A stretch of 39,202 nt of DNA from a virus. Below the pieces are notes generated by a model, which saw only the letters and a program-made list of their open reading frames with translations, ran no database searches and was not told the origin of the DNA. Position numbers and translations under genes: made by a program. Of the stretch, positions 1 through 39,202 are shown piece after piece. How positions within the stretch are numbered: the first letter of the stretch is position 1; every line of letters begins with the position of its first letter. The DNA lies in the IMG/VR virus record IMGVR_UViG_3300042445_001094, positions 1 to 39,202 of that record; one strand, 5' to 3'.

Positions 1-195
1 TATCTTGCGCAGCTTGGTGGTGTCGTCCCACGCGGCCTTGTGGAACTGGAATAGCCCCCTGGCTAGACCTTTGTCTCCGATCGCCTTGGGGTCGCCACCG
101 GACTCGATGCCTTCGATGGCCTTGAGCCAGGAGTCGGGCACGGGTTCAAGGGCTTGGAGTTTGATTGCCATAAGGATAAGTAGAAGTCTCGTCAT
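1..195 (-). CDS. Lysozyme/lytic transglycosylase-like endolysin, 3' end outside window
   Basis: Only the first 65 codons are inside the window and the frame is open to base 1. After a short hydrophobic stretch (residues 4-10) the protein shows the start of a lysozyme-fold peptidoglycan hydrolase. E31 sits in an IEGIESGG context, the usual catalytic glutamate position of lytic transglycosylases, and is followed by a GLARGLFQF segment like the G-x-F/M-Q motif of that family. It probably cleaves the glycan backbone of murein, either for lysis or for DNA entry. The ATG at 193-195 lies 11 bases after the stop of the gene upstream. The hydrophobic N-terminus is short for a signal peptide, so export is unclear. 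The gene is separated from the holin-like cluster by the replication genes. Confidence 0.7.
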   Translation of the reverse strand, partial: MTRLLLILMAIKLQALEPVPDSWLKAIEGIESGGDPKAIGDKGLARGLFQFHKAAWDDTTKLRKI

Positions 196-206
196 TGATG
201 CGTAGA

Positions 207-416
207 TTAGGGGTTCTTAATCTCCGCACGGATGCCGAAGGTGTCGTTGCGCACGAAGGTGAATTGATCGGACAGCATGTGCCTGATGCCTCCGTCACTG
301 TCCATCACGATGGCGTAGACGTCATTTGAGAACGTGCCCCCATCACGGACATAAAGCAGCATTCCATAGCCCAGGGGCGTCTCGACCGGCATCGGGTTGC
401 GGAACTCGTAGATCAC
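207..416 (-). CDS. Hypothetical protein, 69 aa
   Basis: I do not recognise a family. The protein is small, without membrane segments, and looks like a compact beta-rich fold (alternating hydrophobic residues from GMLLYV to YAIVM and QFTFV). I place the start at the GTG at 414-416, which forms a GTGA overlap with the TGA stop of the preceding gene at 413-415. An in-frame ATG at 441-443 would lie deep inside that gene. The same GTGA junction is used at 2979-2982 and 10430-10433. The gene lies at the end of the replication block, just before the lysozyme-like gene. Confidence 0.6.
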   Translation of the reverse strand: MIYEFRNPMPVETPLGYGMLLYVRDGGTFSNDVYAIVMDSDGGIRHMLSDQFTFVRNDTFGIRAEIKNP

Positions 417-721
417 GACTGCACCCCCTTGGCGGCGTTCCACGCTTCAACACAGATGTTCCATCCAATGTGGGTAAGGTTCAACGCCATCTCGTCCCCC
501 GCCTTTGTCAGCCGCTCGACATCGGCCTTGAGGCGTTTAACCTCCAGGGCGTGGTCACGGCACTCGTTGCCAATGCGGATTAAGTTTCCAGCGAACGAGT
601 CCACGATCCCCTTCTGAATCTTCAGCTCGTGCTCAAAGCCCTCACGTCGGATCTTTTCGTGGTTCAGTTCGTGGATGGTAGATAGATATCTATCCATTAG
701 GTCTTGGTTTTCGTTTTCCAT
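413..721 (-). CDS. Small coiled-coil protein, 102 aa
   Basis: I see no recognisable catalytic domain. The protein is charged and helical, with heptad-like spacing over much of its length (the segment around LEVKRLKADVERL is a good coiled-coil candidate), and it ends in a short Trp-containing tail. I take the ATG at 719-721 as the start, three bases after the TAA stop of the primase-helicase gene. An upstream in-frame ATG at 737-739 would overlap that gene's end. It is presumably co-transcribed with the primase-helicase, but its role is unknown. Confidence 0.55.
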   Translation of the reverse strand: MENENQDLMDRYLSTIHELNHEKIRREGFEHELKIQKGIVDSFAGNLIRIGNECRDHALEVKRLKADVERLTKAGDEMALNLTHIGWNICVEAWNAAKGVQS

Positions 722-723
722 AA

Positions 724-2982
724 TTAGAGTCGGGTGCAAGTGCCAGCGTCCTTATCATAGGACCAGTCGGTCCAGCGTGGCGGTTGGTAGGCGCCGTGGT
801 TTAGTTCAGCACCTTCTTCATCCGTGGCAATAGGACCGGAAGGTATGTCGAGCCACTTCTTGTCCTTGCCGCCCTTGGCTGCACAAGCCGAGATGACTCG
901 GCCCAGGAGTAGGTCGTCGATGAGGTGCTGGAACTCGCTTGGTCCAATCTGCTTGAGGACAGGCGGTAGCTCGTTTCGTCGGCGGTAGAGGCCGGACTTG
1001 GCGTTTTTGCCTTCGATAGAGTAAGGGTGTCCTTCGGCTGATGCGCGTTCGATAGCCAGGGCGAGCCAGGCATGGCGTTCACCGATATTAACCACAGAGA
1101 AGCCATCGTGCTCGGTGACGTCAATGAGCAGACCGGACGGGGTGCGTAGTAGTGTCTTTTCGCCATCGAACATCTCGGGGTTATTGGCTTTAACGACGGC
1201 CATCTTCCATAGTAGACCACGCTTAGGGGGTATTCCCATGGTAGGGAGGCGGCGGTCGTAGTCAGCGCAGTGCCAGATGCCAATGACAGAACGGAAAGCA
1301 GCAGGTAGTGCCGATGATCCACGGATAGACGACTTCATATCTTCCACGCCACGGATAGGTTCTTCACCTTGTTTGCGGATGTGGTGCGTCAATAGGAGAG
1401 CGGCTCCAAGTTCACCGCAGACCTGAGAGGCCACGCGGACAAACTCATTAATGACGGTAGCGGAGTTTTCTTCGCCGTGCAGGGTGCTATTGAGCGTATC
1501 CACAATGACCAGGGTTAGATCGGGAAGGCGCTTAAGCAAGGAGAAGAACTCCGCCCAGCGGCGGGAGGGCTTCGCCTCGCCGGTCTTGGCATCAGTCTCT
1601 ACGATAGCGAACGCACCGCCCGAGTTGATAGTCGGCAGGATGATAAGCCTATCACCGGCCTTCTCACGCCGCTTCTCGGCATCAATGTCATGGAGGCGGA
1701 TGTGCAATTCGTCCTTGTCGTCTTCGGTCGTCAGAATGACGACAGTTCCGCCCTTGAGGACTTTGCCACCGCACCATTCGTGCTCGTCTCCATCGGTATG
1801 TGAGGCGACCTTGATAGCCAGGTCAAGACACAGGAAGGTCTTACCAGCACCACCTTCGGCTACCATCAGCTGGTGTTTGCCGGCGAGGATCAGCTTGTCC
1901 ACGATGAACTGACGCTTGGGCTTCTCGGACATGGACCAGCGATGAGCTGCCCACACTTCGAGTCCTTCGCCACCGGCCACCATGGGCTTCATGGGCTCAG
2001 GGAAGGCACCATGGTTAAGAATGTCTCGGTTCATCACCGCATGCCATTCACGCTCAGCGCGCTGAAGGGGCCATGGTGGAACCATGTTGGCGTCCATCCA
2101 TCCAAGGACGGCCTGGAACGCATCGGCAAGGGACATGTCACCACGGCGGGCAACGTGCAGGTAGTGACCGCAAACTCGGGTAAATTGCGACCAGCGGTTC
2201 TTCTCATCGTCAGAGCCCTCGAACACCTTTTCAGTAAGGTCTAGCTCTCGCTTCTCGGGAGCAAACAGGCCTTCGGCTGGGGTTGACGCTTCGGTTCCGT
2301 CGTGGTTCTTGGCTTGGGAGATGCGGCCTTTAAGGAGGTCTATGCCGTAGACTTCAGCCATGGGGTCCACCTTGATGGTAACGGACTTGGCGATGCCGTC
2401 TTTGCCGTGGATGGATCCAGCGATGCGGACAGGTTGGTGTGCACGACCGAAAGGATTACCTTCGACGCCGAGCCCAAACTGCATGTCTCCACCGGCCTTG
2501 CGGGCAAGGTCATCACGCAGGCGGACGACTTCGGGTATGTCCTTACATGGGTCAATGAGAGTCCAATACAGGTGGCGCTTGAGCATGCCATCGACGACGC
2601 CACCGGACATGACGACAGCGGTGGGCTCGCCCATGGTCTTCGCAAGGAAGGCATGCTTGGCGTCAATGTCACCGGAGTCCAGGTCAACGACGACGGAGCG
2701 AAACTCACGGACGTTCTCAGATGTGCCTCGGTCGGAAGACAGGATGGCGGGCACGATAAAGCTCGCACGGCCATGCTCAGACCAGCGTTCGACGTGCCTT
2801 ACAACTTCGTCGGCTGGAATGATTGGATCAGCCAGGTTGATGAACTTGTCATCACGGAAGACGCCCTCTCCGTCAGTGCCCTTCTCTCCGATGCCACGGA
2901 CACAGATGTAGCCAGACTGCGGGAGTTTGCCGAACAGTATCTTGAGGTGCATAAACACCGCATTTCTATCAACAGTGCTCAC
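724..2982 (-). CDS. PrimPol-type primase fused to RepA-like helicase
   Basis: This 752-aa protein is probably the main replication initiator and helicase. The N-terminal ~200 residues look like an archaeo-eukaryotic-type primase: a VVVDLDSGD segment supplies two acidic residues (D100, D102), followed by an RHLYW motif (136-140) and RIAGSIHGK (186-194), similar to the R-x-P/A-G-S-x-x-x-K box of RepB/PrimPol primases. The C-terminal half is a RecA-fold ATPase of the RepA hexameric helicase type, with Walker A GGAGKT at 377-382, Walker B ending in D495 and a downstream LLLTHH motif. The start is the GTG at 2980-2982 overlapping the upstream stop; the ATG at 2950-2952 is an alternative. No DNA polymerase is seen in the window, so primed synthesis probably uses a host or unseen enzyme. 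Confidence 0.85.
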   Translation of the reverse strand: MSTVDRNAVFMHLKILFGKLPQSGYICVRGIGEKGTDGEGVFRDDKFINLADPIIPADEVVRHVERWSEHGRASFIVPAILSSDRGTSENVREFRSVVVDLDSGDIDAKHAFLAKTMGEPTAVVMSGGVVDGMLKRHLYWTLIDPCKDIPEVVRLRDDLARKAGGDMQFGLGVEGNPFGRAHQPVRIAGSIHGKDGIAKSVTIKVDPMAEVYGIDLLKGRISQAKNHDGTEASTPAEGLFAPEKRELDLTEKVFEGSDDEKNRWSQFTRVCGHYLHVARRGDMSLADAFQAVLGWMDANMVPPWPLQRAEREWHAVMNRDILNHGAFPEPMKPMVAGGEGLEVWAAHRWSMSEKPKRQFIVDKLILAGKHQLMVAEGGAGKTFLCLDLAIKVASHTDGDEHEWCGGKVLKGGTVVILTTEDDKDELHIRLHDIDAEKRREKAGDRLIILPTINSGGAFAIVETDAKTGEAKPSRRWAEFFSLLKRLPDLTLVIVDTLNSTLHGEENSATVINEFVRVASQVCGELGAALLLTHHIRKQGEEPIRGVEDMKSSIRGSSALPAAFRSVIGIWHCADYDRRLPTMGIPPKRGLLWKMAVVKANNPEMFDGEKTLLRTPSGLLIDVTEHDGFSVVNIGERHAWLALAIERASAEGHPYSIEGKNAKSGLYRRRNELPPVLKQIGPSEFQHLIDDLLLGRVISACAAKGGKDKKWLDIPSGPIATDEEGAELNHGAYQPPRWTDWSYDKDAGTCTRL

Positions 2983-3368
2983 AGGCGGCGAACTCTAGCT
3001 GGTTGAATGTCGTTAAGGCTCATGTATCGGCTGATGGTCCACTTGCCTACACGCAGGTAAGCAGCAATCTGCTCCTGGCTCTTTTTGTCGGATACCATCT
3101 TGCGGATCTTCTCATCCCAGCCGGTCTTGTCGATGCGATAGCCAGTCCGCTTGCGGCGCTTATTCCAGGTGATGCCGAAGACCCTGATCCAATTACGGAT
3201 CGAGGACTCGGACCAGCCCATCCACTCGGCTGCTTGCGGTATGGTCATGCCCTCCCTATTGGCCTTCCTCACAAAAGGAAGCATCGCCTTCATACGCACG
3301 ACCTTGGAATAGCTCATGTTATGGTTCCGATACTTCATGCGGAAGATGGGGCTCCTCTTGGTTGTCAT
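2979..3368 (-). CDS. DNA-binding protein with two helix-turn-helix motifs
   Basis: This basic 129-aa protein carries two HTH-like segments. The first, at residues ~41-65, has TIPQAAEWMGWSESSIRNW in the recognition region. The second, at ~97-121, has SQEQIAAYLRVGKWTISRY. The linker is rich in Lys and Arg. Such proteins act as regulators or origin-binding factors, but I cannot name a family. I start it at the ATG at 3366-3368, which makes an ATGA overlap with the gene upstream. The open frame extends 41 codons further upstream, but that part is Arg/His-rich and lies within the neighbour. Its position directly before the primase-helicase suggests a role in replication or early control. A small-terminase role is possible but unsupported. 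Confidence 0.65.
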   Translation of the reverse strand: MTTKRSPIFRMKYRNHNMSYSKVVRMKAMLPFVRKANREGMTIPQAAEWMGWSESSIRNWIRVFGITWNKRRKRTGYRIDKTGWDEKIRKMVSDKKSQEQIAAYLRVGKWTISRYMSLNDIQPARVRRL

Positions 3369-3787
3369 TCGATAAAACGGATAAAGAGTGGGGTGCGGGG
3401 CCCGACATAGGCCCCGGTGACGTTGAAACTCATGTATTCGAGCGCGTCTTCTTCGGTCATCTCGTCTCGTATCTGAAGGATACGAACGCACTCGGTCCAG
3501 TCGTACACGACGACGGGTTCTGAAGTTTCGGTGACACCAAGAATGGCTGCTTCAAAGCCGTCCGCGCAGAGCATTTCTTCGCCTTCACCGATTTCATCGG
3601 CGTAGTCTTCGATCGCTTTGCGGAGGCGGGTGCCGGTTTCTTCGATTGCTTGGACTTGAGGATTTGGGACGCTTTTACGGAGCGACTCTTTTGCCTTGCT
3701 GGTCTTTTTTTCATTTTTTCTTATTTTTTTAGCCACGATGGCAGGGGAGGTTGTTGTTCGTTTGGTTTCGTGCTGGTGTTCCAGCAT
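3365..3787 (-). CDS. Conserved phage protein of unknown function, 140 aa
   Basis: The N-terminal 40 residues are very basic (Lys-rich). The C-terminal half has an acidic sequence pattern I recognise as common in phage hypothetical proteins: ADGFEAAILGV (75-85), then YDWTECVRIL, then EEDALEYMSFNVTGAYVG. Its function is not established. The ATG at 3785-3787 gives a 67-base overlap with the nuclease gene. A GTG at 3731-3733 would shorten this to 13 bases and leave a protein beginning AKKIRKNEKK, which I consider equally likely. It ends in an ATGA overlap with the HTH gene. Confidence 0.65.
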   Translation of the reverse strand: MLEHQHETKRTTTSPAIVAKKIRKNEKKTSKAKESLRKSVPNPQVQAIEETGTRLRKAIEDYADEIGEGEEMLCADGFEAAILGVTETSEPVVVYDWTECVRILQIRDEMTEEDALEYMSFNVTGAYVGPRTPLFIRFIE

Positions 3788-4506
3788 CTTTTAGAGTGGT
3801 TGCACATGCGGCACTTAAAGTGCGTCTCGTCACTGAACTCTCGGGCCATTTCCTCAGGGCTCTCCGTCCTGACGATGGATACAACTCGGTCGATTTGGGC
3901 CTGTGCGAATACCGAGTCAAATGGGATCATCTGGGCGTGGAGTTCGCCGGTGTTTCGGTTTAGGGTGGTGAACAGGCATCCATTAAATAGCTCCATGTAA
4001 GCCATGTAGACCTGGGCCTGGACGTAGTAGACGTAGTTGGCCTTCATGATGCCGTCGTTGACGGCCTTGTTCCAGTTGGACGCGTTCAGCGCCTTATTCT
4101 CCCACAGCACGGGGTAGATTAGCCCCTCGATTGCCGGCCCCGCTACGACTGCTCCGTCGATATGGCCACGGAGGCGGCCATCCATTTCATAGAAGCCGAA
4201 CTGCTTGCCGTCCTGCTGCTCGGTAACGAGATCAAAGCCACCGGTCTTGAGGTACTTGGCGACGCGCGCTTCACCATCATGGCCCATGTCAAAGATACGC
4301 AGGGTCTTGCCGAGGAAGCCACCGCCCTCATCCTCGGGGACGCCGTGGAATATGTAGGCTAACTGCCGCTTGCAGTCCTTGCCCCACAAAGACGCACCTA
4401 GGTAGTTGCGCTTAGGTTGGGCTTTATTGGCTGCGATCATGCCATCGTCGATGTGCTTGACGACGGCCTCGGAGAAGTGGTCTATGGACTCTGGTTTGAA
4501 CATCAT
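3721..4506 (-). CDS. PD-(D/E)XK nuclease, Cas4/RecB-like, with cysteine cluster
   Basis: This 261-aa protein shows the core of a RecB/Cas4-type exonuclease: GHIDG (H115, D117), then LWENK (E136, K138), then QAQVYM (Q164), matching the D-(D/E)xK-Q order. One cysteine early (C45 in KDCKRQL) and three late (C232, C235, C241 in KCRMCNHSKRC) match the arrangement that holds a 4Fe-4S cluster in Cas4 and AddB proteins. It probably resects or trims DNA ends during recombination or replication. Its start overlaps the helicase stop (ATGATG), so the two are likely translationally coupled. The C-terminus ends in PLPSWLKK, a peptide echoed near the C-terminus of the SSB-like protein. Confidence 0.85.
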   Translation of the reverse strand: MMFKPESIDHFSEAVVKHIDDGMIAANKAQPKRNYLGASLWGKDCKRQLAYIFHGVPEDEGGGFLGKTLRIFDMGHDGEARVAKYLKTGGFDLVTEQQDGKQFGFYEMDGRLRGHIDGAVVAGPAIEGLIYPVLWENKALNASNWNKAVNDGIMKANYVYYVQAQVYMAYMELFNGCLFTTLNRNTGELHAQMIPFDSVFAQAQIDRVVSIVRTESPEEMAREFSDETHFKCRMCNHSKRCWNTSTKPNEQQPPLPSWLKK

Positions 4507-6185
4507 TTGCGTTTAATGGTTTTGAGGTGAAAATCGGTCACTGCGTCAAGAATGCGGGCTTCGTTGTATTTCCAGGTCATCATGCAGGAGGCCATGTATT
4601 TGGTGACGCCAAAGTTGATCCTTCCGCCTAGGTCTAGGCAGGCGAGTTGCTTGTCGGTTGCGGGCTCAGTGAGCCAGCGCTTGGTCTTCTTGCAAGCGTC
4701 CTTGTCGCCAAAGTTGCGGAGGAAGTCGTCGGCAGAGGAAAGCACTTCCATGCGCTCGTCCTGACCGCTTGCGGCGAGGATGCGGACCTTCGTGGATCCG
4801 TCGATGCGACCGAGGGCATACCATGTGCCCTTATAGCGGAGAACGCAGGCCCACGCGGTAATGCCATTGGCCATAACGACGGCTCCGTCGAAGATTTCCT
4901 GCCACTTGTAGGGGGAGGTGCTCAGCAGGTCGATTTCGGTCATCACGAAGGCCGAGAGCTTGTCCTTCTCCTCGCCCTCCGTCTTTTCGGAGATAAGGCA
5001 CTTACCGCAAACAGGGCACTCTTTTGAGCCCAGGGGAACGGTAACGCCACACTCTGGGCACTCCCTGGTGGGGGCTATGCCGGTGGCTAAGTCCTCTTTA
5101 TTGAGTTTAGAGTCTACCTCGATGGTGCCGTGCGCACGGACGGAGTAGCCGAAGTCTAGCACGATGCAGTCGCTCTTGATAACCCCAGGGTAACGCTCGG
5201 GGTCAACCTTGCGGAGCCCACGGCCGATCATCTGGATCATAGTGCTCTTAAAGGAGCACGGCCTTAGCAAGATGACGCAGGATACGTCTTGGCAGTCCCA
5301 GCCCTCGGTGAGCACGGCTACATTGACCAAAACGGTGAACCTGCTCTTGTCGAAGTCCTCGATTACGCTCTTACGGAGGCCGTCTGGCATGTCCCCATTG
5401 ACCTCGTTGGCAAGGATACCGGCGGCGTTAAAGGCGGCCATGACGTCCTGAGAGTGGGCTACAGTGGAGCAGAAAACGACCGTTTTACGGCCGTCTGCCA
5501 CCTTACGCCATTCCTCGATAACCCGGTCATTGACCACCTGGCTGTTCATAATGACCCCAGCCTCCTCCATGTTGAAGTCGTCCGTGGAGGTCTTGGCCTG
5601 CTTAAGTTTCTCCTCCAGGTCGCAGTCGATGACAAAGAAGCGTGGCTTAACAAGGAAGCCTGCGGCGATCAGTTCGCCGAGCTCGATTTTGTCGGCTACG
5701 TTACTGAAGACCTTGACGATGGCCTTTTTGTCGCCACGCTGAGGGGTGGCCGTTACCCCGAAAAGACGCACATTAGGGTTAATGGCGCGCGCGTGATTTA
5801 TGATATCGGTATAAGACCGAGCGGCGACGTGGTGGGCTTCGTCGATAATAACCAAGTCCATGGCAGGCATCGTCGCCAAGTTATCTGGGCGGGAGAGCGT
5901 CTGGACCATGGTGAAAGTGGCCCCTTCCGACCAGCGCTTACGGGAAGCGGTGTATAGGTCGGTCGGGGTGTTCGGCGACACTCGCTCGAATGTAGCCCTG
6001 TTCTGGGATACGAGTTCGTCGCGGTGCTGCACGATTAGGATGCGTCCACCCATGGCTTTCGCCACTGCGGACAGCATTACGGTTTTGCCGGCACCGGTAG
6101 GTGCGATGCCGAGCGTGTTGCCATGTTCCTTGAGGTTGCCGACGCAAGCATCGACGAACTCAACCTGCCTAGGTCTTAGTTGCAT
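4503..6185 (-). CDS. Superfamily 2 DEAH-box DNA helicase
   Basis: This 560-aa protein has all the classical SF2 motifs: a Q-like LRPRQ near the N-terminus, Walker A APTGAGKT (28-35), DEAH box (115-118), TATP (145-148) and the motif VI region QMIGRGLRKVD (318-327). This is the architecture of UvsW/Res-subunit-type helicases that remodel branched DNA. A zinc-ribbon-like CPEC...CPVC pair follows (C376, C379, C390, C393), after which the last ~160 residues are of unclear fold. I start at the ATG at 6183-6185 because the Q motif begins at the next residues. An in-frame ATG at 6222-6224 would add 13 unrelated residues. It probably supports origin melting, fork restart or recombination. Confidence 0.88.
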   Translation of the reverse strand: MQLRPRQVEFVDACVGNLKEHGNTLGIAPTGAGKTVMLSAVAKAMGGRILIVQHRDELVSQNRATFERVSPNTPTDLYTASRKRWSEGATFTMVQTLSRPDNLATMPAMDLVIIDEAHHVAARSYTDIINHARAINPNVRLFGVTATPQRGDKKAIVKVFSNVADKIELGELIAAGFLVKPRFFVIDCDLEEKLKQAKTSTDDFNMEEAGVIMNSQVVNDRVIEEWRKVADGRKTVVFCSTVAHSQDVMAAFNAAGILANEVNGDMPDGLRKSVIEDFDKSRFTVLVNVAVLTEGWDCQDVSCVILLRPCSFKSTMIQMIGRGLRKVDPERYPGVIKSDCIVLDFGYSVRAHGTIEVDSKLNKEDLATGIAPTRECPECGVTVPLGSKECPVCGKCLISEKTEGEEKDKLSAFVMTEIDLLSTSPYKWQEIFDGAVVMANGITAWACVLRYKGTWYALGRIDGSTKVRILAASGQDERMEVLSSADDFLRNFGDKDACKKTKRWLTEPATDKQLACLDLGGRINFGVTKYMASCMMTWKYNEARILDAVTDFHLKTIKRK

Positions 6186-6346
6186 AGTGAATGGGGGGCG
6201 TCCGCAGAGGCCATGAGCAAGCATGCGGATACGAGGACCGATTTCGGATTGGAACCGACGCCAACACGCCCAAGTCCTCTCGCCCTTCCACTGTGAAAGA
6301 TCTCAACGACAGCATTGGACGCCCTGAATTGATTGTCAAATGCCAT
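6176..6346 (-). CDS. Small hypothetical protein, 56 aa
   Basis: An open frame fills the gap between the SSB-like gene and the helicase. It starts at the ATG at 6344-6346, seven bases after a GAGGA Shine-Dalgarno-like sequence, which is rare in this genome, and it overlaps the start of the helicase by 10 bases. The product begins MAFDNQFRAS and has a basic, glycine-rich centre (RARGLGRVGVG) but no motif I recognise. Its fit in an otherwise tightly packed operon and its ribosome-binding site favour a real gene. It could instead be a leader peptide coupling helicase translation. Confidence 0.45.
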   Translation of the reverse strand: MAFDNQFRASNAVVEIFHSGRARGLGRVGVGSNPKSVLVSACLLMASADAPHSLCN

Positions 6347-6361
6347 CGTTGGATCCTCGGA

Positions 6362-6991
6362 TTAGTAAGGGTTGTTAGTCCCCTGGTTGGGCTTCTGGAG
6401 CCACGACGGAGCCGGTGCTCCTACCTTCGGTGCTTGAACCTGGGGCTTCTGCGCGCCAGGCACCTGGAACGCCTGGGTGCGGTCGGTGGTGGTGACAGGA
6501 CCGCCGTGAAGCTTCTGCCAGCCATCGTAGCCATTGGACTCGGGGTTAGGGGTCAAGAAGTCTTGGACTTCGTTCTTGTCCTCGTAACCGTCCTTGCCCT
6601 TGGCAATCTTGATCTTCATGGCGACGTTCTTGCCGTCAAGAAGCATGAGCATCTCCTGGAAGGTAGCGCCGTTGTACTTGTCATACGAACCACGGTTTCC
6701 GACGACGAACAGGCCAGAGCCCTCGAATAAGCGTGTCAGGGAGGTGATGCCCATCTTCTTGCCGCCTTCGCTGTTGTTTTCATCGAGCGGGTTCATGATG
6801 ACGGTCCAAATCTTGCGACCGGTGTATTCGCCATCGTTGATGGTCAGTTCGACTCGGCCGTATTCGCCGTTGGTCTTCTGGGAGCGCTTGATCTCCTTCA
6901 CAGTGAGGACTGCGGAGGCGAGAGTGCCGTTGGGGATGAGAGAGAAAGAGCTGCTGCCCTTTCCGGACTCGGGTGAGAACATGTTGTGCAT
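6362..6991 (-). CDS. Single-stranded DNA-binding protein-like (DUF669-type)
   Basis: This 209-aa protein lies directly after a Sak4-type recombinase. The first ~140 residues are beta-rich with alternating aromatic and charged residues (SLIPNGTLASAVLTV, GRKIWTVIMNPLD), consistent with an OB-like fold. The rest is a Pro/Gln-rich, probably disordered tail ending in APSWLQKPNQGTNNPY. Phage DUF669 proteins in this position are thought to be SSBs that partner Sak4. My assignment rests on this neighbourhood and overall character, not on a diagnostic motif. I start at the ATG at 6989-6991; an upstream in-frame start would overlap the ATPase gene. The 25-base gap upstream is an unusual A/C-only leader. 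Confidence 0.65.
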   Translation of the reverse strand: MHNMFSPESGKGSSSFSLIPNGTLASAVLTVKEIKRSQKTNGEYGRVELTINDGEYTGRKIWTVIMNPLDENNSEGGKKMGITSLTRLFEGSGLFVVGNRGSYDKYNGATFQEMLMLLDGKNVAMKIKIAKGKDGYEDKNEVQDFLTPNPESNGYDGWQKLHGGPVTTTDRTQAFQVPGAQKPQVQAPKVGAPAPSWLQKPNQGTNNPY

Positions 6992-7018
6992 GGTTTTTTG
7001 GTTTGGTTTTTGGTTTTT
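6992..7018 (-). promoter_or_regulatory. A/C-only leader before the SSB-like gene
   Basis: On the minus strand the region just before the ATG is made only of A and C in repeating ACCAAA-like units, with no Shine-Dalgarno sequence; its first bases are the end of the preceding gene. It is unstructured and pyrimidine-poor, which would favour direct ribosome loading. It resembles the ACCCAA elements found before other starts in this genome. Confidence 0.4.
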
Positions 7019-7883
7019 AGGACTGCTTTTCGGGCAGAGTGGTGATGATATCCGTGTCGAGGCGCTTGCCTTCACGGATCTTCTTGATGAGTTGGCCGAG
7101 GTGCGGCGGCTCAATCAGTTCCAAGCGACCGGAGCGGTCCTTGGCTGGGTAGCCCCAGGGGTTTTGCTGTTGGCAGACAAGGGCACGATACTGCGTCTTG
7201 CCGTCGTCAGCGGTCATGTTCTGGAGGGTAACAAGTTGGTCAAAGATGCCACCGATTTCACGGCCGGTCTTGGAGCCCTCAATCTGAGGCACCCAGGTGA
7301 CACGGCGGAGGTCGTCTTCATGGCGGTCGAGGATACCGACCACAATGACGGACTTGGAGGAGTGCTGGAGGTGGGTCAACCAGCGCATCATTTCACGGCC
7401 TAGCAGTCCGTAGGCACCTCGGGTGTCTGGCTTGCCGGTCTTCTCGGACAGGGCTTCTGGCTGGGTCTGGGACCACTTAAAGCACTCGCGCGACGCGACA
7501 GTGAGGGAGTCCACGAAGATGGAGTCGTACTTGTTGAGGTCCATGCCGGCGTCGGAGAACAGCTTGAAAACGTGCTGGTAGATAGCCGCAGAGTAGGGGC
7601 CCGATGCGTCTGACGGATCAGGACCGCCTACATAGAGGGCAAGGGTACGGGCGAGTTCCCATGGGTGACAGCCTACAGTGGCTGCGGCCTTGCGGACGTC
7701 AAAGACGTCGCCTGGCCAGTCCTGGATGGCGAGAGTGCCTGCCTCAAGGTCCACGAACAGGGTGCTGTCGGGGTCCATGGTGCGGGCGAGAGTCGTCTTG
7801 CCGACCCCAGAGGGGCCAAACAGGGCGATGTTGATTTTCGGTACGGCCTTCAGGCGGTCGTCTGCCTTGATGATTTTGAACAT
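7017..7883 (-). CDS. Sak4-like RecA-fold ATPase (annealing recombinase)
   Basis: This 288-aa P-loop ATPase has Walker A GPSGVGKTT (23-31) and Walker B-like YDSIFVDSLT (D125). The overall pattern, with a short N-terminus (FKIIKADDRLKAVPKINIALFG), is the AAA/RecA-like family found in phages next to DUF669 SSBs and known as Sak4 recombinases. These support single-strand annealing during phage recombination and replication. No DNA polymerase or Erf/Red-beta type annealase is seen, so this is the main recombinase candidate. The ATG at 7881-7883 has no Shine-Dalgarno sequence; an ACCCAA lies seven bases upstream. The gene begins the replication block after a 129-base gap. Confidence 0.82.
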   Translation of the reverse strand: MFKIIKADDRLKAVPKINIALFGPSGVGKTTLARTMDPDSTLFVDLEAGTLAIQDWPGDVFDVRKAAATVGCHPWELARTLALYVGGPDPSDASGPYSAAIYQHVFKLFSDAGMDLNKYDSIFVDSLTVASRECFKWSQTQPEALSEKTGKPDTRGAYGLLGREMMRWLTHLQHSSKSVIVVGILDRHEDDLRRVTWVPQIEGSKTGREIGGIFDQLVTLQNMTADDGKTQYRALVCQQQNPWGYPAKDRSGRLELIEPPHLGQLIKKIREGKRLDTDIITTLPEKQS

Positions 7884-7890
7884 GTCGGTA

Positions 7891-7896
7891 TTGGGT
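7891..7896 (-). promoter_or_regulatory. ACCCAA start-proximal element (Sak4 gene)
   Basis: ACCCAA is separated from the ATG by seven bases (TACCGAC). It is one of five such sites in the window and sits where a Shine-Dalgarno sequence would be expected. Confidence 0.4.
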
Positions 7897-8012
7897 GAAA
7901 ATTAGAGGGGAGGAAGAACAACAAGCTCTTACACGTCGCCGGCAACAAAACCCACTGTCATGAAAACAAGTGAGAAAAAACCGGTTAGACGCCCGTAAGG
8001 CTCCCCAAAGGG

Positions 8013-8447
8013 TTACTCTTGGGTAAAGACGATTTTAGGGGCGGAGAACTCGACAGTGCGGGCGGCCTTGATGGCTTCCAGCAGGGCGTCTTCGGTGATG
8101 GCCTTATAGGTGCGCTCGGGGACGGAGAACTCGATCTTAAAGACCTTCTCGATCTTATCCCAGGGCATGGTAGCGGCCACGGACTGAAGCTTCTTGGAGT
8201 CCCACTTGACCTTAGCCTTCATGGCATAGGTCATGCGGACGCCATCAAACTCACGGGTCGCTTCGCCGTCAACCTTGCCAAGAGCCTTAAGCTCCTCGAC
8301 GAACGCAGGCTGGTAGCGGGTGAGGATTTCCTCGTTGATCGCATCCAAAATCTGCTTCTGGTAAACGATGGTTTGGCCAATATCCACGGCCATTTCCTTG
8401 AGTTCGTGGAGGGGCTTGTTGCTAAACGTAATAGGTATGATGCTCAT
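8013..8447 (-). CDS. Conserved phage protein of unknown function, 144 aa
   Basis: The protein begins MSIIPITF and is mainly helical (ELKEMAVDIGQTIVYQKQILDAINEEIL), with a conserved-looking second half (KVKWDSKKLQSVA, FSVPERTYKAI, then ARTV near the end). I recognise this pattern from phage hypothetical proteins that lie next to annealing recombinases, but no function is established. I start at the ATG at 8445-8447 with CCCAA eight bases upstream; an in-frame start eight codons earlier would skip it. A gap of 129 bases separates it from the Sak4 gene, and I see no convincing hairpin there. Confidence 0.65.
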   Translation of the reverse strand: MSIIPITFSNKPLHELKEMAVDIGQTIVYQKQILDAINEEILTRYQPAFVEELKALGKVDGEATREFDGVRMTYAMKAKVKWDSKKLQSVAATMPWDKIEKVFKIEFSVPERTYKAITEDALLEAIKAARTVEFSAPKIVFTQE

Positions 8448-8455
8448 GTCGGTTC

Positions 8456-8460
8456 TTGGG
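8456..8460 (-). promoter_or_regulatory. CCCAA start-proximal element (144-aa gene)
   Basis: CCCAA is eight bases upstream of the ATG, followed by GAACCGAC. The Sak4 gene has the very similar TACCGAC in the same place. No Shine-Dalgarno sequence is present. Confidence 0.35.
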
Positions 8461-8494
8461 ACGATGCCCAAGGTCTAGGCTTCGTCAAGCGTGT

Positions 8495-8524
8495 GTTGCA
8501 CATTTATTTGCGTGTGCATGCAAC
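8495..8524. repeat. Imperfect dyad in the gap between lysis and replication genes
   Basis: The gap 8472-8534 carries TGCACA (8497-8502) and its complement TGTGCA (8513-8518), flanked by GTTGCA (8495-8500) and TGCAAC (8519-8524), around an AT-rich centre. It could be an operator or a weak hairpin upstream of the replication block. No clear -10/-35 pair is visible. Confidence 0.35.
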
Positions 8525-8534
8525 CCGCTGGCAA

Positions 8535-8870
8535 TCAACGCAATTTGAGCGCCCGATAGGCCAATCCGCCGACCACCATTATTGATCCAAACCCTACCGC
8601 CATGGATATATCCCTGGTGGCCATCAGCGCAAGGGTAGCCGAACTCAGCTGTGCCTCCGTGTTCTTGTCGTCAAAAACCACCCCTGAGGCCGTTATCAAG
8701 CCGGCCATGGCGTGGCTATCCTGGAACGCATTGAGCGTCTTCTGTATCAGATACGCGGTGGCCGCGGAGCAAAGGATTGAAACGGTGGCGGTGACGCCAA
8801 TCGCAATCAACAAGTTGTCACTTACGCTTTGCGCCTTTGGCTGCTTTGACTTGGGCTTCGCCTTTCGCAC
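8535..8870 (-). CDS. Small membrane protein, 111 aa (lysis-associated?)
   Basis: This protein of up to 111 aa has a basic N-terminus (RKAKPKSKQPKAQ), a strong hydrophobic helix at ~19-42 (LLIAIGVTATVSILCSAATAYLI) and a second at ~90-107 ending in a short basic tail. I do not recognise the family. Following directly after a lambda-type holin, it could be an antiholin, a second holin or another lysis accessory. The start is uncertain: GTG at 8868-8870 overlaps the holin by 53 bases, and TTG codons near 8806-8811 would begin just before the first membrane helix. Confidence 0.55.
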   Translation of the reverse strand: MRKAKPKSKQPKAQSVSDNLLIAIGVTATVSILCSAATAYLIQKTLNAFQDSHAMAGLITASGVVFDDKNTEAQLSSATLALMATRDISMAVGFGSIMVVGGLAYRALKLR

Positions 8871-9159
8871 GGATGTATTGTAGGACGAAATCGCATACCT
8901 CGGGCCCGGCGTAAGAGAGCGCCCCGACGGCTGCGAATTGAAGTCCGGTTGAGTGTATGTATTCCTTCACCACCATCGACGAGAAGAAGCCGACGACGCA
9001 TGCTATCCCGATGCGCCTGGCCACATATCCGAATGACTGCTTGTTTTGATCCGCAAGGAGGCGAGCGGTCATGGCTCCAGCACCTAATGCGGCTGCGGTT
9101 GCGCCGTCCTTGACCAGTTGGTTGACCTGCTCTGGGTCGCTTGGAGGAGGAGGGCTCAT
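8818..9159 (-). CDS. Holin, lambda S-like (class I topology)
   Basis: This 113-aa protein has three hydrophobic segments: ~18-36 (GATAAALGAGAMTARLLA), ~50-64 (IGIACVVGFFSSMVV) and ~72-95 (LQFAAVGALSYAGPEVCDFVL). The last is followed by a Lys-rich C-terminal tail (KGEAQVKAAKGAKRK). Length, three-helix layout and charged tail match the lambda S holin family, and the order of Ala/Gly-rich helix, basic loop and final YAGPE...-like helix is also similar. It would form membrane lesions that release or activate the endolysin. It starts in an ATGA overlap with the upstream HNH-like gene. The proline-rich N-terminus (SPPPPSDPE) is also seen in other phage holins. Confidence 0.68.
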   Translation of the reverse strand: MSPPPPSDPEQVNQLVKDGATAAALGAGAMTARLLADQNKQSFGYVARRIGIACVVGFFSSMVVKEYIHSTGLQFAAVGALSYAGPEVCDFVLQYIRAKGEAQVKAAKGAKRK

Positions 9160-9521
9160 TTGATTTTAAGGCACTTCTTCATCCACAGATACACTTTTCG
9201 TATCTGCTCCGGAGAGGTTGCTGAACTTTTGATGCTGTTGGCCAACTTGCTGATTATCGCTACGTTCCCTTTTACATAGCCACTGCTCGGCCTGAGTCTG
9301 TCCAAGCTCGGGGAACTGTATGTGGATTTCTTGTTCACGCCGCGCGTAAGCTTTATGCCCAGGACTGGACAGAAAACAGGAATGTCGAAGTCCTCCCGTT
9401 TCAGTGTGCACGGAACTCCGTAGAGCTTTGCGCGCTGCCTGGCGTTGCTGAGAATAGCGGCTTTGGGGTTCTTTAAGCGATACGCCTGTAGCCGATTCAT
9501 CTGCGATAACCCTGTCTCCAC
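9156..9521 (-). CDS. HNH/endonuclease VII-like small nuclease
   Basis: This basic 121-aa protein carries a pattern common in small phage nuclease-like proteins: CPVLGIKL (a Cys-Pro turn), then SPSLDRL with an Asp-Arg pair, then GYVKGNVAIISKLANSIKS. This resembles the beta-beta-alpha metal region of HNH/EndoVII relatives, though the classic His-Asn-His is not clear. Such genes may resolve branched DNA or be mobile homing-type genes. The GTG start at 9519-9521 has a strong GGAGG four bases upstream, one of very few good Shine-Dalgarno sequences here. It overlaps the preceding gene by 25 bases and lies inside an otherwise lysis-like cluster, so it may be a late insertion. Confidence 0.5.
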   Translation of the reverse strand: METGLSQMNRLQAYRLKNPKAAILSNARQRAKLYGVPCTLKREDFDIPVFCPVLGIKLTRGVNKKSTYSSPSLDRLRPSSGYVKGNVAIISKLANSIKSSATSPEQIRKVYLWMKKCLKIK

Positions 9522-9751
9522 AGTGCCTCCGTGATAATTGCGGACATGTGCCTGACCTTACGCTCTGAGGCTCGGAGGTCGCCGATATGGACGCACTCGT
9601 GTATGAGCGTGTCCATGCGCTCCCTTTCCGACCGGTGTTTCTTGTCGATAACGATTTTAAATAACTTTGCTCCGACATGGTATAGTTGCCCATCGTCTTT
9701 GTATTTCTTTAGGTCTGCTTCAACTATCTTGAACTTCTTTTTTGGTTTCAT
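9497..9751 (-). CDS. Mini HExxH metallopeptidase-like protein, 84 aa
   Basis: This small basic protein contains TLIHECVHIGDL, an HExxH zinc-binding motif, followed by an SERKV segment whose Glu could be the third ligand, and a C-terminal ALWRQGYRR. I recognise this 'IHExxH ... LW-x-x-GYR' pattern as a recurrent short phage protein of unknown role. It is much smaller than known secreted peptidases. I start at the ATG at 9749-9751, since the open frame further upstream is Cys/Pro-rich and lies within the lipoprotein gene, which this gene overlaps by 32 bases. Its place in the lysis-like cluster suggests murein or envelope protein processing, but this is inference. Confidence 0.6.
   Translation of the reverse strand: MKPKKKFKIVEADLKKYKDDGQLYHVGAKLFKIVIDKKHRSERERMDTLIHECVHIGDLRASERKVRHMSAIITEALWRQGYRR
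9526..9530 (-). promoter_or_regulatory. GGAGG ribosome binding site for HNH-like gene
   Basis: GGAGG lies four bases from a GTG start. It decides the start of this gene and is unlike most genes in the window, which lack such a site. Confidence 0.55.
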
Positions 9752-10433
9752 CTTCGTTGACGTTGTCGCGCACCTTATCGTAGGCCAACCACAGCAACAG
9801 GCCTGCAAGGACGGCTCCGGCGGAGCCAGCAATCCAAGCAAACCATGGACTCTCTATGACGTATGGAACCGCACCCGCAAACGCCCCAGCCAGGAGTAGC
9901 GGGGCGCCTTTTTTAACGCTAGCAAAGGCCATGGCGACACCGCCCAGGACGACTAAAGCCGCACCGGTGATGGTCCAAATCTTGCGATCAGACTCCTTCT
10001 CAATGCGAACCATGTCTTCCTTCAGCTTTACGTTCTCGCTCTTGAGGGCTTGGATTTCGATTGCGTTTTGCTTGGCCAGAACCTCGGCCTTCTCCCATTC
10101 GGAAGTCAGTTTGGACAGGAACTTGCGGGCATACTCCGTCTGATCGATGTAGGCCTTTTCATCGGCAGCAGCAGCCCGAGCCAGCGCAAAGGCCTTGTCG
10201 CCTTCGCTCGCCGGCGGTAAATAGGCCTTGGCTAACTTAGCCTCGGACCTAACGACCGCAGGTTTTTCGGCGTTGACCTCGATGGCAACCAGGGCACCGG
10301 CTACGCGGCCGTCTATCTTGTCCTGATCCTTTGCTATGTTGTCCAGGGCGTCCCCGCCCGCAGATGGGGTCGGGTCCACAGGGGGCGTGGTAGCGCAACC
10401 GACCAACAGCAGGATGGGAGCCCAAAGTTTCAC
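9720..10433 (-). CDS. Lipoprotein with coiled coil and C-terminal membrane helices (spanin-like)
   Basis: This 237-aa protein begins with a short lipoprotein signal ending in LLVGC (lipobox, Cys13), followed by a Thr/Pro-rich segment. A long charged helical region at ~95-140 (SEWEKAEVLAKQNAIEIQALKSENVKLKE) looks like a coiled coil. Near the C-terminus are two or three hydrophobic helices from ~150 to ~225, and the end is charged. A lipidated N-terminus plus a C-terminal membrane anchor is the plan of unimolecular spanins, which bridge outer and inner membrane to finish lysis, though classical u-spanins are shorter with one anchor. The GTG start at 10431-10433 overlaps the stop of the 45-aa gene. 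A structural or adhesion role is the alternative. Confidence 0.55.
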   Translation of the reverse strand: MKLWAPILLLVGCATTPPVDPTPSAGGDALDNIAKDQDKIDGRVAGALVAIEVNAEKPAVVRSEAKLAKAYLPPASEGDKAFALARAAAADEKAYIDQTEYARKFLSKLTSEWEKAEVLAKQNAIEIQALKSENVKLKEDMVRIEKESDRKIWTITGAALVVLGGVAMAFASVKKGAPLLLAGAFAGAVPYVIESPWFAWIAGSAGAVLAGLLLWLAYDKVRDNVNEDETKKEVQDS

Positions 10434-10567
10434 TTCTGGAGTTCGCCTACGGCCTTTTTAGCCTTAGACTCAATATCTTGCGCGCGGGCGATATTGTTGC
10501 GGTACACGAGGATACCGGTGACGGCGCCAGCGACGTAGGATAGGGCCATGGATAGGATGGTAAGCAT
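10430..10567 (-). CDS. 45-aa single-helix membrane protein
   Basis: This short frame begins MLTILSMALSYVAGAVTGILVYR, a hydrophobic helix of about 20 residues, and continues with a charged helical tail (IARAQDIESKAKKAVGELQK). It starts at the ATG at 10565-10567, with ACCCAA seven bases upstream, and ends in a GTGA overlap with the spanin-like gene, so translation of the two is likely coupled. It could be a pinholin, an inner-membrane spanin partner or a small regulator. It belongs to the lysis-like cluster by position and topology only. Confidence 0.55.
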   Translation of the reverse strand: MLTILSMALSYVAGAVTGILVYRNNIARAQDIESKAKKAVGELQK

Positions 10568-10574
10568 AGTAGTT

Positions 10575-10580
10575 TTGGGT
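10575..10580 (-). promoter_or_regulatory. ACCCAA start-proximal element (45-aa gene)
   Basis: ACCCAA is followed by AACTACT and the ATG (seven-base spacer). The capsid gene has a closely similar AAACTACT before its ATG without ACCCAA. No Shine-Dalgarno sequence is present. Confidence 0.4.
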
Positions 10581-10585
10581 TAAGT

Positions 10586-13500
10586 TTACTTTGGCTTGAA
10601 GTCGTCCGGGGTCAAGGCGCCCTTTGTCTTGTCCGGAACCATTTTGCCCGTTACTTGCGGGAAATTGGTGGCTTGCACGGCAACAGCCCCAAGAACTGGG
10701 CTTACGGCTGATGCGCCCGCAACTAAAGCGCCCTTTGCGATTGGAACGGTTGCCTTTGCCAAACTTCTCTTTGAGTTAGACATGTCCTTGCCTTCGACGA
10801 CGGACTCTATTGCCGAGACTACCGATCGGCCTAGATTGACGACTGACTGGCCGGTAGGACCACCTGGGGCTTGCTCGCGCTTGAGGGTCTTCATGGCTGC
10901 TTCAAACTTAGGGCCTAAAAGACCGGCGTAGGATATGGCATTGAGCCACTTAAGGAACTCCGGGTCTTTCTTGCGCTTTTGCGAAGCTTCGGTTGGGTAA
11001 AGCAAGTCTTTGAGTTCCAGTAGTCCTCGATAAGCCAATATAGACAGAGCGCCTATAACGACAGGCCCTAACATTCTAAGGCGATCATAAAGGGAGTACC
11101 TTTTGCCCGGAGGGCTGAAGGTCACAGACCGCTTAATCGTGTCGTACAATCGGGTGTTTACTTCTGCGGCATAAGCGTAACTAAAGTTCATTAGTTGTAA
11201 GTAGGTCTTGCCAAGTTCGGTGTCCTGGAAGACCGGCTTGTGGGCTCGGTTGGTGCGGACGCTAGACTGCACGGAGAAGCGGATCATGGCTTCCTGGTGC
11301 AAAAGGGCCATTTCGTCCTTTGCCGTCATAGCGGCCATGCGCTCGTTGCTGTTCATCTTGGCCAATTCTTCGGACCAAGCAGCAAACTCGGCATGTTTGG
11401 ATGGGGGTATACCAAGTTCATTCAGCTGGTCGGTCGCCGACTGCTTGGCATTAAGGCCAATCTTTGCCGTCCAGTGTGAGCCGCTGACCATCTCGGATAT
11501 GCGAAGGATATAAGAGTATCCGATTGCATGCGAGGCTTGCTGTTTGGCCACCTCGGAGGCCTCCATTAGATTGGCCTTGTAGATGCGGTTGGTTAGCCAG
11601 CGGAAGCGTGGGTCCGCGTTGTCGGCGTCCATGTCGATCGAGTGCGTGGTCATCCATGCGTCCTCGAATGAGTTGTGGATGCTTCCAATCTCCTGGCCGT
11701 ATTGAGTCCAGAACGTGTCGCCCATCTTTCTCTGCAGGGACGGAGAGAACGCTGCCAACTCACGCAGGAAGCGACCCCAGGTTTCAGCATAGGCTCGAAG
11801 CGTCGTCAAGGTGGCCCCAACTGGTCCGCCACCGGCTCTCATGCCCATTGTGATTGGCTCAACTAGGTTGTTGATGAAGCCCTTGCCCATGGCAGAAGCA
11901 GCAGTAAACAGCGTTATGGTATCGACGTAGCTTTGTGATGCCTTCCCTAGACTTCTAATTTCAACACCGGCAGCCTTCTTTACGAGATCCATCGTTTCCT
12001 CGATAATAGGGTATGGCACACCATCTTTCTCCATGTCCTTGGCGTATCCAGACCACTTCTTGCCGTCATGGCCAAAGCGCCTTACGACTTCGGTTCTCTT
12101 GGCCGCAGAGGATATGTACCTGGATACTACGCGGAACGGGTCATTGACCTGCCACTTGCGCATAATGGCCTGAGACTCTTTTCCGAACTTACGCTTTAGT
12201 AATGGGCTTTCGTCCATGCTCTTTCTGTCGCCAAATATGGAGTCAAAGCTCTCTGCAGCGCCACCACGGACGTGCATGTTGTAGAGTTCCTTGGCCTTTT
12301 CTTCGGCTATTTCGGCAAGGCTGTCCTTGACGGACTCTGGATCGACCGCAAGAAGGTCGTTAAGGGCATCTTCATCCATCTTTAGGAGCTTTGCCTTATC
12401 TGCGTCGCTTAACTTGCTGAGTTCTATTTCGTAAGCCTGTTTTGCGTCCTTGATAAATGCGGTTCGATTGTCGCCGATGCGAGGCGAGTCATAGACGGCA
12501 GGGAAGTAATCTTCAATGGTGCCAAGCTTTTCGCCGGCTTCCGTACGGTACTGATGGAGTTCGGCCAGGAGGTTCTTCAGGCCGGCGGCAGCCGTACCCA
12601 GGGGGCCTCCAGTGATTGGGCGATACCCCGTAACCATGTCCGTAAGGGCTTGGTAGACCTCCTCGCGCTGCTGTCTAGCCGTTCCCTGGTCGCTGTCCTT
12701 AAAGCTAGACAACATGTCACGGAGCGGGTTCATAATCTTATTGAGGCGATTATGGTACTTCGTTCTGGCGGTCGATATGGCTGTTGGGAGGTCGCGCTCG
12801 AACGCATTTGAGTCCGTTCCTGGACGAGCGTGAATGATATTGGCGATTAACTGTAGCGCCTTGCTGAACCCATAACGCTTTGCGTTCTGGTGTGCCTTTG
12901 CCGATATGCCCGAGAAGTATCGAAGGGTAAGAATATCCAGGGCGGTTCTTGCTGCCGTCTGGCCCTTACGAGGGGCGCTAAACAGATCAGGGTCTTCAGA
13001 CTGCTCCGCAGAAGCGTCACGGACGGAATTCAGCGTGGTCGGATTTTCGTCCTCTGGGTCAATGTTTTCGTCGGGCTTAGGTAGGGTGTCCTGTACCTTT
13101 GTTTCGGCAGCAGGATCGGTCATCTTGGTCGGCGGAGCCTTGCGCTGATACTCAGTTATTCGGCTTACGCCCTTTGCGTCTCTTGGCTTGATGCCGCGTC
13201 TCTTGGCTTCCTCTGGCGTGACACCCAAGTTTGGCGCAAGTCTGGTAAACATCTCCCATTCAAATTCCTTAAAGGTTGGGTCTTTCTTGGCCTGCTCGAA
13301 TTCCTTTTCGGATATCGTGTCCTTGCCGGCGAAGCGGTCCTTGCCTTCGTCGCCAAATCCGAACTCTCGCTGGGAGTCGTCACGCTGGCTTTGGAATATG
13401 TTGCTGGACTCGGTGTTTACGTCGTTTCCTGCAAATGCAGCCTTTATCTTGCGCGGATCGGCAAGAATATAGGAGTCTTGTCCGCCCCTCTTTCCGCCCT

Positions 13501-16500
13501 TAGCGGTGCGTAGGTCGGAATCGCTATACTTTATGGCATCTACGCCGTACTTTTTGAAAAGAGAATGTATGGAAGGGTGGATGAATATCTGCCATACGCT
13601 TGTTTGGAACCTGTTAAGTTCATCATCACGAGCTTCGTCAAACGCTTGCGTAAGCTCTTCCCTTAGTTCAGTTAGATCCAAGTTCTTGCCCTGGTTTATG
13701 CGTTCAACCTCGCTGATTATCTTGGCGATAAACTCGTCCTCACGCTTTACTATGTACTCGTCTGCGGTCAATCCATCTGGGTCGGCCTTGCGCATCTTAT
13801 CTATTACCGACCGAGAGTCTATGGAGTGGCCTATCTTGCTGATATCGACGATGTTCTTGGCGTTAATATACACCTGTACAACAGCGCCTGTAGTTCCTGC
13901 CGATGGAAGCGACTTGTTGTGGTCCTCATGTGCGTACTGCGCGGCGTAGTCAGGGTCAGCTGCTACATGGAAAAGGCCATCTTCGCTCATGTTTGCATCA
14001 AGTGTTTCGTACGCACCACTTTGACCTCGATAAAGGGCGTGCTTGACGGACGAGTCCTTCACGAACGTCCTTATCTGCTCCGCTCGCTCAGGGCTCATCT
14101 TGTTACGGCCGAGTATATTTACAACAAACGTGCTTCCGTCGCCCTTGCGCACCATGGCTTCGCCGACTGGATAAACGGCCTCAGACTGATCGGTTTCAGG
14201 AGAGACGACAGGCTCAGCTTTCAGACTTCGATCACCCTGGCTCATCTGGGTCTGGTCAGAGCCGAGCCCGCCCATGTTTGTGGAGCCTTCTTGTTCTGGG
14301 TTGTAGCGACCTTCGGCAAAGTTCTTGAGTATCTTGGCGGCTATGTCCTTGCCGAATAACTGACGGAAGGTGACCTTGATGGTTTCCCATAGGCCAGCCA
14401 ACTTTTCCTTCCAATTCTTGGAGCGACCGAGATAGACCGGATCGCTGTTAAGTTGGCGCATAACGGTTTCCTTGAATTCTTCAGCAAAGTACTCGTCAGG
14501 GGTAGTAAGGCGGTAGGTTTCGTCCGTAAGGCGCAAGCGATACATCGTCGAACCCTTCGGGAAACCCTCCTTCTTGATTTCTTCGGGGGTAAGCTTGATC
14601 AGCAGGCGCACCTGAGCAAAGCTGTCCAAGTTGGCGTTTGTGACCTGTTGCGGGGTGAAACGACGACGAGCCCAGTCTTTGCGGTCGGTCGCGCTTAGGA
14701 GCGTATCCAGGCCTTTGTTCTTCTTAAGGAAATCGACGCGCTTTTCGCGCATTTCCTTGAGCACCGCTTGGCGGTCGGCTTCAGGCAGGAAGCGCGTGAT
14801 GTGGTGGGCTATTTCGTGAGCAGCAGTTTCCTCGAACCGACCGGAAAGCATGGCATCGTGGAATATGGTAATGATGCGGCTAATGGTCTTGTACTGGCCT
14901 TGGGCGCCTTCTGGACCACTGCGGATGTTCATCTTGACGCCCTCAAAGAACTGGGCGCCAATCTTGTTCATGATGCGAGTGATGCCCTCGATCTGTTTTG
15001 GGGTTATTCCACCCCGTAGGCGAAGTTCGTCGGTGACTCGGGAGACTATGCCAGCGTAGCCCTTTCGGCCTTCTGGGTCGCCGGCACGGTTCTCGGCGTT
15101 CTGCTTCTTGCGGCGGTCGAGTTCGTCGGCCTTGCGGGCGTCAGCGTCTGGATCGCGCTGGGAAGAACGTGTTTCCTCAGTCCAATTTGAAATATCCTTT
15201 ATGGATTTACTTGTTTTTGCTTCCTTATCCCTGAAGGCATCACGCAGTGGCATGTTGTCCTTGTACAGCTGAGCGAGCTCCTTTATCAACGAGTCAAGTT
15301 CCTTCCTTCTGATTGATGCCTTGAGCGTGTCTCCGGATTTTGTAGCATCATCTAGCATGTCCTTCATGTCGGATATCTTTCGGTCAAGCTCTCTTGATTT
15401 TTTGCCTGCCTCAAACGTCGGACTTTGCATGTCCCTTGTTGCCTGAATTGCCATAGCTTCCATGGCGCGTGACATGGATTTATATCCATCACGACCACCG
15501 CCATAAATGATTTGATTGCCGTCCTTATCGTAGGCAAAAAACAGCTTTCCGTCTGATATTATCTGACCACCATCGCGGTGATTCCATACTTTTTGATCCG
15601 ATTCTGGGCGGTCGCGCTGGGACGCAAAATTTGTTTCTCCGTATACGGCAAAGCGTCGGTATGAAGTTCCGGACGAGTCAACGACGTCTGCAAAATCAAC
15701 ACCAGATTTAAATCCACCGGTCGCGGATGAGAACCTGCTAAGGTTTTCGGTTATTTCTTTAGCATCAACTTCTTGAACCCCGTCGCCGATATAGCCAATC
15801 ATCTGGGTGGCATTTGTGCGCTCTATTGCGACAATAAGGTTACTCATGGCTCCGGGCTGCCTTAGTTTCTTCATTTGGTCCATGGTCATGTATACGACAC
15901 CGACCGGAACGGATTTAACGTCCATGAGTAGTATTCCCGTTTTTCCTTCAAGGAATGACTTTGATGCGTCTGAAGCCTGTTCCTGGCTAGCTATCGGCGC
16001 GAATGAAAGCGCGCCTCGATTGGTGAACGTGCGTTCGGTTATTTTGATCCTGAACTTTGGCTGCTTGTACGTTACTTTCCTGTTATCGTGCTCCCTTCCT
16101 GCTGGACTTACATAGGAATACCTTTCATCAGTAACTGCCGCCAGGCCTTTGTATTCAATTCCAGACCCTTGCAGAAACTCGGACAGTGCCTTGCTCATTT
16201 GCTTATCTGCCCTGGAAAGCTTGGAAACGCTGGAGGGATGATTGTGAACTGCCCAAATCTTTGCGGCGCCCTGGACGCCAAGGGCCTGACCTGCGAGAAG
16301 CGCAGGATACACACCAGCGGATGATATGCCTCCTATCGAGTGTCTTCCGATATGTATGATGTTGTCGTTCTTGTCCAAGACGACGACACCCATGTTTTCC
16401 TGTGCGTTCTTAGCAAACCATGCCGAAACGGCAACGGCCAGATCATTAGCCGTTCTGACTTTTTCGACGCCGCTCATTATGGTCTGCGTGACGGCCTGCT

Positions 16501-19500
16501 CGACTACGTTGGATATACGTCCATTAATTTCTACCGAGTGGATTGTGTCTATGGCCGGAGTAGATTCTGTTTCAACCTGGGATTGATTAGATGCTATCTT
16601 TCGAGCGTCCTTTAACATCTGCTTATTGCTGGGTATCTTTTTTGGCTGGGCGCCATTGTCATCTTCGACATCCCGGCGAGAGAATGGATTGTCACCCGTA
16701 TCGACGTCCTCGTTCGGGGTGTAGAGGCGCTTCACGCCGTACTCGGCAGGCATGTCAACCTGGGCGGCTACGCCGCCGACGCCACCTTTTGGAGTTAGCA
16801 TTTCGCCCTTGGCTGCCCTGGCTATAAGGTCTATCAGGACGTCCGTATTGGCGTTGGTCGGGTCAACCTGTGTCCAGCCTCGTTCGGCAAGGGCCTGGGC
16901 TAAGTCACTAAGCATGCCGTCTGCGGCGTCCTTGAGGTTCTTCTTGTATTCCAGATCAGTTTCAGCGCGCTTGGCGTCAATCTTGCCGTAGCGCTTGGGG
17001 TGTCTGGCTAACTTTATGAAACGACCTTTGCCTATTTGCTGGGCTAGGCCGAGCAGTTCCTGGTGGCCGAAAACCGCTGGAAGGGTGGGTATTGCTATCC
17101 TTCCGTTGCTTGATTTGGTAATGCCTTCAATGTCGGCAATCAGGTCGCCCTTAACTGCTTCTCCTTCTTCACCAAACTCAGCAGCAGCGCGCTCCTTATT
17201 GTCCTCTCTGGTGGCCAATTCACGCCCAACTGCGTCATACAAGTCCTCCCCGACTTCATCGGCCGTAAACTTGGCCATAAACTCATTTAGCGCATCGTCC
17301 GATATGATATCAAAATCAATCTCGTCCGTTTGCATGCCATCAAGAAGGGTGCTTTCAGCCTCAAACTGGGCGATCAGTTTTTCGGCCGCATCGCGTTTGG
17401 CGTTCCAGCCCTCTCCCTTGCTCATGTTTTTGATGATGCTCGAGAGTTGCTTTCGGGCCTCGGTGACGTCGGCAGGCTCATTGTCCGTAAATGGCTTCAG
17501 GATGCTTTCCGCATCGGTTTCAGCCGTTCCGGCCTGGGACTCATAGGATTGAATGGCGTCCATGATCTCCTTGACTTCGTATGACTGAACGAACATATCT
17601 GCGCTGCTTCGGCTTGCCCTGAAAACGTTTTCACTGACAAGTTTTTTGAGCTTCTTGCGCTGGGTTTCAAGGCGCCGGTTGTCGCCTGGCTTGGACTTAA
17701 GGGCCTCCTTGACCGCCTTCATCTTGTCTAAAACAAACTGGCGGGCCTTGCGGGTGTCCTCATTCGGGGACTCATTAACGAGTTCCTGCTGGTCGATGAT
17801 TCCACGATCCAGACCCTTGATGCCTTGAATGTCGGTGCGCGGGGCTTCGGCCTGGGCTGCCGGCTTCGCTGGCTTCAGGCTATCTTCGTATTTGGCGATG
17901 GTGTCCCGGAGCGTTTGCTGCTGTTGCGGGCTCTTGCCGGACTTTTCGAGCTTGGCAAGCTGGGTGCGGGCCTGGGCTACATAGGCGGGCTCCGTGCCGG
18001 CGGTGGTCAGTTCGGCCGTCGTGTCCGCCGGCTTGGCCTGAGTTTCGGTGGCGCTTCCGCCCGTCAGGTTGAACGCGTCAGAGGTGTCAATCAGCTCGCC
18101 CTGGCCGGCGCCTAGTTGGCGGGGCTTCTCGGCCGTTTGGTCAGTTTGCTTTGGCTTGTTTGCGCCAAGGGCTTCAAGGAACTCTGCGGTGCGCGATTGG
18201 AACTCCGATAAGTCCAAATCAATATTCATTTTATAGACCAATTTCAAAGCATCTTCAAATGAACCCTCGTCGTATTGGTTTACGGCGTTTGAAAGCTCTT
18301 GGTCTTTTTTTAGTGATTCGGCCACCTCTTCAAGCATGCCAAACACTTGATCTGGTCTGTATGAATCTTTGACCTTCCATTCATCTTCATTTTCATAGAA
18401 GACTCCGCCGTCCTGGAATTTGTCGTTCAAGCTAAAGCCAACAGTGCCATTCTTTTTCATGGCATCATGTTCTTCTTCGTCTATATCGCTCCTTCTGCCT
18501 TCATCAACGGATAGCACCTTGCTGAAGGCATCAAGAATAACCTTGTCGGTTTTCTTGTCCATTATGATCAACCAGGGTGGGTCTTCCCCGCCAAGTTTTT
18601 CTTTTTCATCATCATTCAAATCATTGACGCTCGCGTAGTGTTCCTCTGAAATCATCTGAATCCTGGAACCAACAGCTCTGGCAAGGCCAAGCGCTTGTTC
18701 TTCGGACAGGGACTTGGCACCTTCTTTTATGAACGAAATCTTTATGGCAGAGTTGCCCCCGTCTGCGCTGAACCTGTCCCTCGAGAAAGGACGATCCTGG
18801 CCAAACGATATGATCGCAGTTCCGATTTTAGTGCCGTCTTCGCCGGTTACTGATGCGGTTACATTAAATGGCTCTATTTCACTATCCAACAGCAGGTGAA
18901 TGGCCTCACTTGCCTTATCTTTTTGCTCATAAAGGCTATCAGGAGCGTCTTCGGTTTGATCTATGATATCCTCAATTCTCTGAACCTCGGCCTCTAATGC
19001 ATCCAACTTTTTCTTTGTTTCCTCGTTTCTCTTGAATTGCGGGCCGTCATATACGTCCATGTCGAACACAAGTTTAGCGCCTTGTCCTATGTTGAAAACA
19101 TGATCTTTGCTTGATTGCTCTGCGAGCATTTCTTCGTCCTTGCGCTGGGCTTCCGTGCCGATGGATTCAATCATTGATGCCATTTCAATCTTTGTCCTGA
19201 GGATATTTTCTAACACTTTTTTAAGCTCATTAATATCAGCCTTAACGTCTTTGCTTTTGCCGCCAAGCACACTGTCTATGATGGCCCTAGCCCTTTCATT
19301 CATTAACTTAAACTCTTTGAGCTTTTCCCTTCCCTCTTTAGATGCAGATAGTACATCCATGTAGTTTTCATCAATGGAGTCCTGGTCGCTGTATGGCTCA
19401 ACTGGAAGCGCCCCCTCAATGTCATCCTTAACGTCTTTAAAGTCCGTTTGACCGGGGTATAAGAACGGAATCTTGCTGCCTTTTTTGTATCCACTTTCAC

Positions 19501-22500
19501 CGGGCCTGAATATGTTGTTGTCGCTTAAAAGCTTCTTTCCGTAAGACTCATTTAGTTCCTTCAATCTATCTGAGAGCTTTTGGTAGGTTTTGCTGCTAGG
19601 GTTGCCATTCTTTTTTAGCTTTTCGGCAATATCAGATGCCTCCTTAGATGGGTTCTTTATTTTCCCCAGAAGATCATCGTATTGCATTTCGGAAACAAGC
19701 TCATCAACCGTAAGGGTTGAAAGTGGAATCTCTCTTTCCGACTGGGCGCGCTTTACGCCATCAGCAAGCAAGTCAAAACGCATTTCAGTTGGTTTCTCCC
19801 CGTAGCTTACATAAGCGTCTTCATAATCTACAAACTTTACGCCGTACTTTTTCTCGAAGGCGGCAGCAATATCGGCGTCAGATGATTTTGGATCTATTCC
19901 AAGTATTCCAAATATAAGGGCTTTTCTCCCTGACCCATTTGCCAATTTCATAATTTCATCCTCTCCGAATTTAAAAACAATGGTCCCGGCGTCATCACGT
20001 TTGGAATCTTTGGCGTTTTCCTTTTTGTAATTCATGACCTGGGAATAAAGAGCGTCAACCATCTTGACGGCACGCTCTTTTCCGTACTTCAGCACCAATT
20101 CGTCATCATGCATGTTATCAATCTCTTGTCCTACCATCCGCCCAACATGGTCTCTATTTCCAATATACGACCAAGCCCCAATATTCCCAACATTTGTTCC
20201 TACGGCAAATTTTCCATTTTCGTCAAATACGACAAACGTAGCGCCATAGTCGTAGCCACTAGTTTCGGATCCGGCAGAAGGAATGATTGAGAAGGTCATT
20301 CCGGTATTGCCAAGCGGGGTCATCTTCTTGTCCCACTCCATCGGCTTTTTAGATGCTTTCCATTCTTTCATTGATAGCTGGACCTGGGATCCCTCATAGG
20401 CAGATCCAAATGCCGCCTTAAGCGCGCTGGTCATGGAGCGCTTGTCGGCGTAATCGTTCTCCTTGGCTATCTTGTTCAGAATTGGGTGTATCGTATCGTT
20501 CGGATTGAAGTCATCGTCGCCTTCATCGTCTAGGCCTTCTTCAATGATTGTCTTTAGCTCGGCCTTGTCTTCGTTACTGATCTTGACGGATGTTTGTTTG
20601 TCGGGCTGGGCCGGTGCCTTTGGCTTGGCCGTTGGCTTTGCCGCAGGCGTCGTGGCTGGCGTAGCTGCGGCCGGCGTGGCAGGTTGAGCCGGCTTTGCAG
20701 TGGGTGCAGTCGCTGGCTGAACAGGCTTAGCCGTCGAGGCTGGCGTGGCGGTAGCTTGTGCTCGAGGTGCAACCGGTGCAGGAGGCTGGCGAACGGCATC
20801 CCGGTTGAAGCCAGGGGCGTATTGCTCGGCTGCAATACTCTTAAGCGTCGAGCGTATTTCACCCTTATCCAATTCGGAAACGCCCGAGCCTGGCTGGGAC
20901 GCGACATACAGGGCAATCTTGCCTGCGTTGACTCGCTCATCCCAGGTAATGCCCTGCATCATGCGCTTGACTGCGTTGCCAAGGAGATCCTTTGAGAACT
21001 TCTCGATGAAGTCTTTAAGTCCTTGCTGGCTGTAGGCCTCTGGCTTGTTTGAACCAGTACGCAGGAAGTTGGCCATCTGTTCGTAGAACTGCTTTCGGTA
21101 AGCCATTTCAATGGATTGCGATGGCATGTACTTGGTGTCCTTGTCAGCGTAGGAGTGCTCCATTTGCTTGCTGACCATGCGAGCAAGCCCTTCGGCCGTA
21201 GAAACGGCTAGATTTTGATCCTTGGCTGATAACTGCGTAAGTATCTCCCCGGTGGAGTTAACAACGCGCTCAACAAATACTGGGTCGGCGGGCTTTAAGC
21301 CGCCGGTACGGCGGTGTGCTTCCGCGTTAAGGCCGACGACGCTATTGGCAGCCTGTGCTGGCTCCATGGCAGCGTGGGCGGTAAGCAAGCCCTGTTGGTC
21401 AAGGGTTTCGTGCGCAGGGATGTGCTGTGGGACGAAGTTGACTTGACCCTGGCCGTCAGCAGCAACGGTTACGGCGGGAGCCGTGCCTGGATTGGTGCTC
21501 GGAGCGGCAGGGGTTGCCGTGGTTGGCGCTGCAGTTGCTGGAGCGGCTACCGGGGTGGCCGTTGCTGGAGTCGAAGCCGGTGCAGTCGTTGCTCCTGGGG
21601 CTGGTGTCTGAGCGCTGGCTCGGGCCGCCGATAGGGGCTTTGGTCGTCCGTCATGATAGTGCGTCGCTGCGTATTTATTTCTCCATTCCGTGTAGGCTTT
21701 GCTCCACTCCTCTCTGTCTTCAAGGGTTGCTTCATTTCCAGGGAATACGGGCGACGGTTCAACGTTTTCTACGACGGCTTGTGCAGGCGCAATAGGATTG
21801 CCGTTAAGGGCAGCCTTAAAGGCTGCAGCGGCTGCAAGCGTATTGGGGTGATTTGGGCCAAACGTGTTGAACGCGTCGCGCAAGACTTCGTACTGGAACG
21901 CTGACGGATGGTTAGGCGGAGGTACCAGATACTCGTCTTCTACGCTCGAGGCTTGCACTGGAACTCCAGCGGTCGGAGCAGGGGTTACTGGTGCTGCAGT
22001 TGGGGTGACAGGGACTGCAGGGGTGACGGGGACTGCAGGAGCGGCGGGCGCCACACCTGGAAGGGGAGGTGGAGTTGCCTGAGAGCTTCTAGCTGCTGCC
22101 ACAAGTGCTGCCTGCGCTGCTGCTTCGGCTGGAGTTTGTGCGGTGGCCGCGTTATATGCCTTCTTGCCGCCGGCCTGGATTGAATTCATCAGGCCCGAGG
22201 TAATAAGACCAGCCGATCCACCAAGTAATCCAGACGTGACTGGCTGAACCCAGTCAAACGACTTGTTGTTGCCAGCTAATATAGATGCCAACTGAGAGGT
22301 GACGCTTACGGTTGCTTCTTCTGCAGCTTCCTGTGCACCTTCGACCAAATACGGGACGCCTTTCTTGATAAGGAATTTGCCGACTGGGTGTTTAACTGCG
22401 GTCTTTATTTCCTTCATGCCCGGTATGAGCGAGAACACGCCAGTAGTTGCGCCTTCGGCTACGCCAGCAGCAGTGCCCGTCTTTACGGCAAGATCAAAGG

Positions 22501-23410
22501 CATTGGAGAACTCGTCTGGATTGGCGTTGGCGTATGCACGAACGGCATCCTCGTCCTTGGGGTCTAATTTCTTGGACCTTAGGTATTCCTGGAAGTTCTG
22601 GTCTATATTGCTTAGCGTAGCATCTCGGCCAGCCATAGCGCCTTGGGCTGCCGCCCCAGTGCCAGTAATTGCCTTGCTTACGCCTGGGCTTGGTGTTCGT
22701 CCGCCTCGTGCAGCAAGCGCTCTTGCTCCAAGTTCTAGTGCGCTTAAGCCAAGGGACTTAAGTGTAGGCAAAGAGCTTTCGGCAGCTGCTTGGGTGCCTA
22801 TGCTTAGGGCATTGAGGCCGTAGTCACCAAAGAATGTCTTTGCGGCATTGTTTAGGTCGCCCGCTTCATTGTACTTCTGGAATTGCTTGTAAGTAGGGGT
22901 TACAGACTCATTTCTACTAAGCGCTGCCTCTAATTCGTCCTTTTCCGTTTTGGCTGCCTTTAATTTATCTTCGTTTTCAGCAAGAAAACCGGTTTGAAAT
23001 TGCTTTTCAGTGTTAAAATTAGCAAGCGCCTCTGATTCAGTTAAACCCTTGCTGGCCTGTTCGGGCGAAAGGCCAGGGAATTTTTCATCCAACAACTTCT
23101 TGAGTCGAACGTTTCTTTGAACCTGTCTGTTAAAGTCGTTGCTGGCTTTTGCGGCATCGATGCCATACCAAGAGCGACCGATAGCGTTGCCAATGGACGA
23201 CAAATATCCAGTCGTTTCAGCATTGGGATCAAGCGACTGGCCCGCCTTGCGCTGACCGCCGCCTATGCCCTTGAGGCCAGTGGGATCAAACTGGTCAAAG
23301 AAGTTTCCGCCTTGCGTGGCGTCCGGTTGGCCAACCGGCTTGATTTCTTGATTACCGACTTCCGGCTTCTTGGCTGGCTCGTCGAATTGGTCGAAATAAT
23401 TTTTGGTCAT
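10586..23410 (-). CDS. Giant polyvalent ejection protein (4,274 aa), gp15/16-like position
   Basis: This gene takes up a third of the window. Its position after the gp13/gp14-like genes is that of the T7 internal core proteins, which enter the host with the DNA. Domains seen in order: two FDQFD repeats near the N-terminus; Ala/Gly-rich helices to ~420; Pro/Ala/Thr linkers (~440-490, 595-645, 880-940); unrecognised charged regions to ~2240; a JAMM/RadC-like domain (E2338, H2389, H2391, S2399, D2402); an HExxH metallopeptidase (HEIAHH 2865-2870, likely third ligand E2973); an ADP-ribosyltransferase-like domain (YRG 3127-3129, FHVAADPDYAAQY from 3147, ending DSYILADPRKIKAAF); and a helical C-terminal region resembling polyvalent-protein domain LPD38, with hydrophobic helices near 4107-4127 and 4224-4250. 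S-Q-R-D-like motifs mark the domain borders. It starts in an ATGA overlap with the gene upstream. No transglycosylase motif is seen. Confidence 0.85.
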   Translation of the reverse strand: MTKNYFDQFDEPAKKPEVGNQEIKPVGQPDATQGGNFFDQFDPTGLKGIGGGQRKAGQSLDPNAETTGYLSSIGNAIGRSWYGIDAAKASNDFNRQVQRNVRLKKLLDEKFPGLSPEQASKGLTESEALANFNTEKQFQTGFLAENEDKLKAAKTEKDELEAALSRNESVTPTYKQFQKYNEAGDLNNAAKTFFGDYGLNALSIGTQAAAESSLPTLKSLGLSALELGARALAARGGRTPSPGVSKAITGTGAAAQGAMAGRDATLSNIDQNFQEYLRSKKLDPKDEDAVRAYANANPDEFSNAFDLAVKTGTAAGVAEGATTGVFSLIPGMKEIKTAVKHPVGKFLIKKGVPYLVEGAQEAAEEATVSVTSQLASILAGNNKSFDWVQPVTSGLLGGSAGLITSGLMNSIQAGGKKAYNAATAQTPAEAAAQAALVAAARSSQATPPPLPGVAPAAPAVPVTPAVPVTPTAAPVTPAPTAGVPVQASSVEDEYLVPPPNHPSAFQYEVLRDAFNTFGPNHPNTLAAAAAFKAALNGNPIAPAQAVVENVEPSPVFPGNEATLEDREEWSKAYTEWRNKYAATHYHDGRPKPLSAARASAQTPAPGATTAPASTPATATPVAAPATAAPTTATPAAPSTNPGTAPAVTVAADGQGQVNFVPQHIPAHETLDQQGLLTAHAAMEPAQAANSVVGLNAEAHRRTGGLKPADPVFVERVVNSTGEILTQLSAKDQNLAVSTAEGLARMVSKQMEHSYADKDTKYMPSQSIEMAYRKQFYEQMANFLRTGSNKPEAYSQQGLKDFIEKFSKDLLGNAVKRMMQGITWDERVNAGKIALYVASQPGSGVSELDKGEIRSTLKSIAAEQYAPGFNRDAVRQPPAPVAPRAQATATPASTAKPVQPATAPTAKPAQPATPAAATPATTPAAKPTAKPKAPAQPDKQTSVKISNEDKAELKTIIEEGLDDEGDDDFNPNDTIHPILNKIAKENDYADKRSMTSALKAAFGSAYEGSQVQLSMKEWKASKKPMEWDKKMTPLGNTGMTFSIIPSAGSETSGYDYGATFVVFDENGKFAVGTNVGNIGAWSYIGNRDHVGRMVGQEIDNMHDDELVLKYGKERAVKMVDALYSQVMNYKKENAKDSKRDDAGTIVFKFGEDEIMKLANGSGRKALIFGILGIDPKSSDADIAAAFEKKYGVKFVDYEDAYVSYGEKPTEMRFDLLADGVKRAQSEREIPLSTLTVDELVSEMQYDDLLGKIKNPSKEASDIAEKLKKNGNPSSKTYQKLSDRLKELNESYGKKLLSDNNIFRPGESGYKKGSKIPFLYPGQTDFKDVKDDIEGALPVEPYSDQDSIDENYMDVLSASKEGREKLKEFKLMNERARAIIDSVLGGKSKDVKADINELKKVLENILRTKIEMASMIESIGTEAQRKDEEMLAEQSSKDHVFNIGQGAKLVFDMDVYDGPQFKRNEETKKKLDALEAEVQRIEDIIDQTEDAPDSLYEQKDKASEAIHLLLDSEIEPFNVTASVTGEDGTKIGTAIISFGQDRPFSRDRFSADGGNSAIKISFIKEGAKSLSEEQALGLARAVGSRIQMISEEHYASVNDLNDDEKEKLGGEDPPWLIIMDKKTDKVILDAFSKVLSVDEGRRSDIDEEEHDAMKKNGTVGFSLNDKFQDGGVFYENEDEWKVKDSYRPDQVFGMLEEVAESLKKDQELSNAVNQYDEGSFEDALKLVYKMNIDLDLSEFQSRTAEFLEALGANKPKQTDQTAEKPRQLGAGQGELIDTSDAFNLTGGSATETQAKPADTTAELTTAGTEPAYVAQARTQLAKLEKSGKSPQQQQTLRDTIAKYEDSLKPAKPAAQAEAPRTDIQGIKGLDRGIIDQQELVNESPNEDTRKARQFVLDKMKAVKEALKSKPGDNRRLETQRKKLKKLVSENVFRASRSSADMFVQSYEVKEIMDAIQSYESQAGTAETDAESILKPFTDNEPADVTEARKQLSSIIKNMSKGEGWNAKRDAAEKLIAQFEAESTLLDGMQTDEIDFDIISDDALNEFMAKFTADEVGEDLYDAVGRELATREDNKERAAAEFGEEGEAVKGDLIADIEGITKSSNGRIAIPTLPAVFGHQELLGLAQQIGKGRFIKLARHPKRYGKIDAKRAETDLEYKKNLKDAADGMLSDLAQALAERGWTQVDPTNANTDVLIDLIARAAKGEMLTPKGGVGGVAAQVDMPAEYGVKRLYTPNEDVDTGDNPFSRRDVEDDNGAQPKKIPSNKQMLKDARKIASNQSQVETESTPAIDTIHSVEINGRISNVVEQAVTQTIMSGVEKVRTANDLAVAVSAWFAKNAQENMGVVVLDKNDNIIHIGRHSIGGISSAGVYPALLAGQALGVQGAAKIWAVHNHPSSVSKLSRADKQMSKALSEFLQGSGIEYKGLAAVTDERYSYVSPAGREHDNRKVTYKQPKFRIKITERTFTNRGALSFAPIASQEQASDASKSFLEGKTGILLMDVKSVPVGVVYMTMDQMKKLRQPGAMSNLIVAIERTNATQMIGYIGDGVQEVDAKEITENLSRFSSATGGFKSGVDFADVVDSSGTSYRRFAVYGETNFASQRDRPESDQKVWNHRDGGQIISDGKLFFAYDKDGNQIIYGGGRDGYKSMSRAMEAMAIQATRDMQSPTFEAGKKSRELDRKISDMKDMLDDATKSGDTLKASIRRKELDSLIKELAQLYKDNMPLRDAFRDKEAKTSKSIKDISNWTEETRSSQRDPDADARKADELDRRKKQNAENRAGDPEGRKGYAGIVSRVTDELRLRGGITPKQIEGITRIMNKIGAQFFEGVKMNIRSGPEGAQGQYKTISRIITIFHDAMLSGRFEETAAHEIAHHITRFLPEADRQAVLKEMREKRVDFLKKNKGLDTLLSATDRKDWARRRFTPQQVTNANLDSFAQVRLLIKLTPEEIKKEGFPKGSTMYRLRLTDETYRLTTPDEYFAEEFKETVMRQLNSDPVYLGRSKNWKEKLAGLWETIKVTFRQLFGKDIAAKILKNFAEGRYNPEQEGSTNMGGLGSDQTQMSQGDRSLKAEPVVSPETDQSEAVYPVGEAMVRKGDGSTFVVNILGRNKMSPERAEQIRTFVKDSSVKHALYRGQSGAYETLDANMSEDGLFHVAADPDYAAQYAHEDHNKSLPSAGTTGAVVQVYINAKNIVDISKIGHSIDSRSVIDKMRKADPDGLTADEYIVKREDEFIAKIISEVERINQGKNLDLTELREELTQAFDEARDDELNRFQTSVWQIFIHPSIHSLFKKYGVDAIKYSDSDLRTAKGGKRGGQDSYILADPRKIKAAFAGNDVNTESSNIFQSQRDDSQREFGFGDEGKDRFAGKDTISEKEFEQAKKDPTFKEFEWEMFTRLAPNLGVTPEEAKRRGIKPRDAKGVSRITEYQRKAPPTKMTDPAAETKVQDTLPKPDENIDPEDENPTTLNSVRDASAEQSEDPDLFSAPRKGQTAARTALDILTLRYFSGISAKAHQNAKRYGFSKALQLIANIIHARPGTDSNAFERDLPTAISTARTKYHNRLNKIMNPLRDMLSSFKDSDQGTARQQREEVYQALTDMVTGYRPITGGPLGTAAAGLKNLLAELHQYRTEAGEKLGTIEDYFPAVYDSPRIGDNRTAFIKDAKQAYEIELSKLSDADKAKLLKMDEDALNDLLAVDPESVKDSLAEIAEEKAKELYNMHVRGGAAESFDSIFGDRKSMDESPLLKRKFGKESQAIMRKWQVNDPFRVVSRYISSAAKRTEVVRRFGHDGKKWSGYAKDMEKDGVPYPIIEETMDLVKKAAGVEIRSLGKASQSYVDTITLFTAASAMGKGFINNLVEPITMGMRAGGGPVGATLTTLRAYAETWGRFLRELAAFSPSLQRKMGDTFWTQYGQEIGSIHNSFEDAWMTTHSIDMDADNADPRFRWLTNRIYKANLMEASEVAKQQASHAIGYSYILRISEMVSGSHWTAKIGLNAKQSATDQLNELGIPPSKHAEFAAWSEELAKMNSNERMAAMTAKDEMALLHQEAMIRFSVQSSVRTNRAHKPVFQDTELGKTYLQLMNFSYAYAAEVNTRLYDTIKRSVTFSPPGKRYSLYDRLRMLGPVVIGALSILAYRGLLELKDLLYPTEASQKRKKDPEFLKWLNAISYAGLLGPKFEAAMKTLKREQAPGGPTGQSVVNLGRSVVSAIESVVEGKDMSNSKRSLAKATVPIAKGALVAGASAVSPVLGAVAVQATNFPQVTGKMVPDKTKGALTPDDFKPK

Positions 23411-24792
23411 GGATTACGGCCCAGCACAGCTTTAGCCGCGCCAGGACCGTACTTAGCATCGAACTCTTTTGCAAGAGCAGGATTCGCAGCCAAAGCCTTT
23501 TTAGCACCTGCACTTGGAACTGGCCGAGCGGGCTGTGCTTCAGTGACCTGAGGAGGCATTGGGCCACGCATGGCTCCCCTTGCGGCATCATCCGGGGTTA
23601 CCGGAGGCCCTACCATGGGCGCCTGGGTCGGAGCAGAAGGAGGCGGACCAAATACTTTTTCTCTCATGCCCTTAACATCCAACGGCTTGCCTCCAGATTG
23701 AATAGTTACATCGCCTCCCCAAGATGCATCTTCCGACGTCAACCCTTCTTGGATTATGTACTTTTGTACGGCTATATGCGCAGGATCATTAGGAAACGCC
23801 GCTATGGCAGCCGATGCTACAATTTGCGCGTCCTGTGGATTTAAACTTTCTCCCGCGTACCCGAGTGCGTTGGTTACGGCAGCAAGGGCGTCCAGTGCCC
23901 GCTTGTCATTTCGTGCCATATCCAGCGAATTGCTGGATCCGCTACTACCGCCAGCAGCAGCCTTGATTCTGGCTACGGCCGCCGTGCCTTCGTTTCGGAT
24001 GCGGGCAACCGCTGTTGGGGTTGGATTATCTGCCGTGAACGGCAGGCCAGAAGTTCCTTTACCTTGCTGACCTGGCTGCAGGCCTATTGCGCCCATAGCT
24101 GCCTTGTTTTGAGGCGCAAGTATGCCAGCCAAATCAACCCCCTTTGGGGCTTGTGATGCGCCGATAAACGCGCCAGCAGGCAGGTTCATGCGGGCGTCTT
24201 CGGGCGCAACAAAATCAACACCGCCAGAAGCAGGGAGGATTGGGCGACCTAATTCGTCGTGTTGAACCAACGTTTGACCTGGGTTCAGTACGGTAGGAAG
24301 CAATCGTTTGTTCGCGGCCGTTGCGTTTGCGCCGCCTGCCGCCAGACCAACCCCAACATCGGTTGGGTTTGCGTTCAGGTTGTGGCCGGCGATCATCGCT
24401 GGCATGTCCTTTGGGCCCGTCTTTCCTGCTACAGCCGTGCCGAGTGCCGTCAATCTGGGTAGATTCTTGGGATTGACGATCATGCCCTTGCCGTCAGGAG
24501 ATGGCATCCAATTGGACGGGTCGCTCAGGAACTCCTTTTGCTGTTCAGCGCTAAGGTTCGAGAAGGATACTCCGGCCGTTTCCGCAACAGCCTTGCCCTT
24601 GTTTGCTTCGTGTAGGCCTGTTCGGGCAACAAGCTCCGCAACAGTTGCGGGAATGACCTTGTTGGTTCGGGCCTCATTGTAAGCCCGCTCGGCCTGCAGG
24701 TTGGCGCCCTTGGCAGCCTGTTCAGGATCGAGCCCGAACAAGCCTTTGGACTTGTTTAGAAGTGGATCAACCCATGAGTAGTCTTGTGCCAT
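23407..24792 (-). CDS. Ejection-module protein, 461 aa, Ala/Pro/Gly-rich
   Basis: I do not recognise an enzymatic domain. An N-terminal part (DYSWVDPLLNKSKGLFGL) leads into helical segments, then long Ala/Gly/Pro-rich, probably flexible stretches. The C-terminus has ALAKEFDAKYGPGAAKAVLG, a motif I recognise from the ends of phage internal virion or structural proteins located before large polyvalent genes. Its place between the gp14-like proteins and the giant gene suggests a T7 gp15-like role in the internal core or DNA channel. The ATG at 24790-24792 lies five bases after the upstream stop, without a Shine-Dalgarno sequence, and the 3' end overlaps the giant gene by four bases (ATGA). Confidence 0.6.
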   Translation of the reverse strand: MAQDYSWVDPLLNKSKGLFGLDPEQAAKGANLQAERAYNEARTNKVIPATVAELVARTGLHEANKGKAVAETAGVSFSNLSAEQQKEFLSDPSNWMPSPDGKGMIVNPKNLPRLTALGTAVAGKTGPKDMPAMIAGHNLNANPTDVGVGLAAGGANATAANKRLLPTVLNPGQTLVQHDELGRPILPASGGVDFVAPEDARMNLPAGAFIGASQAPKGVDLAGILAPQNKAAMGAIGLQPGQQGKGTSGLPFTADNPTPTAVARIRNEGTAAVARIKAAAGGSSGSSNSLDMARNDKRALDALAAVTNALGYAGESLNPQDAQIVASAAIAAFPNDPAHIAVQKYIIQEGLTSEDASWGGDVTIQSGGKPLDVKGMREKVFGPPPSAPTQAPMVGPPVTPDDAARGAMRGPMPPQVTEAQPARPVPSAGAKKALAANPALAKEFDAKYGPGAAKAVLGRNP

Positions 24793-24797
24793 TGTAG

Positions 24798-25418
24798 TTA
24801 TTTTATGTTCCAGCCAGTTCCTTTGGGCTGCATAGCGCCGTACATATTGAGCATGGAGCCGACGCCGACGCCAAGTTTGCCTGCGGCCGCTAGGCCTGAG
24901 CCAGCCTGACCGGCAGCGTCTAATTCAGATTGGTTGGCATTAAGAGATCCGCCCATTCGGTTTGCGATCAGACCCTGGCGGCGAGCAAAGTCCAGGTTCA
25001 TGAGGGACGAGCCTATTTGGGCGTCGCCAAATCCTGCGGCAAGCGCTCGACTGGCGTTCTCTACGGATGCGGTTGAGCCTGCGGCTGCGCCGCGAACGGC
25101 AGAGTCGCTGGAAACGACCCTTGGGGTTCCGCCTACAGAGGCGATAGGGGCGACGGACGGGGCGGAGGCCACGTTTGCTTCGCCGGCCGCAATTCGGCCT
25201 TCAGTAGAAGCCTTCATGGCCTTTTCGACTTCATCTACGCCCTGCTTCTTGAGTGCTTGATTAAAGGTGGCGTCCGACTCCTGCTGCATCCCGAGTTGGC
25301 GCTTTCGTTCTGCGTCGCGCGCTTGCATAATGGCCTGCTGTGACTTCTTAGCAGCTTGTGCCTGGGCGTAAGTGCCTGCGGCCGATATAGCCATTCCGAT
25401 TACCATTGGGTTGCACAT
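24798..25418 (-). CDS. Internal virion protein, T7 gp14-like
   Basis: This 206-aa protein begins MCNPMVIGMAISAAGTYAQAQ, close to the N-terminus of T7 gp14 (Met-Cys, an Ala/Ile hydrophobic helix, then a long helical Gln/Ala/Arg-rich stretch). The remainder is Ala/Ser/Gly-rich, ending in a hydrophobic segment (LGVGVGSMLNMYGAM). gp14 proteins are ejected first and form a pore in the outer membrane during genome entry. The start is in a TAATG overlap with the gene upstream, and ACCCAA lies eight bases before the ATG. It is the second of two tandem MC-starting proteins of nearly equal length. Confidence 0.72.
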   Translation of the reverse strand: MCNPMVIGMAISAAGTYAQAQAAKKSQQAIMQARDAERKRQLGMQQESDATFNQALKKQGVDEVEKAMKASTEGRIAAGEANVASAPSVAPIASVGGTPRVVSSDSAVRGAAAGSTASVENASRALAAGFGDAQIGSSLMNLDFARRQGLIANRMGGSLNANQSELDAAGQAGSGLAAAGKLGVGVGSMLNMYGAMQPKGTGWNIK

Positions 25419-26035
25419 TAGGTTCTTTGGGTAATCTCCTTGCCTGCACCAGAGCCACGAATGGCACTGAAGTATGGTTGAGCACCTTGTGATTTACTGT
25501 CGTAGTAACCAGCGGTGCGGGCGTCAGAAACAAGGCCAGCAGTGTTGGCAAACATGTTGCCAAGCATGGAGTAAGATTGCTGGTTGGCCAAATTGTTGGC
25601 TGCGTTTGCAGACCTTGCGGCTGCAGTATTTGCGTCGCCGGTGGCATTGAGTTGTCCAATAAGTGAGCTCTTGTTTTCTTCCATTCCTTGGCGCTGCTGA
25701 TTGGCCATGTTTGAGGCCTTTTCCGCTATATCGTATCGAGCGTTCTTCATCTGCTCCTGCAGTATGCCTTCGCTCTTCGATCGTTCGCTGGAGTCCGTAA
25801 GACCCTTTCGAGCAAGCGAGTACGCAAGGTTTTCATTGGCCTGTTGGTACTGCTTAACGGCCTGAGGGTTCATTGATTTCATGAACTCCTCTTTGCGCTT
25901 ATTGAAGAAATTGTCGTTAAACCCGGAAAAGGTCTGATTTATCCTGCCCATGCCGGACTGGACGCGCTCCTGCCTTGCGTTTTCATCTGCCCTTGCTTGG
26001 GCCGCGTAAGCACCTGAGTCTCCTCCTCCGCACAT
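25418..26035 (-). CDS. Internal virion/ejection protein, 205 aa
   Basis: The protein starts MCGGGDSGAYAAQARADE and continues with helical, charged and Gln/Asn-rich sequence (RINQTFSGFNDNFFNKRKEEF; LAYSLARKGLTDSSERSK). I recognise the MCGGGDSGA opening and the following arrangement from podovirus internal or structural proteins next to gp14. It lacks the long hydrophobic helix of gp14 near the start, so it is not a plain duplicate of the next gene, although the sizes match. It probably forms part of the ejection apparatus in the capsid. The ATG at 26033-26035 has ACCCAA seven bases upstream. Confidence 0.6.
   Translation of the reverse strand: MCGGGDSGAYAAQARADENARQERVQSGMGRINQTFSGFNDNFFNKRKEEFMKSMNPQAVKQYQQANENLAYSLARKGLTDSSERSKSEGILQEQMKNARYDIAEKASNMANQQRQGMEENKSSLIGQLNATGDANTAAARSANAANNLANQQSYSMLGNMFANTAGLVSDARTAGYYDSKSQGAQPYFSAIRGSGAGKEITQRT
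25427..25432 (-). promoter_or_regulatory. ACCCAA start-proximal element (gp14-like gene)
   Basis: ACCCAA is eight bases from the ATG and lies inside the last codons of the preceding gene. The start itself is in a TAATG junction. Confidence 0.35.
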
Positions 26036-26042
26036 GGTATTA

Positions 26043-26048
26043 TTGGGT
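26043..26048 (-). promoter_or_regulatory. ACCCAA start-proximal element (205-aa gene)
   Basis: ACCCAA is seven bases from the ATG (spacer TAATACC), in the 18-base gap between the gp13-like gene and this gene. No Shine-Dalgarno sequence is present. Confidence 0.4.
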
Positions 26049-26053
26049 TATGG

Positions 26054-26530
26054 TTAATTTATGTTTGTTTTGTCATTCGTCCAGCTATAAACGTGGAAAG
26101 TATCTCCATTCTTTCCGAGCATTTTGAGGGATGCCTCTCTGGTTGCCCCCAGATACTCGAGCCACCGGTGGGCGGTGTCATGACCCTCCATGGATCTGCA
26201 CTCAGCCCTAAGCCAATCTGTGCCCTTTATGGACGGTATTACGATCCGCTTGATGAACTTTGTAACTTCCGACGAAACCTCGTCCCATCGGTCGGTTGCG
26301 AACATCCAAACCTGCCACACCCCTGGCCAACAGGCTATAGCGCCAAAAGCAGCAACAGGTATTCCGTCATTTGCCATGGAAATCCACCCGAAGCTACCCT
26401 TTGCCATGATGCAATCAACCAAATCCTCGGGATTGTCGTCCCATCTGGTAGCAAAGACCTCTTTTTTGTCAATTTCCCGCATGTTATCGGCAACATAAAG
26501 TAATCCAGCCTCGTTTAGTTCACGAAGCAT
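26054..26530 (-). CDS. T7 gp13-like protein with acetyltransferase-like fold (DUF2833-type)
   Basis: This 158-aa protein resembles the phage DUF2833/gp13 group, which has a GNAT-like fold: an N-terminal helix (NEAGLLYVADNMREIDKKEVFATRW), a central beta region (PVAAFGAIACWPGVWQVWMFATDRW) and a C-terminal part (DTAHRWLEYLGATREASLKMLGKNGDTFHVYSW) that looks like the last GNAT strand pair. T7 gp13 is needed for virion assembly but is not a known acetyltransferase, so I make no catalytic claim. It sits between nozzle and gp14-like genes as in T7. The start is in a TAATG overlap with the nozzle gene. Confidence 0.75.
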   Translation of the reverse strand: MLRELNEAGLLYVADNMREIDKKEVFATRWDDNPEDLVDCIMAKGSFGWISMANDGIPVAAFGAIACWPGVWQVWMFATDRWDEVSSEVTKFIKRIVIPSIKGTDWLRAECRSMEGHDTAHRWLEYLGATREASLKMLGKNGDTFHVYSWTNDKTNIN

Positions 26531-29394
26531 TAGGTTCCTGCCTCATGCTTTGAGTTTTGTTCGTCATAGTGGGCTAAAACATTGGATATCTTGGCGTAAC
26601 CATTAAAGGAACTGGTCATTTTAAGGCCGACATGGGTGCCGTAGCCAGTCGCTGGTATGCGGCCCTCAGAGAAGGTGGGCGCACTGACAAAAGCAAGTAT
26701 GTCTCGGGCCTCTGGGTTAGAGTAGTCCATGCCAGCCTCTATTGTCCATTCGCCGGCGCAGGTAATATCTATGCCCTTCAACTCTTTGTAGGTGCCTGGC
26801 TTGTTGGCGCTCAGGTATGGCATCTCAACTACGACCTGGGAGCCGTCAAAGAGGGTGTTGTCTGGCCCTCCGTAGGTGTAAATTACATTTCCGGAGCGGA
26901 CGTAGACCCTGTTCTTGAATACGATGATATCGTCTACGCCAAAACCAAAGTCATACTCCGACCAAGCGTTGATCGAGGAGGAGCTGAACGTCGATAAGAC
27001 ATACACCTTTGACCCAGCGCAGATCCAATAACGTCCGTCATTCGGCTCTATGATTGCCTTGGCTGCGGCCTTTTGGGTTTCATTTAGGGTTCTAAGTAGC
27101 TCTATGAACTTTTCGTCAATAGGTGAGCCTACGTCTTCCGAGTAAGCCGCGTCGGTGCTTTGTCTTGCTCTAAGTGAACGGACACCGTTGTAGGACAGAT
27201 AGAAAAGGTCTATTGCCCCGACGGATATGATTGTGCCGTTAGATATGCAACCGGTGTTGTCGATGATCTGTATCTGCGCATTGAGCGATGGATCAGGGTC
27301 AAGGTTCCAAAGTTGGCAATTACGCTCAGTGAAGAACGCTACATACCCCTGGTATACTCCCATTCCAGTTACCACATCACGGCAACCAAAGCTACTAGAT
27401 AGGTCTATAAACCCAGTGCCAGTGTCGTATACGTCCCACTTGGTTGCGTCGTTTAAGGCTGAGAAGTATATCGTTGAGCCTATGGCCACATAGGCTTTGT
27501 ACTTGTAAGTAAAGGCCATCCTGAAGCCGCCGTTCTCGGCTACATTGACGGAAGCACCAAGTCCAGACACTCGGGTTGCCCCAAACTTGTATGGTATTGA
27601 TGGGCGCTCGGGATCGGTGACAAGTATCCAAGCACTCTTTCCTGCCTGGAACGTTCCCCCAAGGGTAACTTTTACCTGTTTTCTTACCAGCGCCGTAGAC
27701 GCGCGCCCGCCACCAAACCTAGTTAAAGCACCTATGGCCATTGATCCGGTAGCTCCTATAGTTATTTTTTTCCCATTGTTCAGGTAGCCAATGGCTGGCG
27801 GTGACTCAATGCTTACTCCTCCAAAATTTGCATTAGCCGTATACCCGTGGTTAAGGCCGGATGACGTATTGCTGTTAATGGCGTCAATAACGTCGCCCAT
27901 AGTAACTTCATTGGACTGTGACCATCCTATAGGTGCTGATATTAATTCCGTGACGTCATCTACCTTGAGAGAATGTATGACGTTATCACTTCCTCCCCCA
28001 AATTTTCCTGGGTTTGCTCCAGTTGATGCAACGGTAGCAATAAACCTTGTTGGATTGTAAGGACTTGCAACTATCGTAGAGGCATTAATAAATTCATTTA
28101 TTCCGCTTACAGCGGATGGGTCTGCGCTAAACTCGACGTGCATGTACTCGTTGTTGAAGCTTGCACCTTCATCGCTTTTCGTAACGACGGACATGCCGGC
28201 AGGATCAGGGCCACTCCAATTTTTCCCATCGTAATAGTATTCAGAATTTAGCTTATTTACGGCACTGTTTGCATTTATAGCACTCTTTAGAGTCCATGCC
28301 AAAAGTTGACCTTCGTTGTGTGCGGTCCAATAGTTTGGAGGCGGTATACTGTTGTAGGAAAGCGGAGTTCCGAGGGATAGTATTTCTACTCCGTCTGGGG
28401 TGGTTGTATTGGTGCCTTTGACGTATATGCCGGTTATGGTCGGCAAAGAGGCAGCGTTTATATATCTAAAGTAAAAGTTTATGGAGGCCTTGCCGTCTAC
28501 GCCTCCAATAATGTTAAAGGTTAACCTTGAATTAATTGCGGAAAGTGGCTCCTGGGGTTTGACGACAGTGGTTACAGTTGCGGTAAGCGGTGAGTCTGCG
28601 TAAGCCTTTACTGAAAAATCGTTAGTACCCTTTCCGGTTATGTATATTTCGTTACCCAGCCTTGAAACAAGGTAATCCTTCATTGGGTCGGTCCATTCTT
28701 CGTTCTTGTTAAACAAGACCTGGGACTCGTTGATTTGATCCTGAATGATGTTTTTTAGGTGTTCGGCAAAGTTGGCTATACTGCCCATTGAAGAACTGGT
28801 ATAGCCACTAGTGAAATCCTTAATTGGCTGTCCGTTAAAGTACGGTATCTGATCTCCGTTGGCAAACTTGGCTATTACGAACGTGCTTCCGCCGTAAACG
28901 GTTGAGTACATTATTTCCTCGAGGGCGGAGCCCTCTGGATGGTCTATGTACTGATACGTTACGCCCGCAGGCGGAATTGGACATACAGTTGCAAAAGCAT
29001 TATTTTGATATGGTCCAACAAATTGATGAGTTGCAAGTGGCGCAGAAATATACTGAGCGTTTTGATCCACATAGTAAAATCCATTAATATTCCATGAACT
29101 ACCTGGTTCACAGCCAGATACCTGTCCGTTAGTCATGCACTCTTGATAAACGTCTATGCAACCAGAGTTGGCGTTATGGGTAGACTTAAAGGCAACTATA
29201 CCATCTTCAGTCGCTTCAATTCCATATATACCAGCGCCCTGGGCGTAGGTGTATAGTGCCTTGCGTTTCTCTATCTCGCCCCCGCGCGTGATGTGCGCGT
29301 TGATAAGCGTAGACAGTGTGCCAGGGTTCGACGACAGGCTATGCCGGCGCGTATCAAGGCCGCCCTTGAAGTTATCGACGACAATGTATGGCAT
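26530..29394 (-). CDS. Tail nozzle / tail tubular protein B-like
   Basis: This 954-aa, beta-rich protein starts MPYIVVDNFKGGLDTRRHSLSS and has an early TRGGEIEKRKALYTYA segment, typical of the T7 gp12-type nozzle that closes the short tail. The middle is long and rich in Ser, Thr, Gly and Asn (many beta strands), and the end again resembles the family (SWNINGFYYVDQ near the start; a later region around ERNCQLWNLDPDPSLNAQIQ). It is longer than T7 gp12 (794 aa), the extra sequence probably being inserted beta domains between ~180 and ~560. It is flanked by TAATG junctions to the adaptor and gp13-like genes. It is probably essential for tail assembly and DNA passage. Confidence 0.78.
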   Translation of the reverse strand: MPYIVVDNFKGGLDTRRHSLSSNPGTLSTLINAHITRGGEIEKRKALYTYAQGAGIYGIEATEDGIVAFKSTHNANSGCIDVYQECMTNGQVSGCEPGSSWNINGFYYVDQNAQYISAPLATHQFVGPYQNNAFATVCPIPPAGVTYQYIDHPEGSALEEIMYSTVYGGSTFVIAKFANGDQIPYFNGQPIKDFTSGYTSSSMGSIANFAEHLKNIIQDQINESQVLFNKNEEWTDPMKDYLVSRLGNEIYITGKGTNDFSVKAYADSPLTATVTTVVKPQEPLSAINSRLTFNIIGGVDGKASINFYFRYINAASLPTITGIYVKGTNTTTPDGVEILSLGTPLSYNSIPPPNYWTAHNEGQLLAWTLKSAINANSAVNKLNSEYYYDGKNWSGPDPAGMSVVTKSDEGASFNNEYMHVEFSADPSAVSGINEFINASTIVASPYNPTRFIATVASTGANPGKFGGGSDNVIHSLKVDDVTELISAPIGWSQSNEVTMGDVIDAINSNTSSGLNHGYTANANFGGVSIESPPAIGYLNNGKKITIGATGSMAIGALTRFGGGRASTALVRKQVKVTLGGTFQAGKSAWILVTDPERPSIPYKFGATRVSGLGASVNVAENGGFRMAFTYKYKAYVAIGSTIYFSALNDATKWDVYDTGTGFIDLSSSFGCRDVVTGMGVYQGYVAFFTERNCQLWNLDPDPSLNAQIQIIDNTGCISNGTIISVGAIDLFYLSYNGVRSLRARQSTDAAYSEDVGSPIDEKFIELLRTLNETQKAAAKAIIEPNDGRYWICAGSKVYVLSTFSSSSINAWSEYDFGFGVDDIIVFKNRVYVRSGNVIYTYGGPDNTLFDGSQVVVEMPYLSANKPGTYKELKGIDITCAGEWTIEAGMDYSNPEARDILAFVSAPTFSEGRIPATGYGTHVGLKMTSSFNGYAKISNVLAHYDEQNSKHEAGT

Positions 29395-30095
29395 TAGGAT
29401 CTATCGTCTCGGGTGTAACGGCCACCAATGATGCGCAGGCGTTCGCCACGATCAAGGCCACCGCCGTAGATAAAGCGGTCATACTTGACGCCCTTGCCCT
29501 TCATGCGGGCGTAGTGCGTGGTCGCCTGGGCGAGTTTAGCCTGAGCGTCTGCGGCCTTCGTGCGAGCAAGCACTTCGGCAGCCGAGAATAGAACGATAAG
29601 GTTGTCGTCTAATTCTGCCGTATCAGTAGGCAGGTTGAGATTAGACAATTTCTTGATAGCCTTAAAGCGCACCTTCTGACCGGCCGAACTGGGCACAGGC
29701 CAAACTTCAAACTGGTCATTCTCGTAGTGACGCCAGCGAACAACAGGTTCTGACTTGTTGCCTGCAATATCAGAGTCCTGGAAGTTGTATTGCTGCGGGC
29801 CAATGCCGTACTCCAGGTTATGCCAGATATCGCCATACTTTATGTGTGCCGATGAAATGTTATCAGGGTCTATATCGACACCGAAACTATAGTACCGCTG
29901 ACTGGCAACGAGGTTGGTGTCTCGCTCTATGTAAGCAAAATCCCAATCGTGGTCAGCCCAAAGGCGCTGCTGGGTGCGACGTAGCAGGTGGTCATACTGA
30001 TCAATAGTATTGACCCCCATGCCCACGTTGGAGGATGCGCCGATCTCGGCGCGGAGCATTTCCCGCAGCTCAAGAAGGGTTGTTCCTCGGGCCAT
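29394..30095 (-). CDS. Head-tail adaptor (tail tubular protein A-like)
   Basis: This 233-aa protein has the adaptor pattern of short-tailed phages: a helical N-terminus (TLLELREMLRAEIGASSN), a segment with LLRRTQQRLWADHDWDFAYI, and a beta-rich centre (QRYYSFGVDIDPDNI; VVRWRHYENDQFEVWPVP). The C-terminal helix is rich in Ala and Lys (LAQATTHYARMKGK). It probably binds the portal and connects it to the nozzle, as T7 gp11 does. It lies between the small 107-aa gene (one-base gap) and the nozzle gene (TAATG overlap), in the expected order. Confidence 0.78.
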   Translation of the reverse strand: MARGTTLLELREMLRAEIGASSNVGMGVNTIDQYDHLLRRTQQRLWADHDWDFAYIERDTNLVASQRYYSFGVDIDPDNISSAHIKYGDIWHNLEYGIGPQQYNFQDSDIAGNKSEPVVRWRHYENDQFEVWPVPSSAGQKVRFKAIKKLSNLNLPTDTAELDDNLIVLFSAAEVLARTKAADAQAKLAQATTHYARMKGKGVKYDRFIYGGGLDRGERLRIIGGRYTRDDRS

Positions 30096-30096
30096 C

Positions 30097-30420
30097 TTAG
30101 TTATCCTTTAAGAGCTTGGACTTCTTTTCAACTACGGGAGCAGGAGCCTCGCCGCCGGCGATGCCGACTTCCGAGAAGGCGGTGACTAGGCGGGGCACTG
30201 GGCCCTGATAGATTTCTCGAACAATCTTACCATAGACCGAGATAAGACGTTCGATTTCTTCGGACTCCTTGACGTCGGAATCTTCAAATTCGCGAAAGCG
30301 AACAATAGAGTCGTTGCCGTGGATGGAACGGAGGATGGGCACTTCGGCTGCGGTGATGCGCTTTGGCACCGTGTTCAACATGTCCCCGTTGATTAGGATT
30401 TCAACATTAGCGGTTTGCAT
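30097..30420 (-). CDS. Conserved phage structural-region protein, 107 aa
   Basis: The protein begins MQTANVEILINGDMLNTVPKRITAAEVPILRSIHG, which I recognise as a recurrent pattern (TAAE-x-x-x-L-x-x-x-HG) in small proteins encoded next to major capsid genes; the function is unknown. The end is rich in Lys and Glu. I place the start at the ATG at 30418-30420: the in-frame ATG at 30460-30462 would lie inside the transcription terminator, so a start there is unlikely. A GGGGA sequence lies about 10 bases upstream. It is followed after one base by the adaptor gene. Confidence 0.65.
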   Translation of the reverse strand: MQTANVEILINGDMLNTVPKRITAAEVPILRSIHGNDSIVRFREFEDSDVKESEEIERLISVYGKIVREIYQGPVPRLVTAFSEVGIAGGEAPAPVVEKKSKLLKDN

Positions 30421-30460
30421 ACATAGCAAGTGTCCCCGGCTTTTGGCCCTGCGCAACAAC

Positions 30461-30492
30461 AAAAAGGGCCCCTCCGTTGCCAGAGGGGCCCT
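30461..30492 (-). terminator. Intrinsic terminator after the major capsid gene
   Basis: On the minus strand a perfect 10-base-pair GC-rich stem (AGGGCCCCTC paired with GAGGGGCCCT) with an eight-base loop is followed directly by TTTTTGTTG. It lies 18 bases after the capsid stop and before the 107-aa gene, so it should let capsid mRNA be made in excess over tail genes. Confidence 0.9.
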
Positions 30493-30510
30493 CGTATCGA
30501 CTTAGACCGC

Positions 30511-31596
30511 TTAGACCGCGACGTAGATGCCAGAGCTGTTGAGGCGCTTGGCAACCGTACCGCCCGTCCACGTCATCGACTTATAGATGGCGTAAACGTT
30601 CTCCGGACGAGCCGGATTGTGGATCTTCTTGTCTTCACCTTCCATGACGTACAACTGCATGGCATCATTATCAATGATGTACGCATAGTTGGTACGGGTG
30701 GTTTCGCCAGCGGCATAACCAGGCACGGTGATGGAGTCAAGGGTCGGGTCATACATGAACTCACCAATACCCTGGAGGGAAATGGTGCCGATCTGGATGT
30801 CGAAGCCCTTGGAGAAGCCGGACTGGGTGTAGAGGCCCTTCGAGTGGATCTCCGCTTCAAGCTTCTGGAGGAAGCCCGAACCGCAGACAATCGTGCCAGG
30901 CTTACCGCCGAAGCGGGTCAACTGGCGGACTTCCGAACGAAGACCGTCGATAATGTTGGTTTGGCCAGCTGCGTAAGTAAACTTAGCAGCGCGGTTACGC
31001 CAAGCAGGCTGGAGAGCACGGTCAATACCGCCGGTGAAACCGGTAGCATTGAGATCCGCGCCGCCAGTGATTGCAGCATTAGGACGAATGTACTTCGAGA
31101 TACCCGCAAAGATATTAGCGCTTTGCGTGCCGTCCAACCAGAGCATTTCGTTGAAGCCACGAGCCCAACCTTCCGCCATGTCATCCATCTTAGCCTTCAG
31201 AATGTTGGTCAAGACCGTGATATCGCGGTTGGAGTGCTTCGAGGTCGATTCGCCAGTGGCAGAATCGGTGACGGAGATACCGTCATGCTTCAATTCCGTG
31301 AAGGTCACGGAAAGGCCAGCATGCAACTCTGCCCACGGAAACTTGATGCGCTTCGTGTTGGCAGGATTTTGGTAGCTGACAGCTTGGTTGTGGGTGTAGC
31401 CCACGATGGAGGTCGTGTAGTCAAACACGATCGGGAGGTCGATATGACCCTTACCACCAGGGAAAGTCTGCTGGCGCTTCGTGAGAAGGTTGAGCAGGGG
31501 CTTGTTCTGGATGGTCTGGGCCATAGCGTCGCCCTTGACGTAGAAGTCGAGAGCGGAATTGGCGATGTTTTCAAGTTCGCCGACTGAGAAGGCCAT
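30511..31596 (-). CDS. Major capsid protein, HK97-fold type
   Basis: This 361-aa protein follows the scaffold gene and precedes a strong terminator, as expected for the most abundant protein. Features seen: an N-terminal segment MAFSVGELENIANSALDFY, a FPGGKGHIDLPIVFDYT segment like the E-loop area, GWARGFNEMLWLDGTQSANIFAGISKYI, and a C-terminal beta-rich region (TVPGYAAGETTRTNYAYIID, then TWTGGTVAKRLNSSGIYVAV). These fit the group of podovirus capsid proteins of about 350 residues, but the fold assignment rests on position, size and general character. There is no Shine-Dalgarno sequence; the leader is A/T-rich (ACTATAAACTACT). Confidence 0.82.
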   Translation of the reverse strand: MAFSVGELENIANSALDFYVKGDAMAQTIQNKPLLNLLTKRQQTFPGGKGHIDLPIVFDYTTSIVGYTHNQAVSYQNPANTKRIKFPWAELHAGLSVTFTELKHDGISVTDSATGESTSKHSNRDITVLTNILKAKMDDMAEGWARGFNEMLWLDGTQSANIFAGISKYIRPNAAITGGADLNATGFTGGIDRALQPAWRNRAAKFTYAAGQTNIIDGLRSEVRQLTRFGGKPGTIVCGSGFLQKLEAEIHSKGLYTQSGFSKGFDIQIGTISLQGIGEFMYDPTLDSITVPGYAAGETTRTNYAYIIDNDAMQLYVMEGEDKKIHNPARPENVYAIYKSMTWTGGTVAKRLNSSGIYVAV

Positions 31597-31618
31597 AGTA
31601 GTTTATAGTTTTTTAAGG

Positions 31619-32683
31619 TTACTGAATAGCCATACGGATAGCGTCCTCGAGAGAACGTGGAACCGGTCTGGCGTTTGCGGACGACATGGAGCTGGTGGGG
31701 TTCCGGATGCCGATTGACCTACCAGAAAGCGGGCGGAGCCGCGCGTTGACGTCGCTCAAAGCCTTTTGGGCCAAAGCGACAGCTTCTTGCGGAGAACCTG
31801 GGTTCCCATTCTGGATAAGTACGGCTGCCCGTTCCATTACCATCTCGTATTTCTTGGACCAATCCGGATCTCTGGCCTTTTCCGTCGTTTCCCAATTCAA
31901 CACGGCATCGTGGATCTGCTTTTGGCTGACCTCTTGTTGATGCTGTTGTTGACGTTCCATCTGCTCTTTTTGGCGAGTTTCGTTGAATTCTTGCTGCGCC
32001 TTGTAGCGGGCAAGTTCCTTTGCGGACTCGTTATCAATGAAGCCGTCATCGACTTTAGCTCTGATATCCTCTGGCAGTTCATCGCCTGAAAACTTTGCGA
32101 GTTTACTAGCGTGTTCTTTCAGAAGCTTATAAGCCTCAATCGGGTCATTCTTCATTAACGCCATGATGCCCATACCTTCGGCCATCTCTGCAGGAGTTAG
32201 GCCGTTGTTGGTCATGAAAGTAGTGATCTTGTCGTATTGCTCCGCCCTGGGTTTCAGGGTGTCGCGCTCCGTGATCATTTCCTTCCAGCGTGGATGGTTG
32301 TGAAACGGCAGTTTTTCGGCCTGCTTGCTGGGGTCTACCTTCTGTTGGTTCGCGTCCTTGCTAGCAACATCGGCGTTTGTCCCTTCAGCAGATTCCGTCT
32401 GCTCCCCCTCGGTGGACGAGTCTGAGTCAGGCTTGCCCTTGTTGGCTACGTTTTTAACAACGTCCAATAGGGTGGCCTTCTTTTTAGCGTCCTTGTCGTC
32501 CGCAGACGACGATTCTGCGGAATTGTTAGCGTCTGTACTAGAGCCCTCGTTATCCTGAGACACATCAGGATAATTGCTCTCAACAGGCGCAGTTTCCTGC
32601 GTCTGGGTTAGGTTAGTGTTCTCGGCTGACGGAGCCGGGTCTGTCTCATTTAGCGTCTGTTGCACATCGGTATGTTTGTTCAT
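31619..32683 (-). CDS. Scaffolding protein
   Basis: This 354-aa protein lies between portal and capsid genes, the standard place for a scaffold. Its first ~120 residues are very acidic and Ser/Asn/Thr/Glu-rich (disordered). An LPFHNHPRWKEM segment (125-136) follows that I know from phage scaffold-like proteins, then a helical domain (APAEMAEGMGIMALMKNDPIEAYKLLKE-like region ~163-190) and a Gln/Glu-rich coiled coil (~223-262). The C-terminus is basic (RPLSGRSIGIRN...PRSLEDAIRMAIQ), typical for binding capsid subunits. It would guide procapsid assembly and then leave. Confidence 0.78.
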   Translation of the reverse strand: MNKHTDVQQTLNETDPAPSAENTNLTQTQETAPVESNYPDVSQDNEGSSTDANNSAESSSADDKDAKKKATLLDVVKNVANKGKPDSDSSTEGEQTESAEGTNADVASKDANQQKVDPSKQAEKLPFHNHPRWKEMITERDTLKPRAEQYDKITTFMTNNGLTPAEMAEGMGIMALMKNDPIEAYKLLKEHASKLAKFSGDELPEDIRAKVDDGFIDNESAKELARYKAQQEFNETRQKEQMERQQQHQQEVSQKQIHDAVLNWETTEKARDPDWSKKYEMVMERAAVLIQNGNPGSPQEAVALAQKALSDVNARLRPLSGRSIGIRNPTSSMSSANARPVPRSLEDAIRMAIQ

Positions 32684-32699
32684 GGTGGGAAAATGTCAA

Positions 32700-34811
32700 T
32701 TACGGAGTTAGTTCTCCGTTGCTCGGCGTCATTTGACCGCCGGCCATTTCTTCGGGGCTTGCTGGATGACCACCCATTGGATGGCCTGGAGCGGCTGGAC
32801 CTGGCTGCGGTTGGGCTTGCTTGCCTTCCTGTGCTACTTGCAGGCCAGCGTTATCCTTGGCAGCGTTCTGGGCAACGATGGACGGTAGCGAAGCCTTGAT
32901 GGCGTCGGTCAAGTCAATGCTGTCATCCATGCGCTTAATGGCTTCCTTGGCCATCCAGGACGGATCAATGCCGGGGATCTGGATGAGCGTCGGAGCAAGG
33001 CGCTCAAAGTTAGCAATCTCGGCGGCCTTATTGGGGCGACCGCTGGAGCCCGCCTGTACCTCAAGAAGCAGGTTATCAGAGATTTCCTGAGCCGATAGGG
33101 TTGGCCAAGAGGCGCCTGGACCTGCTACTCGCTGGGCCGACATAGGGTCCATCATGGTTAGCAAAACTTGGCCGGCGCACTTGCTTAACTCGGTCAAGAA
33201 CTCGTCTAGGTCGTCTACGTTTGAGCCCATGGCCGTTTGACGGCTGGATTCGGCTACGGAGACTTCCGTAGCGGTAGAACTGCCCGTACCGCCCATATTG
33301 GCCTCCTGGGAGCCAATGACGCGGTAGATATCTTCCATGTACATCGACACATCGTATAGTGAAGGGTCGATTGGGATGGGCATAACGGGCTGCAGCACGT
33401 CGCTTACCTTCTGGCCAGGCTGAATGGACTGAAGCTGGATAACCTCATTGGGCGACCGATCAATTAGCTTTCGCACGTCCGACTCGGACAAGGCGCCGAT
33501 TGGAGTTACATAAAGCGGGCGGTTAGCGTTGCGGTGCTCGCGCAAGCGCTGGCGGGCAAGGTTGTATTCGCGCTGGATGGGCGTAAGCAGCCGAACGTCC
33601 GAAAGCGGGTAGATTTCCTTTTCGTTTTCAACTTCATTGAAGGTTAACGTAAAGAACGGCCAGAAACGCTTAATCTTAATGTCGGGGCAGCTGGGTTCTT
33701 CCAGGAACTCCGGGTAGCCGTCGGCAACGACGTACCGCATGCCATCGCGCTTGCTGTAGATTTCCCATATCCGAGCGAGGCCGCAGCAATCCTTGCCGTC
33801 CTTGTCGCTTTCAATCTTTTTAACCTGATCTTCGTGGCGAGTGTAAGTCTTGCCTAAATCAACGTTGTAGATTTCCTTAACCTCGTCAGTGGAAAGAATA
33901 AACTCTTGGGCAACCCAATCGGCACCAATGAAGCCCTTTATCTGCCGGCATTTAGGGTCTACGATGATGGACGTCGAAAGCGGGAAGTCAAAGACAAGGC
34001 CTTCGCTTACAATGTGGTCCTGCTTTTCGGACAGTTCCTTTAGGAGTATCTTGAGCTGTTCCGCGCGCGCGCTGTGTTCGTCAAAGATATCGTCTTGTTG
34101 ATCGGCCATTAAACGCTCAAGGGTCTTCAATTCCTCTGTGGCGTCGGTAATCTTTTCAGTGTCTTCTGGGCGTTTTTCCATCATCCGATGGTAGCCAACC
34201 TTAACGTAGCCAACCCCGGTTACGCACACCCGGCGGACTAGTTGCTTCATCTGGGACTTAATATCTTGGTCCTCCATGAAGTGCTGGAAGATAATTTCTA
34301 ACGTGCGAGCGACCTTTTCAATATTAGACCGCTTCGTCATGCCCTGGGCAACGTCATCCATTAGCGCGGTAGCCTGAGGATCAGGCATGCCGGTCTGCTG
34401 AATGGCAATTTGGTTGGCCGTTTGAGCAACTTGCAAGTCGGCTGCTTCTTCTGACCAGATTGCGAAATCCATGGTCTTGCGGCGCTTAGCAACTGCCTTT
34501 GGGTTCTTAGAGTAAAGCGAAGCAACCTTTTGCTTGATGTGGCTTTGCACAATATTGGCAACGTAGCGCTCGTCTTGCTCGGTCGGGTACGGCCACTGCT
34601 TGCCCATAAAAAAGTCCATGTCCTGCTTCATGGTCTTGTGAGAGCGTTCCCAATGTTTCTTTGCGCGAACTAATTTATCCTGCCATTCACCGACAAGGGC
34701 TCTGCTAGATCGCGTTTGGTCAGGGTCGGGTTTTCTGGTCACGCCAGACTTAGGCTTTTCTTGCCCAAAGGTTTCGGTAGGCTTACTTTCGATTGGTTCT
34801 TCGTTTTCCAT
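32700..34811 (-). CDS. Portal protein, P22-like size
   Basis: This 703-aa protein directly follows the terminase. The N-terminus is acidic and basic by turns, then SRALVGEWQDKLVRAKKHWE and KQDMDFFMGKQWP, similar to the first portal helices in podoviruses. Later come RICVTG-like sequence (RRVCVTGVGYVKVGYHRM), KRFWPFFTLTFNEVENEKEIYPLSDVRLLTPIQREYNLARQRLREHRNANRP (the portal stem and clip region), and a Pro/Gly/Gln-rich tail. The length is close to P22 portal (725 aa) and larger than T7 gp8 (536 aa). It forms the dodecameric DNA channel. There is no Shine-Dalgarno sequence before the ATG at 34809-34811. Confidence 0.85.
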   Translation of the reverse strand: MENEEPIESKPTETFGQEKPKSGVTRKPDPDQTRSSRALVGEWQDKLVRAKKHWERSHKTMKQDMDFFMGKQWPYPTEQDERYVANIVQSHIKQKVASLYSKNPKAVAKRRKTMDFAIWSEEAADLQVAQTANQIAIQQTGMPDPQATALMDDVAQGMTKRSNIEKVARTLEIIFQHFMEDQDIKSQMKQLVRRVCVTGVGYVKVGYHRMMEKRPEDTEKITDATEELKTLERLMADQQDDIFDEHSARAEQLKILLKELSEKQDHIVSEGLVFDFPLSTSIIVDPKCRQIKGFIGADWVAQEFILSTDEVKEIYNVDLGKTYTRHEDQVKKIESDKDGKDCCGLARIWEIYSKRDGMRYVVADGYPEFLEEPSCPDIKIKRFWPFFTLTFNEVENEKEIYPLSDVRLLTPIQREYNLARQRLREHRNANRPLYVTPIGALSESDVRKLIDRSPNEVIQLQSIQPGQKVSDVLQPVMPIPIDPSLYDVSMYMEDIYRVIGSQEANMGGTGSSTATEVSVAESSRQTAMGSNVDDLDEFLTELSKCAGQVLLTMMDPMSAQRVAGPGASWPTLSAQEISDNLLLEVQAGSSGRPNKAAEIANFERLAPTLIQIPGIDPSWMAKEAIKRMDDSIDLTDAIKASLPSIVAQNAAKDNAGLQVAQEGKQAQPQPGPAAPGHPMGGHPASPEEMAGGQMTPSNGELTP

Positions 34812-34826
34812 TTGTGTAAAGTGTTA

Positions 34827-36392
34827 CTAAGACCAAAAGCTTTTCAACCTGTTTTCCTTCCAGGTCATAGTTTTGCTGGCTTGCTTGACCCACTCAAGGG
34901 TTCCCCACTTAGGGCCTTCCTTGATAACTTCGGGTACCTGGGCGCCAACTTGGAAGTCTAAGCCCATGCCAATGTGGGCAAGGGTGTCCACAAAGTCGTC
35001 GTGTCTGGCTGCGGGAAACTTAAGCATTTCGTTTTGGGCGTCTCCCCACCAACTTGCAAACCTGGGGAAGAATACCTTACCCATGGCCATACGGCCACGA
35101 ATAGCCTGCGCGCGGGTCTGCTTGTCCTTTACCGGCGTCACTTCCTCTATGGAGCAGTAAATCTTCTCCTCTTGCATGCGTTTCCTTAGAAACGGACCTA
35201 TTGCCTTGGAAATGTGCCCTTTCTCGGCTCGCCAGTTTAGGGGCTTACGGCGCTTCATTATGTCCAGCATGGCGTCGCAAACCGTATCAGTTTGAGCCCT
35301 GCGCCAAAAGATATCGGGCAGCACCCAGATATTGTCTTCTTCGTCCACGCCGACGCACATTAGCACCGTTTTGTCGGCGTCTTGGGCAATCGATACAGCG
35401 TGGTCAGAAGCAGCATAAATCCTAATATTCTTCGGTATCTTATTGGGGCTATCATAGGTTTTGATCCAGTCCTTGCGGAAAAAGTCGCCGTCGTCAGGTG
35501 TAGGCTGGCCTTGGTATAAAGCCGAAAAGCCGCGCTCGTTGAGCCGCTTGATGTTAAGCAGTATGTCTATGGGGAACTGGGTTGGCCATAGCGCTTCCCC
35601 TGGCTTTCGCTTCATAGGGTCGTTTTCCACGGCTATGGCCGGTAGGGCTAGAATATGCCAATTCTCGGCTTCCTCTTTCCTGTAGCACGGGTTTCTGGGG
35701 TCCGTAAGACGGCCGATCAGGTCATCTTCATGCCATCTGGTCATAATGATTACCACTCGGCCACCAGGCATAAGTCGCGTCATGGCTGCTTCCGTGAACC
35801 AACTCCACATCTTGTCGCGCACGGATTTACTGTCGGCTTCTTCTCGGTCTTTAATTGGGTCGTCGATAACCAAAAGGTCTGCCCCTCGGCCAGTCAAACC
35901 ACCCCCACGACCGACAAACTTCATTAACCCGCCTTCTTCGGTTTGGATTTTGTCCGCCGACGCACTACCCGCCCTGAGTTTACAGCCTGGGAAGACTTGA
36001 GAAAAGGCACTACTTCGCATAGTTTCGCGAACAGAGCGGCCAAAATCTTGTGCAAAGTCGTCATTGTAGGTGGAGAAGATGAGTTGTCGGTATGGATCCT
36101 TGCCCATAAACCAAGCAGGAAAGCGACGGCTTGCCAGCTCCGATTTGCCGTGGCGAGGTGGCATGGTGATTATTAGGCGCAACATACGCCCTGCTTCCAC
36201 TTCCTCTAAGGCCGCAGCTATAACTTCGTGGTGCTTCGCCGGCCGATATTTGGACATGTCCGAGTTATCTGGATCCGACGGGTCCGGCATCGTGAACTGT
36301 GTAAAGTCCAGGAGGTTAGTCCTGGCTTTGCGCAACCTTAGCATGCGCTCGGCTGCAACTATCTGCTTCTGGATATCGTCCTGTTCCTCCAT
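34827..36392 (-). CDS. Terminase large subunit (packaging ATPase and nuclease)
   Basis: This 521-aa protein has the packaging motor motifs: Walker A MPPRHGKSE (77-85), Walker B LLVIDDP (173-179) and a coupling motif IIMTRWHEDD (215-224). The C-terminal nuclease domain has ASDHA (D330), RAEKGH (E390) and RHDDFVDTLAHI (D465/D466), the usual RNase H-like acidic residues. It binds DNA with a small subunit (not identified here), cuts concatemers and pumps DNA through the portal. It starts in a TAATG overlap with the 68-aa gene and is followed after 15 bases by the portal gene. Motif order and size are typical. Confidence 0.93.
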   Translation of the reverse strand: MEEQDDIQKQIVAAERMLRLRKARTNLLDFTQFTMPDPSDPDNSDMSKYRPAKHHEVIAAALEEVEAGRMLRLIITMPPRHGKSELASRRFPAWFMGKDPYRQLIFSTYNDDFAQDFGRSVRETMRSSAFSQVFPGCKLRAGSASADKIQTEEGGLMKFVGRGGGLTGRGADLLVIDDPIKDREEADSKSVRDKMWSWFTEAAMTRLMPGGRVVIIMTRWHEDDLIGRLTDPRNPCYRKEEAENWHILALPAIAVENDPMKRKPGEALWPTQFPIDILLNIKRLNERGFSALYQGQPTPDDGDFFRKDWIKTYDSPNKIPKNIRIYAASDHAVSIAQDADKTVLMCVGVDEEDNIWVLPDIFWRRAQTDTVCDAMLDIMKRRKPLNWRAEKGHISKAIGPFLRKRMQEEKIYCSIEEVTPVKDKQTRAQAIRGRMAMGKVFFPRFASWWGDAQNEMLKFPAARHDDFVDTLAHIGMGLDFQVGAQVPEVIKEGPKWGTLEWVKQASKTMTWKENRLKSFWS

Positions 36393-36598
36393 TATTGGGC
36401 TTCCTCGACGACTACAAACGGGCCAAGGTCAACAGGGGTCTGTGGTTCTGCAAATGTTATAACGCACTCCGCTTGGTTAAGCGTAGTTTCAAGAGCGTCC
36501 TGCCAAGTGTTTGGGAATAAATCCTTAACAAGAGGTGGCGGGTTCATAGACGCATCCAAGACCGCATAACGCAAGGTGACTTTGTAAGAGTAAGGCAT
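36392..36598 (-). CDS. Hypothetical protein, 68 aa
   Basis: I do not recognise this small acidic protein. It starts MPYSYKVTLRYAVLDAS and is predicted to be mixed alpha/beta, without HTH or membrane features. It lies where a small terminase could be, directly before the large subunit with a TAATG overlap, but no DNA-binding motif is visible and it is short for that role. It could equally be a small partner of the fibre. The ATG at 36596-36598 lies three bases after the fibre stop. Confidence 0.5.
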   Translation of the reverse strand: MPYSYKVTLRYAVLDASMNPPPLVKDLFPNTWQDALETTLNQAECVITFAEPQTPVDLGPFVVVEEAQ

Positions 36599-36601
36599 AA
36601 A

Positions 36602-38677
36602 TTACAGTCCGTAGTAGACTCGTGGCTTTATCATACAAACTGTGTTTTGTGAAGCCGTTGCACCAGTAAGGAGGGTTGCGGAGATATTTACATTATTATC
36701 AGTCGAGCCAACTCCAGTTGGTCCGTCAGTCACAGTAAGAACAAGTCCGTTCTGGACATTGGAGTAGCAGAACAGTTTAATAGTTCCCGCTCCGTCGGAG
36801 GACAAAATCCAAGCGTTGTTTGCCCAAATATTGCCTGATTGAGCTGCGTTGAAACTGACATACGCTGAAGCCTTTTGGGTTGTTCCATCGTGGTAGATGA
36901 TGCGTATACGCCCGACATTAGAGGCAGTCGTATTCATATGAATCGCCATACCTTTGTCGGTAAATGTGCCAGTAAATCCAGCCCAAGGCATCCCAATCCC
37001 GCAGTAGTAATCTACATTGGCGTTAATGCCGTTTCCACCATCGTTGAATGTAGAAGATAAAGCAATTCTTCTAGACCAATTTAGTCGCCATTTCGTTAAT
37101 GCCCCGTTTCCATAAAACTGACCAACATAAAGAGTATAGTTTGTGTCTTTAAAAGTATACATTGAAGCCCGTGAATTGGCAACAGATGCAGAGGTGACTA
37201 GATTGTGGACATTGGGGGAGTATGCCGAAGAAGCGGCGGCCCCGCTATTTGCTACACTAGTCGTCCAAGATGTGTGCGGGTGGTCGTACCAATTGAAGTC
37301 GGGGATGTCCGAAGTTAGAGCAAGCCACGCTCCGCCCTTACGGACATATGCCTTGGAGTCTGATGGTGCATCTGCGATACCAGATACCGCCGCCGTTGAT
37401 TGCGTCGTGGCATCCGCAAAAGTAATTACGGCGCCAGAGGAAACCGCAAGGGTTAGGCCAGAAGTGTTAAGGGTAGCGTTCGTCCCCCCGGTGACAGTCA
37501 AAGCCGACAACGTGCCCGACAAAGTAAGGTCAGGGACAAAGTTTGCTGTGGTGCTGTCGTAGAGCTGGCTGCTGCTCATAATTAAAGACCCACCAGTGCT
37601 ACTGCCCGCAAATAGCGTCCAATTACCCGGGTAAGCCGTTGGGCTATAACCGGAAGCGCCGATTGCATTTATCATAATGTACACGGTACCGCCAACTTGA
37701 ACGGCGTCGTTTGTCGTGTAGATTACGTTGTTATCGTAAGCCCCTAAGAAATTAAAAGGCGTTGGACCAGTTGCACCAGTTGGACCTGGATCTCCTTGCG
37801 GACCGGTGTTTCCAATAACACCCTGAATTCCTTGCGAACCAGTTGACCCAGTTGCACCAGTTGGGCCTTGGATGCCTTGAATTCCTTGCGCGCCTGTTAG
37901 TCCAATTGGGCCCTGAGCACCGGTAGCGCCAGCGGCTCCAGTTGCTCCCGTCGGCCCTTGCAGACCCGTAGCGCCGGTCGGACCTTGTGGGCCGGTGGCT
38001 CCGGTCGGGCCCGTTGGGCCGACTGGGCCCATGGCTCCGATTGCACCCTCTAGGTTAATTGTCCATACCGCGTAGGTGCCAGAACCCGTGTGGTGATTAA
38101 CGTCAACCACCATCACGCCGGTGCCGGCGTTGTAACTCGTGACCACCGCATGCATGTGGTGGCTCGCGTCGTAAACAATCGTCAGATCCTGCTGGCTTGT
38201 CCAGGCCAAGCCGGTCTGAGTCGTCAAAGTCTTGGTGCCATTTGAAACCGTAAGGCTAGTTGTTGACGTGCCTTCGTATTTGTCTCCTTGCGGACCCTGC
38301 GGTCCTGTCGGACCTTGCGTTCCTGTTGGTCCTTGTGGGCCTATTGGCCCCTGCGGGCCGATTGGTCCAATAGCTCCAGTTGCGCCCGTTGCTCCGGTTG
38401 TACCTTGGACCCCTTGGATGCCTTGGATGCCCGTTGTACCAGCAACGCCCTGTGGACCTGTGTTGCCAATGACACCTTGAATTCCTTGTGGGCCGGTGCT
38501 TCCGATGCCTCCGCTGACGCCAGGGATGCCCTGGATCCCCTGGATGCCTTGCGGCCCAGGTACGCCCATGTTTAATTTGAAAGCGCCTTGACCAACCGAT
38601 CCAAGGTTTAACTTGGCACCATCTAAAGTTGAAACCTTAAACAGCGAGTTGGTGTTTGTGTTTACCGTTAGTCCCAT
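36602..38677 (-). CDS. Collagen-like tail fibre / receptor-binding protein
   Basis: This 691-aa protein has a short N-terminal part (residues 1-40) then a Gly-x-y collagen-like block (41-132, repeats such as [10 protein letters not shown] and [10 protein letters not shown]). A beta domain (~137-209, [17 protein letters not shown] and [11 protein letters not shown]) of a type seen in other tail fibres follows, then a second collagen-like block (214-306). Next is a domain with [24 protein letters not shown] (310-358), resembling carbohydrate-binding modules, and a C-terminal ~300-residue beta-rich region. Collagen-like fibres trimerise and present the receptor-binding tip. It starts in a TAATG overlap with the 100-aa gene. 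No intramolecular chaperone motif is obvious. Confidence 0.83.
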
Positions 38678-38979
38678 TAGGAGGTAATGTGTTTAACTAC
38701 GTTTATGGCAACGGTTTCCGTGTACCAAGTAGATCCGCCAGACGTTAATTTAAAGTCGATATTGCCGACTCCGATACTCCATAGTGCCGTGCTTGCGCTA
38801 ACGGTAAAGTCAACGTTGTTGATGTTTTTTACGACAGTCATTGTTCGGGACACTCCTTGCGAGTCGATGAATGTAGAAGTGATGGTGACACCAGATAGAT
38901 TTACCGGCCATCCTGTCTCTGGTGTATAATTGACGGTCCAGCCTAAGCTCTGGCCCTGTTTATGGGTTAGACTGGTCAT
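38677..38979 (-). CDS. Small beta-sandwich protein, 100 aa (tail/baseplate accessory)
   Basis: The 100-aa product is beta-rich and resembles the BppU/immunoglobulin-like modules found at the N-terminus of some tail proteins: QGQSLGWTVNYTPETGWPVNLSGVTITSTFID, then TVVKNINNVDFTVSASTALWSIGVGNIDFKL and TWYTETVAINVVK. The pattern 'Q-G-x-x-[LF] ... ITS ... ST ... W ... G ... D[FL]K' is typical. It is directly followed by the collagen-like fibre (TAATG overlap), so it may anchor or decorate the fibre. It is the first gene of the leftward run, beginning after a 61-base AT-richer leader and the G+C-rich contig end. Confidence 0.6.
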   Translation of the reverse strand: MTSLTHKQGQSLGWTVNYTPETGWPVNLSGVTITSTFIDSQGVSRTMTVVKNINNVDFTVSASTALWSIGVGNIDFKLTSGGSTWYTETVAINVVKHITS

Positions 38980-39040
38980 TTTTCAAAGACTGTGCAGGCA
39001 AACGGAAGGAGGTCAACATTTTTGAAAATTGCGAAATTTT
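38980..39040 (-). promoter_or_regulatory. Leader region upstream of the first gene
   Basis: A stretch of average composition lies before the first gene. It has an inverted repeat AAAATT-GCGA-AATTTT (39025-39040) and, on the minus strand, a TTGACC at 39011-39016 that resembles a -35 box, but no matching -10 is visible. It could hold the promoter for the structural block; I cannot define it. Confidence 0.3.
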
Positions 39041-39202
39041 AGCGCGCGGGGGGAGATCGAAATCGCCCGAAGGGCTCGGGGGTGTGGGGCGGGGTCGGCG
39101 ACCCCTACGGGGTCGGGGGGGGGCTGGGGCGGTCGGGGCGTCGGGCTCGGCCCGCGGCCGGCGGTCGGGGCGCGCGGCATCACGACCCGGGCGCGCGTCG
39201 GG
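39041..39202. other. Extremely G+C-rich contig end, no gene
   Basis: The last 162 bases contain 134 G or C by hand count (about 83%), against roughly 50% in the rest of the window. The change is abrupt, just after an AT-rich inverted repeat. The stretch has G-runs and two abutting perfect palindromes sharing one arm (GGGGTCG 39091-39097, CGACCCC 39099-39105, GGGGTCG 39109-39115). I see no gene. It may be an assembly or sequencing artefact, foreign DNA joined to the contig, or an unusual physical end. Confidence 0.55.

Follow-up and report, generated by a model that had tools for sequence, protein, structure and literature searches.

The window analysed here, a 'linear' IMG/VR virus record of 39,202 bases, contains on its minus strand a single giant gene (10586..23410), whose reading frame runs uninterrupted from the ATG at position 23410 to the stop at 10586 over 4,274 codons, with no internal stop. 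The encoded protein of 4,274 aa has a predicted mass of about 468 kDa. Homologues of 4,528, 4,209 and 4,050 aa are found in three related contigs (termed G1, G2 and G4, respectively), and the length of the giant is therefore no assembly accident. A short contig, G3, holds the C-terminal part (1,234 codons), and further short pieces occur in other contigs.

The giant is preceded on the same strand by a PHROG 308 internal virion protein, a 205-aa gene, a T7_gp14-like gene and a 461-aa gene, and the gene order resembles that of T7 gp13, gp14, gp15 and gp16. The 158-aa protein in the gp13 position (26054..26530) matches PHROG 308 with E 6.4e-15 and no Pfam family. The 205-aa gene (25418..26035) is placed in the internal-protein cluster by its position, with no convincing match in Pfam or PHROGs. 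The gp14-like internal virion protein of 206 aa (24798..25418) was recognized by PF24072 (E 2.7e-5) at 24.6 bits, under the curated cut-off of 27 bits. The 461-aa gene (23407..24792) is assigned to the gp15 position by its order and length, as in several podoviruses; it has no family match in Pfam or PHROGs. G1 has a gene of the same 461 aa in this position; in G4 it measures 833 aa, and in G2 at most 783 aa. Those of G4 and G2, which have no Pfam match, may also carry inserted cargo. Beside the giant lie two holin-like genes, one of LydA type (8818-9159; PF16083, E 3e-4) and one for a 237-aa protein whose end is Holin-X-like (9720-10433; PF07332, E 0.002), both matches being below the cut-offs.

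The family scan for other genes of the window covered minus-strand frames, which include terminase, portal, capsid, SU10-type adaptor, tail fibre and replication genes. The window has a portal-terminase system (terminase, PHROG 38, E 1.4e-109; portal, PHROG 12082, E 1e-13). In blastn, G1 is 91-98% identical to the window in nine of ten blocks and 82% in the tenth, and about 8.2 kb of G1 (33.0-41.2 kb) has no counterpart in the window. G1 comprises 47,736 bases with a 161-bp self-overlap at its ends (one mismatch), leaving 47,575 bp of unique sequence, and the more distant G2 has an exact end self-overlap of 123 bases, leaving 48,179. The window is thus probably a fragment rather than a whole genome. 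The giant occupies 32.7% of the window, and the homologous giants occupy 28.6% of G1 and 26.2% of G2; on the scale of the G1 genome of 47,575 bp, the share of the window's giant would be about 27% rather than a third.

The preliminary description, made from this DNA sequence, had proposed one 4,274-aa gene in the T7 gp15/16 position filling a third of a genome of about 39 kb. The intact frame bears out the gene, and the gene order, with PHROG 308 and the sub-threshold PF24072 match upstream, agrees with the position. The third holds for the window and falls to about 27% at the scale of G1, and the genome size has to be given up in view of the 47.6 kb of unique sequence in the near-identical G1.

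The phage of the window is known here from its contig alone. A nucleotide search of window positions 1-25000 against phages gave no match, and neither did tblastn searches against phages with residues 1-1803 (E 1e-3) and 1804-3341 (E 0.01) of the giant. Genome contigs scanned with the C-terminal alignment produced 55 pattern matches, none of which was a relative, so that no prophage or host lead emerged. The tail fibre gene (36602-38677) has some collagen-like matches, with 44 PHROG families at E <= 0.01. Because blastn found no match in G1 for window positions 36380-38677, the tail fibre differs between these otherwise near-identical phages; its function is probably host recognition.

Domains of the giant protein

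The N-terminal region (residues 1-880; 20771..23410) has no Pfam match and is marked by a duplicated FDQFD motif and by Pro-rich stretches, which in the giant cover residues 422-513, 585-654 and 860-949. Two copies of an acidic-aromatic 8-mer (NYFDQFDE and NFFDQFDP) make up this duplication in the window and G1; both fall among the first 70 residues, those of the window at 4-11 and 36-43 (23282-23401). Comparable pairs occur in G4 (DDEFLVQP/DDDFLAVP), in Microcystis phage Mae-Yong1326-1 (TDPWAVVG/ADPWAVVN) and in Bacteroides phage BF1-TP2 (LGDFSNFE/IGDFSKFE), and in each of these cases, as in the window and G1, the duplication was reached in 0 of 200 shuffles. It is marginal in G2 (12 of 200 shuffles) and was not found in the giants of BcepIL02, Vibrio phage 252E42.2 and Ruegeria phage 45A6. 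By analogy, the 8-mer could possibly be a packaging tag; for P1 DarB, a part of PMC9024508 gives the first 30 residues as such a tag.

The N-terminal region is followed by a cargo slot, termed slot A (residues ~880-1741; 18188..20773), with no Pfam match, and by conserved segments within residues ~1742-2240 (16691..18187). A RadC-type JAB domain cassette comes next (residues ~2240-2600; 15611..16693). It matches Pfam PF04002 (E 4.8e-14) and PHROG 10276 (E 9.9e-11), and the JAMM motif HNHPSSVSKLSRAD (HNHP..S..D) at residue 2389 is complete in both the window and G1. A structural match to 2qlc (Z 11.2 over 120 residues, rmsd 2.8 A) rests on a model of low local confidence (pLDDT ~30-66). It comes from a poor model of 1,106 residues spanning the RadC to ART cassettes (mean pLDDT 43.1), which was used for the RadC cassette only. 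The giant contains a RadC domain, the catalysis of which is predicted. After the JAMM part, residues ~2485-2560 (15731-15958) have a similar order of strands and helices without the HxHP motif; inspection by eye of the sequence and of the low-confidence model suggests that this is perhaps a degenerate second JAB domain.

Between a cassette that has no equivalent in G1 according to the homologue alignment (residues ~2600-2750; 15161..15613) and slot C lies a putative zincin metallopeptidase (residues ~2750-3050; 14261..15163). HExxH occurs once in the giant, at residue 2865, where 0.043 instances are expected by composition. The motif (HEIAH, residues 2865-2869) is invariant in the five aligned rows of the window and four relatives. 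It is followed after 104-106 residues by PDEYFAE or PNEYFAE in the window (PDEYFAE at 2971), G1 and G4, and G2 keeps a conserved ExFAE downstream. The block has no Pfam match, and the best hit of a PDB profile search (E 0.067) was not meaningful. The conserved residues make a zincin metallopeptidase likely, with a putative activity.

The adjacent cassette (residues 3055-3342; 13385..14248) contains the motif order RG ... VAADPDYAAQYA ... VYINAKN ... SYILADPRKIKAA, which fits what we take to be the motif order of ART-PolyVal. Pfam profile searches did not match an ART in the window's giant, and a PDB profile search with the ART alignment gave nothing meaningful (best E 1.4). Profile and pairwise comparisons with the G4 cassette and with the ART-PolyVal of a Bacteroides phage yielded nothing significant; the best hint, at E 0.13, was a weak one and covered the 'SY...IKAA' end. 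As a query against phages, the ART cassette of G4 found no relative at E 1e-3. An ADP-ribosyltransferase is possible for this cassette, the motif order being its sole support.

The C-terminal module (residues 3478-4274; 10589..12979) is basic (pI ~9.4), is modelled as helical and has hydrophobic stretches at residues 4113 and 4227. Its model has a mean pLDDT of 47.8, with 70-84 in the best helices and 489 of the 797 residues under 50. Among 964 aligned PDB chains, the top four were phage core or ejectosome proteins, namely 8vb2_A (Z 12.3), 9jyy_I (T7, 12.1), 7eyb_I (T7, 10.4) and 9vvp_W (9.4), and the fifth was an unrelated protein with Z 5.5; Z scores under ~13 in helical folds may mean only a common arrangement. 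That all four best chains are of the expected kind and stand well above the rest would nevertheless be hard to get by chance. The stretch of T7 gp16 matched by fold is 511-860. An hhalign comparison with T7 gp16 reached a probability of only 0.6% and is insignificant alone; it places window residue 3825 on T7 residue 867, and the fold alignment ends with 3818 on 860, both with an offset of 2958. A PDB profile search with the C-terminal alignment gave no meaningful match (best E 0.074). In BFVD, 30 matches of the module reach E 0.001, the named ones including polyvalent-domain proteins, an 'internal virion protein D', a Pseudomonas core protein and the KPP25 structural protein. In passages of PMC8954989, gp16 homologues are described as having little sequence in common and a putative C-terminal transmembrane region, and T7 residues 511-860 fall in gp16-C, where missense changes let the whole genome enter without transcription. 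We predict with moderate confidence that the C-terminal ~800 residues have a gp16-like fold. The giant combines at least two unrelated activities, the RadC/JAB domain and the gp16-like module, the latter by a modest model. No RNA polymerase domain of the N4 virion type was matched in the giant (Pfam, E <= 1; PHROGs, E <= 0.1).

The preliminary description had also listed three enzyme-like domains (JAMM, HExxH and ADP-ribosyltransferase) and a helical C-terminal domain. The last is consistent with the module, which is modelled as helical with a gp16-like fold at modest confidence. Since RadC was matched, the HExxH residues are conserved and the ART tests were negative or weak, the three enzymes become one shown (JAMM, as RadC of PF04002), one likely (HExxH) and one possible, the ART being unconfirmed by profile or pairwise tests.

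Cassette exchange and a repeated junction motif

Comparison of the four long giants separates common from variable parts. The window, G1, G2 and G4 have in common the HExxH block (2757-3049 in window numbering), the C-terminal module (3484-4250, also present in G3) and segments near 1741-1850 and 1897-2220, the order of which is reversed in G2. The variable parts are slot A (~897-1740), slot B (~2245-2750) and slot C (~3050-3342). Compared in steps of 100 residues, the giants of the window and G1 reach 80-99% identity in residues 1-900, 87-97% in 1801-2200 and 92-100% in 2701-4274, as opposed to 19-55% in 901-1800 and 49-75% in 2201-2600. The RadC region differs by 25-51% per step, while the sequence on either side of it is near-identical in the two phages. 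G1 lacks any equivalent of residues 2601-2700, and its giant has extra blocks of 77, ~330 and 238 residues.

The slots differ in content. Slot A has a different sequence in G1, whereas it is 27% identical to that of the distant G2 over 677 columns (E 5e-50); part of the G1 slot A resembles G4 (49% over 105). Slot B is occupied by RadC in the window and in G1, and by a sub-threshold ART-PolyVal match in G4 (E 7.5e-5; 24 bits against a cut-off of 31.2). In slot C, the window, G1 and G4 have the ART-like block; at this place G2 and contig L031 have a second HExxH. Phages near-identical elsewhere in the giant thus carry different cargo. What is new here, as judged from the aligned sequences, is that near-identical phages differ by whole predicted cargo cassettes, and that a repeated short motif, described next, is placed at cassette or estimated domain boundaries.

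A short motif, S[RQ][RGF]D, occurs at five sites in the window's giant (residues 2244, 2597, 2750, 3057 and 3341), where 0.3-0.4 are expected by chance; five were reached in 0 of 500 and 0 of 300 composition shuffles, the mean of the 500 being 0.32. The motif was picked after looking, and the giants of the window and G1, in which it is also enriched (four sites), are close relatives and not independent. Three of the five sites adjoin breaks of homology in the alignment (2607, 2750 and 3054/3058), and the other two (2244 and 3341) sit at estimated domain ends. The cut points given in the preliminary description fall on the motif as well, and their choice may have depended on it. The window-only cassette 2600-2750 has the motif on each side, and G1, lacking the cassette, has one. 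The extra 238-residue block of G1 is preceded by MSRIE, which is not the strict motif, and followed by MSQGD.

The serine codons at the five sites are TCT, TCC, TCC, AGC and AGC, and the five motifs are therefore not all copies of one DNA repeat. Sites 2597 and 2750 are near-identical in DNA (TCC CAG CGC GAC/GAT), a pattern as compatible with a recombination scar as with a cleavage site. Enrichment is weaker in G4 (two sites, reached in 22 of 500 and 7 of 300 shuffles), and the strict motif is not enriched in G2 (1), Mae-Yong (0), KPP25 (0, partial), BcepIL02 (1) or the Vibrio (0), Ruegeria (1) and Bacteroides (0) phages. The motif is thus at most a feature of the window's lineage. With the looser pattern [FM]S[RQ], enrichment is seen in the Vibrio giant (5 against 1.15 expected) and in G4 (5 against 1.49), but hardly in the window's giant (4 against 1.76; 36 of 300 shuffles). 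The S[RQ][RGF]D sites are possibly processing sites or recombination scars, and both may hold.

A more specific idea, which we consider doubtful, is that the giant would be a self-cutting cargo train, whose own HExxH domain would cleave the S[RQ][RGF]D junctions of the second half and release singly the interchangeable enzymes that had been delivered as one chain, with near-identical phages swapping cargo at the same junctions. Sections of Iyer et al. (2017; PMC5512222) propose autoprocessing by the zincin-like domains of polyvalent proteins generally and refer to earlier work showing processing in the case of P1 DdrB. In our literature search, we recognized no paper as describing such S[RQ][RGF]D junctions.

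Known giant proteins and an interpretation of the locus

Comparable giants are known from other phages, and the size is ordinary for the kind. Genes of 4,667 aa (BcepIL02), 4,515 aa (JC1), 3,912 aa (Ruegeria 45A6), 3,764 aa (Parlo), 3,633 aa (Bacteroides BF1-TP2) and 3,066 aa (Vibrio 252E42.2) are on record, and the suggestion of an extreme size for a podovirus is not supported, since other podovirus lineages have genes of 3,066-4,667 aa in this place. A gene of 441-530 aa precedes the giant in Mae-Yong1326-1, BcepIL02, JC1, Vibrio 252E42.2, Ruegeria 45A6 and Bacteroides BF1-TP2.

The 'DarB-like' proteins BcepIL02 gp70 and JC1 gp69 resemble the giant in size and neighbours. In the parts of PMC9144972 that concern JC1, a 510-aa gene is followed by the gene of 4,515 aa, which makes up 22.1% of the genome and whose product, gp69, was identified in virions through 51 unique peptides in mass spectrometry. 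However, BcepIL02 gp70 has SLT, methylase-helicase, LPD3 and LPD38 domains instead of RadC and the C-terminal family of the window. LPD38 occurs in four of eight records, each of which is BcepIL02 or a phage retrieved for its relatedness to the BcepIL02 LPD38 region, and is absent from the window's giant, G4, G2, KPP25 and Mae-Yong.

The C-terminal module itself is ~20-22% identical over ~340 aa to a virion structural protein of Kochitakasuvirus (KPP25, phiR18) and to the 2,441-aa protein of Mae-Yong1326-1, a phage of similar gene order in which a 459-aa gene precedes the large one. These proteins are about half as long as the giant and carry other cargo, in Mae-Yong LPD1 and two HExxH motifs. 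A fragment of UniProt A0A6J7XFQ9, a 'RadC-like JAB domain containing protein' from an uncultured Caudovirales phage, is 43% identical to the C-terminal module, and another fragment matches the model containing RadC; the combination of RadC with this module seems already to have been deposited in that entry.

Compared with T7 gp16 (1,318 aa), the giant is alike in gene order, in fold by model comparison and in the hydrophobic stretches near the C terminus, but it is more than three times longer, has added cassettes, shows no significant sequence similarity and has no transglycosylase domain that was found. Phage-type polyvalent proteins, as characterized in parts of Iyer et al. (2017; PMC5512222), are alike in joining several unrelated activities in one polypeptide, in their portal-terminase phages, in a probable zincin and in predicted delivery with the DNA. 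Zincin-like metallopeptidases are the commonest domain of such proteins, and ARTs of the ART-PolyVal/Tox-ART-HYD2 kind are also common; neither is obligatory. The comparison section of that paper confines RadC to polyvalent proteins of conjugative elements, although its RadC section mentions prophages as well; in contrast to the comparison section, RadC occurs here in a phage ejection-type protein.

Our interpretation, with a probability of roughly 0.78, is that the giant belongs to the phage-type polyvalent proteins and has a T7 gp16-like ejection module as its base. The best explanation of the ~3,400 residues before the C-terminal module is an N-terminal region followed by exchangeable cassettes, including RadC/JAB, a putative zincin and a putative ART. 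This reading is favoured by the gp16-like fold, the gene order, the RadC domain, the similarity to the structural protein of the KPP25 group and the turnover of cassettes. Counted against it are the modest C-terminal model, the insignificant sequence match to gp16, the SLT domain not found in the giant (Pfam, E <= 1), the putative zincin and ART that have no profile match and the varying size of the gp15-position gene in G4 and G2.

The same size class and the similar gene neighbourhood would also suit a giant of the DarB/Bcep22 type, a virion protein serving mainly antirestriction through a methylase-helicase pair, with an N-terminal lytic transglycosylase. This is improbable: methylase, helicase, LPD3 and LPD38, like SLT, were not found by Pfam at E <= 1 in the window's giant, whereas the same library detects these domains in BcepIL02 gp70 (SLT, LPD3 and LPD38 over the cut-off, methylase and helicase just under it), and the C terminus of gp70 does not match the C-terminal profile of the window. 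Less improbable, though still unlikely, is a purely structural or pilot protein with long spacers, in which the enzyme-like cassettes would be inactive or vestigial. Much of the length indeed has no detectable domain, Pro-rich stretches are present and the RadC region diverges strongly between near-identical phages. Yet the JAMM residues are intact in the window and G1, HExxH and the downstream Glu are conserved, and whole cassettes are gained, lost and exchanged rather than decaying. An early non-virion protein, such as a polyprotein of DNA metabolism or defence evasion lying in the structural cluster by chance, might be read from the PHROG matching RadC, which is described as a DNA repair protein. 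We regard it as very improbable against the gp16-like C-terminal fold, the recurrence, across several lineages, of a 441-530-aa gene as its partner and the annotation of a similar C-terminal module as a virion structural protein.

As a polyvalent ejection protein, the giant would be made together with the gp13-, gp14- and gp15-like proteins, as the gene order suggests, and, by its position and by analogy with JC1, would be packed with them in the head. It would then be ejected ahead of or with the DNA, and the predicted fold points to the C-terminal module as a possible hub at the inner membrane and in the cytoplasm. The ~800 residues of this module would be the equivalent of the gp16 core that handles DNA. 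The cassettes would reach the cytoplasm and might target nucleic acids or proteins of the host ahead of phage gene expression. More speculatively, the embedded zincin may cut the chain at S[RQ]xD junctions.

The giant ties polyvalent proteins to ejection proteins of the gp16 type, the ejection module appearing as a constant chassis and the enzymes as changing cargo. Near-identical phages with different cargo are a natural experiment on the purpose of the cargo. Through the repeated junction motif, the autoprocessing proposed for polyvalent proteins becomes open to test, and the swapping of cargo at this short recurring motif among near-identical viruses likewise deserves testing.
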